Assembly (NCBI GenBank): GCA_019448385.1
Contig: JAGTXO010000004.1
Span: forward strand, 1,240,001-1,304,000
Direction of reading: 5' to 3'
DNA from: Diacronema lutheri
Lineage: Eukaryota; Haptophyta; Pavlovophyceae; Pavlovales; Pavlovaceae
DNA length: 64,000 nt
Under the pieces are notes generated by a model that was given only the letters and a program-made list of their open reading frames with translations, was not told the DNA's origin and did not search any database. How positions within the stretch are numbered: the first letter of the stretch is position 1; the number at the start of each line of letters is the position of its first letter. The translations under genes were made by a program, and so were the position numbers. Below are positions 1 through 64,000 of this stretch, piece after piece.

Positions 1-665
1 GCCAAATGTCGCGCAGCAGCTCCTCGAGCTGATGCACCGTGCGCGCACGCGCCGCGCGGCCAGCGCGCGCGGCCGGCGCGCGCGGCCCTGAGTGTGCTGC
101 GCCGCGCACGCGCGCGTGCGCTCGGCGCACAGGCACGATTGCCGAAACGCTCGAAGACGCGGTGCAGTACTCGGAGCACGCCGGGCGTGGCGAGGTGAGC
201 GTCGAGGACACGCGCCTCGCGCTGGCGATGGTCTCGCGGACGGGCGACGTGCGCAGGCGACCGCCGCCCGGCCTGCTGCGTGAGATGGCGGCCGTGTGCA
301 ATCGCAGAAATCTGCCCGAGCAGCGCAAGCAGAAGCAGCTGCCGCCGCCACGCGACACGTTCATCCACGACGGCCACCTGCGCAACTGGCAGGTGGTCGT
401 GCCGCACCGCGTGCTCCGCCAGGCCGTGCCGATGTACACGCCAGCGCCGCCCCCGCCGGCGCCCGCCGGCGCAGACGCGCGCGGGCGCCGGACCGCGGCG
501 CCGCAAATTCCGATCCGCCTGGGCGCGGTTAGGGCGCAGGCCGCCGCACCCGCCGCGCAGCCCGCCAACGCCGAACCGGCGACGCTCAACTTGCAGGACG
601 CGCTCGCGCTCATGCAGGATCCGGCTGTCGATTACGATGACGACATGTGGGACGCCGAAAAGTAG
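1..665 (+). CDS. TAF9: TFIID subunit TAF9 (5' partial)
   Basis: Histone-fold subunit of TFIID/SAGA used in RNA polymerase II initiation, acting in the nucleus. Two exons are visible: 1-38 (reads PNVAQQLLELMHR, the end of a histone-fold helix) and 133-665, joined by a phase-1 intron with GTGCGC donor and CAG acceptor. After the join comes TIAETLEDAVQYSEHA and VSVEDTRLALAM, the usual TAF9 helix pattern, then the family's conserved segment with NRRNLPE and NWQVVVP. The tail is Pro/Ala-rich and ends KK-like at a TAG at 663-665. The start lies outside the window. The family assignment rests on the histone-fold pattern plus the downstream block; other histone-fold TAFs are less likely. It converges on the KDO-8-P synthase gene with only 45 bp between stop codons. 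Confidence 0.75.
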
Positions 666-710
666 TACCGGCCAGTTTTGAACGTAATCGCACGCGTGCG
701 TGCGACCGCG

Positions 711-1541
711 TCATCTCGCGCGGCGGCCGCGCGAGGCTGCTGCAATTGCCGCGAGCTCGCGCACGAGCGGCTCGAGCTGGTCGAGCGGCCATTGGACGGC
801 GGCGTCGCTCAGCGCCTGCTCGGGCCGGTCGTGCGTCTCGAGGAAAAAGCCGTCGACGCCGACGGCAGCGGCCATGCGCGCCACCGTGGGCACGAAACGC
901 CGCCCGCCCCCTGTCGTCGCTGCGCCCACGGTCGGCGGGCTCTGCACGGCGTGCGTTGCGTCCATCACGATGAGCGCGTCCGGCGCAGCCTCTCGCATGC
1001 GCTCGAGGTTGCGGCAGTCAACGACGAGGTCGTCGTAGCCAAAGGTGGTCCCGCGCTCGGTGAGCAGCACGTGCTCGCACCCCGCCTGCTGCAGCTTGGA
1101 CGCCGCGTGCCCCATCACCGCGGCCGAAGCGAACTGCCCTTTCTTCACGTTGACCGGCAGGCCCGACGCGCCCGCGGCGACGAGCAGGTCCGTCTGGCGG
1201 CACAAGAACGCGGGAATCTGGAGCACGTCGACGACGCTGGCAACGGGCTTTACCTGCCAGCACTCGTGCACGTCCGTCAGCACGGGCAGCCCGCTCGCTC
1301 GCTTGATCGCCTCGAACGCGCGGAGTGAATCGTCAAGGCCGAGCCCGCGCGGGCTGCTCGCCGACGTGCGATTGGCCTTGTCGAACGACGTCTTGTACAC
1401 CAAAGGCACACCCGTCCGCGTAGAAAGGGTGGCGAGCGCATCCGACATGCGCAGCGCGTGCTCGAGCGACTCGAGCGCGCACGGCCCCGAGATGAGGAAG
1501 AAGGGTGACGCGCCCCGCAGGCGCGCGAAAAGCGCCGCCAT
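711..1541 (-). CDS. kdsA: 3-deoxy-D-manno-octulosonate 8-phosphate synthase
   Basis: Condenses phosphoenolpyruvate with arabinose 5-phosphate to KDO-8-phosphate, the first committed step to the sugar acid KDO found in cell-surface polysaccharides of plants, algae and Gram-negative bacteria. Single exon, 276 aa, the usual family length. Visible motifs: FLISGPCALES near the N-terminus, YKTSFDKANRTS, LTDVHE, LQIPAFLCRQTDL, NVKKGQF, FGYDDLVVD, DATHAVQ and a C-terminal LETHDRPE. Cys21 in GPCALES sits where metal-dependent (class II) enzymes carry their metal-binding cysteine and E. coli KdsA has asparagine, so a metal-dependent enzyme is inferred. No clear targeting leader is seen; an upstream leader exon cannot be excluded. 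Same strand as the following GH5 gene. Confidence 0.9.
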   Translation of the reverse strand: MAALFARLRGASPFFLISGPCALESLEHALRMSDALATLSTRTGVPLVYKTSFDKANRTSASSPRGLGLDDSLRAFEAIKRASGLPVLTDVHECWQVKPVASVVDVLQIPAFLCRQTDLLVAAGASGLPVNVKKGQFASAAVMGHAASKLQQAGCEHVLLTERGTTFGYDDLVVDCRNLERMREAAPDALIVMDATHAVQSPPTVGAATTGGGRRFVPTVARMAAAVGVDGFFLETHDRPEQALSDAAVQWPLDQLEPLVRELAAIAAASRGRRAR

Positions 1542-1740
1542 TCTTCAGGCTGAAGTATGGCGGCGCGGGGCGTGTCTCGTCTGCGGGTTTGTAGGACACT
1601 GGCGAGTGTCGCCCCGCGCCTAGTCTGTTGCCAGACGGCGCACACGTCGGTGCACAGTGCAGACCGCGTGGCACTCATCTCAACTCCATTGCCAAGTACA
1701 TCCAGACAAGAACTGGGGGGTGGACTCACGAGTGCGCCCT

Positions 1741-3105
1741 TCATTCCGATCCGGCGCCACGACCAACCGGCGCGGCCCTCTCGCGCAGCCTCGCGCCCAG
1801 CCGCGACACGCGCGCGGGCGCGAGCCAGCCGTTCGCGACGGCGCGCTGGAAGGACCACATCGACTCGTGCTCGGGCGCATTCCACGTCCAGAAGAAGACG
1901 CCCACGCACCCGGCCTGCGAGCCGTACGCATCGAGCTGCCGCGCGCCAAACTCGCGCAGCAGCGCGTCCCGCCGGCTTGGCGTCATCGCGTCGAGCTCGG
2001 CGGCGAGCGTGCCCGCAAAGGGCAGGCGCAGCGACCACTCGCCGATGATGCAGAACCGGCCTGAGAGGTGCACCGCCATCGCCTGCACCCACACGACGAC
2101 GGATGTGAGCGTGCGCAGCGAGAGCAGAGCGTGCAGCGCGAGGGGCATGAAGGCAAAGTACACGTGCACGTCGTAGATCACGTTTGGGTGCGTGGACGGC
2201 GGCATTAGACGGTTGAGCGCCCAGCCGTCGGATAGCACCGCGTCCATCGCGTACAGATTGATGATGACCGCGACACGCGACGGCGCGCAGCCCGCCGCAC
2301 GGACCGCCGCGTACGCGCGCGCGTAGAAGGGCGCGAGGATGACCATCGGCAGCTCGGGTTCGTTGAGAAGGGTGATGCCCACGAGTGCGCGCGACGCGGC
2401 ATACCGGCGTGCGACGATCTCAAGCACTTCAACGCACCGCTCCGCGTCAAAGTGGTCGGGCATCCATTGCGGCGCCGCCTCGTGCCCTGCGGTCTGGCGG
2501 CCGTTCTGCGAGCCGGGCGCGCCGTGGAGGTCGAGCACGACCTCGAGGCCCTCGGCCTCGGCCCAGCGCATCGCATCGTCAAGGTAGCGTAGCCCCTTGC
2601 CCCGATGATACCCGTCCGGGTCATCCGTGCGCGCGACGAGCCACCAGCCGAACGGCACGCGCACCGCGTTCAGCCCGGCGGCGCGCATGGCGGCAAAGTC
2701 CGCGCGCGTCACGTACGCGTCGCGCCACGCGTCGAGCGCGTCAAGGCGACCGGCTGCGCGCAGCCGTATGGAGAGCGACCTCTCATCTATTGCACCCTCC
2801 GCGCCGGCAATCTCGTAGGGCGACTTGAGCGCGCCGACGCTCAGCGCGCTCTGGCCGCGGTCGGTGAGCCACCTCTCGGCGAGTAGCCAGCCGCCCACGT
2901 TGGCGCCGACGAGGCCAGCGTGCGCCTCGCGCCAGCTCGCGCCGGCCGGATCCGTCCGCGCCGTAGCGGACGCACTCCACATTGCGCCGTTCGCGACGGT
3001 GAAGACGAGTAGCCCGGCAAGGGCGGCGGCGCACGCAGTGCGCGCGCGAGAGAAGCAATCGGGGCGCTCGATGCGAGCGCTGAGCGCGTAGCACACGCAC
3101 GCCAT
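1741..3105 (-). CDS. GH5 family exo-beta-1,3-glucanase-like, membrane-anchored
   Basis: Predicted glycoside hydrolase of family GH5 (closest in pattern to GH5_9 exo-beta-1,3-glucanases), acting on beta-1,3-glucans at the cell surface or in the secretory system. From the ATG at 3105 the product is 454 aa. Residues about 24-44 form a hydrophobic segment (signal anchor), followed by GANVGGWLLAERWL, which opens the barrel. VRVPFGWW and LDLHGAPGSQNG are typical. The acid/base is Glu249 in LLNEPELP and the nucleophile Glu356 in IIGEWSL; VFFWTWNAP is the late Trp motif. The frame stays open upstream to about 3558, inside transportin's last exon, and another hydrophobic stretch precedes the chosen ATG, so a spliced upstream start is possible. 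Start uncertain, fold assignment firm. Confidence 0.82.
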   Translation of the reverse strand: MACVCYALSARIERPDCFSRARTACAAALAGLLVFTVANGAMWSASATARTDPAGASWREAHAGLVGANVGGWLLAERWLTDRGQSALSVGALKSPYEIAGAEGAIDERSLSIRLRAAGRLDALDAWRDAYVTRADFAAMRAAGLNAVRVPFGWWLVARTDDPDGYHRGKGLRYLDDAMRWAEAEGLEVVLDLHGAPGSQNGRQTAGHEAAPQWMPDHFDAERCVEVLEIVARRYAASRALVGITLLNEPELPMVILAPFYARAYAAVRAAGCAPSRVAVIINLYAMDAVLSDGWALNRLMPPSTHPNVIYDVHVYFAFMPLALHALLSLRTLTSVVVWVQAMAVHLSGRFCIIGEWSLRLPFAGTLAAELDAMTPSRRDALLREFGARQLDAYGSQAGCVGVFFWTWNAPEHESMWSFQRAVANGWLAPARVSRLGARLRERAAPVGRGAGSE

Positions 3106-3488
3106 TGTGACGGCCGCGCCCAGCGCTGTGCGCAGCGCGACGCCGTACCGGGGGCCCAGGCTTGGGCGAGTCGTTGTGGCCCCCGACTCGGCCGCACCTG
3201 TCAGCGCGCGCGCCACGGCAACCGTCGGGGCGCCGCCACGGCAACCGTCGGGGCGCCGCCGCGGCGAGCAAAGCGGAGGGCAGCAACGGAAACTTTGAAG
3301 GCCTATGTCCGACTCTCCACGCCCCAACCTTTTAAAAGTAGCGACGGAGGATTTCGTTGTCGTGTTGCCCTGGCCACGGCCCTCAGAGCACCAACCGCTC
3401 GCGCCCTCGAGCGACGTACTGCCGCGGGCACGCCACCGTGACCGTGCGCGAGCGCTTTGCGCAGCCTCTGGCCGAGCGGAACGGATCC
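3106..3488. other. Intergenic/5' leader between GH5 and transportin
   Basis: 383 bp between the GH5 start and the transportin stop on the same strand. It holds the 5' leader of GH5 and a 23-bp tandem duplication. The segment around 3290-3345 is distinctly AT-richer, the most promoter-like part. No separate gene is seen. Confidence 0.5.
3212..3257. repeat. 23-bp tandem duplication
   Basis: Two exact copies of a 23-bp unit, 3212-3234 and 3235-3257, in the leader of the GH5 gene. The period is not a multiple of three, which argues that this stretch is not translated. Confidence 0.8.
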
Positions 3489-6400
3489 TCAGATGCCGTA
3501 CCGTTGTGTTAATCGCACGCGCATGTAGTCCGGGAAGGTCGCGTAGTACTGCGCCCATGCGTCAGGCGCGACCGACGACTTGTAGCCCGTCAGAATCTGC
3601 CGGAACATGACGTCGAGCTCGGCGGGCGGCGTTTGCCACGAGGCGATTGCATCGCACAGGTGCACAAAGTGCGGGATGACGCCGCGCGGGTTGAGTTTGA
3701 TCATCTCGCAGAGGCCCTGGAACGCATGCTCCTGCACCGCGACGAGGCGCGGCGCAGCGGCACGCGGCGGCGCGTGAGCGCGAGCGCGCGCCACACCCCT
3801 CCGCGCGCGCCGCACGCGGGTCTCCGCGTTACACACGAGCGCGCGCGCGCGGAGGGGTGTGGCGCGCGCGGCACCTTCTCCACGTCGTCGCGAATATTGC
3901 GCAGCGAGCTGCACCACGGATGGACAAACTGCTCTAGCAGCGGCGAGACGAGGTCGGGCGCGATAAGGCCTGCGTCGCACACGCGCGGCGCGTTGTCGCC
4001 CCGTGCCGGCAGCGCACGAGCGCCGGTGGCCGCCGAGCACGTGAGCATGCAGTGACGAGGCAGTGGCTGCGCGGCGGCGTGCGCCCAGCTGGCCGACCGC
4101 GCGGAAAGCGACGCGACCGCTCGGGGGCACGGCGCGCCACGAGCGGCGCGGCGCAGGCAGGCGACCGTTCGCGGCGCGAACACGCACGCGCGCGCGCGCG
4201 CGCGGTGCTGGTCGCGGCCAGTCCCCATTCTTCTCTGTTTCCCTTTTCCTGTTCCATTCTCACGGGTGGGCTGGGACGCGCGCGGCGGTCCGTGCCCCCC
4301 TTGTCGACGGCGACGGCAGCGGCGGGCGCGCGCGCGCACCGAGCCTGCCGAGCGTGATCGCGGTGTTCTCGAGCAGGCTCTTGTTCAGGTTCGGCCTGTT
4401 GATGATGGGCACGAGCTGGGCGACGAGCTCGGGCACAAACGACCGCATCTCCGAACCGACCTGCCGCGGGGGCGAAAGCGCAGGCGAAGGCGACGCGGAT
4501 CGCGTCGAGGCGCGCGCGGCGGCAGGTGAGCACGGCTGGGCGCCGCGCCGCACGGCGAACCGGCGAGCGCGCACGAGCGCGCAGCGGCGCGCGCGCCGGC
4601 AGCGGCGCAGCCGCCGGGCGCGGCAGCGCGCGCTCGCGCCGGTCACGCGCCCGCGCGCGCGGGCCGCTGCGCGCACCTTGACGGCGATCTCGCCGACGGC
4701 CCACGTCGCGTTGTTGCACACGGAGACGTACTCCGGATTGAGCTGCGAGACGAGCAGCGGCACGATCTCGCCGTACGCGGGCCGGAGCACCGCCGGGCAG
4801 CTCTTCGAGAGGTCGCCGACGAGCGCGTACGCGGACTGGCGCACCTCCGACTGCTCGGCGCGCATGCACGCGTAGAGGAGCGGCAAGAGGGTCGAGTGCG
4901 CGATCAGCTGCTCTACGGCGCTGCCGAGGCCCTCGGCGAGGCCCGAGACGAGGTCGAGCGCGCACACGATGAAATCCGAGTCCGGCCCCTCGCCCGCGTT
5001 GACGAGCGGCTCGCCCGGCTGCGGCTGCTTGAGATTCCGCTCAATCAGGCGCAGACAGCGCGCGAGGACGGGCTCGGCAAAATCGCGGAAGCCGTGCCCG
5101 AGCGCCTGCGCGACGGACGTGAGGCACTCGAGGAGCGGGAACAGCGCCCGCTCGTCATCCGAGAGCGCGTTCCACCTGCCGATCAGCGGCGGCATCAGCA
5201 CCTGCACCAACTCGGGCTTGCACAGCGCGGCGCCGACGGCGTCAGCGAGCGTGCCGATCGCGTCGTACAAGATGATCAGGTTCTTCGCCTGGTACTTTGA
5301 GAAGGCGAACATGAGGTTGTGGATGATGGGGCCCAGGTACGGGACGAGCGCGGAACCCGCCTCCTCCTCAACCGTCGCAAACGCCGAGCACGCGGCCTCC
5401 TGCACCTTCTTGTTGTTGTCGAGCACGCGCTTGAGCATCTCCTGCATCAGCGGCTGGAAGTACTGCTCCGCCGGCGGCGTGCCCACGATCCACTTGGCGT
5501 AACGCGAGAGCGTCCAGCAGCCAATCGATCTAATCAGCGGCTTCGCGTCCGCGAGCGTCTGGATCAGCCACGGCACGAGCTGCGGCAGGTAGTCGGCCAT
5601 GTGCTCCACGCAGCCCTCCGCAATCGCCCCGAGCGCAAGGATGGCGGATTCGCGCACCTCCCATCGCGCGTCGCTCAGCTTGGCCTGCAGCAGCGGCAGG
5701 AGGGTGGGCAGCAGGTCGCGCTGGAAGAGTCCGGCGAGGATGTCGAGTCCGGACGCGGAGCACTTGCGCAAATTCCACTCGAGCACATCGTCGTCGTCGT
5801 CGTCGTCCTCCTCGTCCTCGTCCTCCTCCTCGTCGTCGCCATCGCCGCCCGCCGCCGCAGCGCCCGCCGCCTCGCCGCTGCCGCCGCCACCGCCGCCACC
5901 ACCACCACCGCCGCTGCCCGCCACCTTGGCTCGGTGGAAGTGCGGCTTGATGTCTTCGGGCCGGTCAGCAACGTACTCGTCCTCCTCGTCCGCGCCGAGC
6001 ACCATCAGGTCAAACTCGGTGTACACCATCCCATCGAGCAGCACAGGAATGAGACGAGGCAAATACTCACCCAAGTAGTCGCGCGCGATGCGCGTCTCGC
6101 AGATCGCCGACCAGAACTCGCACGCCTCGAGCGCGACGAGCTCGTCGGCGTCCTTGGTCGAGATGAGCATGTACTCGATCACCTGCTTGAGGTGCGGCAG
6201 CAGGCATTCGAGATGCACGTCGAGCAGCGTGACGAGCGCTTGGCAGACGCGCTTGCGCACCTCCGGCGACTGGTCGACGGCGAGGGCAAAGAGGCCCTGC
6301 AAATACCTGTCCAGGTTGGCGGCGAGCGGCTCGGCCATCACCTGCACGAACGGGTTGACGCAGCCGAGCGCCGACTTGCGCACAAACTCGTTGGGCGACG

Positions 6401-7720
6401 AGAAGCCGTTCAAGAATTTGGGGACGAGCAGCGCGAGAGCTGATGAGCTGCCATGCTGAAGGGCGAGCGTGTCGGCGGAATCCTCGCAGATCTTGAGCAG
6501 CGCGCCGTACGCGCCCTCGAGCACCGCCTGATCCGCCGAGTCGAGCTGCTGGTACAGGCTCGGGATCAGCTGCGGCCACGCGTCCAGCCCGCCCGCCGTC
6601 ACCACGGTCGTGACGCATGACCCGACCGCAGAGCGTATGAACGGGTTCGCGTCGCCCACCGCGCCGAGCAGGTTGTCCTGCGCACGGCACACAATGCGAC
6701 GCGAGGCGCGGCGAGCAGCGGCGACGCGGCGCGCGAACGCACGCCACGCCCGCTCGCGTCAGGCGCGCGCGAAGCGTAACGGCCGGCGTAACGGCCGGAC
6801 GGGGCGAGAGCGCGTCCGCGCTCTCGTCGCGCGCGGCCGGCCACGCAGGCCACGGGCCAGGCCGCTGCGGCCATGCACAGCGCAGGCACAGCAAAGCCAG
6901 CGGCGAGCGCCTGCACCCGGGTGCGCCCCAAGGCACCCTTTCCCTCGGCGCACAGCCGCCCAGCCGCCCCCGAGCCCGGAGCCAGCGTCAGCGCGTGAGG
7001 CTGCGCAGACGGCCGCACGCCCGCGCTGCAGGCTGCCTCGCCGCCCAGTCGGCGCCGCACCTTGACGTAGCTCTGCACGTCGCCCGGTAGCTGCAGCCAC
7101 CTGTCCTTGATGTTGTTCTTCAGCACCTGCGCGAGGGCCGGGACGACAGGAATGCCCCCCGGGGGGGCCGTCAGAGCGCTCGGCCGTACGGCAGGTCTTG
7201 GACGGCGCGTGGCGCCGCGCCAGGCGACAAGTCGGCCGATGGCAGCGTGCGCGCCTAAGCATCCGCATCGTGGTAATGCAGCCCCCCGGGTGACCGTGCC
7301 ACCGCGGCAGAACGCCCATCCTGAGCGCCCATGCTGCGCGCGGCGGCAAAGCGCCGCGCCGCTCATGCGACCCGCGGGCGCCGCACGCACCAAGCCAGCC
7401 ATCTGTCGGACGCTCGGGTTCTCGTCCTTGAGGCTGTTGAGAATGTACACGAGGTAGTTGTTGTAGTCCGGGATCGAGTTGAAGTTGGTCAGTTGCTGGC
7501 GCCGGCAGGCGTGCGCGTGGGAGTGGGGCAGCGCGGCGCGTGCCACGAGCAGACGAGGCGCACCGGTGAGCGGCGCGCGGACCGAAGGGGCGGGCTGGAT
7601 TGAGCGAGGGCATACCTGCTGAATCTCGCGATGCTGCTCGTTGTTCGCGGTCGCCGACGTTCTGAACAGGTTGAGCAGCTGATTCAGGCCGTCGACGCTC
7701 GGAGCCCACGCCGCAGCCAT
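3489..7720 (-). CDS. TNPO1: Transportin-1 / karyopherin beta-2
   Basis: Nuclear import receptor of the HEAT-repeat karyopherin-beta family, which carries PY-NLS cargoes through nuclear pores and releases them on Ran-GTP. Seven exons, in gene order: 7616-7720, 7391-7495, 7061-7126, 4677-6677, 4340-4460, 3875-3969 and 3489-3731, about 911 aa (human protein 898). Every junction keeps frame and family alignment: SIPDYNNYLVYILNSL, VLKNNIKDRW, LGAVGDANPFIRS, ICEDSADTL, CNNATWAVGEI, LENTAITLGRLG, RPNLNKSLLEN, QFVHPWCSSLRNIRD. The acidic HEAT-8 loop is present near 5770-5860 as a Gly run plus Asp/Glu run before WNLRKCSA. Donors are GTATGC, GTGCGT, GTGCGG, GTGCGC, GTGCGC and GTGCCG. A second in-frame ATG at 7738 could extend the N-terminus by six residues. 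Confidence 0.96.
3785..3868. repeat. Inverted repeat inside transportin intron 6
   Basis: Arms of about 26 bp at 3785-3810 and 3843-3868 are perfect reverse complements around a 32-bp loop. The hairpin occupies most of the short intron 3732-3874. It could bring the splice sites together or be a small foldback insertion. Confidence 0.75.
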
Positions 7721-7900
7721 GGCCACCGCGTGGTGCACGCGTCCGGGCGGTCCGGACTCTGCCCGTCAGTCAAAGGGTCACGCGTCTTGGTCGGCCAGAC
7801 TGACAGATTCTGCAAAGCGGCGAAGCGCGGACGCAGTGCGGGCATTGGCTCGCGGTCTGCCGCCACTGTCACGGTCGCGGACGCGCGCGGGTGACACCCG

Positions 7901-9535
7901 TCAGCTCCCGGCGACGAGCGCGAACATCAGCGCCGGCGCGCTGCTCGACGAGAGCGTCATCTCGCGCAGCGCGTCGACGCCCATGCGGTCGAGCTCGGGG
8001 AACGCGCTCAGCTCGCGCGCCTCCGCCTCGAGCGCCATCCAAAGCGCCGCGCCGCGCGCCGCGTCCTCCGCCGCCGCGCGCTGCGCGCGTGCGTATGCAT
8101 GCATGCGCATGGCCACCGCGTTGAGCAAGCGCTTGCGCGAGAGCCGCAGCTCGACAAGCAGCCGCGCGCGCTCGGACGCGGGCATCGTGGCGAGCACCGC
8201 CTCATCCTCCTCCACCGATGTGGGCAGCGCGCGCAGCTTGCGCTCGCACGCGCTCGCGACCGCATCCGCAACCGCCGCCTCACGTGCAGGCGCGAGTGGT
8301 CGTTCGGCCCACGCGCTCGCGACCTCATCGCCCGCCGGCTGCTCGCACGGCGCCGGCCCGCTGCCGGCGTGCGCGGCGTCGGTGGCCGGCGCGCCGCGCG
8401 CGTCGCGCCGCACCGGTGTTAGCTGCGCGCGCAGAGCGGCGAAAAGCGTAACGTCAATGCCAGTCGCGCGCAGCTGCCAGCACGCGCCGGGCTCAGCCCA
8501 TGCGCCCGGCCTGGCGGGCTCGGCGAGGGGCGCACCGCGTGCCGGCACAGCGCTCGGCGGCGCGCCGCCGTGCGCGAGGGCGGCGATCTGCGCGACCTCA
8601 GCGTCGAGCTCGTGCGCGCAGAGCCGCATGCCGTCGTACGGGTTTTTGCGCGGCACGAAGGCGTAGTGCTGCGCCCAGTGCTCCGCGCTGCCCTCGCCGT
8701 ACGACAGCGTCACCTCATCGCCCACGCTCAGCGCACGCGCCGCGTGCAGCCGGACGGCCGCGGCGCCCGCGCCGTGCGCCGACGCGAAGAAGGCCGAGGG
8801 CTGGGCATCGTGGTTCGCCATGTCCACGCACGGCACGAGCAGACGGCGCACGCCGCCGCACGGGCCCACGTCGAGGCGCAGGCAGCGCGTCCACACGAGC
8901 GACATGGCCCACTGAAATTCGGCAGCGCTAGGAGGCTCGCCCTGCCATCGCGTCTCGTCGCCCGTCCTGCCGTGTGCCGCTGCGGCCTCGACCGCGTCGG
9001 CGTCGCGCAGCTCGTCCTCGCCGCCGCCGTCGATCGCGTCGAGGGCCTCGTCGAGGGCGGAATGGACGGCAAAGAACAAGCTCTCTGCCTCCATCTCAAA
9101 GCGCACATCCTGCGCCATCGCCAGCTCGTGCTCGCTCATGTCCTTGGGCAGGCACAGCGCGCCGTCCGCCGGGAGCGACGCGAGGTACGGCGCCCACGCC
9201 GACGCATCGCCAAGCCGCCACTCGCGGATGAGCGCGAGGGCGAGTTGCGTGTGCGGCGGCAGATGGCGCGCCCACGGCCCGCACGCGCCGGAAAGCGGAT
9301 CGGCGCCCGCGTCCGCGTCGGCGAGCGCCTTGTCCAGCGGCACCTCGAGGAGGACCTCGCCAATCTGCGCGGCTCGCGTCGTCACAAGCCCGCGAACGCC
9401 GGAGGCTGCGTCGATGTCGACGCGCACCGCGCACGCCGTCGGGCGCGCCCAGCCGAAGACAACGTCGTCGGAGAGGCGGATGCGCGATCCACCAATCTCC
9501 CCGACGACGAGGAGCACAAGCGCGATCGCCGCCAT
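7901..9535 (-). CDS. SETD3/Rubisco-LSMT-like SET-domain methyltransferase
   Basis: Protein (lysine or histidine) methyltransferase of the SETD3/LSMT class. 544 aa from the ATG at 9535. The N-terminus MAAIALVLLVVGEIGG is hydrophobic and could be a signal or anchor. The SET domain opens with GVRGLVTTRAAQIGEVLLEVP, carries the core VDMANHDAQP (NHxxxP-like) and closes with GDEVTLSYGEGS and the Tyr of HYAFVP. The remaining 200 residues are helical, like the LSMT substrate-binding domain. The frame is open to 9745, but the start at 9535 is chosen because the divergent FkbM gene starts at 9579. The substrate cannot be read from sequence. Confidence 0.82.
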   Translation of the reverse strand: MAAIALVLLVVGEIGGSRIRLSDDVVFGWARPTACAVRVDIDAASGVRGLVTTRAAQIGEVLLEVPLDKALADADAGADPLSGACGPWARHLPPHTQLALALIREWRLGDASAWAPYLASLPADGALCLPKDMSEHELAMAQDVRFEMEAESLFFAVHSALDEALDAIDGGGEDELRDADAVEAAAAHGRTGDETRWQGEPPSAAEFQWAMSLVWTRCLRLDVGPCGGVRRLLVPCVDMANHDAQPSAFFASAHGAGAAAVRLHAARALSVGDEVTLSYGEGSAEHWAQHYAFVPRKNPYDGMRLCAHELDAEVAQIAALAHGGAPPSAVPARGAPLAEPARPGAWAEPGACWQLRATGIDVTLFAALRAQLTPVRRDARGAPATDAAHAGSGPAPCEQPAGDEVASAWAERPLAPAREAAVADAVASACERKLRALPTSVEEDEAVLATMPASERARLLVELRLSRKRLLNAVAMRMHAYARAQRAAAEDAARGAALWMALEAEARELSAFPELDRMGVDALREMTLSSSSAPALMFALVAGS

Positions 9536-9578
9536 CCCGTCCACAATGTTGTCGCGCTGAAAGTTTGACGGCGAGGGG
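9536..9578. promoter_or_regulatory. 43-bp bidirectional start region
   Basis: Only 43 bp separate the start codons of the divergent SET and FkbM genes. Both promoters and both 5' leaders must overlap each other or the neighbouring coding sequence. No TATA box is visible. Confidence 0.55.
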
Positions 9579-10823
9579 ATGCTCTGCGAGGCGGGCGACA
9601 TGGTCTTCGAATGCGCGGCGTGGGACGAGGCGCGCTTCCTGTACGCGGAGATCTTCGAGCGGCGCACGTACGAGCAGCACGGCATCACGCTGCGCTGCCC
9701 GTGCGGCGCGCGCGGCGGCGTGATCGTGGACGCAGGCGCAAACATTGGCCTGTTTGCGCTCTACGCGCGCGCGGCGTGCGACGGCGGCGGGCTCAGCCCG
9801 CCGCGCATGCTCTCTGTCGAGCCGATCGCGCCTGTCTTTGACGTGCTGTGCCGTAACACCGCAGACCACGGCAGCATCACGCCCGTGCACGCCGCGCTCG
9901 GCGCGACCGACCGCGCGCAAGTGGCGCTGACGCACTTCCCCGCGTGCCCGGGCGAGTCCACGCGCTACCCGGAGGAGCGGGCGGAGATGCGTCGCGTGCT
10001 CGCACGCGAAGCTCTGCGCGCGGGCGTCGCGCATCTGCGCGGCGCCGACGACGTGGATGCTGACGACGACGACGGTGGGGACGGCGGCGGCCGCGACGGC
10101 GGCGGCCGTGGCGGCGGCGCGCGGTCGGAAGCCGCGAGCTGCGCTCAGCTCACCGTCTCATCTTTGCTCAGGCGGCACGCGCGCCCGACGGATGCGGTCC
10201 ACCTGCTCAAGGTCGATGTCGAGGGCGACGAGCTCGACGTGCTCCTGGGCATCGAACCGGCCGACTGGGCGCGTGTTTGCCAAGTGGCGGTCGAGGTGCA
10301 TGACGTTGCGCATCCTCGGCACGAGCGCGAGGGCGAGGGCGACGGGAGCGCCACGGTCGGCGCGTCGCTCTGTGCGCTCGCGCCTGGAAGAGGAGCGTCT
10401 GGGACAGCCCATGTAGGCGTTGCCAACGAGAGCAATGATCCGTGGTGGACGGGCGATGCCCTGGCGTGCGGGCGCTCAGGCCGGCTCGGCCAAGTGCTCG
10501 ACGTGCTGCGCTCGCGCGGCGGCTTCGCCCACGTGCACGTTGTGCGCCAGCGGCCGCAGCGGCACGGCGACTTCTTGTCGTTTGTGCCCGAGTCACTCGC
10601 CCTCTTCGTCGTGTACGCGAGTAGACGACGACCCGGCCCGGAGCACGCGTGCGGCGTGCAGCCGGGCGGCGTGCGGTGCGGGCCGATCTCGGAGGCTGCA
10701 TGCACACCGGTCGAGCCGCGGCAACCGGCGCGGGCTGGAGGCATTGTGAATCACGGCCGAACAGCGACGCGGGAGCCGAGGGCGCTGTCGCCTCGGTCAA
10801 ATGAAAAGCGGCGTCGATGCTGA
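9579..10823 (+). CDS. FkbM-family SAM-dependent methyltransferase
   Basis: Class I methyltransferase of the FkbM family, typically O-methylating sugars or small molecules. 414 aa, single exon. SAM motif I is VIVDAGANIGLFAL (residues about 48-61), motif II-like MLSVEPIAPV follows, and the FkbM signature HLLKVDVEGDELDVLLGIEP lies at about 208-227. Between them is a low-complexity Asp/Gly insert (about 157-182). An alternative start is the ATG at 9600 (MVFECAAWDE). The C-terminal 70 residues are Arg/Pro-rich and lack recognisable features; a late intron is possible. Converges on the UBX gene (92 bp between stops). Confidence 0.82.
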   Translation: MLCEAGDMVFECAAWDEARFLYAEIFERRTYEQHGITLRCPCGARGGVIVDAGANIGLFALYARAACDGGGLSPPRMLSVEPIAPVFDVLCRNTADHGSITPVHAALGATDRAQVALTHFPACPGESTRYPEERAEMRRVLAREALRAGVAHLRGADDVDADDDDGGDGGGRDGGGRGGGARSEAASCAQLTVSSLLRRHARPTDAVHLLKVDVEGDELDVLLGIEPADWARVCQVAVEVHDVAHPRHEREGEGDGSATVGASLCALAPGRGASGTAHVGVANESNDPWWTGDALACGRSGRLGQVLDVLRSRGGFAHVHVVRQRPQRHGDFLSFVPESLALFVVYASRRRPGPEHACGVQPGGVRCGPISEAACTPVEPRQPARAGGIVNHGRTATREPRALSPRSNEKRRRC

Positions 10824-10915
10824 TGAAAGGCTGTGGACGCACAGACACATCTCATCCGCTCGCTTCCCTTTCCCCCTGCACACAGCCCGCCCGCATCGCC
10901 TTGATGAGCGCGCGG

Positions 10916-12736
10916 CTATGCGGGTGGGTGAATCTCCTGCAAAATGAGCATCGCCTTGCCCTGCGAGACGCCCATCTCGCTGAGCGGCTGCATCAGCTCG
11001 CTGAGCGACTGGCGCGGCGGAGCGGGCTGCACAAGCGCCCACGACTTTGCTGCCGACACGCGCAGCCCGCTCGCATGTAGCGCCGCGATGACTGAGCCGA
11101 GTGTGTCAGTAATGGCAAAGTGCCGCGGCCGCGACCTGCGCGCGCGCAAACGGCGGCCGCGCGCAGCGAGCGGCGCGGTCGGCGCGCGTGTCAAATCACG
11201 AGGCTGCGGTGGCGAGGGCGCTCGACGCGCGGGTACGCCGCGCGGGTACGCACCTCGAGCCGTCGGGCATCTTGACGACGAGACAAACGACACCCTCCCC
11301 AGGCGATGCCTCGACACCGCCATCGTACGCCGCCCAGTACGCGTCGTCGAGTGCTGCGTGCTCGTCAGCGCGCGCGGGCGCCACGGCTGCAGCCGCGAGC
11401 GCGCTCGCGTCGCCACTCGCTGGCGGTAGGCGCGCGGGCGGCACGCCCGCCTCGTCGATCGCCTCGACCACGTGCGCGACCTCGGCGCCTACGTCCGCCC
11501 CATCGCCACCAGCTGCCCGGTCGTCGAGCAAGGGCATCGGCTGCAGTTCCCGGTCGGCGAAGCGGATGAGCAGGTCCATCAGCCGCTCGGCAGTCACGAA
11601 GCCCGTCAGCGCCTTGCACCTGCGCACAGCCCGGCGCCGCACAGCAGCAAAAGCGGGTCAGCGCCCGGCGCCGCGACGCCGTAGCAGGTGCAAGGCGCAG
11701 CAAAGGTTGGACGCACGGCGTTGCGCGTACAGCTCGCCAGTGCGCGGGTCGAGAATGCCGACGTGCGGCAGCGGCAGGGGCTCGTGGCGCAGGTAGTGGC
11801 GCACATACTGCGCGCCATGCTGCGAGTCGAAGTATTGCTGCCAGAAGAGGAAATGCGCGCCGAGCACCGCGCTGCACACCCGGTGGACAAACAAACGCGG
11901 CGGGAGAGAAAGGAAGGCGGGAACGGGGTGAGATGGGGCGCGCCCGCATGACCGCGTGCGCGCAGCACGCGCGCGCGGGCGTGCGCGTCAAAGGCACACC
12001 CGCTCGCGTCGGCGCGCACGCGTCGCGGCCGCGCGGCGCACCGGAGCGGCTCGTCGCGCCACGTGTCCGCGTTGAGTTGCTGTGATGCGAATTCGATGGG
12101 CGACTGGATGTTGACGAGCAGCCATTTGCCGGCTTCGCGCCCGGCGGCGCGCAGCTCGTCGAACGAGCCGCGGAAGCACAGCTCGAGCGGCGGCCGGTAG
12201 ATGGCCGCGAGATTCTTTGGCTTTTTGGTCGCGGCGGCCGCGGCGCCGCTGCCCAGCGAGCGGAATTGCTCGTCGCCTTCGCCGTCGTCGTCGTCGGCCG
12301 TGCCGCGCGGCGCACCGCCTGTGCCAGCGCCGTGCGCGCCGAGCGAGCTCGCCTCTTGCTCAAAGTCTCGGAACGCCTCCTTGGCGTGCGTCACGTGCTC
12401 GAATACGCCCGCGCGCGCCACCCCGGCGCCGCCGCGCGCGCCGGCGCGGCCGCCGTCGGCCATGTGGTACAGCGGCGCCTCGACGAGGCGGCCTCGCATC
12501 TGCGCGATCGGCGCGCGCACCTCATCCTCGTATAGCGCGTCGGCCAGCGCCCCATCGCCGGCCATGGCCGCGTCGCCGCGTGGCGCGGCGCCGCCCGCGC
12601 CGCCCGTCGCCAAGAAGGTGTTGATCGCCGCGTCAATGTCCCAGGCGCATGACTCGAGGTACTGCTGCGCAACCTCGGGCTCGCAATCCGCGACCGCCAG
12701 GAAAGTGCTCAGCTTCTCGCTCCGCCCGTCGTCCAT
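10916..12736 (-). CDS. UBXN7: UBXN7-like UBA-UAS-UBX adaptor of p97/CDC48
   Basis: Adaptor that links ubiquitinated substrates to the AAA-ATPase p97/CDC48. Four exons in gene order: 12042-12736, 11731-11871, 11254-11619 and 10916-11135, giving 473 aa (human UBXN7 489). The UBA-like domain is at residues about 8-45 (VADCEPEVAQQYLES, DIDAAINTFL). The UAS thioredoxin-like domain runs KWLLVNIQSPIEF, FLFWQQYFDS, VGILDPRTGEL joined to TGFVTAERLMDLL. The UBX domain at about 386-470 opens VCLVVKMPDGSR and ends in QGKAMLILQEI. Donors are GTGCGC, GTACGC and GTGCGT; all phases match. The GTACGC donor is preferred at intron 2 because it alone restores the family spacing DPRTGEL-x-TGF. Confidence 0.93.
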
Positions 12737-12839
12737 CGCGCCCGCGTCGTCCTCCCCGTGGAGTCCGCTCGCGACCTCCGCAGGTCCCTGCCGGCTTCAT
12801 TCAAAAAGGGGTGGATGAGAAATTGTGAAAGGGGGGGCG
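12737..12839. promoter_or_regulatory. 103-bp bidirectional promoter (UBXN7 / IF-2)
   Basis: The start codons of the divergent UBXN7-like and IF-2 genes are 103 bp apart. The segment near 12795-12840 is AT-richer and ends in a G run just before the IF-2 ATG. No TATA box is evident. Confidence 0.55.
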
Positions 12840-15800
12840 ATGAGGCACGTGTTAGGATGGCACACGCTCGTCGCGCTGTGCGCGCTCGTCGGCATGTCGG
12901 CCGGTCTCGCGCCGTGTGGCGCGCGGCTGATCAGCCGTCGCGTGGCTCCGGTGCACGCCCTTGCATGCGCTCCCGGCGCGCAGCGCGCGCTGTTTGAGGG
13001 CGCGCGCGCTGAGCGCCGCGCGCTCGTTTTCTGCATGTCCGACGCGACGGGCGCGCGCGTGGGCGTGCAGCCCGACGCCGCGGCGGCCGGCACGGACGCG
13101 GCTGACGCGCAGGGTGACTCGGTTGGTACCCGGCCGTCGCGCCCTTACACGGACGGCATCAACGGCCGTTCTGCCGGGGTTCGCGACCGCCCGCCCAGGC
13201 CGGCCGGGCCGGGCGGACCGAGGGACAGCCGTTTTGCCGGCGCGGGCGCGTCGAGGGACGGCCTGCGGCGCGGCGGCCCGCGCCCGAGCGCAGGCCGCGG
13301 CGGAGGTGACGCTGTCGTGGAGCTGCGGAATCCGAGGGTTTTCGTGCACAAGAGCGAGGTCGACGGCAGCGGCGGGGACGGCGGATGGGCCGGCGGTGGA
13401 GGCGGCGGTGGAGGCGGCGGTGGCGGTGGCGGTGGCGGTGGCGGTGGCCGCGGCGGCGGTGGTGGTGGCGGCGGCGGGAGGCAGACATACGGCGGCGGCG
13501 GCGGAGCGCGCGCGCCGTCCGGGCCGCGCGGCTCGGGTCCTGGCGGCCGACCGCCCGTGGCGGACACGCTGCGACGCAACCCGGCCGCCGCTACGGACAG
13601 TGGGCGTGCAGACAGTGGCAGTGGCGACGGCGGCGGGCGCGACGCGCCGTCAAAGCGCTTCTCGGCCAAAGCACCCAAGGGTGGCGCCGCCGCCAGCTGG
13701 CAGGAGAAGCGGCGCTCGGAGGCCGCGCCGGACGCGCGCAAAGTGATGCGCTCCCGCTACAACGACGACGACGACAACGAGATTCGGATCAAGGGCCGCG
13801 CCATGCGCAAGGGCGGGGGCAAGTACGCGGACGCGATCCCTGTCAAGGTCAAGCTCACGGCGGTGACGATCCCCGAGGTGATCACCGTCGGCGATCTCGC
13901 CGCGCTTCTCGAGTCGAGCGCGGGCACCGTCATCAAGGCGCTGATGAAGCGTGGCATCCTCGCATCGATCTCGCAGCCGATCACGGGCGCGGACGCGGCG
14001 GCCGTCGCGGAGGGGATGGGGTTGATCGTCACGCGCGGCACTGACATCGACGCCGAGACGCGCGCGCTCGAGCAGGAGGAGGACGACGTTGCGTCGCTCG
14101 TGCCCAGGCCCCCCATCGTCACTGTGATGGGACATGTTGACCATGGTGCGCCCCGATGCGTTGCGCCCGCGCGAGCGCCCTTTGGCGCGCTGCACGGCGT
14201 GCACATGCCGTCGCCCCGCGCGCGCTGACGCGCCCCCCCCCCCCCCCCCCCCCGCCCGCCTCCTGCCCCCGGCCCCGCCCCCGCCCGCTGTCCGTGCGCA
14301 CGCACCAGGCAAGACATCGCTGCTCGACGCGCTGCGCCAGGCGCGCGTTGCGCTCGGCGAGGCGGGCGGGATCACGCAACACCTCGGCTCTTACCAGGCG
14401 CGCGCGCGCGGCACGTGCTGCCGTGCGCAAGGGGTGGCGTGACAGAGCGTCCGCGACGCGGCGCAGCCGCAGCGTGCGCCCCGCGAAAGTGGGGCCGAGC
14501 GGGCGCGAGATCGCATAGCCTCACATCTGCGCCCGCGCCTTGGCGTTCGCGTTCGCGCCCGCGCCCGAGCGCGCAGGTCACGTCGGCTCAAGGCCGGAGG
14601 ATCACGTACCTGGACACGCCTGGCCACGCCGCCTTCTCCGCGATGCGCTCGCGCGGCGCCAACGTGACCGACATTGTCATCCTCGTCGTCGCAGCTGACG
14701 ATGGCGTCAAGCCGCAGACGGTCGAGGCGATCCGGTCCGGCGCACGCGCGCAGTGGGCGCGCGGCGGCTGGGGACGGCAGCGCGCGCAGTGGACGCGCGC
14801 GGCGCGGGTGCGGATGGCGGGCGGTTGAGCGCTGCGCTGTCAGTGGGCGGGCGGTTGAGCGCTGCGCTGTCAGTGGGCGGGCGGTTGAGCGCTGCGCTGT
14901 TCGTGGGCGGGCGCAGCGTTGCACCCCGTGCCAGCCATCGTCAGGCAGCAGAGCGCCCGCCAGGCCGAGGCCTGCCCTGCCGCGCGATTCCCTCGGCGCG
15001 ATCGCCCCAACTGCCCGCGCCAAAGCAGCGCGTCGGCTGACGTGCGCGTCGCTTCCCGCGCGCGCAGGGCGGCCAAGGCTGCGAACACGCCCGTGATCGT
15101 CGCCGTCAACAAGATTGACAAGGAGGGTGCAGACGTCGAGCGCGTCGGTATGCAGCGCGCTCGAGTGGCGCATTTCCCTGCCGGCCGCGGCCAGTGGAGG
15201 AAGGGGAAGAGGGATGAGGGAGGGGAGGGGTTCAGTTTGGAAGGCTGGCGCGCGTGGCGCGCTGGCTCTTGTGCGCTCCGCCTGCCCCCGTCGCTCCCCC
15301 TGCGCGCACAAGCGTGCGCGCGCACAGCTTCAACCACCCCCCCCCCCCCCCCTCTCTCTCTCCCGCCACTGCCACCGCCGCTTCGCGCGCAGGCGTCGAG
15401 CTGCTCGACCACGACATCGTGCTCGAGCGGTTTGGCGGCGACGTGCTCTCCGCGGAAGTGTCGGCCAAGGAGCGGACGGGCCTCGAGGGCCTCGAGGAGA
15501 AGGTCGCGCTCCTCGCCGAGATGCTCGACCTGCGCGCCAACCCGAACCGCCCCGCCGAGGGCGTCGCCGTTGAGGCGCGCATGGACCGTGGCCTCGGGCC
15601 CGTCGCGACGACAATTGTGCAGCGCGGCACGCTGCGTGTCGGCGACATCATCGTCGCCGGCTCGGAGTGGGGCCGCGTGCGCAAGCTCATGATTAACGGC
15701 ATCGAAGCGATGGAGGCGCCGCCCGGCTCGCCCGTCGACGTGCTCGGCCTGCAGGGGGTGCCGCGCGCGGGTGACATGCTGCGCGTCGCGTCGAGCGAGC

Positions 15801-16582
15801 AGCAGGCGCAGAAGATCGCCGACGTGCGGCAGCAGCGCGACCGCGAGGAGCGCGCCGCGGCGCTCTTCGCCGCGCAGTCCGACCAGAAGCGCGGCGAGCT
15901 CTTTGGCGAGCGCGCGCGCGACGACAAGCGCGAGACCGTCGACGTCGTGATCAAGTCGGACGTGCAGGGCTCGGCGGAAGCGCTGCGCGCGGCGATCGAG
16001 GAGCTGCAACAGACCGACTCGTTCGGCTACTCGGCGCGCTGCCGCGTGCTCCGCGCCGACGCGGGCGCGCTCACGCTCGAGGATATCCAGCTCGCGTCCG
16101 TGTCGGCAGCGCTCGTGATCGCCTTCAACGTCGCGCCGTCCGCGCCGACGCTCGCCGAGGCGGCAAAGCTCGGCATCGATGTCGTGCGCCATTCGATCGT
16201 GTACGACGCGCTCGACGAGGTGAGCGCGAGGCTCGCCGCGCTCGTCGCGCCGCCCGCGGCCAAGTGGCTCGGCATCGTGACCGGCCGCGCGGACGTGCTT
16301 CAGACGTTCAAGATTGGCAAGGGCATTGGGATGGTTGCGGGCTGCAAGGTGACGGAGGGCGCGATGAAGCGCGGCTCGAACCTGCGCGTTGTGCGCGGCA
16401 AGGAGGTGATGCACGAGGGCTCGATCAACCAGCTGCGCTACCTCAAGGACGAGGTCGAGCTTGTCGAGGCGGGCTCCGAGTGTGGCATCTCCTTCGAGAC
16501 GTTTGACGGCGTCAAGGCGGGAGACGTGATCGAATGCTACGTCGGCGGGCGCGACGAGGGCGACGACAATGACGACGCTTGA
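12840..16582 (+). CDS. infB: Plastid-targeted translation initiation factor IF-2
   Basis: GTPase that delivers fMet-tRNA to the small ribosomal subunit. Five exons: 12840-14145, 14309-14397, 14577-14734, 15068-15147 and 15393-16582, 940 aa. The N-terminus is signal-peptide-like ([18 protein letters not shown]) followed by a basic, Ser/Arg/Ala region, the bipartite leader expected for a complex plastid; the location is inferred. A Gly-rich disordered segment (about residues 185-235) precedes the IF2_N region ([13 protein letters not shown]). G motifs: GHVDHGKT split by intron 1, [14 protein letters not shown] and [11 protein letters not shown]. Domains II-IV follow ([24 protein letters not shown]). 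Intron 2 (14398-14576) starts GC, not GT: only this donor gives the family reading [17 protein letters not shown]. The upstream frame uses GTG; the ATG at 12840 is chosen. Confidence 0.95.
14233..14253 (+). repeat. C21 homopolymer in IF-2 intron 1
   Basis: Twenty-one consecutive C residues followed by a C-rich tract up to the CAG acceptor at 14308. It occupies the position of a polypyrimidine tract. Confidence 0.9.
14821..14910 (+). repeat. 30-bp tandem repeat x3 in IF-2 intron 3
   Basis: Three consecutive 30-bp units starting at 14821, 14851 and 14881; the third differs near its end (tcagtgg to ttcgtgg). All lie inside the intron 14735-15067. Confidence 0.9.
15337..15352 (+). repeat. C16 plus (TC)n tract in IF-2 intron 4
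   Basis: Sixteen C residues followed by TCTCTCTCTC, about 40 bp upstream of the acceptor at 15392. Again in the place of a polypyrimidine tract, on the coding strand. Confidence 0.9.
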
Positions 16583-16594
16583 CAGCCCCCTGCG

Positions 16595-17065
16595 CTAAAT
16601 AAAATTAGTTGGCGCGTGCGCTGGCGCGCCCGCCGTCGCGCCCGCCGGCGCGCTCGCCGCGGGCGCGTCCGCCGCACGAGTCCTTGCCATGCGCGGCAAG
16701 CCCGTTGGCGTTGCCAGCCCCGATGCGCCTGCACCTGCCGTGCCGGCCACACCCGCCACCGCCACCGTCGCAGCGCTCGCTGCCGCGCCCGCCACCGCCG
16801 CGGCATCCGCACCCGTGCCCCACCCGCCACGCCGACCGCGCCCGCGCCCGCGCCCGCGCCGCCGCCCGCTGCGCCGCCCGCGCGCGCGCCCGATTGCATC
16901 GTCGCCGCGGCCGCGCGCGCGCTCGCGTGCGCCGCGAGCGGCACGTCGTGCCGCCAGCGCCATACGGCCAGGGCCGCCGCCGCGCGCACCACGCCGCCGC
17001 CGACGCGCGCGTCGGACAGGCTGGCAATGTGCCGGCTTGCACAGTCGGCCACGCCAATGGGCAGT
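16595..17065 (-). other. Possible 3' exon(s) of the reverse-strand membrane-protein gene
   Basis: Two reverse-strand stretches have coding-like GC3 usage: about 16850-17060 (reads ASRHIASLSDARVGGG) and 16595-16830, an Ala/Gly/Thr-rich stretch ending TNFI and a TAG at 16595. They could be the spliced C-terminus of the gene at 17120, whose last codons overlap a donor-like GTGAGG next to the homopolymer. Equally, this could be Ala-rich noncoding sequence. I see no domain. Confidence 0.25.
16598..16603 (+). terminator. AATAAA polyadenylation signal
   Basis: AATAAA lies 16 bp after the IF-2 stop codon in a short AT-rich island. It is the only textbook signal seen right after a stop in this window, so its use is plausible rather than certain. 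Confidence 0.5.
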
Positions 17066-17066
17066 G

Positions 17067-17081
17067 CCCCCCCCCCCCCCC

Positions 17082-17113
<32 letters not shown>
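17067..17113 (+). repeat. C homopolymer (15 + 31)
   Basis: C runs at 17067-17081 and 17083-17113 separated by one A, followed by TCCTCCTC. It lies just past the stop codon of the reverse-strand membrane protein. Confidence 0.9.
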
Positions 17114-17116
<3 letters not shown>

Positions 17117-17119
17117 TCC

Positions 17120-17710
17120 TCACTTGTAAGGCAGTCCATAGTCGATCACCGGTCCTCCGGCGCAGTGGAAGGTGTACATGGAGATCGACAGGTAGGCGTA
17201 CGTGTGCAGATACTCGGCGCCCGGGCAGACGACGCCGGCGCCGTACTTGTCGGGCTCGATCGCGTTCTTGTCAAAGCACGTCTGGCCGAAGTGCATGCCG
17301 TGCCTGGCGGCGATCGCTTTGACGGCGGGCGGCAGGCAAACCATCGTGCACGAGTTCATGTTGGGCTCCGAGCCTTGCGGCCTGCTCAGGTGCGTGCCCG
17401 GGTCACAGCCTGTCGAACTGTTGCATGACATCGGCGTGATCTGATAGACGTCCGTTAGGCCGTGCTCGCAGTAGACGCCCCCTGGCCAGCTGAGAGCCTC
17501 GGGGTTGAGCACGTTCCGTGGGCCACTGCTGTACCGCCTGTACATCATCCACCCCACGACGAGCGCGACCACCACTAGCACGCTCGCAACTGCGCAGCAC
17601 GCGCATGCAGCGCGCGATGCGCGCGACCAGTTCCGCTCCGCGACGGCCAGCGGCGGCGATTTGATGAGACCGTCCGCCGGGCCTTTGATGATGGGCGCGT
17701 CGCTCTGCAT
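17120..17710 (-). CDS. Single-pass membrane protein with Cys-containing ectodomain, unknown
   Basis: Not recognised. From the ATG at 17710 (MQSDAPIIKG) the protein is 196 aa; an upstream ATG at 17779 would add 23 residues. A short N-terminal tail is followed by a strong transmembrane segment (CACCAVASVLVVVALVVGWM) and an ectodomain with spaced cysteines (GVYCEHGLTD, MSCNSSTGCDPG, NSCTMVCLPP, GQTCFDKN, GVVCPGAEY, TFHCAGGP), suggesting disulfide bonds outside the cytosol. It ends LPYK; the last codons overlap a donor-like GTGAGG, so splicing to more exons is possible. Converges on IF-2. Confidence 0.6.
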   Translation of the reverse strand: MQSDAPIIKGPADGLIKSPPLAVAERNWSRASRAACACCAVASVLVVVALVVGWMMYRRYSSGPRNVLNPEALSWPGGVYCEHGLTDVYQITPMSCNSSTGCDPGTHLSRPQGSEPNMNSCTMVCLPPAVKAIAARHGMHFGQTCFDKNAIEPDKYGAGVVCPGAEYLHTYAYLSISMYTFHCAGGPVIDYGLPYK

Positions 17711-18738
17711 GTGCGTCGGTGCGATGAGCCCGCCGTGCCCTCGCGCTCGGCTGCGTGGCCGACCACATACGGCTCCCATTCCGACCCGCCGGCCCCGTAA
17801 CGCCTCGCAGGGTGTGCCAAGTCCCCGAAAGTTACGACACGAGCAGGCAGCTACACTTCATAATACTAACGACGCTTACAGGCGGGTCAGCAGGAGGGGC
17901 GCGCACGGGGCCGAGGCTGGACAAACGGAGCGAGCGAAAGGGCGCACGCAACATCAGGCCGAAATCAGGGCGTCGACCCTGTGCACGCCGGCAGCGGGAA
18001 CGGCCGGGACGGCAACACTCTATATACGGCGCGGTCCGGGCTGGTCCGGCCAGTGTAAGGCTGAGAGTACGACCCGGGTCGTACAATCAAGGGTTAAAAG
18101 CCAGCCAATGAGCGCTCGAGGGGTCGGGGCGAGGCTTATGACGAGCCTAGGACCGAGACACCCTCCTGACCGGCCGATTTGGAGTAGAATTCGGGGTCGA
18201 GCGGGCGCGGCGGACGGAGGGCCCGAGCCGGGCCGACGGAGGGTCCGACCCCGGAATGCGGGCGACCGGAAGGGCTTGGGTGATTTACGCCTAGTAGAAT
18301 AGAATGGCGGATTCCGGGGGGGCTCGCAACTGGCATCGCGCAAGCTGAGGCCCCCTGACTGACCGGACCGCGCCGAGTGCGCGTGCACCCCGTGGAGGGC
18401 GCGGCCAGTCGGACACTCTTCGCGACTGAGCTCGCCGCGGCATACCGTGCGCTGCGCCGGCGCGCTACTTGCCGTTGGCCGAGCTGCGGGTGTTGCGCAC
18501 CGCCGTGTTGCGCAGCCAGCGGCTGGATGCGCCGGTGGCCGGAACCTTGGCGCGCTTTGGCTAAGCGACCTCGGCCTGCACAGACTCGAACGCGTGCGTA
18601 AACTCGAGGCGTTGCAGGTGGCGAGCACGTGAGTTCGCGTAGGAGGTCTTGTACTCGGTGGCCTGACTGTCGACCGACGAGAGCTTGGGCGAGTTCGGCG
18701 GCACGTTGGCTCACTTGGGCTCGGTGCGCGGCTCTGCC

Positions 18739-18739
<1 letters not shown>
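17711..18739. other. Mostly non-coding, AT-richer segment
   Basis: No gene supported. Contents: a TACTAAC branch-point-like motif followed by TTACAG at about 17870-17881 (forward), a TATA-like ctatata at about 18019-18026, an 18-bp palindrome at 18067-18084, and partly self-complementary GC-rich sequence at about 18180-18300. Base composition is lower in GC than the flanking genes, and open frames are short and discordant. Confidence 0.45.
18067..18084. repeat. 18-bp perfect palindrome
   Basis: GTACGACCC followed immediately by its reverse complement GGGTCGTAC. It may be a dimeric protein-binding site; no gene start is certain nearby. Confidence 0.7.
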
Positions 18740-18771
<32 letters not shown>

Positions 18772-19604
18772 CTTCGGACTCGCTGCCCGGCTCTGCCTGT
18801 GCGGGCGCGATGCACTCGGACTCGATGCCCGGCTCTGCCTTCGTGGGCGCGGTCGCGGGCACGGGCGCGCCCTCGACCCCGTCGCGGTTGAAGACATCGA
18901 ACTCGACGCACACGCCGTGGTCCTTGAAGTCGGTGGCCTCGCTGTCGTTCGCGTAAGCCTCGGGCGAACTCGCAACGAGCGACGACATCTCGGCGTGGAG
19001 CCAGCACATCTCATGCTGCACCGCGTGTTCAGGTTCTCGAGCGCTCCGTTGAAAGAGTCACTCTCACCGAGGCGCTCGCTGCACCACACCAGATAGCCAT
19101 CGAGCTTGTGAGCGTGCTCGTGCGCCCGTGCGAGGTCCTTGGAGAGCGCGTCGGCGCGCGCGCACATGCCGTCGCATGACTTGGCCGGTGTCATGCTGTG
19201 CTTCCAAGGCCTGGTGCTCGGCGTTGAGCGTGTCGTGATCCTCGCGAACGAGCTGCAACCAGCTGCAGCAGCCGCGCGACGCCGCTGTCGCCGACGATGC
19301 GCTGGAGCATGTGGCCCATGAGGTGTGCGCGGCACGTGGCGAGCGCCACATTTTTGCGCAGCAGCGCGAGGATCCGGGCGCCGCGGACGAGCCGGCCCAT
19401 GCACTTGAGCGCGTAGATTCGGCCGCACATGCACGCGCCGACGACCGAGTCGGCGGGCCCGCCGTCGAGCCAAAAGTTGGCCTCGGCCGCATCGCGGCGG
19501 CGGGCGACGCGCTGAAGGATGCGCACGCGGTAGTGCCGGTCGACGAGCAGCTCGTCGCCGAAGATCTCGTCGGGCAGCAGCTCGGAGACGTTCTGGGGGT
19601 ACAT
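18740..19604 (-). pseudogene. Decayed coiled-coil gene, unknown family
   Basis: Reverse-strand sequence that looks protein-coding but in three successive frames with no convincing introns. The first part starts MYPQNVSELLPDEIFGDE and includes MCGRIYALKCMGRLV and LMGHMLQRIVGD. The next has heptad-like TLNAEHQALEAQHD and ADALSKDLARAHEHAHKLDG. The last has CWLHAEMSSLV and FKDHGVCVEFDVFNRDG followed by a Glu/Pro-rich repeat. This suggests a former coiled-coil protein with at least two frame-changing lesions. A (GGCGCG)n run at about 18735-18770 follows. No family recognised. Confidence 0.5.
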
Positions 19605-20019
19605 GCTGTGCGAGCGTGCACGCGACGAGATCTCGTCGGGCGTGCCGTCCGTTCGTTCAGAGCAGAGCGCGTCGGACCGGCAGACAGACGATGCAGCGCG
19701 CGAAGGCACCTGCGGCGCGCGGCGTGGCCTCGCGTGCCGTCACGAAGCCGCCTGCGCGCACTGCGGAGGCGGCGAGCGCGACGAGGGCGGGCGCGGACGA
19801 GGTGCTGAGCGGCGTCACGTACGCGCCCTCGCTCGCCGAGCTCGACGCCGCGGCGCTGACGATGCGCGCGGCGTACCACACCGACCGCCCCTGAGACGAT
19901 GCGCGGCGCCCGCGGAGGACTGGTCCGTTGGCGCGCAAACCGTGGGCGAAAGGGCGCGAAGCCAACGGCCGTCCGCGCACGTTCAAACGCGCGCATACGG
20001 GTGGCATCCTCCCACCTTC
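19605..20019. other. Spacer without supported gene
   Basis: 415 bp between the decayed gene and the MITE pair. Frames on both strands are open but disagree and carry no motif. Nothing further recognised. Confidence 0.4.
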
Positions 20020-20341
20020 GGCGCCGCTTTCTAAAAGGGTGTAGGGTGTAGGGTGTAGGATGCAAAACAAGCCCTCCCCACATTTGGGCCCGACGTCATT
20101 CCTTCTTCGAAGCCGTGACGTTACTCACATACGAGTACCTTTACTTAGTGTAGGATGTATCTATTCTCTAGGTATTTGCATAGTGTAGGGTGTAGGATAA
20201 GTACGGTTATGAAAGTCCCATAGGGGGGAGAAGGAATGACGCTGTGACGAAAGAAGGAATGACGTCGGGCCCAAATGTGGGGAGGGCTTGTTTTGCATCC
20301 TACACCCTACACCCTACACCCTTTTAGAAAGCGGCGGCGCC
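20020..20341 (+). mobile_element. MITE copy A (about 320 bp, long TIRs)
   Basis: Non-autonomous element with nearly perfect terminal inverted repeats of about 86 bp: left 20020-20107, right 20251-20341. Both ends read, from outside in, GGCGCCGC...TTTCTAAAAGG, three GTGTAGG units, then ATGCAAAACAAGCC, CACATTTGGGCCC and GACGTCATTCC. The right end has three extra bases in its GGC run. The core (20108-20250) is AT-richer and contains further GTGTAGG units. It encodes nothing. Superfamily unknown; no clear target-site duplication could be called. Confidence 0.85.
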
Positions 20342-20579
20342 TCGGAGCATGGCGGCTCGACAGCATGGCGCCTCGACAGCATGGCATCGTCCAGCGTGGC
20401 GTCCAGGATGGCGACTGCGCCCGGGCCGTGACGCCGCGACGTCGTTCGGCTGCGTCACGGAGGAGCGCCATCCGTGCGCCACGGAGGAGCGGCAGGACCA
20501 CGACGCGGCGTGACGCTGGACGACGCCATGCTGTATAGGCGCCATGCTGTCGAGCCGCCATGCTCTGAGGCGCCGCCGC
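20331..20579. repeat. Palindromic spacer between the two MITE copies
   Basis: Arms at 20331-20372 and 20539-20579 are inverted copies of about 42 bp with one or two differences (GAGCATGGCGGCTCGACAGC and its complement). The inner part also contains imperfect inverted CAGCATGGC and GCCATGCTG units. The outer GCGGCGGCGCCTC overlaps the MITE ends and recurs after copy B at about 20882-20895. Confidence 0.8.
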
Positions 20580-20893
20580 TTTTCAAAAGGGTGTAGGGTG
20601 TAGGGTGTTGGATGCAAAACAAGCCCTCCCCACATCTGGGCCCGACGTCATTCCTTCTTTCGTCACAGCGTCATTCCTTCACTCCCTGTAGGACTTTCGT
20701 AACCGTACTTATCCTACACCCTACACTATGCAAATACTTAGAGAATAGATACATCCTACACTAAGTAAAAGTACTCGTATGTGAGTAACGTCACGGCTTC
20801 GAAGAAGGAATGACGTCGGGCCCAAATGTGGGGAGGGCTTGTTTTGCATCCTACACCCTACACCCTACACCCTTTTAGAAAGCGGCGGCGCCT
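20569..20893 (-). mobile_element. MITE copy B, inverted relative to copy A
   Basis: Second copy of the same family in opposite orientation. TIRs are about 20569-20658 and 20804-20893, with the same three GTGTAGG units (one GTGTTGG variant) and CACAT(C/T)TGGGCCC. The core is the reverse complement of copy A's core with a few differences, so the insertions are related and fairly recent, or arose by inverted duplication. Confidence 0.85.
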
Positions 20894-20986
20894 CAGAGCA
20901 TGGCGCCCGCCCGCTCGAGCCGGACCTCCGCGCAGCCGGACTCGCCCCGCCCCGGGCTGCTCTGGCTGGGCGACGTCGTGCGCGCC

Positions 20987-21300
20987 TCAGAACGCCGCGC
21001 TCGCCACGCGCACGTAGCCCTCGTCCGGGTCCGGCTCGGGCGCCGCGTCGCGCACCGAGCGCGACGCGGCCTCGACGCCCGGCGTTTCGGCACGCGAGGC
21101 GACGGATGCCTCGTCCGGCCGGCCCCACGGCAGCTGCAGCTCGAGCTGGCGCTGGATGATGCGCGGCGTCGCCACGCGCCCGTGCTGCACCTCGCGACGT
21201 CGCGCGCGCACGTAGAGCACGATCGCCACCGAGCCGCTGAGGCCCATCATCGCGCCGAGCAGCACCGAGATTGTGGTCTCATTGTCTGCTTGGGCGCGAA
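20987..21300 (-). CDS. Small single-pass membrane protein, 3' part; start unresolved
   Basis: Not recognised. The reverse frame ends at 20987 and contains one clear transmembrane segment (TISVLLGAMMGLSGSVAIVLYV), a basic stop-transfer RARRREVQ and a hydrophilic tail with ELQLPWGRPDEAS and EPDPDEGYVRV. Upstream (21300-21565) the frame stays open but overlaps the start of the forward helicase gene, and an acceptor-like GCAG lies just before DNETT, so the 5' exon(s) are not known. Confidence 0.45.
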
Positions 21301-21462
21301 CGGAAAACGCGCGAAGGGTGGCGACGAAGATCGTTGGGTTGGGTTGGGCCACCGGCTCCCGAGGATTGCTTGTGGCGCTCGACTGACCGTTGGCCCAGCT
21401 TTTTTTTTTCTCGAACCTACTGTGGAGCCGCCTGCAGCGTGATCTCCCGCGCACAACGACCA

Positions 21463-23850
21463 TGGCCGCCATCGACCTGCGCGCCTTCGACGCGGCGCTC
21501 GTCAACTGCGAGATCGTGAGCACGCGGCCGGTCAAGCCGAGCGAGCAGGCGCGCACGGTCGACAAGCTGAGCTACGGGCCGTCGCGCCGCGCGCTCGCCT
21601 TCGTCTCGCCGCCCTGCGTCGTCGACTGGCCCGAGCTCACGGGCGACGGCAACTTTGGCACCATGTACGGGCCGACGGACGTCGACAAGGCGGCGTACAC
21701 GGCCGGCGTGACCGACAAGGAGCTGCCGATTGAAGGCGCGCCGCTCGCGCAGATGGACGCCTACTTTGGCGCCCTGCGCGCCATCGACGATCAGCGCGTC
21801 GAGACGGTGCACGCGCGCCAGAAGGAGCTGCTCAACACGCGCGGCCTCTCGAAGGAGGAGGTGCGCGGCAAGCTCTCGCCCGCCGTCAAGCCCAAGTACG
21901 AGGACGACACGCTCGCGCACACGCGGCTGAACATGTCGACGCGCACGTTCACGTGGGCGGGCTCCGAGCGCGTCGTGCCGCTCGTCGACGCGCGGCGCGA
22001 ACCGGTCGACGAGATCCGGCACGAGGACGTCTGCGCCATCGCCACGCAGCTCGACCGCGTCTACACGGGGCTCACGGGCTCGATGTTTGGCACCAAGTGG
22101 AACGTGTGCGGGGTCATGCTCCTGAAGCGCGCCGAGCAGCGGCCGCAGCCCGGCTCGGACGCCTTCGCCTCGTACGGCGTGCCCGCCTGGGCCGACACGT
22201 TCGACTCCACGGGGCTGTACGTGCCCGACGAGCGCGAGCGCGCGGCGGCGCTCGCGGCGGTGGCCGGTCTGCGCACGGCGCGCGCGCCGGCCGGGCCGGG
22301 CGGGCGCGAGCTCGCGCGCGCGCAGGGCTACCATCGCGCCGAGCGGGCTGCGAGCGCGGCGGCGGCGCGCGCGGCGATGGCCGAGGGCGGCCAGCAGTGC
22401 GCGCTCCACGGCGCGGTCGTCAAATCGGCGCTGCGCGGCGTGGGCAACCGGCTGCATCTTTGCGACGCGCCGGGCGGAACGGGCAAGACGTTCGTCGAGC
22501 GCGCCATTATCGCCGCCGTGCGCGCGGATGGGCACGCGGTCGTCGTGGGCGCGTCCTCGGGCGTCGCCGCCACGCTGCTGCCCGACGGCCGCACCTTCCA
22601 CTTGACCTTCAAGGTGCCCGGCGGTGCCGACTCCGACGGGCAAGCCGTTCAATGGCGTGCCGCGCTCCGAGCGCGGGCGCTCCCTGGCCGCCGCGGCGGC
22701 TGGTCGTGTGGGACGAGGCGCCGATGCAGACGCGGTGCCACCTCGACTCGCCTGATCGGTGTTTGCGCGACGTGACGGGCGTCGACGAGCGCTTCGGCGG
22801 CGAGACGCTGCTGCTCGCCGGCGACTTTCGCCAGTGCTTGCCGGTGGTGCGGCGCGGCTCGCGCGCGCAGATCGTGCGCTCCTGCCTCAAGTACTCGGCG
22901 CCGTGGCAGCACGATCGGCAGCACGCCTTGGTCGAGAACGTTCGCGCCTCGAGCGCGGCGCGCGACACGGGCGACGCGCTCGGCGCGGGCGAGTGGGCGG
23001 AGCTGCTGCGCAGCCCCGGCGACGGCGCCGTTCCCGCGGCGGTGCCGGCGGCCGGGGCCATGCCCGGCGCATTCCCGCTCGATCCCGTGCAGCTGCCCGA
23101 GGCCGTCGGCGGCGTCCCCATCCGCGTGGGCTCGGCCTACCCGACGGAGCTCGTGACGACTTTGTCCACGGCGCGACGTGTTGGACCGACGACGGCTCGC
23201 TGTGCGACCGCGCGGTGCTCTGCGCCAAGCAGACGGACGTGGCGCGGATCAACTGGCTGGTGATCGGCCGCTTCCCGGGCGCGGCGGCGAGGTGCGCGTC
23301 GGCGGACGAGCTGGCGCGACGACATGGCGGGCGGGCAGATTGCGCTGGCGTCGGTCGAGTTCCCTTACTCGCTCGAGCACGCGCAGATGCCGCACCGCGT
23401 CCTCGACCTGAAGCCCGGGATGGTGGTGATGCTGCCGCGCAACCTCTCGCCCGGCGAGGGGCTGTGCGGCGGCACGCGGCTGATCGTGCGCGGCGTGCGC
23501 GCCGGCGGCCGGCTGCTCGAGTGCGCACGCCCCGGCGCGGCCGCCGGGCGCGACAGCACCGTGCTCGTCGCGCGTGTCGACCACCACTCGCCCGACGACG
23601 GCACGTTCGCGCTTGTGCGGATGCGCCGCCAGTTCCCCGGTGCGGCCGGCGTAACGAGGCGCAGGGGCAAGCGCTCGGGTGCGCGGGCGTGTGGCTCGCC
23701 GAGCCGTGCTTCACGCACGGCCAGCTCCACGTGGCCGCTTCGCGCGTCGGGCACACGTCGCGCGTCCGCTTTGCGCTCGGCGCGGACCTCGTGACGCGCA
23801 GCGTCGTCTTCAAAGAGGTGCTCCGCGCGGTCAGCGGTGGCGAGGCGGCG
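21463..23850 (+). pseudogene. Pif1/Helitron-type helicase fused to an unidentified N-terminal domain (broken)
   Basis: The first about 260 codons from ATG 21463 (MAAIDLRAFDAALVNCEIVS) form an unrecognised domain ending SMFGTKWNVCGVMLLKR; the pattern recalls single-stranded-DNA-binding proteins of large DNA viruses and their kin, but this is only a hint. In the same frame follows a superfamily-1 Pif1 helicase: Walker A CDAPGGTGKTFVERA and ASSGVAATLL. Further Pif1 motifs follow in order: VVWDEAPM (Walker B), LAGDFRQCLPVV, a VARINWLVIGRFPG block, PRNLSPGEGLCGGTRLIV and THGQLHVAASRV. These are the motifs of Helitron C-terminal helicases. The parts lie in several frames with no convincing introns, so the gene looks broken in about four places. 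No HUH replication-initiator domain is seen upstream. Confidence 0.7.
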
Positions 23851-24438
23851 GCGGCGGCGCTCGCCGCGGCCGCCGTCGCCGCCGCGCGCGAATGCGCGGC
23901 GGCGGCGCGCGGTGGCGGCGAGCGCGGCGGGCGCGGCGCGGACGGCGCGCGCGGCGCCGGCGGCGGGCGGCGCGCTGGCGGCGGGCGCGCCGCCGGCGCG
24001 CGGTGCTGGCCAGCACCCGCCGGCGCGACGCCCGCCGCGCCGCTCGCGCCGACGCGCAGCCGGCGGATGCTCGCCAGCACCGCGCGCCGCGCGACCGGCC
24101 CGCGTACCTGCGCGCCCTTCGCGGGCGCGCAGGGCGGCGCCAATGCGGCCGGCGTGCAGGGGCCTCAAGCCGGCGCGCCGCCCGCCGCCGCGTGGGTCGC
24201 CGCCACGCGCGTGCCGTCGGCGCTGCCGCCGCCCGGCGTCGCGCTCGCGCCGCAGCCGCCGCCGCCGCCGTCGCCGCCGCCTGCCGCCTGCCGGCAAGCT
24301 GGGCAAGCGCGCAGCGGCGGCGACGGCGGTGCGCGATCCGGCGAGCAGGCGGCGCGCCGCCGAGCCGGGGGCGGGCTCCGTGGGCGACGAGGCTCGCCCG
24401 CCACTGGCACCACTCGCGCGCCGAGCGCGCACAACGCG
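23851..24438 (+). other. Ala/Gly/Pro-rich low-complexity tail after the helicase
   Basis: GC-rich sequence open in several frames, reading as Ala/Gly or Arg runs; the frame that continues the last helicase motif reads AAAAALAAAAVAAARE and then Gly-rich. No domain. It ends at a C homopolymer and may be the disordered tail of the helicase or spacer. Confidence 0.35.
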
Positions 24439-24459
24439 CCCCCCCCCCCCCCCCCCCCC
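24439..24459 (+). repeat. C21 homopolymer
   Basis: Twenty-one C residues, then A and CCCC. By analogy with IF-2 introns it may mark an intron 3' end of a forward gene; the next ATGs are at 24472 and 24493. Confidence 0.85.
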
Positions 24460-25603
24460 ACCCCAAGCCCCGATGAATTTAATGCTCATACCATGGCGTC
24501 GCGCCACGGCAGTACGCCCGTGGCCCCGGCGGCCAGCCTCGCGCCGCTACGCCGTGTCGTCGCGGCCGGCGCACACAGCGAACTGTGTTTCCGCGGCACA
24601 TGCCCGGCTGCTCGCGCGCTGCAAGCTTGCCGAACTGCTCGCGCTGGAATGGCGCGTTGCGGGCGTGCCCGCGCACCGCGCGTGTGCCATGCGCGTTCCG
24701 GGAGCGCCGCGCCGCGCGCCAAAGCGGCGCGCGGCGGACGTGCGGCCTCGGGCCGAAGAGGGGCCGGCGCGACCGGCCGCGAGGCGGGCGCAGACGCTCG
24801 GCGTGCCGGTCGATGCGTCGTCCAAATCCGCGTCGGGCGGATGCGCGCCTGGGCCGGCGCTGCGTGCAGTCGGCGGGGCCCGGCCACGCGCTCGGGCGTA
24901 ACGTTCGCGCCTGTTCGGCCGAGGCGCACTCGCCGTCCCCTCGCGCCGGCAACGTGCGTGCGGGCCAGCACGCAGGCAGCGTACGATGCCACGGCAGCGG
25001 CGAGCGCGTCCCCGCCGGTGTGCCGCTCGGCGCCCCGTCACGCGCAACGTGCGCGCCGCCCGCTGCATGCGCACGCATACGCGCGCTGGCAGCGTGCGCA
25101 AAATTGCCCGGGCAAGATCGTCCCGCGCTCGCGCCGCCGACGCATCATTCCATGTGTCCGTTTCGGCATCTGCCACCATCCACCAGCCCTCGAAAGCCGG
25201 CTTGCGCGTGGGCGCCCGTCCGGTGCGAGAAGCGGCTCGCGTCCTCGCGCGGGGCGCCTCCGCGCCAGGCGCCCGGCGCGCGCTCGTCTTGCCGCGCCAC
25301 CACGCTGATCTGCGCCCAACCCTCGCTCGCCAATTCCCCCGTCGTCCCTGCTGCGCAGCCCGCAACAGCGCGCGCATGGCGCGTGCACGGCGCGGCGCCT
25401 TGAGCAAGTTTTACGTCGTCGGTCGGCAGCCTGTGGAAGACGCGTTTGACGGCCCGATGTGGCCGGTGAGAGTGCCCGGCGTGTCGCGTGGTGAGCGCCT
25501 GCACGGCTTGCCGGGCTCGGCGCGCGCCCAGCCAGCCTCCCTCCATCCCGCCGCAAACCGTGCGTGCGCACCCCGCACACCCGGCGCTGCGCGGCGCGGC
25601 GCA

Positions 25604-26799
25604 GGCGCGAAAAACGAGGGCAGCGCGTGCTACACGACCGTCCTTATGCAATCGCTCTTCGCCCTGAACATGCTCCGTGCGATGCTTCGCTCCGCTTCGC
25701 GCCGTGCCAACAGCGTCGAGAGGGCGCGTTTTCGGGACTTTGGCACGCTGATCGAGGACACCAGGGCGCCGACACGGCTGTGTCTTGTGTCCGTCATCGA
25801 CGTCATCTCGGGCCGTGGCGCGCGAAGGACGCCGCAGGATGCCGCTGAGTTCTTCCGGTTGCTGCTCGGCCGAGTGCCCGGGCTCGCTGCGGCCTTTGAA
25901 GCCGACACACGCGTCGGGCCAGTGCTCGAGCAGATCGCCGTGCCTTCAGAGGCCGGCGAGGGCATCGCCGTACTCGTCAGCGTCGGCGGCGATGCGGCGC
26001 GCGCGCTTGCACACGCTCTGGGGGGCGCCGCTGGGCCGCCGCGGGATCGCCACACGAACGCGGGCCACTCGGGCGTGCTCACGCCAGCCAGCATTGCTGT
26101 CGAGGCGCCGCGCACGACGCGCGGCAATGGCTCGCAGTGCAAGAACAACCGCGCGCTCGTGTGCGCGCCGCGGCTGCTGCTCGGCGGGCGCGACCACCTC
26201 CCCGTCGCCGGCGTGGTGCACGTGGGCGAGGGGCCGATGAGCGGGCACCTTGTCGCCATCGTGCTCCGCAACGAGGCTTGGTTTCCGTGCGACGACTACA
26301 ACGTGCGGCGGCGCGCACGGTCGCTCGGTGCCGCGACCGGCGGTCGAGCGCAGCCGCGACCGCCCCGTCCTCCCGCGCGGCACGCGCGCGTGGCCTGAAA
26401 GCTCGCGCGCGCGCCTGCCGCACGCACGCGCGTTGCCCGCGCAGATCTACAACGTGCCTGAGTCCGACGCGCTGGCGTGGGCAAGTGGTGCGAGCATGCT
26501 CGTTCACAGCCGGCTCGACGTGGAGCCGTTGGACCCGGCGCTGGGCTCAGCGTCACCGCCGTCGGCCGCATCGCCTGCGTGGCCGAGCTCGGAGCCCGAC
26601 GCGCCGACCTTGCCGGCAGCCTGGCCGCGGGTGCGGCAGATGGCAGCGGTGCCAACAGATGCGACGATCGGCATCGCGGAGACGGCTGCAGACATCTCTA
26701 CGGCGGCGATCGGCCCAGCTGCGTGCGAGGCCCGCCAAGTTGTCTCCGTGACGCGCGCATTGCCAACAGCGGTGAGTGCGTCCTCGTCTCCGGCGGCCG

Positions 26800-26849
<50 letters not shown>

Positions 26850-27054
26850 AACTCTCCCTACCTTCTTCCTCCTTTCGCACCTCGCACGCGCACGCCGTCC
26901 GCTGTCCGCTGTCCGCGGCCCAAATTGCCTTGCGGAAGCCGAGCAGGCAGAGCCCTGCTTGGATGGCTCCAGCGCGCATCTTGTGGATGGCGACGCTGTG
27001 GGCGAGCACGGACGCTCAAATGTGACCAGTGGCGCGCACGTGCACGTGCGCTAA
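25604..27054 (+). CDS. Ubiquitin-specific-protease (C19)-like protein; 5' end unresolved
   Basis: Cysteine peptidase of the USP fold, predicted to cut ubiquitin or a ubiquitin-like tag. The Cys box KNEGSACYTTVLMQSLF lies at about 25610-25660, TPQDAAEFFRLLL at about 25830 corresponds to the QxDAxEF block, and the His box GHLVAIVLRNEAWFPCDDYN ends at 26302. An intron 26303-26444 (GTGCGG to GCAG, phase 0) leads to ESDALAWASGASML, the usual closing strand. The next donor is GTGAGT at 26772; the acceptor at 26946 follows a C31 run, and the last exon 26947-27054 ends at TAA. Upstream exons between about 24493 and 25462 are likely (FYVVGRQPVEDAFDG before a GTGAGA donor) but cannot be fixed. Ala/Ser-rich region near 26550-26700. 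Confidence 0.55.
26805..26850 (+). repeat. C31 homopolymer followed by (AC)n
   Basis: Thirty-one C residues (26805-26835) and then about eight AC dinucleotides, within the last intron of the USP-like gene, upstream of a pyrimidine-rich tract and acceptor. Confidence 0.9.
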
Positions 27055-27392
27055 CTGGACGTCGAGCGTGTGCGCCTTGTCCGCACGTGTGCACTCACGT
27101 GCGTCTGCGGCGATCTGCCCGGCGTAGTAGTCCGCGCGCGCGGGAGCCGCGTCGGCAGTAGGAGCAGGATAACGTACTTGCGCCTAAGGAGGACGGCGAG
27201 AAGTGCGGCTTTTCGCTCGGGGTCTACCATGCCGCCGAGGTTGGCGCTGGCGCGCGTGAGGCAGTCGGAGCGCGCTGGGCCCGGGTTGAAGGCCTCACCC
27301 CGGGGGACGGGAGGATTCAAGGCGCCGAGCCGCTGCGGGTGCGGCGGGAGGCCCCGGGCGGGTGTGCTAATGCGGCTCGATGGCCGCCTGCC

Positions 27393-27440
27393 GGGGGGGG
27401 GGGGGGGGGGGGGAGGGGGGGGGGGGGGGGGGGGGGGGGG
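27393..27440 (-). repeat. G homopolymer (21 + 26)
   Basis: G runs 27393-27413 and 27415-27440 separated by one A. C-rich on the reverse strand. Confidence 0.9.
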
Positions 27441-27841
27441 TTGGGCCGCCCGCGGAAACGGAGGTGAGCGTGTGGGAGCGGCGCGCGTCGGCGCGCGCGG
27501 CTGGCGTGCAGCACGGATAAGTCTTGTGTGGACTTCGCGGGGCGGATCCCGGTGCAGGGATTGCCGACGTAGGCCGCGAGCGCGAGCAGGGCGGGGATGA
27601 AGACGGATGATGGGGTTGGGGCCAAGGCCGCCGCACCCGCAGCTATCACGGTGGCAGCGACCGCCACGGTCAGTGCGAGGCTCGCGTGGCCGCTGCGCGG
27701 GCAGCTCGCCCGCCAGGTCCAGGAGGGCCGGCCTGCGGCCTCAGTGCCCAGCGTTGGGCATGTCAGCGTCTGCGTCTGCGGGCCCGCCACTGCGATGGCG
27801 CATTGAGCCTGGCGCACCAAAACGCAATCGGTCCGCCGATC

Positions 27842-27869
27842 GGGGGGGGGGGGGGGGGGGGGGGGGGGG
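27842..27869 (-). repeat. G28 homopolymer
   Basis: Twenty-eight G residues; C-rich on the reverse strand, in line with a reverse-strand intron. Confidence 0.9.
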
Positions 27870-29237
27870 CGAGGCGTGCGCGGGGGCTTGGGGTGGGCTC
27901 CGGGTGCCGGCGCTGTGCCAGCGGCGGGCTTGGTTGACGCCGTCTCGCCGGGGCCCTTGCGCCTTGCGGCGCGAGCGTCGCGGAGGGGCGTCGGCTGCGC
28001 TGGCTCCGCGTCGGCGGTGGCGTGGGGCAGGCTCTTGTGGAGGGCGGAGCGCTCGCGCACGAGTCGGTTGCCAAGGCGGGCTGTCTGCGTGCCGTTGGGC
28101 TGCGCTTGGGCAGGTAGGACCTGCGGCCTCGGGGGCGGGCGGGTTTTCGTGTTGGGCCAGGCGGCAACGCGCACCGGCCGTGTTCGCGGCCGGCAGGCGG
28201 ACGTCCGCAGCGGGGCGGAGAATGCGGGTGAAGCGCTTGCACGGGCGCGGTTCGCACCTGGCGGCCAGGCGATCACGAACCGTTGGGTCGCCCGGCTGTT
28301 TGGTGGAGCCGAGGGCAGCAAGGATAGCGAGCTTGGCCGCCTCATCGGTGACGAGCGGCACTGTTGCCCAGCTCTGTACCTCGAAGCCCTGGATGTGCAG
28401 GCGTCGGGGAAGTTCCCGGCAGCGTCGCCTGCGTCCGTCGAGAGGCGGACCGAAGTCGCGCCCGTGCCCCCGTTGGCGACACCGAGCTCTCGCTCGTTCA
28501 CACCGGCCCGCCGACGCGGGCGCGTGGTGCGCGCGCGTTGGGTGCGTGTCTGCCTCGAGCAGCGTGCCCAGTCGCAGTGTGGGCGCGTGTCCGTCTGCCT
28601 CAAAACGCCACGTGGAGGGGAAGGCGCGGGGCGGGCTCGCCGAGGAGGTGCCGCCGCTCGCTGCCACCCGGCGCGGGCTCGGGGCAGCCGTCTTCGGGTG
28701 CCGCGCTCTTCGCGCCATGCACGAACGTTCCGCCGCGCTCGCAGCGCGCGAGCGCACACACAGAGCGCGCGGCGACCCCGGTGGGGGCAGTGCGTCCCGG
28801 TGGCACTCGCGGGCGCGCGCCTGGCCTGGGCGCAGCTGGGCGCGTTGCCGCCCGCGCAGCGAGCCGCCCGCGCGCCTCGCCGCGCGCGCGCTTCGTCGCA
28901 CGCGTGCGCCCTGCATGCACGCGCACAGCGCGCGGCGGCTCGGCGCAGTGCAAGGCAGAGCGTGCTGCAACGGTTGCGAGGGCGCGCACGCGCGGCGCGG
29001 CGCGCCCCTGTGTGGTCGCCTGCGCGCGGCGCGTGGTCCGGACGCAGCTCGGTGGCGTGATGCCGTTCGTGCAACACAGTGCGCGTGAGAGCCGCACGTG
29101 CACACCTGCAGTGCAACGCGGCATTGCGCGCGTTGCGTGGGCGGAGCGCGGCTGGATGTGCTTGAGGTCGCGCAGCATGCCGCGCGCCGCGCGCTGTGCG
29201 GCGCAGCGAGTCGGCCATGCCCCTGGTCCTCGTCTCC

Positions 29238-29257
29238 GGGGGGGGGGGGGGGGGGGG
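29238..29257 (-). repeat. G20 homopolymer
   Basis: Twenty G residues followed by TGGTGGTGG. Third tract of this kind in the unresolved region. Confidence 0.9.
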
Positions 29258-29776
29258 TGGTGGTGGCAACCAGGATCCGCCAGCGCGTGGTGGGCGCCGT
29301 CCAACTCCCAGCCAGGATGCGCCCCGTTCTTCCCCGACACTCTCCGTCCAAACCCGCCGCCCAGCCTGCCGCCGCACCCGCCGCCAACGCCGCCGCGCAC
29401 CCATCCGCCGAGCTCACCTCGCGCGCGCTCGCGCTCACGCTGCGCGACGAGGCTGCGCAGGCCGGCGCGCGGCCGTGCAGAGCAGCGCAGGCCGGCGCGC
29501 GGCCGCGCGCGCGCGCTCACGTTGCGGCCGCGCAGCGAGCTTTCGCCGCGTCGCAGCCCCTCCGAGCAGCCACGATGCACGCCCCCGGAGGACGTTGGCC
29601 GCGCTCGGAGGCCGCGCTCGGGCGCGCAAAGAGAGGCGGCGCGGGCAAACGAGTAGGCTCGGCGCGCTGGCGGGTCCTGGTTGTGGGAGAGCGGGGCATT
29701 CTCCAGGGCATCATGTAAATTCTCCCAAGTATCATCCGGGCCGCCATCCGGACACTGACGTGCCCACAGTCTGCAG

Positions 29777-32700
29777 ATGGAGGACTCCGTGAAGGACGCT
29801 TTGCCCGGCGGGCGGGGCGGCTCGGACAGTTTCTCGCTGGCCCTCAGCACCATTCTGTCGCCGGGAGATACCCACCCCCACGTGGTCCCATCCACTTGCC
29901 TCATCGCCCTGCTGCGTTACGCGGATTTCGGCACGAGCAGGGTTAGGGTGGGCGACACGGGGTGCTCGCAGCATGCGCTCAAGGTGGCGCTGCGCAACCT
30001 GCGCAAAGCATGCGCGGATGCGGACCGGCTTGGGCAGGTGCTCGTGGTCGTGCTACCGCTCTGCCTCCGCGCGTCCAGCGGCCTCGTGCACTGGACGGCG
30101 GCGTACCTGCTCCTCGCGCCGCCCGCGCAGCGCGGCGCGCCGCCCGGCGCCGCGCTCGCCCTGCTCGCCGATTCGCGCACCTTGGGCAACGGCGAATCGG
30201 CGTACGCCACGGCGGCCGGCGTGCTCATCAAGAAGCTTGCGCAGCGCATCGGCAGAACAGCGCCGCCCATCGATGCCTTCAAGGCGCCCCCGCAGAGTGG
30301 GGCCGCGTGTTGCTTCGCCGCGGCAACAGTCGCGGCCGAGGTCGTGGCGAGCGCATCGACGCTCTACGGCCGCCGCGCGAGTGTCCTTGTCGACATCAAG
30401 AAGGCTTTGGACGCGCGCCTCGCGCGCCTCACGACGGCCGCGTACGAGGAGACCCGCGCGCGCACGCTCCGCGCCGCCATCGGCGCTCTGCTCGGCGACC
30501 GCGCCAGGCGCTTCGGCCCGTTCACCCGCGAGGCCGCGCGGCTCGCCGAGGCCGCGCGGCTCGCCGAGGCGTGCGATGCCAGTGTCGGCGGATCCGCGCC
30601 CGACGGGCTGCTGCAGGCCGTCGAGGCGGCGCTGCGCGCGCCCGACGACCGCATCGCACGCACGGCCGCGCTCGACGCGCTCACGGGCGCTGCAGGCCGC
30701 GCGCTGTCGACGGCGGCCAGGCCGCGCGGCGCGGCGGCGCCAAGGCCGCCGTCGCGAGCGCCACCGCCGCGTGCGCCGCAGCGGCGCGCCGCCTCGGCGT
30801 GGGGGCCCCGACCATTCAGCAGCCTCGGCGGGGGCGAGGGCGACGGGGACGATGGCGACGCCACCACCGCTGACGACGGGGAGGGCGCGGAGGACGGGGA
30901 CGACGACCCCGCGGGCGCGGCGGCTGCGGCGGTGGCGACGGGCACGGCGGCGACGAGCGCGGTGGCGGCGGGCGCGGCGCCAACCTCGCCGGCGGCGTCG
31001 GACGGCGGTGGCTCGGCGCCGCTCGAACGCCGCTGCGTCTACACTGCGCCTGATGAGGGCGACGCGGACGCGCGCGTGTACGACGCCAAGGACCCCGAGC
31101 AGCTAAAAGCGGGCAGGGCGCGGCTACGGGCGAACAGCGGGCGCGCGCCCGCCGTGGTCGACACGCTTTTCGCGCACGCGACGGGCACGATCGTCACGCG
31201 GCAGCGCACGGAGGGCGTGACCGGCGCGGGCATGCACCACCTCGCCGCCCCGACGCAGGGCGCGGGGTACGGTACCGTCGTGCGGGCCGAGCTGGGCGAG
31301 CCCGGCTTCGCGGGGACGACATGGCACATGACGTCGGGCGTGGAGAACCAGCCGCGCGCGGTACGAGCGGCCGCGCGCGCGTACGCGCACGACGGCTGGG
31401 GCGGCGTGTACAATGCGCACGAGGACTTTGCCGCCTTCGAGGGCTTGCCGCGGCTCGCCGCGCCCGAATCGCTCGCGGCCATCGCCGGCGGGTCGGCGGA
31501 CGCGGTGTTCTGCTGGCGGTCCGGCCGGTCCGTCATCGGCGAGGTGACGACGGTTCACTTCAATGGCGACCGCGCCGCCGCCATCGACCACGCGCGGGCG
31601 CTGCGCGTCAGGCCCGATTGGCGCTCGCAGCCCAGGATCTACGAGGCGGCGTGCGGCGCGGAGGGCACGGTGCTGCTCGTGTGGGTCGTGCCCGACCGTC
31701 ACAAGAACCCGCGGCTGGACTGGGCGCCGATTCTCGTCGTGATCCACCTGCCCGCCGACCCCGACTGGCTCGCGCGCGCCACGCCGGCGATCGCGAAGGC
31801 GCGGCGCGAGGTCGAGGACGGACGCGCGCGCGCGGAGGCGCGCGGCGTGCCGCAGCACCTCGCCTACACGCTGAGCCCACGCTTCCGAGGCACCGCGCCG
31901 CGCGGAGCCGCGCGCGTGCCGCCGCGCCTCGGCGCGAGCGACGCGCGCGAGGCGCGCGCGCTCGCGGCGCTCGAGCCGGCGCTCATGTTCGCGCCGGCCT
32001 GGCGGCGCGCGGTGCGCGCGGCGAGCCGCGCCCCCGGCAGTGGCGCCGCGGCCGTCGAGCGCGCGCTCGCGCGCCTGCACAACGCGCTCGAGCCCGATGA
32101 CGAGAGCGCGCCCGAGTCGACGCGCGTCGCGCCGCTCGCCGCCGCGCTCGAGCAGTCGGCGGGCTGGCCGGCGGGCACGGCGCGCATGGCGGCAAGCGTG
32201 ACCAAGGGCCCCGGCGTCGGAGATGGCGCAGGTGGCGACGAAGTGACCAAAGTGGAGGAAACGGCGAAGACGAGCGGCGACGGCTGCACCGGCACGCCTC
32301 CTCTGCGCCCGGCCGCGCGCGCGGCCGGCGCGGCGGACGACGGAGGGGCGGCGGTCGTGGCGGGCGTCGAGGGCGAGCGCGACGCACTCGCCAAGACGGG
32401 TGCCGGCGGCTGCGACGACGACGCTCGCGAGCCGCTGTCGGCCGGCAAGCCCGGCGCACTCGCCGCCGCGGCGACCGTCGGGGGTCTCGGCGAGCTCGTC
32501 GGCAGCCTATGCGCGTGGCTGGCGCGCGGCGCGGCTGGCGGCGCCATCGCGGCCATCTCCCCCGGGACGGCCGCGCGCGGAGCAAACGGCACGCCGCAGC
32601 GCGCCGAGCCGCCGGCCGCCGGCGATCCCGTCGCTCCGCACGCGCGCGTCGCCGCTGCGGCGCCCTTGGCGGGCAGCGCGGCGGCGCCGTCGTCGGCCGC

Positions 32701-35700
32701 GCGCGACGCGCAGCGCGGCGTCGCGGGATTCGACGCGGCCGCGCACGCGCACGCGCGCGACGGCAGGCGGGCGGCACGGCGGATGCGCGAGCAGGAGGGG
32801 GCGGTGCACAGGGCCTTCCGCATGTCCCTCTGGCGCGACGCGACGTTTGTCGAGTTCGTTGAGAAGCTGCGCCCCGACGGCGGCGCGCAGCTGCTCGCGC
32901 GCGAGCCCACGCGGCGCGCGGCGGCGGTGCTGTGCGAGCTCGCGCGCGGCCGCGACGGCGCGAGCGGCGCGGCCGGGCTGCTGCACGAGATGAGAGCCGC
33001 CGATGCGCGCGCGCGCGAGGCCGCCAAAGCGGCGGAGGCAGCGCAGCTTGCGCACGGGACGCTGCGCATCGTGGCAACCGTGGCGCTGGGCGGTGCGGTC
33101 TTCGCCGGCATGTCAGCGCTGGTCGTTGCTTGCGCGGCGCGCACGGCGACCGGTGCGCTTTTTGGGGCCCGCCGCCCGCGGGCGGCCGCGCGCGGAGCCG
33201 ACGACGCGCTCGGCACGCTGCAGCGCGCCAAGCCGCCGCCCGCCGACAAGGGCAAGCGCAGGCGCGCCAGAGCCAACGACGACCCCGTCGACGCGGCGCG
33301 CAAGGCCGTGGGCAAGGCGGAGGGCAACTGCCGCAAGGCAGCCCGCCGGCTGCACCTCGCTGCACTGGGCGAGGAGGAGGCGCAGCAGCGCGTGCTCGAC
33401 GCCGAGGCGGCGGAGCAGCTGGCGCGCTCGCGCGAGCCGGCCGGCGGCTGGGTAGGCAGCGCGCGCGCGCGCGCGCGCGCGCGCCCCGCCGCGCGCGCGC
33501 CCGTCGATTGGCGTGCGCGCAGCGCAGAACGGCGCGCCAGCTCCGTCACCTGCGCGCCGCCGCGCCCGTGCCCCTCGCGCGCAGGGGCGCCCTGCGGACC
33601 TGCGGCTGCAACAGGCGCACTTTGGCATGCGCGAAGATGCCGACGCGGATGTGCGCCGCGCGCACGAGGCGCTGCGCCGGGCGAGACAGGGTGTGGCGTG
33701 CGCCAAGGCCAGCGTGCGGCAGATGGAGGCGGCGTTGCTCAACGCGACGCGCTGCGCCACCGCGGTGCTCGCGCCGCGTGGCGTGCCGGAGGGTGACGAG
33801 CAGGCCGCGGCGAGAGAGCAGGCGGCGCTGGACCGGGAGGCGCCGCCGGCCGCGCAACGCGCGGCGCCGACGGCGCGCTCGCCCTCGGAGCCGCCGTCCG
33901 AGTGGGGCCCGCCAGCGGTCGGCCGGCGCCCGACGCCGCGTGCACTGTCGCACGCCGCGGGTCGCGGGGACGACAACCCGTTTGCGCCGCTCGCAACCGT
34001 CAGCGGCGATTGGTCGCCCACGCCGAGCTCGCGCTCGCCGTCCTCGCCGCCGCGGCAGCCGCCGTCCGACCGCCGCAGCGCGCAGCGTCGCAGCGCGCGC
34101 GCGCGGCCGCCGAGGCCGACCGTTTCGCCCGAGGACGCGCTCGCAGCCGAGCGCCAGGCGCGCGCGCTGTCGGAGCAGGCGGAGCAGAGGCGCGCCAAAA
34201 AGGCCGCCGCCAAGGCCGCGCGCCGCGCCGCGCGCGCCGCCGACAAGCGGACGGCGCGCGTCGTCCACGCGTGCGTAAGCGCCGCCTTGCGGCGCGTCTG
34301 CACGAGCGTCGCCACGGGCACGCCGCTCGCCGTGCTCCGCGAGCGCGCCGAGGGGCCGCGCGCGCCGAAGCCCGCGCCCGCGCCGCCACGCCGCGCAGCG
34401 GACGGCGGCCGCGCGCTCCGCCACGCGCGCCGTGCGGCCGCCGCGGCGGCGGAGCGCGAGGCGGCGGTGGCGGCCGACGCCGACGAGCGGTTCGAGCGGC
34501 AGCCCTCCGCCGCCCGGTTCGACGGCGGCGATGGCGGCGGAGGCGGCCACGTCGAGGCGAGCGCGCGACCGCGCGCCGGCGAGGCCGGCGAGGCTGGCGC
34601 GCACGGCGCGCCTGGCGCAGCGGGGACCCCGGCGGCGTCGCTCGCGTCGCGCAGCCCGTGTGATGCGCGCCGCACGGCACGCCTCCCGCACGCACGCGCC
34701 GCAGCCACCTGCGCACGCAACGGCGGCTGGGGTGGCAACGTCGGCGGCGACGTGTGCGGCGGTTGTTTCGGCGGCGGCGGCGTCCGTCGCGACGCCTGCG
34801 GCGGCGGCGACGCCACCTGCGGCTGCGGCGATGGCGGCGTCGGTGCTGGCGCTGGCGAGGCCCCTGCACACGGTGCGCCGGCGCGCGCGACGGCGTCGCG
34901 CTTGCTGCGCTTGCTCGGCGCGCCACGCGCCGTGCTCGGTGCGATGGCGCACGCCGCGGCCGTGTTGGCGCGCGGCGTGGCCGCAGCCGTCGCTGGCGTG
35001 CGCGCCGCCGCGCGCGCCGTGCGGCGCGCGCGCCGCCGAGCGCCTCGCGCGCGCCGCACGGCTGCGCGGCGGGCTCGCGGCCCGCCGATGCGCGACGTCG
35101 ACGGCGCCCTGCGGCCCTCGCCGTCCTGGTTGCGCACACGCCTCGTCTGCGGCCGGCGCCTCGCGCCTCTGCGCCGCGCGGGCGCGCGCCCGCCGCCCGC
35201 ACACGCCGCGCCGAGTTCCCGCGCGCGCGCTGCGCAACCCGACAGCGACGCGCCGGCGTGCGCGCCGCGGCGCTCGGCGCCTGTCGGTGCGCCGCCGCGC
35301 GCGCGTGGCCTGCGCGCGGCGCGCGCACGGCGCTTCCTCGACGTCGCCGGCCGCGCGGCGCGGAGCGCGCGCCTCGGCGCGCGCATCACGCGCCAGCGCA
35401 CGCCGGGTTCGCCATCGGAGCCCTGCACGGCCGAGAGCGGCGACGGCGCGGGCGCCGGCGGCGTCGGCGCGGCGGCGCCTGGCGCGGCGACGATGCGCGC
35501 CACCGGCGCGCGCGCAGCGCGCGCTGCGGCGGCGGCGGTCGGTGGCGCCTCGCGTCTCGCGCGCCGCGCGATGGCAAGCGCCGCCGCCGCTGCCACCTCC
35601 ATCGCCGGCGCTGCCGCCTCCACCGTCGCCGCCGCCGCCGTTGCCATCGGCGCGGCCGTCACGTCACCGGCGTTCGCCGCGGCGCGCGGCATGGCGGCCG

Positions 35701-38018
35701 CATGCGTCGCTGCCTGCGCCCGCCCCACCGCCGCGCAGGCGGCCGCGTCGCGCGCGCTCGGCGCGCTCTTCGTGCTCGTCGACGCGGCCGACGCGGCGGG
35801 CGACAGCGACGCCGCGCTCGGCGCGCTCGCGGCCGCGGTCGACGCGACAGAGCTGCGCCCGCCGCCGGCCTTTTGGCGCGCGGGCCGCGCCGCGGCGTAC
35901 GCACCGCGTCCGCCGCCCCTCGACTCGGCGCGGCCGCGCTACAACCGGCGCGCGCGCGCACCTAGCCCTCCCGTCGCGGCCGCGCGGCGCAATCTCGCGC
36001 GCGCGGTGCGCGAGCTCACGCGCGCCGCGCGCGCTGAGCGCGAGCGCGCGCCGGCGCCGCGCGGCGCGCGCGGCGGCGTGCTCCACGCGCTGCGCGCGTC
36101 GCTCCCCGTGCACGCGCGTGCCGCGCTCGGCACGGACGCGGAGCTGCGCGCGGACATCGCCGCGTTCGCGCGCGCGCGCCGCGAGCTGCACAGCCTCACC
36201 GACGCCGAGGTGGCGGCGCTCGCGCGCCCGGACGGGCCGCCGCTGCCCGTGCGGCTCGCGTGCACGGCGGTCGCGCGCGCGCGCGGCGTGACCGTGCTGC
36301 TCGACATCGTGCCGCGCGGCGGCGGCGCGCCCGAGCGGCTCGTGTGCCGCGCCCGTCGCCGCGGCGCCGCCACGCGCACGCCACGGCCGACAGCCGCCGT
36401 TATCGCGCGCGCGCCTTGCATAGCGGCGCGCGTTGGCCACACTGAGCCGGCGCGCGCGTGCGCGGGCGGATCGATCGGGGTCGCGCGCCTCCGTTCAGCG
36501 CGCCGCCGCTCTTGGCGTGGGGCGCGGCTCGACGTGCACACCCGCGAGCGGCTGGCCACACCGGTGCCAGGCCACGTCGTGGCCTGCGCCGCCGCCTCGG
36601 CCATCGGCGCGTGCGTCGCTCGCGCGCGGCTTGGGCTTGCACGGCTGGCGCGCGCGTGGCCCTGCGCCTCCGCTCCACTGGCCGCTGCTGCTGTCGCCTT
36701 CGCGCCTGCCGCCGACGGTGTTTTCTGCGCCCCGCTGGGCGCTCCTGCATCCGCCTTCGCGCCTGCCGCCGACGGTGTTTTCCCCGCCGCACTAGCCGCT
36801 GCTGCATCCGCCTTCGCGCCTGCCGCCGATTTTCCCGCCCCACTAGTTGCTCCTGCATTCGCCTCCGCGCCTGCCACCGACGGCGTTTTCCCCGCCCCAC
36901 TAGCCGCTGCCGCTGCCGCGTCCGCGCCTGCCGCCGCGGGCGCGTCTTCCGCCCCACCAGCCATCGCCGCCGCGCCCGCCGCCAACGCGCGCACCGCCAA
37001 CGTGCCCGTTGCCAACGAGGCTACCGCCACCGAACCAGCCGCCCTTGAGCTTCCCCTCCAACCCGCCAACTCGGCGCTGCTTGCGTGGGCGGGCGACGCG
37101 GCTGCGCGCCGGCTGGCCGCCGCCGCCGCGAGCGCCGGCCTCCCGCAGGCAGAGGTGGAGCGCATCGCCAGCGGCGACATGCTCGCCTCAACCGTCGACG
37201 CGTGCTGCGAGGTCGTGCTGCGCGTGCACGGGCAGGCCGGCGGCGGGCATGTCTGCCACGTGCCGCTCGCCGCGCAACCCGCGGTGTTTCAGGACGACGC
37301 CGAGCGCGCCGCGCTGCTGCACCGCCTGCGCAGCGAGGCGACAACGCAGGCTGTCATCGGCGTGTGGAGCCCGTCGGACGAGCGCGGCGGCGCGGGCGGT
37401 GACGACGGCGCGCAGCTCGACTCCGGCCATTTCACCGCGTTGCGCCTTGTGCGCGTCGCGCGCGCGGGCGAGCATCGCTACGACGCGGTGCTCGTCGACA
37501 CGCTCGCGTCGCCCTGCAGGCAGGCGCTCATGCTCGCCAAGGCGATAACTGCCACGCTGCACGCGGCGGGTCTCGACATTTCGCGCGTGCGCCGCGCGCT
37601 GCTGCTCAACGAGGCGGCGCAGCGTGGCGCGACGTGCGGCCTCGCGATAGTGGGCGCGCTCAACGACGCGCTCGCCGCGGCGGGCTGCTCGTCCGCGCCG
37701 CGCACGTTCAGCGTGGCGGACATGTACGCTGTCGGCGAGCGCCTCCGCGTCGCGCTGACCGGCGCGGCCAGCGATCGTGCGCCGGGCGGCGTCTGCGCGG
37801 TCACGAGCGCGGTGCGTGGCGGGGGCAGCCCCGATCGCGCCGAAACGCCGCCGCAGACGCGCGGCGCCAAGGCCGCCGCTGGCGTCACCGCCGCCGCCAC
37901 CGCCGCCGCCACGCCGCCGCCGCCCGCGCTGGGCGCCGCCGCCGCCGCCACCGCCGCCGCCGCCGCTGCTGCCGCCGCCGTGGCCGCGCCGCCACCGCCG
38001 CCACCGCCGCCGCCGGCC

Positions 38019-38095
<77 letters not shown>

Positions 38096-41000
38096 GCGCA
38101 CGTTCTTGAAGCTCGCGCCCAGGGCGCGCGCGGCCGCCTCGGCGCGTGAGGCGTTGCGCGCCGCGTGTGCGCGCGCGGACGCGGCGGCGTCGTCACACGC
38201 GTCGGCGCCGCACGCGCCCGCCGGTGCGCGCCGCCGGCGGCGCGCGGGCGCAGGCGAGCTGGCGCTCGCGGCTGCGCGCGCGCTCGCCTCGACGGAGCAC
38301 GGCGATTTGACGGACGACGCGCTCGAGGCCGCCGTCGAGCAGGAGCTGGGCGACGAGCGCGGCCAACTGCTGCTGTGCACGCGGGGCGCAGCGGCGCAAA
38401 GGCCCGCGCTTTGCCGGCTCCTGAAGCACGCGTGCGCGTCGGCGCGCGCGGCGAAGCGCGCGCAATTCACGGTATTCGTCGTGCGCGCGGCCACGCGCGG
38501 CGAGCGGGGGGGGCGCCGCCGCGAGGCGCGTGGACTCGGTGGTCGAGCTGTCGTGCGCGCTGCACGAGAAGGCGGGCGCGCTCGGCGGCCTCCAGCGCGT
38601 CTGTGTGCGTGGCTTTGCCCTCGAGCGCCGCCGGACACTCGACGCTGGCGCCGAGGCCGGCGCGTCCGCCATCGGCCAGGACGAGCAGGTCGAGGCAGAG
38701 GCGGGCGAGGCGTGCGTCGCCGGCGTGACGATGGCCAAGCAGCTGCGTCAGTTTGCCGAGCAAGCTGCCCGCGACGACGTGCTCTTCCACGTCGCCGTGT
38801 CCGAGGCCGACGCCCACGCCCGGCTGGCGCGCGTTGCGGGTGACGATGTCGGCGCGTACAGCGTCGTGCTCGCAGTCGCCGGGCTCGTCTGGCTGGCCAA
38901 GGCCAACGAGGTTGCGCCGGCGGCCGCCCAGTCCGCCGCCGTGCCGCCCGCCGCCCCGCCTGCTGCCGCCACGTCCGCCGACGCCGAGCGCGACGCCTCG
39001 CCTTCCGACCGCCTGCGCGCGCTGACGCTCGCCGTGCGAGTCGCGCTCGCGCGCGGCGTGCTGCGCCACCTCCTCGCCGACGCGTCGCCGGGCGCGTCCG
39101 CGACCGCTGGCGGTAGTTGCGCGACGCCCGTCGAGGCGGCCGCGTCCGACGCCGCGCCGCCCGCCACGGGCGTCGTGACGAGTGGCGTTGCGGCGGGCGC
39201 TGTGGCGGCCGCACCGGCTGCTGCGGGCGGTGCGATGGCGGGTGCATCGCCCATCGCGCGGCCGGCGAAGCGCGCGCGGCGCACGCTCACCGCCGCTCCA
39301 GCCGCCTCGGCCGTTGCGGCCGCTGGAGGCGCACGCGCGGGCGCACGCGGCGCGGCCGGCGCGCCTCGCGCGCGCGCCGCGCGCGCGCCGGCCGAGTACG
39401 TCTGGCTTGCCATCGCGCGCCGGATGCTGGCGGCGCGACACGCGGCGGCCGCGGGCGGCGACTTTGTCGCGTCGTGCGTCGCCGCGATGCAGGCCGAGTA
39501 CGGCGACGGCTGTGCCGTCGTCGTCGGCGACGCGCCTGGTGACGCCTTGGTCGAGGCTGCGGCGGCGGCGCTGCTCGAGGGCAAGCACGCGGCGGTGAGC
39601 CTCGGCTGCGTCGACCGGCCGGCGGTGCTCGTCGTGCAGCGCGCCGTGGACGCGCCCACGTCGCGCGTGCACGGGTGGTGCGCGCACGCGGCGGGCGCCG
39701 CCGAGTTTGACGAGGGCGCCGCGCGCGACGTGTTCAACGCGATCGTCGAGCGCGCGTGGGCGCTGCGTCCGGACCCGGCCGACGGCAGCCCGCCGCCCAC
39801 GCGCACGTGGGAGGTCGAGCAAATCGCTGACGACGCGCCCGACCAGGCGGGCGTGGCCGCGCTGCGCGTGCTCTACGCGCTCGTCGCGGCGCACGGCCGC
39901 TACCGCTCGGCCGCCGCGCTCTTTGGCGCGATCGCGCAGCTGCACGCGCCCGACGCCGCCGGCGCGCGCGCGGAGGTCGTCGCGGCGGCGTGCGCGGTGC
40001 CGCCCGGCGCGCGGCCGGGCGCCGCGCCGGCGGCCGCGCGGGACGACGCGAGGGAGCGCGCATGGGAGGGCGCTCAGATCGCCGCGCTCGCCGTCGGCGC
40101 GGACGCTGCGCGCAGGCGTGTCGCGCCCGTGCGCGCGCTCGTCGACGCGCTCGGCACGCCGCCGACCTCGGCGATCACGGGCGGGCCGGCGGTGCGGCTC
40201 GCGGGCGCGGGCGACGGCGGCCACGGTGCACGGTGGGTGGGCGGGCAGGCGGCGACGCCCGCCGAGCAGCTGCCGAGGGAGCTGCTGCGCGCCTACCACG
40301 AGGCGGTGCTGTGCGTCACGCCCGGCAGCCTCCAGCTCGGCCCGGCGGCGCTCGACGCGGTCACGCGGCCGCGCGAAAACGACACGCTGGAAGGCCTCCT
40401 CGCGCGCGTCAGCTGGCAGTGCGGCGCGAGGGCGAGCACGTGCGCCATGCTCGCCACGTTTTCCGAGCAGGCGGGCACCGGCTCGCGCGTCGCGCTCAAG
40501 GCCCTCCGCACGAGCTCCGACCTGGCCGGGCTGACGGCGGCTGCGGTCGGGCAGCAGGCGCCGCAGACGCCGCCGCCGCCGCTGCTCGTGATGCTCGGCC
40601 GCTGCCCCAGCCCGCTCGTCGGCGGTGGCCTCTTCCCGCCCGACCGCGCGACGGGCGAGCCGGCGGTGCACGCGGCGACGTCCGAGCTCGCCGTCGAGCT
40701 GCTGCGCGACGCGCGCGCGCTGGCCGGCACGGACGGGCGGCTCGTCGTGCTGTGCCTCGAGGCGTCCAACCCGCTCTGGTTCTGCCCCAAGGTGCGCGAG
40801 CTCGAGCTGCCGCGGACGCGGTCGGACGGCGTGCGCGCGTCCGGCTGCACCTGCCCTGCGACGTGCAGCGATGCGCGCGGCGCGGCGGGTGGCGCTGCCC
40901 GCGGCGCATCGACGCGGCCGGCGGCGCGCGCGATCAACAAGGCGGTGCTCGACCACTTCGTCGCGCTTTTCGGCCGCGAGGGCTTCGCGACCTTTGAGTT

Positions 41001-44000
41001 TGCGGGCGGCGGCGAGGCGAGCTGGCTGTGCGACAGCGCGGCCGGCACGACGACCGTCGCGGCGTGCGCGTCGCTGCCGCCGCGCATGGGCGATGGGCAG
41101 CTGGCCATCCGGCGGCACACGCTCGGCACGGGCGCCGACGCGCCGGCGCACGCCGTCGTCTCGCTCCGCGTCGCGCACGTGAGCCACGCCATCCGCCGCG
41201 CGGCGGACGACGGCGGCGCGCGCGCCGAGCGGATGGCGCGCGCCGCGCGCGCGTTTTGCGATGTGGCGGCCGCGCTGCGCGTCGACGCGATCCTGGCGGA
41301 GGTGCCCGAGGACCGCCCGACGGGCACGCCCTTCCTTGGCGGGCTGCTCAAATTTTGGGACAAAGACCACGGGAGCTCGACGGCGCCAGCCACGCTCGCG
41401 CTCGGAGACGTGCGCGAGGTGGCCAAGCGGACGGCCGACGCAGCGGCCGGCCGAGCGGACGAGGTCCCTGCGGCTGGCCGTCCGCAGGTCGCGGCGCGCG
41501 CGTGCGCTGGCGCGATTGGCGGCGGCGCGGGCGCGGCGGGCGCCTCGGACGCTGCGCCGCGTGCACTGGCGGGCGCGTCGGGTGCGCGCACGGACGGCGG
41601 CCCTGCCGACGCACCGCGCCAGCTGGAGAGCCGCTACGGCGAGGCGAGCAAGCTCGACCTACCCCAAGATTCCACTACGGGCCGCGTCCTCGACGCTCGC
41701 GAGGCCCAGGACCGCGCGCGCGTGCCTGCTGCGCCCGACGGCACAGCGCTGCGCCGCGTGCTCGACGCCGTCGGCGCGGGCGCGCCCGCGCAGCGCAGCC
41801 CGCGCTGGCACGACGAGCGATGGGAGGAGGTCACGGGCAGCAAGGTTGGCGACGTCGTGAACGACAACGCCGGCGTCGCGCACGAGACGCTCACCGACGA
41901 GTACGTGCACCGGCGGCGGCGCGAGGTGCGGACCAAGGCGACGACCGCGGGCATCCTCGGCGAGGCCGTCGCGCTGCGCAAGCTGGCGGCCGCGTACGGC
42001 ATCACCGTCGTGTGCAACCTGCCGATGGTGCGTGCGGACCCGCACGACAAGAGCGCGCCGTTCGCCTTCTCGCCGGACGGGCTCGCGATCCTCCCCGAAA
42101 ACAACGAGCAGGTCCTCGTCGAGGTGAAGACGCTCACCAAGGCGGGCGCCACGGCGCACGAGGACGGGCCGCCGCAGCCGCACCGCGATCAGCTGCAGCT
42201 CGGCATGCACGTCCTCGGCGTGAGCAAAGCGCTCTACGTGCAGTACCTCAGGCACGAGGACCGGATCGTCGTGCACGTCGTGACGCGCGGCGCCGGCTGG
42301 CTTGCATTCGCGCAGCCGAGGGTGCAGGCCTTCTGGGCGCGCGTCGTCGAGCGGCGCGCGCGGCTCGAGCGCGCGCGCGCCGACCACCCGGCTGCGAGCC
42401 GGCGGCACCGGCGGCAGCAGACGCCGGCCGGGCCGCCGCTCGTGCTCGCGCTGGACGGGCGCATCCCCGCCGCGCGCGCCGCCGCGCTGCACGCCGTCGC
42501 GCACGGCACCGCGAGCGCGGCGGCGGTGACGGCGGCGGCGGCGACGGGCGACGCGACGGCGTTGCAAGACGCGATCGCGGCGCTGCGCGCGCCCGTCGGC
42601 AATGCGGCGATCGCCAGCGCAGCGCGTGCGGAGGGCGCGGCCGTCGAGCGGGCGATCGCGTACCTCGGGCAGCCGGCGGGCGACGCCGCCGCCCGCGGCA
42701 CGGCCGAGGCGGCCGAGGAGGAGAGGACGGTCGACGCCGACATCTGCGCGTTGCTGCACCAGCTCGGCGCGAGCGTGGCGCACGTGCACGTCGAGGACGC
42801 GGATTGCGTCACGCGTGAGCACTGGGGCGAGGCGGTGCTCGCTGCAGCGGACGACCCGTCGAGCGCCCCCGCCATTTCGAGCGTCATCGTCGCGCACATC
42901 GTGCGCCTCGCCGGCTTTGGCGTCGAGCTCCCGCAGTCGATTCGCGTCGCCCCCAGCACGGCCGACTGGCACGAGGGCTGGCTCGACGTGCAGTGCGTGC
43001 TGCTGCGCACGCGCCGGCGCGGGCGGCGCGACGACGACTTTGTGGCCGTCGTCAGGCGCGGTGGGCGCTGGTTTGCGTGCGAGCCCGGCCGCGCGCGGCG
43101 GCTGCAGTGGCGGTCGGTCCTACGCCGCGCGCGCGGCGGCGTCGACGGGACCGGCGAGGAGGCGTTCGCGATCGTCTACGTGCGGCGCGGCGACGCGGCC
43201 GGCGACGCGGCTGGCGACGCGCAGGCCGCACGGGCGCGCGGCGGGCGCGCGCGCAGGCGCACGCGCGGCGGCACGCGCAAGCGCAAGCGCGGCGCCTCCG
43301 CCGGGCTCGAGGCGGCCGCGCCCGCCGGCGCGCCGGCTGCCGCGCCCGCCGGCGCGCCGGCGGGCGCTGCTCACCGCCCGCCCGCCATGCGCGCCACGGT
43401 CGCCGCGCGCACCACGCGCTCTGTGACCGACGCGCTGCACTCGGCGCCTGCCGCCACGGTTGCACCTGTCTTCGACTGGCGCGCCGGCCGCCCGCCCCCC
43501 GCCGCTCGAGCCCGCCACCCGCGGCCGCGTGGGCGCGCGCCACCGGGCAAGGCCTGGGACAGCGTCTCGGGTGCGTGGGCGGACAAGCCGACTGGTGCTG
43601 CCGTCGCCGCCGCGCCGCCGCCGCTGCCGCCCGCCGCCGCGCCGCCGCCCACCGCCGCGCCGCCGCCCGCCGCCGCGCCGCCGCCCGCCGTCGCGCCGCC
43701 GCCCGCCGCCGCGCCGCCGCCGCCGCCGCCACCGGCGGCGCTCAACCGCTGGCAGCACGTCGGCGCGGGCGGCAGCGCGGCGGGCCGGCGGCTCGCGGCC
43801 ATCGCACGGCGGCAGCGCGGCGTGCGCGCGCCGCCGCCCGCCGCGCGCTTCCTCGCCACGCTGCCGCCACCGCCACGCGACGGCCTCGCGCGCACGAGCA
43901 AGCAGGCGCGCGCGAGGCGCAACGCGGACGGACGGCCGGCGCACGCGCGCGCGGCCAACGCGCGCGCCTTCTACCGCGGCGTGGAGCTCGGCGTGCACGC

Positions 44001-47000
44001 GACGCGCGCCATCGTCGACGCGCGCCACGCCGACCTGCCGCAGGCCGTCTTCGTGGCGGAGGCGCGGGCGATCGTCGCGCGCTCCGCCGGCGGCGGCGCG
44101 CTGCTCGCGCCGGACGACGTGCGCGACCTGTGCGACGCGCAGACGGACGCCGATCGCGCTGCGATCTGGGCGTCGGTGGGCGCGCACGAGGCGACGCGCA
44201 TCTTCGCGCTCGTCACGCGCAACGCGAGCTTGGCGGGCGCGGCGCTGCTCGTGCTGCACACGCCGGCGGGCGCGCCGGCGCGCGCGCTCGGGCTCCTGGC
44301 GACGCGCTCGCGCGCGCCGTCGACGGGCGCGCCGCGCGACGCGCACAGGGCGCTGGTGCAGCGGTTGGACGTGCTGATGGACGCGATCGCCGCGGCGCGA
44401 GGCGCGTCGCCGCTCGAGCTCGAGCTCGCGCTCGCGCCCGAGCCGCAGAGCGCGTGCAACGCGCGTGCGGCCGCGCTGCTCTGCCTGCAGGCCGTCGCGG
44501 ACGCGAGCGGCCGTCCCGCCGCTGAGGACGCGCTGGCCGCGCTCGACGACGCGCGCGGCATCGACCGGCACTGCCACGCCGTCCGGCAGCAGATCGAGGC
44601 GAAGCTCGCGTGGCGGCGCGCCGACGGCGCCGTCGGCGTTGACGGCGCCGACGGCGCGCCCGCGCTCGCGCCTGCCGCCGCACCGCCGGCGTGCGCGCCG
44701 GCGCACGCTGCCGGCGAGGCGGCGGTCGACCAGGCGATCGTCACGCGGGTGCGCGACGCGCTGCGCGCGTGGGCGACGACTGGCACCGCGCCCAGCGCGG
44801 CGGTGCTCGACGACGCCTGCGCCGCGTACACGGCCCGCGCACGCGCGCGCAAGGACGCGCGCACGGCGCTGGGCCCGACGCGCGCGGCCGAGCTGCTCGC
44901 CGCGGCCGCGCGCGGCGGAGCCGACGGGGCGGATGCCGCGCGCGCGCTGCTCGGCGGCACGCCGCGCCTGCTCGTCGTGCTCCTCTGCGTGCCCGTCGCC
45001 GCGCCGTCCGGCGAGCCGCCGCGCCCGGTCGGGCTGCTCGTCGCCGACCGGCCGACGGACGACTCGCGCCCGGCCGCGCTCGTGCGCTACGACTTTGCGC
45101 CGCTCGACGCGGACGTGGCCGTCGCGGTCGGCGCGCATGCCGTCGCGCTGGCCAGTGCGATCTGGCCGCTGCTCGCGGCCGAGGGGGAGCCGCGGCCATC
45201 GCCCGTCGTGCGCTCGCAGCCGCGCGGCGGCGACGATGGCGCGTGTGCGCTCGCAACGTTCGCGTGCCTCGACGCGCTGATGACCGCCAGCGTCGGCGCG
45301 CACGGCCTCGCGGGCGGCGCGGGCATGCTGCCCGCGCTGGTCGCGCGAGGCGCCGCGGCCGCCCAGCGCGAGCGGCAGCTGCGCGCGGCCGCCGAGAGGC
45401 TGGGCGGCACGGTCGCTGGGTGGCCGGACACGGGCGCGAGCGCGGCGGGCGCGAGCGTCGACGAGGAGGCGCGCACGTACGAGGTCGAGGCGGTCGTCGA
45501 CGAGCGCCGCAAGGCGGGCAAGAAGGTGACGTTCCAGTTCCGGATCAGGTGGCGGGGCTACGACGAGAGCGCCGACACGTGGGAGCCTGAGGCCAACGTG
45601 AGCAGCGACCTCGTCGCCCAGTTCCGCAAGACGCGCGACGAGCAGAAGCGGCGCGCGGGCGGATCGGGCAGCGGCAGCGGCGGCGCGGGCGCGGCGTCGG
45701 CATTGGCGTCGGCGCCGCTTCGCGCGCACGGCGAGTCGGGCGCCGCGGGCAAGCGCGCCGCGGCGGGTGCCGCCGCGAGCGCGCGCGACGCCGCGGGCGC
45801 GCGCGCGCCGAGCGTTCCCCGCGCGCGCGGCGTCGAGCGCGCGCGCGTGGACGAGCCCGCTGCGCCGAGCGCGCGCGCCGCCGGCGGCGCGACGGCGCGC
45901 ACGCGCGGCAGCGTGCTCCCGGGCTTCGTGGTCAAGCGCTCGACGCTCAACGCGGGGCCGCAGGCGGTGACGGCGCAGCCCGGTGCGCGGAAGGAGCTGC
46001 GGCGCATCGCGGCGGCCGTGCACAGGCTCACGACACAGGCGTACCGCGTCATCAACAAGGTGGTGCGCGACGAGGCTGCGGTGGCGAGCGCGCAGGCCGT
46101 CGGCGCGGCGTCGGGCGGCCCGTCGACCAGCGTGCACACGTCGACCACGATGGACAAGGGATCCGTCCGTGCGATCTTCTCGGCCATCGGCTGGCACAAG
46201 GACGAGAGCACGTACGGTGCAGCGCCGCGAGGCAAGCCCGCCGAGCAAGCCGCCGCGCAGACCAAGGCGGCGACGGCGCGCGCCGTCGGCGAGATGGCCG
46301 AGGGCGTCCAGCCCGTCTGCGCGGTGGGCCTCACGGAGATCCTCGAGGCGGAGGCGACGCAGGTGTCCACCGCGTGCCTGATGCACCCATCGCGCGTCGT
46401 GAACGGGCTGCTCCGCGACGTCGTCCGCGCGGCAGTCGAGCGCGACGAGGCGCTCGTCGCGCTGCCCGAGATGCAGCGAAACGCGCGCGTGCGCGAGCTG
46501 TGCGAGCGGCTGCTGCGCGGCGACGTGGAGGGCGCGCGCGTCGGCTGCCCCGCCGCGCTCGACCGCCACCTGCCCGACATGGTCCTCCACAAGATCGACT
46601 ACAAGTGCACGCCCACGAAAAGGTGGAACTACGACCGGCACACGACGCGCTACTTCCTCGTGCAGATCCGCAACCTGCAGCACGTGGCCGAGGGGCAGGC
46701 GCTGCTCTGCCGGCTCGCGCACATCCACACGCAGCTGACCGGACGGCCGCCGCGGTACAATGTGGCGCCGCTGCGCACGCACAATGTGCGCGCGAGGCGT
46801 GGCTGCCGCTGCCGCCGCCGAGCGCCCAAGCGCGCGCGCCGCCGCCGTGCGCGCCGCCCCGCGGCCAGGTTGGTCACGCGCCCGCGCGCTCGCGCGCCGC
46901 GCGCTGCGCGCAGGTGCCGCGCAACGTGCGCCTCGCCGCGAGCGCCATCTGGGTGACGCTTTCGGATGACGAGCGCAAGGAGCTGCGCGCGCGGCTCAAG

Positions 47001-48418
47001 GCGCTGGACCTGCGCGACCACGATGGCGAGCCGATCAAGTGGACAGGCACAAACGGCAACACCCCGCCGATGTCGGACGTGCGCGTCAGGTACGCGGTCT
47101 TTGCGACGCGCTTCGACATCTCCAACCGCGTCTTCGACTACGCCGGGCGCGAGCGGCCGCCGGCCGATCTGCCGTGGCACGCGCGGCGCTCGTGGGTTGG
47201 CCTCGCGCCGCTGCCGCGCGTGCCGCTCCCGGGCCGGCAGCCCGTCAAGTCGGTGGTGACAGATGGCGTCGCCGTGCACGCCGTCGGGACCGTCCTCGTG
47301 CCGAAGGCGCAGGCGCCGGCCGGCGGCTCGGGCGTCCTGCACCGCTGGCGCCGGCCGGACGGGCGCATCGCCGTCGCGCTCGGCTCCGAGCTGCGGCGGG
47401 CGATCGACGTCGAGGCGGCGGTCGTCGTCGCGGCCGACCCGAACATGGGCAACATCACCACCTACTCTGCGCACGTCGGGCGGGCGGCCGTCTGGCGGCA
47501 GTTCACGCAGCGCGCGCGCGCGCGCGCCGCGGGCTTTGCGCGCGAGACGGCCAAGACCAACGCGGCGCGGCGGCGCGTGCGCACCGACGGGCGCGGCGAG
47601 GAGTTCAGCGTGGAGGCGGACGAGGCGCGGCTTGGCGAGGCGCACAGCGCCAAGGTGCTCGACGCGGGCAAATACATCGCCTTCCACCGCGAGAGCGCGC
47701 GGGTGCGCGAGCGCGCCGCCGAGCACGTGTACGACGCGCCGGCGCGCCGGAAGGAGCGCTGGCGGCGCGACAGCGGCGGGCGGTCCAACGCGGCGCGCGT
47801 CGCCGAGGCGCTCATCGCGGCGCACTGTGTCGACGGCGTGACGCGCGACCGGCTGCTCGTGTGCGTGGGCAAGTGGCTGCGCGACCACAAGGGCGCGCAG
47901 CCCAAGGGCGCGCCGCCCGCCTTCCAGGTGGGGCTGCTGCGCGAGCTGCGGCGGCGCGGCGTCGCGGCCGTCTTCGTGCCCGAGCCGTACACGTCGATGC
48001 ACTGCTCGATGCCGCGGCTCGCCAAGGGCGGCAGGCTGCAGCGCTGCGGCGCGGAGCTCGCGCAGAACCCGCGCCTGCCCGTGGCAAAGGGCGGCACGCG
48101 CACGGTGCACGCGCTCGTCATCTGCCCGGCGTGCAACGGCGGCAAGAAGCCCGTGCACCGCGACTACAACGCCGCGCGCAACATCTTCTACGACGTGCAC
48201 GACATGGCGGCGCACGCGGCCGGGCGCGACACCACGTCGACGCCTGAGCGCTTTGCCCTCGTGCTCGCCTGGTGGGCGCGCGGCGAGGTGTGGGAGCGTG
48301 AGGAGCGCATGGTGCACGGCGAGGGCGACGACTGCGACGACGAGTGCGACGGCGACGACGAGGGCGACGACGAGGGCGACGACGACGACGACGACGATGG
48401 CAGCGGCGACGGCGGCGG

Positions 48419-48451
<33 letters not shown>

Positions 48452-48638
48452 AGGCGGCGGCGGCGACGACGACGATGACGGCGGGGGAGGCGGCGGCGGC
48501 GACGGCGGTGGCGACGACGGCGGCGGGCGCGGCGGCGGTGGCGGCGGCGGCTCTCGCGCCCGCACCCCCGCCCGCGGAGCTGCCAGCGCCAGTGCCGGCG
48601 GCGGCAGCGCGCGCGGGCCGAAGCGCGGCCGGCGTTGA
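29777..48638 (+). CDS. Giant multidomain protein: Ulp1-like modules, YqaJ nuclease, chromodomain and C-terminal Fanzor
   Basis: ATG at 29777 (MEDSVKDALPGG). Proposed exons: 29777-33451, 33585-38480, 38596-46785 and 46914-48638, all phase 0, about 6,160 codons. The last intron is well supported; the first two are plausible (short, GTAGGC and GTGCGC donors, CAG acceptors) but could hide gene borders, in which case the third unit starts at or before ATG 38731. Order of parts: C48-like 1; an unknown alpha/beta region (31.1-31.9 kb); a hydrophobic helix (about 33.06-33.15 kb); Ala/Arg-rich linkers; C48-like 2; a poly-Ala run; an unknown region; YqaJ nuclease; a Pro-rich linker; C48-like 3 and 4; chromodomain; Fanzor; an acidic Gly/Asp tail. 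No stop codon interrupts this path. No capsid, envelope or polymerase domain is seen. It may be a mobile-element protein, possibly domesticated. Confidence 0.6.
30080..30330 (+). other. Peptidase C48/Ulp1-like module 1
   Basis: Residues about 100-185 of the giant protein. The order is that of the adenain/Ulp1 fold: His105 in HWTAAYLLLA, Asp132 in LALLADSRTL, Gln173 in PPQSGAACCF, and Cys178 or Cys179 as nucleophile. Preceded by VVPSTCLIALLRYADFG. Recognised from the H-D-Q-C spacing, not from overall identity. Confidence 0.5.
33058..33150 (+). other. Hydrophobic segment in the giant protein
   Basis: IVATVALGGAVFAGMSALVV is long and hydrophobic enough to cross a membrane, flanked by basic GARRPRAAARG. 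If real, the N-terminal part may be membrane-tethered, odd for a chain that also carries nuclear modules; this favours proteolytic processing or a gene border nearby. Confidence 0.4.
33452..33584 (+). other. Predicted phase-0 intron 1 of the giant gene
   Basis: 133 bp, GTAGGC donor after GGC TGG, GCAG acceptor before GGGCGC. Downstream the frame reads ADLRLQQAHFGMREDADADV, a good coiled-coil continuation of EEAQQRVLDAEAAEQLARS upstream. The stretch includes a CG dinucleotide run at about 33465-33483. Confidence 0.5.
37060..37760 (+). other. Peptidase C48/Ulp1-like module 2
   Basis: Best preserved of the repeated modules. His in SGHFTALRLVRV (CAT 37428-37430), Asp in DAVLVDTLAS (GAC 37497-37499), Gln in NEAAQRGATCG (CAG 37621-37623) and Cys (TGC 37636-37638), followed by LAIVGALNDAL. 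The helical start is LPQAEVERIASGDMLAS. Confidence 0.55.
38020..38096 (+). repeat. Poly-alanine (GCC)n run
   Basis: About 25 GCC codons, preceded by Pro/Ala-rich sequence from about 37900. It forms a disordered or helical linker between module 2 and the next segment. Confidence 0.9.
38481..38595 (+). other. Predicted phase-0 intron 2 of the giant gene
   Basis: 115 bp with GTGCGC donor after AQFTVFV and CAG acceptor before RVCVRGFAL. Both flanks look coding in their own frames and the intron joins them without a stop. Alternatively two genes meet here and the second starts at the ATG at 38731 (MAKQLRQFAEQ). Confidence 0.4.
41795..42270 (+). other. YqaJ-type PD-(D/E)XK nuclease domain
   Basis: Family of phage and eukaryotic-virus recombination exonucleases, also found in mobile elements. 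SPRWHDERWEEVTGSKVGDV opens the domain, with GILGEAVALRKL as the first acidic helix. The catalytic Asp is in FSPDGLAIL (GAC 42076-42078) and the E-x-K in VLVEVKTLTK (GAG 42121, AAG 42127), then the Gln helix RDQLQLGMHVLGV and ALYVQYLRHED. All catalytic positions are present. Confidence 0.8.
42880..43200 (+). other. Possible papain-like (USP-type) closing fold
   Basis: DDDFVAVVRRGGRWFACEPGR and EEAFAIVYVRRGD resemble the last strands of ubiquitin-specific proteases (xVAxVRxGxxWxxC...YxLxYxR), but the catalytic His is replaced and no clear Cys box is seen upstream. Could be a dead peptidase module or chance likeness. Confidence 0.25.
43600..43740 (+). repeat. Proline/alanine-rich linker (AAPPP units)
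   Basis: Repeated GCCGCGCCGCCGCCC-type units encoding AAPPP. A flexible linker between the nuclease half and the C-terminal half of the giant protein. Confidence 0.8.
44200..44500 (+). other. Degenerate C48-like module 3
   Basis: RIFALVTRNASLAGAALLVL, ARALGLLATRSR and EPQSACNARAAALLCLQAV follow the strand, strand, Q-x(2)-C order of the other modules. The His may be the one in VLHTPAG; the Asp position is not acidic, so activity is doubtful. Confidence 0.35.
44960..45290 (+). other. Degenerate C48-like module 4
   Basis: RLLVVLLCVPVA, PVGLLVADRPTDD and VVRSQPRGGDDGACALATF give the Asp and a Q...DDGAC block like the QxxDCG of Ulp1 proteases (Cys codon 45244-45246). The His position seems lost. 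Directly precedes the chromodomain linker. Confidence 0.4.
45463..45636 (+). other. Chromodomain
   Basis: EARTYEVEAVVDERRKAGKK, then FQFRIRWRGYDESADTWEPE and LVAQFRKTR: the complete chromodomain pattern (YxVExIxxxR, YLVKWxGY-like RIRWRGY, xxTWEPxxN). Aromatic-cage positions Tyr (YEVE), Trp (RWRGY) and Trp (DTWEP) are all present. Expected to bind methylated histone H3 or similar. It is in the same continuous frame as the Fanzor N-terminus 290 bp downstream. Confidence 0.9.
45920..48270 (+). other. Fanzor (eukaryotic TnpB-like OMEGA) nuclease core
   Basis: RNA-guided DNA endonuclease family related to TnpB/Cas12. Starts near VLPGFVVKRSTLN (first WED strand) and VHRLTTQAYRVIN. The hallmark YNVAPLRTHN continues across the intron as VPRNVRLAASAIWVTL, and TDGVAV follows. 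RuvC-I is VVAADPNMGNITTY (Asp codon 47436-47438). RuvC-II is FVPEPYTSMHCS (Glu codon 47982-47984). The zinc-ribbon cysteines are in MHCSMP, LQRCGAEL and VICPACNGG. RuvC-III is HRDYNAARNIF (Asp codon 48162-48164). All three catalytic acids are present, so the domain looks intact. The pattern is closest to Fanzor1; subclass not proven. Confidence 0.9.
46786..46913 (+). other. Intron inside the Fanzor domain
   Basis: 128 bp, GTGCGC donor and GCGCAG acceptor, phase 0. Splicing turns two frames into the conserved Fanzor motif PLRTHN/VPRNVRL, which is strong evidence. Splice signals match those of the surrounding housekeeping genes, so the element is adapted to host splicing. Confidence 0.85.
48320..48600 (+). 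repeat. Asp/Gly-rich C-terminal tail of the Fanzor protein
   Basis: GAC/GGC trinucleotide-rich sequence encoding acidic and Gly runs, ending in a basic GPKRGRR just before the TGA at 48636. The terminal KRGRR could act as a nuclear-localisation signal. Confidence 0.85.
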
Positions 48639-49175
48639 CGCACGGCCGAGCCGCGCAGCGGTCGACGCTTTGCGGGCTCTGCCCAGGTCGCGCGCGGCTG
48701 GCGACGCGTGCCGCGCGCGGCACGACCGTGCACGCCGCCACCCGTGGCCGAGCGCGCCGCACCAGCCGGCCCGCTCCAACCGCCGTGCGGATCACGGACG
48801 CTCGCTACGGCTCGTCGGCGCGCGTCACCTGCGCCGGCGGCCACGGCGCCGTCTGCTCCGGCTTCGTCGCGAGCAGCCCGACCGCTGCTCGCCGCCCGCA
48901 CGCCGCCGCAGCAACGCTGCGCGTCGTGCTCCCCCGCTCGCCAAACGCGAAGAGCTCCCTCACAAGGACGTCCTTCCGAACGGCCCGCGCTGCACTCGGG
49001 GCGCGATCGTGCCCCTGATCGGATTTGGCTTGACCATCTATACGGAAGCACAAAGCGAAAATCTAGGAGTAGCATTATTTTAAGGAGGTTTCACCTCTTC
49101 GACTCTCGTCGCATCTCGGCAAGGAGCGCGACCGCTTTGCGAGCGCGGGTGGGCACCGCCTCCCCGGCCCCTGCA
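48639..49175 (+). ncRNA. 3' flank of the Fanzor gene; candidate omega-RNA / element end
   Basis: 537 bp without a supported gene between the Fanzor stop and the elongase stop. In known Fanzor loci the guide (omega) RNA lies at and beyond the 3' end of the nuclease gene up to the element's right end, so it should be sought here; this is positional inference only. The first 370 bp are GC-rich and open in several frames. From about 49020 the sequence is clearly AT-richer (ATTATTTTAAGG), a compositional border that may be the element end or 3' UTRs. No terminal repeat identified by eye. Confidence 0.3.
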
Positions 49176-50484
49176 CTATTCCGCCTTGCCCTTTGCGCGC
49201 TTGCCCGCCGGCTTGCCATGTGTACCAAGGATGTAATTGCGCAGGTAGAGCAGTCCGAATAGCACAAAGTAGCTGAGGTACATCAGCCAGCTCAGGATCG
49301 TGTTCGTCTTGCTCGACTTGCATGCGTGCCCTGCGCGCGCCCGCAGCGCACGCGCGCGCGCGCGGTCGTCGGCCCACGCGCAGCGCGCGCAGCGCAGCAG
49401 CGCCGGTGGGCGGAGGTGTGAGCGCGGGCAGCAGCGCCAGTGGGCGGAAGTGTGAGCGCGACGGTCACACCGAGCGACGTGAAGTAAATGATCGAGCCGT
49501 TGACGATGAGGCCGACGAACATCTGCGAGATCTGCAGGGTCGTAATCAGCCGCGCGTACGGCCGGACGAGCTTGCGGTAGCGCGGACCCATCTGCCCGCG
49601 CGCGTGGCGGCGCGCGGCGTGGCGGCGCGCGGCGCGGCGGCGCGGGGCGCGGCGCGGCGCGGCGGCGCGCGACGTGAGCACGCGCGCTGGGCGTGACGTG
49701 CGCGCGCCGGCGAGGGTCTGCACCTGCGTCATCGCAAAGTAGGAGTACATGATGGCGTGCACAAAGTAGTTCATCGCGGCGAACCAGATCCCGCTCGGTA
49801 TCCGGACCGAGTGCGAGTGCCAGCAGTAGAGCAGCACGGTGACGTGGTGGTACCAATGCAGGAAGATCACATCCGCCTTCTTCGCGATGAGGAAGAAGGT
49901 GTCGATCAACTCGAAGAGCTTGGAGTAGATGAAGAGCAGCATTGCCAAGCCAACGTACCCCTGCGACATGAACATGGCGCTGCCGCACGTCGTGCTCTCG
50001 AAGCCGCGGCTACGCAGCCTGGTGAAGATACAGTGCCACGTGCAAGCCACGCCGAAAGTGCTGAATGCGGCCAGGAACCAGTTCCACGCGCAGGCGAGCC
50101 CATTCACGGGGAGCGGCGGCCTGCGGGCGCGCACGGCGCACGCGCGCGCGCGCTCCCGCTCGGATCGGTCGCGGACGGGCGCGCGGGCAACGCGCTAGCG
50201 CGCGCGCCACGGCGCGCGGACCGGTTGGCCATGATCATTGGGCCGACGACGATCATCACGAGGTAGAGTGCGACCGCGACGAGCGGGATGATCCAGTGGT
50301 CGCCCGTGAACTCGGCCGCGTCGGAGAAGAAGGACATGTGCTTGTCGACCGAGATGGCCGCCCACTCCGCAGAGGTAATCACGCCCTGGTCGACCATGTG
50401 CACGCCGATCTTCTCGCGGTCGACGAACGAAAGCCCATCGACAAACTCGTCGTACGTCGGTAACCACGACCACAGCGCCGACAT
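49176..50484 (-). CDS. ELO-family very-long-chain/PUFA fatty acid elongase
   Basis: 3-ketoacyl-CoA synthase of the ELO family in the ER membrane, condensing malonyl-CoA with acyl-CoA. Four exons in gene order: 50222-50484, 49724-50120, 49471-49591 and 49176-49330, 311 aa. The family motif NRPPLPVNGLACAWNWFLA spans junction 1. LFELIDTFFLIAKK is followed by the His box FLHWYHHVTVLL (about residues 174-185). MYSYFAMTQ joins MGPRYRKLVRPY across junction 2, and LITTLQISQMFVG and ILSWLMYLSYFVLFGLLYL follow. It ends in Lys-rich KPAGKRAKGKAE, an ER-retention-like tail. Donors are GTCCGC, GTGCAG and GTGTGA. The ATG at 50484 is preferred over the upstream GTG. Substrate chain length cannot be told. Confidence 0.93.
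49410..49462. repeat. Imperfect tandem duplication in elongase intron 3
   Basis: Two about 32-bp units with GTGGGCGGAAGTGTGAGCGCG-like sequence and a few differences, within the intron 49331-49470. One unit supplies sequence next to the donor. Confidence 0.55.
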
Positions 50485-50539
50485 TACGCGGCGCCGCACA
50501 CTTTTGCAAAGTCTCCCATAAAAGGCCGGCTCCCGCGCG
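50485..50539. promoter_or_regulatory. 55-bp bidirectional start region (elongase / CtIP)
   Basis: Start codons of the divergent elongase and CtIP genes are 55 bp apart. The interval contains an AT-richer cttttgcaaagtc that is itself near-palindromic. No TATA box. Confidence 0.5.
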
Positions 50540-53500
50540 ATGGGCGACGACCTGCGCCGGCGGCTTACGGCTGAGGTGGCCCTGCACGAGCAGGAGCAGG
50601 CGCGGTGGGAGCAGGAGCTCCGGCGGTTCGAGCAGAAGCGCGATCGCTGGCGTCATTCGTATGAGCAGCTGCGCGCGGAGGTCAAACGGTCAGCCAGCGC
50701 GAGCGCGGCACAGCGCCGCTCGCAGCCGCGCGTGCGCCACGCCGCCATTCGCGCGCGAGCCGCGGCAAGCGCGCTTATCACTCGCGCGCGTTCTGCGCGC
50801 GCGCATCGTCCTGTTCCTGACGTTTAAACGCGCCTTTGCGTCGCGTTCCGTGTCCCCGCGCCCGCCGCGACCGCCGTGCCGCCGCGCACAGCCTAAAGCA
50901 GGCGTACGAGGAGGGCGCAAAAGGCACGGAGCGGGCCAAGGCGCAGGCGGCCGAGCTGCTTGATGCGCTCGCGGCGAGCACCGCGCAGCTCGCCACGCTC
51001 AAGGCGCGCTTTGACGAGCTGCGCGCGGCCGCGGCCGCCGAGCGCGACGCGCGCGCACAAGCGCGCTCGCCCGATGCCGTCGCGCGCATCTGCGCGTCCG
51101 AGCTGCACGCATGCGAGGAGCAGACGGCGCATGTGGCGGCGCAGCTCGAGGCGGCCTCCGCTCATGCCGCTTCTTTAGCCGCGCAGCTCGCCGCCGCACG
51201 TGCCGAGCTCGAGCGCGAGCGCGAGGCCACGATCGCCGCTCAACGCGCGCTCACCGCCAAGGCCGAGCGCACGGCCACACTCGAGGCGAAGGTCAGCGCG
51301 CTCGAGAACGAGGTTGCGGTGCTGCGCGCGCAGCTCGGCGCTGCCGCGAATAGCGCCACGTGCACCGCTGTCGGAGGCGTGGGCGCGCTTGCGCGCGTGA
51401 GCGACCCTCGAGCGCCGCCGCGTGGATGTGCGTCGGACGCCACGGCCGTGGCCGCGTCCGCCGGCGCGGCGCGCTGCGGTGAGGCCGAAGAACGGGCGGT
51501 GGACGTGGCGGGCGTACGCACGTGCAACCTGCCATCGGGAAGCCCTGACCTCGCTGTGGGCGCCTTCGCGCCCGCGCCTTGCGCCGAGCCTGTAAAGGTG
51601 GCTGCGGTGGCGACGTGGCGGTTGGTTGGCTCCTCGCCCGAGCGCGCGGCGCCCCGTGCCGTGCCCATCGCGGGGACGCGCGCGTGCGCGCCAACCGGCG
51701 ATGTCGCGCTCGCTCATCGCTCGCCGCTCGCCGCCGCCGCGACCGACAGCACCGGCGGCGCGGCGCCGGGCTCGGGATGGCACGATGGCGGCGGCTCGGG
51801 ATGGCACGATGGCGGCGGCTCGGGATGGCACGATGGCGGCGGCTCGGGATGGCACGATGGCGGCGGTCCGGGCGCGCCCTGGGCGGCGAGCGACGAGTGG
51901 CGAGTGCGGCAGCGTGGCGGCGGTGCGCCGCCGGCGGCGCGTGGGGGCCAGCATGCAGATACGGCGGCTGCGCAGCACGCCGCGCAGTCCGGCCGCGCCG
52001 TCGCGGGTGGATGCGGCGTTGTGGGTGCCGGCGGCGGCGCTGGCGGCTGCGGCGTTTGCAACGGTTGCAACGGTTGCAACGGTTGCAACGGTTGCAACGG
52101 TTGCAACGGTTGCAACGGTGGCGCGCAGCGGTCGCTGTGTGCGATGTGGACGGCACACGCAGCGAGCAGACGGGCAGATGCGGCGCTGCCTGGCAAAGGC
52201 GCGCTTGGCGCAGCGCCGCTCGCGCGCGGCCTCGAGCCAGCGCAGCCCGCGCCCGCGGCGCGTGGCGCGCATGGCGTCGAGTCATCCGTCTGCCATGCCT
52301 CGCCAACACCGCTGCGTGAAGGCGCGCGCGCCGCGTCGCCGCCGTCTCCGCCTCTGCAGCTCGGCGCCGTGCAGCTGCGCGCGGAGGGTGCGCCCGACGC
52401 GCCCGACGCAATCGGCGCGCCCGACGCGGCCGGCGCAGACGCGCGCGCGAAACGCAGGCGACTTTCGCTCGCGGGTACAGCGCCCGAGCGCGCGCCAGGC
52501 GGCGTCGAGCGCACGAGTCCTCTTGGCGTGGGCGCAGCCTCGAGCCACCGCTTTAAATTCGGCGGGGGCGGGGCGCCCCTGCCGCGCCGAGCGGGCGATG
52601 CGCGCGTTGGCTTGACGGCACCGCACGCGTGGCGCGACTCGCCTCGCGCCACCGCTTCGCCAGCCGGCGGCGAGAGCACCGCGCCAGAGTCTTCCGACTT
52701 GGTCGCAGCGCTCGCGCACGCGGGCAGGGGCGGCGACCTGCGCCTGGCCCTGGACGACGGCGTGGCCGGCGCGCGCGCCGGTCGTGGCGGCACCACCCCT
52801 CGCGCGGTGGGTGCCCATGCTGAGCTAGGCGCGGGCGAGAGCGACGGCGGTGCGCACGACGGCTGCGCGGCCATGGCCGCGCGGCCCGTCGTCGACGCGC
52901 GCGCCGACACCGCGTGCTTTGCTGGCGAAGGCGATGAGCGGCACGCGGACCTGTGGGCGAACGGTGGCGACACGCTCGGGCTGCCCACCGGCTTGGACGC
53001 GGAGCTTCTCGTCGCAAGCACACCGCCGCTCTCGTGCGCCGAGCCGACATCGCCGCCCCTTCCGCCCGCGCGCGGCGAGCACGGCGGAGCGGGTCCTGAC
53101 GTGCGCCCCAGCCCACCGGACACCTGCGCCGAGACAGGGCACGACGGGCCCGCCGGCATGCTTGGCTGCGTCCAGCTCCTTACCGCCGCCTCGCCTTTGG
53201 ACGTGCCGCACCTGCCGCACGTCGAGCAGCACGTGCGCGCACCGGTGGGCGCGGCGCGCGCGTCGCAGGGCGGCCGCCCGGTGGCCGGGCGCGACGACGC
53301 GGCGCAAGGCGCGCCGGTGGCTCTGCTCTTCGGCTTCGAGGGCGAAACGGTCGATGAGGCCGCGCTCGTTGGCACGCCGGCGCTCGGTGCGACGATGGAG
53401 CCCAGTCCGGCGCTGATGGAGCCCAGTCCGGTGCTGATGGAGCCCAGTCCGGTGCTGATGGAGCGGGCACCGCGTCGTTCCTCGCCGAGCCCGGACCTGC

Positions 53501-54938
53501 CAACTGCGCCCGACGCGCGCGCGCTCGTACCTTTGCATGGGCAGGGTGTGCGCTTGGGGTTGCGCGAGGTGGCGGATGAGGCGGAGGACGAGGAGGAGGG
53601 TGGCTTTGGGCTGCCGCAGGCGGGGAAGGCGGAGGAGGCGAGAGCGGGAGACGTCGGAGCCGGCGCGGGCTGGCGCGTGCGCGCGCGCGCCGCGCACGGA
53701 GCGCGCGCGCCACACGGCGGCTATGAGGCGACCACGCGGCGCGAGGTGGCCGGGCTGGCGAGCCGCGCGCCCCCTGCGCCAGCGTGCGTCGAGTCGCAGA
53801 CCCTCGCCGCGCCGTCTCCCGCCAGCGCGCGCGCGCGCGCACCTGTCGCGCATGAGCGGGCGCGTGTCGTTGCGCCCCTGGCGACGCCCACGGGCGCTGT
53901 CACGGGCACGAGCCAGATCTCCGGTGCAGTGCCGCTGTGTCCGGACGCGTCGCCGCCCGCGGCACCGCGCGCGGGCGCTTTCGGCGTGCGCGACGGCCGC
54001 GAGCCCGCGCACACGGCCGACCCGCGGCGGAGCGGCCCGTCCGCGCACGCCGAGGGCGTGCGAGACGCGCACAACGCGGGCGAGCAAGACGCGCTCGACG
54101 CTCTCGACGCGCCGCCCGTCGCGCGCGCTGAGTCTGTGACTCTCCTCCGGCACGGCGGAACAGAGCGGCCGCGCACTCCGCCCGCGCCGCCAGCGACGGC
54201 CGCGCAGCGCAGGCTGCCGCCCGCCGCCATTGTTGTGCGTGGGCACGCGAGGGATGCGCTCCCCGCGCACACGTGCGACGCGTGCGAGAGGGTGCGTCGC
54301 ACAGAGCGCGCGCGCGCGCCCGACGGCGCGCTGGCTCGTGCGCTCGCTGCGCAGGTGCACGCGCCAGAGGCAGTGGCGCATCCACGCGGCGACTGCCAGC
54401 GCCCTCGGCTTTGGCTCTGGTTTTTAACATGCCTGTCGCTCATGCGTGCGCGCGAGCGCGTGCTCCACGCCCCCCAATTCCGCGCGCCCCCATACCCTGC
54501 CGCGCGTCGCAGTTCTACCGCGCGGCGCTGCCCTCACGCGTGGCCGAAGCGTGCCAGCATTGCGGCAGGCACCGTGCAGAGCACAGGCCGGTGGCCACGC
54601 CGCCCGGCTTTTGGGACCATTCGCTTGGGTATGACGAGACGGTTGCTGGCTCGCTCGCCGACGTGCCGACCAACCTGCCCGAGGCGGAGGGGCCCGACTC
54701 GGCGGGGCGGACGCCATCGCGCAAGCTGCACGCGGCAGGTGTGGTCACGTCTGCTTCGGCAAAGCGCCGGCGCGACGACAACGTGTGGAACGTGCACCGC
54801 ATCGGCTTCGCACCCGGTGACGCGGACGGGGAATGCCCCGATGGTGGCGGCGGCGATGGCGATGGGGATGTCAGCCTGCTCCCGGAGCCGCCGCAGCTCC
54901 CGGACCCGGACATGCACACGCTCCCGCCGTGGGAGTGA
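50540..54938 (+). CDS. RBBP8: CtIP/Sae2/COM1 DNA end-resection factor
   Basis: Cofactor of the MRE11 complex that starts 5' resection at double-strand breaks. Exons 50540-50680, 50902-54291 and 54513-54938, about 1,318 aa; the first donor (GTCAAA) is less certain. The N-terminus is a long coiled coil (EQARWEQELRRFEQKRDRW to about residue 210), like the CtIP tetramer/dimer region. A very long disordered centre carries three tandem-repeat blocks. The C-terminal Sae2 domain reads VVRGHARDALPAHTCDACER, then FYRAALPSRVAEACQHCGRH and TPPGFWDHSLGYDE, matching the zinc-cysteine and RHR...TP..FW motifs of CtIP across the GTGCGT...GCAG intron 54292-54512. Larger than human CtIP (897 aa) because of the centre. 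Confidence 0.88.
51769..51864 (+). repeat. 24-bp tandem repeat x4 in the CtIP gene
   Basis: Four exact in-frame copies, each encoding GSGWHDGG. Exactness suggests recent expansion. Confidence 0.95.
52057..52119 (+). repeat. 9-bp tandem repeat x7 encoding (CNG)n
   Basis: Seven exact copies of TGCAACGGT encoding Cys-Asn-Gly. A cysteine every third residue in a predicted disordered region is unusual. Confidence 0.95.
53395..53457 (+). repeat. 21-bp tandem repeat x3 encoding MEPSPxL
   Basis: Three in-frame copies with one GCG/GTG (Ala/Val) variation, followed by a fourth partial unit. Each unit brings a Ser-Pro site. Confidence 0.95.
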
Positions 54939-55028
54939 GTCGGAGGGGGAAAGTCAGTGGGCCCAGTTTCCCGAGGAAATCGTCTCTCTCGACTGACTTG
55001 TGTGGCCGTCGTGCGCCGTGTGACGACA
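54939..55028. other. Convergent spacer CtIP / PSMD6
   Basis: 90 bp between two convergent stop codons. No canonical AATAAA seen. Confidence 0.4.
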
Positions 55029-56769
55029 TCATACGTTGATCACACGCGAGAGCTTCTGAATCCGGTTGAGCAGCAGGTCGCCCTCCTTGATCGTCGCCTG
55101 GTACTTCGTGTTCTTCACGTTGAGGCGCTTCGTCACGATCACGCCGGCGACCTGGTCGATCTTGCAGCGCAGCCTGCCGCTCGCAATGTACATCGAGAGC
55201 TCGCGGTCGAGGAAGTCAACCGACAGGCCAAACGTGCGCGCCATCGATTCGAGCCGGACGGACGAGTATGATTCGAGGAACTGCTTGTACGCGACGAGCC
55301 GGCACTCAAAGTAGTAGTGCCGTGCGTGCCGTGCGAGGTAGCTGCGCGGCGGGCGGGCGGGCGGAGCGCACGAGCGGTGGGCGGCCGGTGGGCGGCGCAC
55401 GGACGGCAGCGGGGAAAGGCGCGAACGGCGCTCTTGGCCCCCCTACCGCACGGCGCGAGCCGAGCCGCGCGCGAGCCGCGCCCACCGCGGGCCCGCCGCC
55501 CTGCCGCCAGTGCGCGCGCGCGCGCGCACCGATCCGCCGACACATCGTCGATCACGCGCACGAGGGCCTTCATGAACTCGTGATATTGGCAGTTGTACCT
55601 GCGCGCGGCGGGCGGCACAGAGGCGCGCGCGCAGGTGGGCGTTGCGGAGCGCGCATCCATAAGAGTTGGTGGCGAGGGGAGCCTGTGCCGCTCAGCGAGC
55701 GTACGGCGCTGCGAACGCGCCGTGCGCGTCCCCCCGCGGCGCGCGCATACAGGCTGTTGAGGAAGGACTCGATATGCGGCATCTTGCCAATCACCGCGAG
55801 GATCTCCGGCGCATCAACCACCTTGGCCTTCATCGTCGGCCTGTCGAGCGCGAGCTGCGCGGCGAGGACGGCGTAAGCGATGAACTGCTCGTAGGAGCAG
55901 ATCTCCGTCGCGGTGAACGTGGCGACCGAGTCGAGCAGCAGCGTGGCGGCCTGCTTGAACTCGCGGATCGACATGAGCGATAGCGCCTCGTATACCTGGC
56001 GCCGCGCGCATGGAACATGGCGGGCGCAGCACCGCGCACGAGTGGGCCGGCTGCGTGGGCGCGCGGTGCGGCCGGCGACAGCGGCCGCGCGCGCCAGAGC
56101 GCTGCGCCGGCAGGCCCCCGCAAAAGCCGCTCGGCTTCCGCTCGGCAATCGCGTCGCCTGAGGCGCTCCTACGCACGCCATCGACGCCAACTCAAGCGCG
56201 GCCGCCCGCACCTTGAGCCTGTTGCGCCGCTCCCAGTCACCGCCTGCGTCGAGCAGCTCCTTGGCCTTTGCAAAGTTGTCCTTGAGGATGGCGTGGTCGA
56301 GGTCGTAGAGGCCCATGCGTAGCTTGCAGAACACCACGTCCAGCTTCTGCCCGATCGGCACCGTCTTGGCGTACGTCTCGTCGAACGCGGCGAGCGCCTT
56401 GGCCTTGTCAAAGCTGTTCATGTGCACGCGCGCGCGCCGGTAGAGGACGGCGCGGATCTCGCTCTCGCCTTCATTCTCGATGGCAGTGGCAAGCTGCTCG
56501 TCCAGTTTTTTCAGCTCCGCCGCCGTCGCGTCCTCCATCGCCTGGGCCACGCTCGCATCCGGCATCGCCTCTGTCGCGTTGCACAGCGCCCGGTAGAGCG
56601 GCGCGGCATGCCGCTCGGTAGCGGTCGCGAGGATCCTCGCCTGGGTGGCGGCCACGTCTGCGTGGCCGCGATGCGTGAGCAGAAACATATCCTGCGCCGT
56701 CGCGAGGTACCACTGCTCTTTGAGCGGGTCCTCCACGTCCACGACCGGCTTCGCTTCCGCGGAGGCCAT
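55029..56769 (-). CDS. PSMD6: 26S proteasome lid subunit RPN7 / PSMD6
   Basis: Structural PCI-domain subunit of the proteasome lid. Four exons in gene order: 56212-56769, 55751-55995, 55530-55598 and 55029-55341, 394 aa (human 389). N-terminal TPR-like helices include DPLKEQWYLATAQDM, DLDHAILKDNFAKAKEL and GDWERRNRLK. After the junction comes VYEALSLMSIREFKQAATLL, then MPHIESFLNSL joined to YNCQYHEFMKAL, and the PCI part with FLESYSSVRLESMARTFGLS, GRLRCKIDQVAG and the closing LLLNRIQKLSRVINV. Donors are GTGCGG, GTATGC and GTGCGC. The ATG at 56769 overlaps the ATG of the divergent gene; an upstream ATG at 56832 would add 21 residues and overlap it further. Confidence 0.95.
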
Positions 56770-58861
56770 GCTGCCGAGCGTGCGCGCGAGAGCGAGGCAA
56801 GAGGAGTGGCGCCGACTTTTGAAAGAGGGCAACGGGCTGTTTGCGAAACGCGACGAGCTGAAGAGCGTGACGATGATCTACGACCTGCTCACCAAGCTCG
56901 ACGTGGAGGACCGGCTCGTGGCGCAGCGGCGACAGCTGCTCAACAAGCTCGTCGCGCGACGCGACGCCCACCTCCTCCAACCGCCTTTCGAGCTCTGGCG
57001 CGCGCGCGCGCGCGAGGAGTCGGACGCAGGGGACGGCGTCCCCGCGGCCATCGTGCGGCAGCTTTCGTCGCTCGTCGCGGACAGCATGCTCCACGCCACC
57101 GACGGCGCGTACGAGGCGCTCGACGGCCGCCCTTCGCGCCTCGCCGATATGCTCGCCGATCTTCGTGCCGCCGGCGGCCTCGAGCAGGTCGACTGGTGCG
57201 GCGTCGTCGACCTCGCGCGCGAACAGCTCATCTCGGCGATCGTCTCGCAGCGCGATGCGGCGGCCGAATCTGCGGCGGGCGCGGCCGGCGCGCGCGGCGA
57301 GCCACCGCCGCCACGCACGCCGCCCGAGCTGCTGTACACGCCGTTTGCCTGCGGCGCGCGCACCCCGCCGCGCACGCCGCACGAGCAGTCGCCCGGCACT
57401 GCCGACCCGACGCCGAGAGCGTGCGCGCGCCCCGCGCCGGCGGAGGCGGTGGGAGAGGCGAGCGCGCGCGCGGACGGGACGACCGCTTTGGCTGAGCCTC
57501 ACCGCCCGGATGCGCTGGCGCCCGAGCCGGCCGCGCCGCCCGGCGAGCGCGCGCCCGCCGAGCGCGGCACGCAGACGCGGGTAACGTCCGAGCCTGCAGC
57601 GTCGACAGCCGCGTGCGCGCCGGCCTGTCGAGCGGGCGGCGGCTCGCCGCCGACGACGACGCACATGCCTGCGACGCTGGCCGGCGCGCCTACCGTCGCA
57701 CCGGGCTCACCACAAGCCGACGCGCGCCCGGGGCCCGACGTGCGCCCGGGGCGCGACACGCCCGTTGCACGCCGTGAGGATGGCGACGGCGACACGACGC
57801 TTGCGGCCGCGGAGCGCAAGGGCGAGCGCGCCGCTTCGGACGTGCGCGCCGCCGCCAATTCATCTTCGCTGCCGCCGCATGCAATCCTCGGCCCGTGGAG
57901 CGCGACGCCGTCGCCGCCCGGCGCGCGCTCGTGCACGGCGGGCGGTGCGCTGCGCTTCGCAAGCGGCACGGCGCGGTCTCCGCGCGCGCGCAAGGCGTCG
58001 CTTTGCTTCGGCGAGGCAGGCGGTGGTGACGGCACGCGGCGCGCGCGTCGCCCGCTCCTCGCGCTCTGCGTCGTCGCGCTGCTGTGCGTGGGCGTTGCGC
58101 TGTGCGCTTGCATCGACCGCTCGCCCCGCGCCGCAAGGGCGCAGCAGCCCAGAGCCGCGAGCCGGCGCGCGCGCGGCGCGGTCGACGCAAGCGCCTCTCT
58201 CGGCCGCGCTGAATCGCCCGCGGGCTCGTGGATGTGGGCGTCGCGCGCCGCCGGCGCCGAGCGGCAGCTGAGCCCAGTGCCGGCCGCGTCGGCGCCCGCG
58301 CGCGCGCGCGCAAACACGGGCTTCGGGCGCGCGCTGTGGGAGCTGCGTCGACCTGAGTTGCGCTGGCTCGTGTCGCGCGCGCTGCGCATGTTGCACTCGG
58401 AGCCGCGGTGCTCGGGTGTGGAGGCTGAGGCGACAGCGGCAAAGACGGCAGCGCGACCAGTCATCGCGAGCGCATCCGCCTCCGCTGCGAACGACGTCGG
58501 GCGCGCGCACGCCGCCGCGCGCGGCGGCGCGGCGGACGGGTGGGGCGGCGGCGGTGGTGAGTGGCAGCTGTCGCTTTCGCTCGTCGAGCAGGAGGATGGC
58601 GACGCGCCGCTGCGCGTGCGCGACGCGTGGGGCCACGTGGGCGCCTCGGCCGGCGAGCGCGCGACCTATTTTGCCCGCGAGGCGGAGGCGGAGACGGCAG
58701 CGGCGGCCGAGGTGGAGGCGCACGTATGGGGGATGGCGTTCCGCATGCACTCGCTGCTCTCGGACAGGCCGTGGCGCGCGAGCGCTTTTGCATCCGAGTT
58801 CGTGACGTACGTGTTCTCGCGCTCGAGCGCGCAGACGGGGCAGGCAGCGGGCAGCTTCTGA
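56768..58861 (+). CDS. Single-pass membrane protein with long disordered region, unknown
   Basis: Not recognised. 697 aa from ATG 56768; an alternative start at 56873 (MIYDLLTKLDVE) would avoid overlap with PSMD6, but the codons before it (EEWRRLLKEGNGLFAKRDEL) look clearly coding. The N-terminal about 180 residues are helical (LVARRDAHLLQPPFELW, IVRQLSSLVADSML, DLAREQLISAIVSQRDA). A Pro/Ala/Arg-rich disordered middle follows, then one transmembrane segment (LLALCVVALLCVGVALCACI) and a C-terminal region with GGEWQLSLSLVEQEDGDAP and HVWGMAFRMHSLLSD. No enzyme motif. Confidence 0.7.
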   Translation: MLPSVRARARQEEWRRLLKEGNGLFAKRDELKSVTMIYDLLTKLDVEDRLVAQRRQLLNKLVARRDAHLLQPPFELWRARAREESDAGDGVPAAIVRQLSSLVADSMLHATDGAYEALDGRPSRLADMLADLRAAGGLEQVDWCGVVDLAREQLISAIVSQRDAAAESAAGAAGARGEPPPPRTPPELLYTPFACGARTPPRTPHEQSPGTADPTPRACARPAPAEAVGEASARADGTTALAEPHRPDALAPEPAAPPGERAPAERGTQTRVTSEPAASTAACAPACRAGGGSPPTTTHMPATLAGAPTVAPGSPQADARPGPDVRPGRDTPVARREDGDGDTTLAAAERKGERAASDVRAAANSSSLPPHAILGPWSATPSPPGARSCTAGGALRFASGTARSPRARKASLCFGEAGGGDGTRRARRPLLALCVVALLCVGVALCACIDRSPRAARAQQPRAASRRARGAVDASASLGRAESPAGSWMWASRAAGAERQLSPVPAASAPARARANTGFGRALWELRRPELRWLVSRALRMLHSEPRCSGVEAEATAAKTAARPVIASASASAANDVGRAHAAARGGAADGWGGGGGEWQLSLSLVEQEDGDAPLRVRDAWGHVGASAGERATYFAREAEAETAAAAEVEAHVWGMAFRMHSLLSDRPWRASAFASEFVTYVFSRSSAQTGQAAGSF

Positions 58862-59077
58862 GTTCTGACCGCCCGCGATGCGCCACGCGCGGGCGCGCGG
58901 CGCGGCAGTGATCCACGCCGATTTCAAGTCGGGGGTCGCAGAGTGGCTGGCCGCTGGAGCCTGGAGGGCGGGCGGTCACGGGTCACCACGTCTTTTGATT
59001 CTGGTGCTCAAATCTGAAACCTCAAATCTCGTGTCTTGCGCGCTCCGTCCACCGCCCGCGTCGCCGCCGCCGACACG

Positions 59078-60480
59078 ATGCCCGATCAGCCGCCACGGCG
59101 CGCCATCACGCGCAGCAGGGTCATGGGCGCCGCCACTCTGACCATCCTCACCGTCGCCGCGCTCACCGCCTGCTTCTCCGGCATGGCACTCTCGGCCGGC
59201 GCGGCGCGCGTCGAGCGCGCCAGCGCGCACGCGCCGTCGAGCGACGACACGCCCACGGCCGCTGGCGCACACCGTCAGGACACGCGCGAGTGCGTCGACA
59301 AGGCCATGAACGAATTGGTCGCCGCTAAGGAAGAGTGCGACCAACAGTACACGACGTGCATCGCCTCGTGCGGCGAGGTCAAGCCTGGCCTCGACAAGGC
59401 CAACTGCGTGATCGGCTGCGTGACGACCACGGCAAAGTGCGCGTCCGCGGGCGAGATGCGCATGGAGAAGAAGGCCGAGGCGTGCACAAGCAACCCGCGG
59501 AGCAAGCCTATGATGGTCATGGCGTCCAACTGCATTGACGACGCCGTGCAGGCGCTCCTCGACGAGAAGGACCAGAACAAGCTCAACTTCACGACGTGTG
59601 CCTTCCTGTGCGGCATGTCGACCGCGGACGACGAGGAGCACGGCATGTGTGTCGTGGGCTGCGCCGAAGTGTCCGCAACTTACGCGTCTGCCTCGGAGGC
59701 CGAGCTCGAGCAGGCCCTGCGCGCATGCCAAGACGACCAAGGAGGCCGCAGAGCGCAAGACGACGTCGCCAAGCTCGCTGCGGCGTCTGACAACGGCGGC
59801 GGCAGCAGCCATCGCGGCGGGCACGGCAGCCGCATGCAGGGCGTGCGCGGCGCAACGTTTGATGATTCGAGCCATGAACGTTACGACGAACGCGTGCAGG
59901 AAGACGTCGCCGAGCCCACTGCCGCGTCCGACGAGCCCAGCCGAACCAGCCACGACGAACGCACGCCGAAGGAGGAGGACGTGTCCGTGCAGGAGGACAT
60001 GCACGCTGGATCCGATGCCCGCGGCGGGCGCCGAGTGTATAACGAGACGATCAAGCCTGCGGCCGATGCTGCGGCCGACGAGTTCACACGCACGTCGGCG
60101 CCCGCGACGCCTCGCTTCCCGAACGAGTACTGCGTGGGCAATGTGGGGAGCATCGGCAGGAACGAGAATCGCGACGGGCAGGGTGCGTGCTCAGCGCAGC
60201 TTGCGCGCGGCGCTTTCGCGCGCCACCGAGTGCGTCCTTTTGCCTCTCCCCCCATCTCTCTCCTCCTCCCACCCGCCGCTCCGCAGGGTACATTTGCGCG
60301 CGTGCGGTGATGAAGCCAATGTGCACGAGCGCGGAGCAGCTGAGCTCGCTGTACTGCGCGTGCTGCGAGTGCTACTCGCAGTGCGGGATGGGCACAACGC
60401 AGTGGGCCTTGTGCAAGTTCAACGGCACGTGCAATCACGCCCACGGCAGTTCGCACGACAAGGAGCCCGCACATGCGTGA
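59078..60480 (+). CDS. Cysteine-rich secreted or membrane protein with duplicated domain, unknown
   Basis: Not recognised. Exons 59078-60182 and 60287-60480 (GTGCGT...GCAG, phase 1), 432 aa. The N-terminal TLTILTVAALTACFSGMALS is a signal anchor. Two related Cys modules follow: ECVDKAMNELVAAKEECDQQ with YTTCIASCGEV and NCVIGCVTT, then NCIDDAVQALLDEKDQNK with FTTCAFLCGMS and MCVVGCAEV, pointing to an internal duplication. An acidic/charged linker leads to a C-terminal Cys cluster across the intron (NEYCVGNVGSIG, then YICARAV, CTSAEQLSSLYCACCECYSQ and FNGTCNH). Probably extracellular with disulfides. Confidence 0.7.
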
Positions 60481-60571
60481 CCCGTCTCGCGTCAAGTTCA
60501 ACGGCACGTGCAATCACGCCCACGGCAGTTCGCACGACAAGGAGCCCGCGCATGCGTGACCCGTCTCGCGT
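60414..60571 (+). repeat. 79-bp tandem duplication across a stop codon
   Basis: Units 60414-60492 and 60493-60571 differ at one position (acatgcg / gcatgcg). The unit contains the last 22 codons, the stop codon and 12 bp of 3' sequence of the Cys-rich gene, so the second copy is an untranslated echo of the C-terminus. Confidence 0.95.
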
Positions 60572-60667
60572 CTTGGTGTGGCCTGATCAGGCTTGAATGT
60601 CGGCACGAATTTGCACACAATATGGCTCTAGACGACACCTCCCACGCGCCCGCTAGCGGAGCTGCGC

Positions 60668-61669
60668 TCAGATGCGCATCGCCTTGGGGCCTGGTGCGGA
60701 GCCGATGGCGGGCGTGAGCCGCGGCGGCGCGGTCATCATGAGCGGCACGAGCTCGGCGATCGCCGTCTCGGTCGCCGTCTCGTGCGCCTCGCGCGACGCG
60801 GCAAGGCGCTGCTCGAACTGGCGCTTGTACTCGTCGATCTCGCTGAGTCGGCCGGTGCCCTTCGCCACCTCCTCGCCATCGGGAAGCGACTGCTCGAGAA
60901 GCGCGAGCGACGCGGAGAACTGCTCGTGCCTCTCGGCCGATTCGAGCTGGAAGAGCTCGTCGGCGATCGCGCGCAGCTCAGCCTGGCACTCGTCGGCGGT
61001 GGGGACGGCGCCACTCTTGAGCTGGCGCTTGCTGCACACGATGCCGGAGAGGAACGTGCATGACTTCTGAACGCCGGACCAGCAGGTCGACACCTCGTGC
61101 TGGTAGCGGTCGCGCTCGACGCGCACGGCGTCCATCTCCGATTGCAGCGTCGAGATCTTTTCGACGAGGCGGAGCATGTCCTCCTCGCGCAGGCGGTGCT
61201 GGAGAGAGCATCGCCCGCGGTGGCCGTTCTCCTTAACGCACTGCTCGTCGCGCCCGCAGCGCACACGCACCTCGGGGATTGGCGGCGGGCGGCGGATGAC
61301 GAGGTACTGGTCGCCCATCGCACGCATGAGCGGGTGGTCGCCCGGGTTCACGAGCGGGCTGGCGGGCGTCATCTGCGGCATCTGCGCGGGCATCATCGAG
61401 TATCCTTGCATCTGCGCCATTGAGTAGCCCTGCATCGGCTGCATCGGCGCGCCCATGCCCGACTGCGCAATCATCGGCGTCATCATGTGCGGCGCCTGGC
61501 CAAACATGGGCTGCATCGGCGCAAACTGCGGCTGGGCGGGGAAGCCGGCGAACTGCATGCCATGCGGCATAGCCTGCGGGAACATGCCCTGCATGCCGTT
61601 CGACATCGCGATCATCCCCGGCGGCATACCTGTGCCGAGCTGCACCTGGTTGTTGTGACCCTCGGACAT
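60668..61669 (-). CDS. Met/Gln/Pro-rich protein with CxC motif and coiled coil, unknown
   Basis: Not recognised. 333 aa from the ATG at 61669 (MSEGHNNQVQLG). Residues 1-115 are Met/Gln/Pro-rich with repeated MQGYSM and QPM units, prion-like in composition. Then YLVIRRPPPIPEVRVRCGRD, ENGHRGRCSLQH, a short Cys/His block that may bind zinc. A coiled coil follows (LREEDMLRLVEKISTLQSEM, VRVERDRYQHEV), then a helical C-terminus (DEYKRQFEQRLAASREAH). Composition and domain order suggest a nuclear or RNA-associated protein; this is a guess. The frame is open to 61852. Confidence 0.75.
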   Translation of the reverse strand: MSEGHNNQVQLGTGMPPGMIAMSNGMQGMFPQAMPHGMQFAGFPAQPQFAPMQPMFGQAPHMMTPMIAQSGMGAPMQPMQGYSMAQMQGYSMMPAQMPQMTPASPLVNPGDHPLMRAMGDQYLVIRRPPPIPEVRVRCGRDEQCVKENGHRGRCSLQHRLREEDMLRLVEKISTLQSEMDAVRVERDRYQHEVSTCWSGVQKSCTFLSGIVCSKRQLKSGAVPTADECQAELRAIADELFQLESAERHEQFSASLALLEQSLPDGEEVAKGTGRLSEIDEYKRQFEQRLAASREAHETATETAIAELVPLMMTAPPRLTPAIGSAPGPKAMRI

Positions 61670-62419
61670 GTTCCTCCTGCCCTCAGATGTGGGATGTCCG
61701 GGAAAGGGGCTTGGGGAGTTGGTTGAATCTATTGGGACCATTGGAACCGACGGAAAAGACCAACGTTCTCCGTTGATCGCCGGGCCCTTTTGAAAAGACG
61801 TGGACGCCGGCGCAGGAGTCGCGCCGGCGACGTCTTTCTGGTCCCCCGGCAAGGTGATCGGAGGTAGGCGTCGCGCACTCTTGCTGAGCAGCGACGCCCT
61901 ACATTTGGAGCTGGGCTAGAGCCGGAGGGCCAGGGTGTAGAACTCGCCCGGTCCGTCCGCGCCACGCCGTCGGTTACGTTTGGGCCCAAGCCCCCCTCCC
62001 GATGGGCGTTGGCGTACTCTTCATGACGTGGCGTGGTGTCAATTGTCATGAGACATGACGTCATGACTGACGTCCGCGTCAGCCATGAGTGCCCATGACG
62101 TCCGAATCCACGCGTCATGGCATCCGTACAGTCAGCAGACTGACGGTCGGCGCGCCGCAAGTCCGCTCTTACTTTGCGTGAGCTAGCCCTATGCTCAATG
62201 TTATGAGCGCCCGTCCCTGTGTTTGACGCGACGAGCGGTCTCCCGTCTCCACCCCGCGCGCTGCCCCGATGACCGTCAACACGTTTCGCAAACTAAACGG
62301 GGAAGACGTAATTAAATATTCGCTCAGATCATGAGTAGTACTTCAGCAATACCGTGTGCCCCCACCATGGGGGTATGCGGGTATGCGTATGGAAAAAGCC
62401 AAAAGGGTCTTTTGGGGCC
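61670..62419. other. 750-bp divergent intergenic region
   Basis: Between the reverse Met-rich gene and the forward golgin-like gene. It is one of the longest gene-free stretches in the right arm and clearly AT-richer. It carries four CRE-like sites (62021-62102) and an AT-rich block near 62285-62350 (gtaattaaatattcg) that could be the golgin promoter. Reverse frames here (to 62160) lack coding character. Confidence 0.5.
62021..62102. promoter_or_regulatory. Cluster of CRE-like (A)TGACGT(CA) sites
   Basis: ATGACGT at 62023-62029, the palindromic TGACGTCA at 62056-62063, TGACGTC at 62068-62074 and ATGACGTC at 62095-62102, interleaved with CATGA repeats. TGACGTCA is the known core of bZIP (CREB/ATF/TGA) binding sites. 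Its place in a divergent promoter supports a regulatory role. Confidence 0.5.
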
Positions 62420-63388
62420 ATGTTCTCCGCGCTGCGGGAGCGCGCCGACGCCGCCAAGGCCGCCCTGGCCGAGACGGCGGCGGCGCGCGAGTCGCTCGGG
62501 CGGCTCAGCGAGGGGGTGAGCAGTAGCATTGGCAGGGTGCGCGAGTCGATCGGCAAGGACATTGCCGTCCTCGCCGGCCGCGAGCCCGCCGACGACAATT
62601 CAGGCGCAACCACCGCGAGCGGCATCGGCGCCAGCCGGCCGCTCGACGAGATGGGGCGCGACGAGCTGCTCGCGGCCGCGCACGCGCTCAGTCGACAGCA
62701 TGCTGAGCTGCGCTCGCGCCACCTTCGCCTCCTCACCGGCGCGCGCGCGCACGTCGCGCGCGCGCGCGGCGCGCACGCGGCCGACGCGCTCACCGACTCA
62801 GATTCCGTCGTGCGTGCGCTCGAGCTCGTGCCCCTACCGCCGGCGATGGAGGTGGCGGGCGCAACGGGCAGATTGGACGCTTTGGCCACCAACGGCGCCG
62901 CCGGCGCAGCCGATGCGTGGGACGAGCTGCTGCACGCGACGCCGCGCGCCGCGGCGCACGCGCCCGACGCCGGCACGGCCTGGGACGCGCTCGCGCCAGC
63001 GACGCCGGCGACGCCGGCGCTCGCCGGGGCGGCGGCATCGGCACGCATCGATGAGCGCGTGCTCCTCCTCGACGAGGCCGAGCGTGAGCTTGACGCCGAG
63101 CGCCGCGCAATTGCGGCCGAGGCGGAGGCGGCTGCGGCCGCGCGGCGCGCGAACAAGGCGCGAGCCAAGGAGCTGCAGCAGATCGCCGCGATGGTCGCGC
63201 AGCAGGCGGCAGAGGCGCGCGCTGGCCATGGCAGCGGCAGTGGCGTTGGCGGCGGCGGCGCGCCCGCCGCTGAGCGCGCCGCCAACGCCAGACTTCCAAC
63301 CGGACTTCCAGCCGGACCCCCAGCCGGCGCGGCGAGCGCAGCCATCGCTCCGGCGGGCGACGACGGCGCGGCTGAGGCGACGGCGGCA

Positions 63389-63422
<34 letters not shown>

Positions 63423-64000
63423 AGGCGCGGATCGCGCAGCTCGAGGCGGCGGTGCAGGAGGCGCAGCGGGCGCGTGCCGACGCCGAGGCGCGCGCGGCGA
63501 GCGCGGCGAGCGCCGCGGCGGACGCGGACGCGGCCGCCGCCGCGGCGCGCGCGCAGCACGCGCTGCTCCTCGGCGAGAAGGCCTCGCGCGAGGGCGCGGC
63601 CAGCTCGGCGCTCGCGCGCGCGCAGGTGGCAGAGGAGGCCGCGCACGACGCTGCCGCGCAGCGCGACGCCGCACTCGCGCGCGCCGCGCAGGCGGAGGCG
63701 GCGGCGGCGTGCGCGGCGTCGGACGCGCGCACGGCCGTTGACGACGCAGCGCTCGCGCGCGAGCAGCAGCGCGCGAGCGCTGCGCGCTGCGCGGAGGCGG
63801 AGGCGCGCGACGCGCGCGCGAGCGAGCGCACCGCCGAGCTCACTGTCGCGCTCGCTGAGGCGCGCGACGCCGCGGGCTCGGCGGGCGGCGAGCTGCAGCG
63901 CGAGGCGGAGGCTGTGCGCGCGCGTGCCGACGCTGCGGCCGCGGAGGCGGCCGCGCTGCGTGCCGAGCTGGCGCTCGCGCGCGAGAACGCGGACGGCGCG
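62420..64000 (+). CDS. Golgin-like long coiled-coil protein (3' partial)
   Basis: Open from ATG 62420 to the window end without a stop, at least 527 codons. It starts MFSALRERADAAKAALAETA, then SLGRLSEGVSSSIGRVRESI and MGRDELLAAAHALSRQHAEL. From about residue 210 there are nearly continuous heptads rich in Ala, Glu and Arg (RVLLLDEAERELDAERRAIA, RIAQLEAAVQEAQRARADAE), interrupted by a (GCG)n poly-Ala run near 63380-63420. Golgin or other tethering proteins are the likely class, because of the short conserved head followed by long coiled coil. The diagnostic C-terminus (GRIP or other) is outside the window. Confidence 0.7.

Follow-up and report, generated by a model that had tools for sequence, protein, structure and literature searches.

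Fanzor proteins and their carriers

In the available portions of PMC3627910 and PMC10711439, Fanzor proteins are established in many kinds of transposon, including Helitron2 and possibly Crypton elements. They are described there with a motif of the form D-X(125,275)-[TS][TS]XX-C4 finger-RD (PMC3627910) and a fingerprint of DPG and Ealt (PMC10711439). In the alga Auxenochlorella, the most abundant repeat is an uncharacterised Fanzor-encoding element, according to the portion of PMC12636532 considered here. No natural Fanzor fusion of the YqaJ–chromodomain kind is mentioned in the portions considered of PMC13153721, PMC10820777, PMC10711439, PMC3627910, PMC10432273, PMC6338049, PMC6431247 and PMC12636532; Jiang et al. 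2023 lies outside this scope.

The locus described here lies within a 64,000-nucleotide stretch of DNA from the haptophyte Diacronema lutheri (the window). Its giant gene is almost certainly the main gene of a larger mobile element that is present in high copy and appears to have been recently active. The anatomy of that element is probably that of a giant transposable element whose main gene encodes a polyprotein ending in a Fanzor nuclease. Element borders, copy number, gene order, active-site motifs and the frame common to the YqaJ domain, the chromodomain and the N-terminal part of the Fanzor are established by sequence. Like the Fanzors described in the available part of PMC3627910, this one has a multi-copy mobile carrier and a very variable N-terminal region. 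Unlike them, it would form the end of a polyprotein of ~6,200 residues that also holds a YqaJ domain and a chromodomain; its carrier is far longer, at 31 kb, than the ~2.1-kb SPu-1 element and, unlike the system described there, has no recognised transposase, TIR or TSD. High copy number in an alga is shared with the Auxenochlorella element, a comparison that draws on a brief description without architecture (PMC12636532, in part).

A giant element and its copies

The window contains one complete copy of the element in its long form:

18020..49043, plus strand: giant transposable element, complete copy, long form, 31,024 bp, delimited by sequence matches to other copies
18020..18034, plus strand: left end, CTATATA[C/G]GGCGCGG, where unrelated flanks stop in 25 copies
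20019..20905, unstranded: nested inverted repeats in the left part of the element, from a repeat search
48639..49043, plus strand: right-end region 3' of the Fanzor stop, identical or nearly so in 40 of 40 listed copies
49030..49043, plus strand: right end, ...TTGACCATCTATAC

That the giant gene belongs to a multi-copy element of 31 kb, of which the window contains a copy, went unnoticed in the preliminary description of this DNA.

The genome searched for copies comprised 43,492,796 bases in 103 contigs; the published assembly of D. lutheri NIVA-4/92 is given as 43,502,671 bp in 103 contigs with 73.25% GC (PMC8379373, portion considered). Matches to the Fanzor core (47232–48272) occupy at least 117 genomic places among 412 candidates, with 98–100% protein identity and no stops, and YqaJ matches number at least 150 among 203 candidates, the window copy included.

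Five further copies (C5, C17, C27, C30 and C85) were taken with 40 kb of surroundings and aligned to the window. Identity to them runs from 18020 (from 18116 in C5, which lacks the first 96 bp of the element) up to 49043–49046. The C85 copy is 99.4% identical across the full element length, and the C30 copy is 99.3–99.5% identical in two pieces, without about 450 bp. C5, C17 and C27 represent a short form of 21.57 kb, which coincides with the long form over 2.4 kb on the left and 12 kb on the right. Shared pieces between these parts are 87–96% identical; low-complexity matches aside, some 10 kb of long-form sequence has no nucleotide counterpart in the short form. In 20 chosen copies, left end and core are separated by close to 29.2 kb (11 copies), 24.2–24.7 kb (3), 19.8 kb (5) or 10.8 kb (1), as read by hand from copy coordinates.

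Borders were defined on 25 copies, from which C5 was left out: 20 picked by an exact left-end match and five others, so that the left-end agreement is built in for 20 of the 25. The right end, CTATAC, stands at its expected position with a full right flank in 21 of these copies; of the other four, three sit at the end of a contig and one departs from the pattern. The right-end region, compared in 40 listed copies of 283 candidates, is where a candidate guide-RNA scaffold would be expected. The nested inverted repeats near the left end comprise four arm pairs of 89–207 nt that are 94–99% complementary.

Some contigs (C12, C14, C32 and C33) stop at the right end of the element. A telomeric origin of these contig ends was considered and dropped: other contigs (C49, C69 and C72) seem, judged by eye from positions, to start at the left end, and assembly breaks are therefore likelier than telomeres.

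Structure of the giant gene

The giant gene would consist of three exons:

29777..33451, plus strand: exon 1, 1,225 codons, with its frame open in each of three long copies
33452..33584, plus strand: probable phase-0 intron of 133 bp with GT-AG borders, from sequence
33585..46785, plus strand: exon 2, whose G run at 38506–38513 differs in length by one base from that of five other copies
46786..46913, plus strand: probable phase-0 intron of 128 bp with GT-AG borders, from sequence
46914..48638, plus strand: exon 3, Fanzor RuvC/zinc-finger part with an acidic/Gly tail, stop at 48636–48638

The long open frames reported earlier are present in the window (29777–33796, 33513–38843, 38530–46956 and 46374–48638). 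The preliminary description joined them by three phase-0 introns, two of which fit. At 33452–33584, 30-bp stretches over both splice sites are identical in three of three long copies, and C17 differs from the window by two bases over roughly 200 bp around 46786–46913, both inside the intron. The proposed second intron gives way to a one-base difference: the window has an extra base in its G run near 38.5 kb, which is seen in none of the five compared copies. In these, a single frame replaces the second and third frames of the window (4,509 codons in C30, 4,507 in C85, 4,191 in C17, 4,088 in C27 and 4,090 in C5), and the intron is unnecessary because all five read through. C97 and C98 share the shortened frame length of the window (2,843), and the G-run variant may be either inherited or a repeated sequencing error.

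We infer two phase-0 introns and a single transcript. Spliced accordingly, the C30 copy encodes 6,209 residues with its sole stop at the end. The predicted polyprotein would thus have about 6,200 residues in the long form and, by arithmetic, about 4,480 in the short form. The short form has another N-terminal part, with no nucleotide match to exon 1, and retains the H-D-Q-C stretch, the YqaJ domain, the chromodomain and the Fanzor. No Pfam match was obtained for the exon 1 frame, and two stretches of it searched at E<=10 gave one match at chance level.

Domains of the predicted giant protein

Upstream of the RuvC part of the Fanzor, the following features lie in the gene:

37425..37640, plus strand: candidate H-D-Q-C arrangement resembling a C48-type cysteine peptidase, a motif found by eye and present in the short form too
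41797..42213, plus strand: YqaJ / RecE / lambda-exonuclease-like nuclease domain, from PHROG 434 and motifs
45475..45600, plus strand: chromodomain, from PF00385
45913..46785, plus strand: Fanzor N-terminal part, in frame with the YqaJ domain and chromodomain, assigned from its location and reading frame rather than from a profile

The chromodomain bears out its earlier identification (PF00385, E=3.5e-12, 46.5 bits against a cut-off of 25.1; best PDB chromodomain, E=3.2e-9). The YqaJ assignment stands on a RecE-like profile (PHROG 434, E=1.8e-15) and on the motifs SPRW, GxxGE, SPDG, EVK and QLQ, while other profiles are less favourable: TIGR03033 (E=3.8e-7) scores 30.3 bits, under its cut-off of 68.05, and Pfam YqaJ falls under cut-off for the window protein (E=0.018), although it passes at all 150 listed places, the window included. 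A sequence search of the PDB with the YqaJ sequence found no nuclease, and no protein-database relative appeared at E<=0.001 among 7,999 scored candidates (searched as part of P0003) or 8,000 (searched alone). The domain shares with phage RecE/YqaJ/lambda-exonuclease nucleases these profile matches and a D-ExK-Q motif set, which we take to be catalytic in lambda exonuclease. Unlike the phage nucleases, it is embedded in a eukaryotic giant polyprotein, and no RecT partner was recognised in the frames scanned.

The Fanzor had been called complete. PF07282 matches just above cut-off (E=2.4e-6, 28.0 bits against 26.3), NCBIfam guided_TnpB is far under cut-off (E=0.027), and the PDB gave no match at E<=0.1. 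The RuvC D-E-D residues are present, with D at 47436, E at 47982, TSMHC at 47991–48005, cysteines at 48003, 48045, 48123 and 48132, and RD at 48159. The motif of PMC3627910 (available part) is found here with a gap of 184. From the fingerprint of PMC10711439 (available part), the locus shares Ealt, six residues ahead of the first finger cysteine, and a D followed by P; it differs in having DPN for DPG at RuvC-I and a first cysteine pair 13 residues apart (CX13C) instead of CxxC, the second pair being CXXC. The protein-database search with the Fanzor part returned one 99% match, P0005, for which a gene finder had predicted just the Fanzor exon.

A second Fanzor family in the same genome, at 29% identity, has invariant D-E-D and finger positions, CxxC pairs, and DPG in one of two aligned copies. 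It was considered as a relative with the same architecture and set aside, since its long frame, viewed by eye in one copy, shows neither a YqaJ domain nor a chromodomain.

The Ulp1-like peptidase modules of the preliminary description are not supported. A C48 profile has no match in the stretches scanned and nine matches genome-wide, none within listed element copies when compared by eye. The 15 pairings of six candidate modules reach at best z 2.6, a value equalled in 4–5 of 200 shuffles. PDB sequence searches gave no support, and a single-sequence AlphaFold model of one module is of low confidence (mean pLDDT 42.9).

One gene or several

The YqaJ domain, chromodomain and Fanzor are likely parts of one gene product. 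When codon-position GC is plotted across 29601–48400 in 400-bp bins, 42 of the 47 indicate the expected plus-strand frame, and the five off-frame bins (34801, 35201, 36401, 36801 and 39201) are all upstream of the YqaJ domain. From YqaJ to Fanzor (41601–48400), all 17 bins are in the expected frame, bin 43201 weakly. Together with the long frame in other copies, this upholds the uninterrupted YqaJ–chromodomain–Fanzor frame described before. Among the YqaJ matches (at least 150), the frame is at least 4,000 codons long in 105, 3,000–3,999 in 22 and below 3,000 in 23. A YqaJ match lies 5.41–5.46 kb upstream on the same strand for 80 of the 117 listed Fanzor cores; in a sample of 20 from the other 37, it was at the expected place in 17 and absent there in 3, giving 97 of the 100 cores examined, with 17 cores outside the sample. 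In C30, no in-frame ATG occurs from 50 codons before the chromodomain to 79 codons inside the Fanzor N-terminal part, and a free Fanzor would therefore need another first exon or an internal start.

It is also conceivable, if unlikely, that neighbouring genes of one element share a frame that is open by chance, for instance a YqaJ protein and a separate chromodomain–Fanzor protein that would begin with the methionine at 45325 and comprise about 1,100 residues. GC-rich DNA does open frames by chance: in 200 order-2 Markov simulations of 19 kb the longest frames average 1,194 codons and reach 3,385, and the antisense frame extends to 1,787, so that the open frame by itself is weaker evidence here than it appears. 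None of the simulations attains the 4,509 codons of C30. In-frame ATGs are present just before the chromodomain, and the database record begins right after the last intron, but at a GTG picked by the gene finder. Against separate genes stand the unbroken run of in-frame bins between YqaJ and Fanzor, the long frame in both examined forms of the element, and the fixed YqaJ-to-core spacing. The copies are recent and do not constitute independent evidence for the frame. As regards selection, pN/pS speaks for the gene in the two stretches nearest to the diverged part (0.50–0.52), and the diverged stretch has 0.52. Across the shared giant frame the ratio is 0.65, but it rises to 0.93 once the diverged stretch is left out, and two segments reach 1.12 and 2.04; all of these values rest on few changes, so that selection across the whole frame is not established. 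The single giant fused gene of the preliminary description is thus retained for its frame continuity, its recurrence in many copies, its order, spacing and ATG gap, and revised in its peptidase modules and second intron.

Other genes of the element

Two further genes were recognised in the left part of the element:

21462..23793, plus strand: PIF1-family (SF1B) helicase gene, PF05970 E=3.7e-14
25604..26305, plus strand: USP/UCH-like cysteine protease gene, PF00443 E=4.3e-8, with a Cys box from 25625 and a His box from 26243

The helicase motifs start at 22464 (Walker A), 22697 (DEAP), 22811 (GDFRQ), 23420 (RNL..GLC) and 23686 (FTHGQLHVAASRV). As they span three frames, the gene probably contains introns. 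The Cys and His boxes of the protease gene are presumably catalytic, and this gene is a better cysteine-protease candidate than the Ulp1-like modules of the giant gene.

The element frames scanned contained no recognisable transposase or recombinase. General profiles gave no match to a tyrosine recombinase of the Crypton or Starship kind in those frames, though introns may hide one.

Insertion sites and the class of the element

Insertion sites show few regularities. Target duplications do not rise above those of shuffled flanks, the mean of the true pairs being reached by 126 of 200 shuffles, and no conserved left-flank motif was found, hence no candidate TAM. The first right-flank base is G in 16 of 21 copies, with no other target motif. 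No TIR was found at the element ends. Joined flanks of the 25 copies, compared with the loci analysed, yielded no clean empty site among the matches listed. The right-end fold is no more stable than mononucleotide shuffles (z -0.5 to -1.4). The flanks frequently fall within small repeats, the left flank matching one and the right flank another. Hairpins can be drawn near both element ends.

These features depart from a DDE cut-and-paste transposon, whose hallmarks are missing here: there is no TIR, no TSD above shuffles and no transposase domain in the frames scanned. A giant Helitron-like (rolling-circle) transposon carrying the Fanzor as cargo is a rather improbable identity, although several features recall one. 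The element encodes a PIF1-type helicase whose motif set we take to resemble that of Helitron helicases, and hairpins of the kind noted above would suit such ends. A PIF1-type helicase, lack of TSDs and a cysteine protease gene are shared with Helitrons and Helentrons in the available portions of PMC3627910 and PMC6431247, the protease being OTU in Helentrons and USP-like here, and Helitron2 elements carrying a Fanzor are known in Chlamydomonas (PMC3627910, in part). Unlike those elements, this one has no Rep/HUH that could be found, has other ends, and extends over 31 kb without evident captured host genes. The Rep family PF14214 matches the genome once, on C63, which has no listed element copy. 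In six frames there is no HxH of the type searched followed 20–220 residues on by Y..K or Y...K. Complementarity between the first 70 and last 150 bases nowhere extends to 7 bp, the ends differ from TC/CTRR, and no A|T target preference was found at insertion sites.

The size of 31 kb and the mix of genes also recall large mobile or viral elements, and Fanzors are known from large DNA viruses (PMC3627910, in part). An endogenous DNA virus or Polinton-like provirus with an acquired Fanzor is nevertheless very improbable, given that no capsid, polymerase or packaging domain was detected in the larger frames scanned, three minus-strand frames among them, and that scans of viral contigs with Fanzor and YqaJ confirmed no relative. 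An assembly chimera, to which the four contigs that break at the right end might point, is scarcely credible: identical junctions recur in many unrelated flanks, and the long form is contiguous at three loci and the short form at three, so that the copies already contradict it.

A possible mechanism

For the giant transposable element with its Fanzor-terminated polyprotein, the parts present (Fanzor, RecE/YqaJ and helicase) suggest guided cutting, resection and recombination. Such a guided break-and-resect mechanism is a tentative and doubtful proposal; it is our inference, and what the sequence itself supplies is the parts. In it, an RNA from the right end would guide the Fanzor part to cut DNA matching the flank of the donor copy, that is, the empty allele. 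The RecE/YqaJ part would resect the break to a 3' single strand, and the PIF1 helicase of the element would extend or displace strands. Repair off the element-bearing copy could then restore or spread the element. Through the chromodomain the complex might stay attached to marked chromatin, and protection or processing of the polyprotein might be the task of the USP-like protease and perhaps of the H-D-Q-C stretch. The guided-cut step is not favoured by the data on ends and flanks, because there is no TSD, no left-flank motif and no unusually stable right-end fold.

Read more boldly, the element would stand for a hitherto undescribed class among giant eukaryotic transposons, one that couples RNA-guided breakage to recombination for its spread or maintenance and has no classical transposase, a quite improbable reading at present. 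A single protein would then both cut at a guided site (Fanzor) and resect (RecE/YqaJ), with the helicase of the element and a chromatin-reading tether.

Implications for Fanzor proteins and giant transposons

If the 150 listed copies were all of full length, the element would by estimate account for 3.2–4.7 of the 43.5 Mb of the small D. lutheri genome, a sizeable share. As to the role that Fanzors may have for their carrier transposons, a natural fusion of a Fanzor to a break-resecting exonuclease, in many near-identical and recent copies, points to a guided break with recombination, and the arrangement extends the range of architectures known for Fanzor proteins and for giant transposons.

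Surroundings and ends of the element

Ordinary host genes lie to the left of the multi-copy transposable element, and a long reading frame lies close by on its right:

Window 1744-14225: left-side host genes, namely GH5 cellulase-like, HEAT-repeat, Rubisco-LSMT/SET-like, FkbM methyltransferase and IF2_N genes
Window 50836-54996: 1,386-codon frame close to the element's right end, for which Pfam gave no match

Small repeats are frequent in the flanks of the element copies, including window 17850-18019, and have ends like TATACTAACG.CG / CG.CGTTAGTATA. One repeat is common to the left flanks of the window copy and the copy on contig C69, and in both copies a short unmatched filler separates this shared repeat from the element. 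Within the searched Diacronema lutheri genome (G000), the element right end forms the start or end of contigs C12, C14, C32 and C33, and match positions indicate that contigs C49, C69 and C72 seem to start at the left end. Because contig starts and ends coincide with element ends, the assembly is probably broken at the element.

The giant gene and Fanzor relatives

Exon 1 of the giant gene (window 29777-33451, 1,225 codons) contains no domain recognisable in Pfam and NCBIfam scans. Judged by eye, a stretch at ~31.4-31.7 kb within this exon resembles a decayed nuclease. P0005, a match of the Fanzor protein search, comprises 570 residues with 99% identity to exon 3. Its source record spans 2,435 bases, and its start is a GTG located 12 bases past the splice acceptor. 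P0005 appears to be a gene prediction made on the unspliced sequence of a different copy or strain.

The genome also contains a second multi-copy Fanzor family, whose RuvC part is ~29% identical to that of the element's Fanzor. Its members are apparently stand-alone Fanzors with a long low-complexity N-terminal part:

C69:648735-661962: loci L008 and L079
Further loci: L001-L007

Divergence between the long and short forms

Divergence between the long and short forms is a mosaic along the element: pS is ~0.17 at window 37.1-38 kb (stretch 37.0-38.0 kb) and ~0 across the final few kb (44-49 kb). This mosaic suggests that the two forms have exchanged sequence by recombination or gene conversion.
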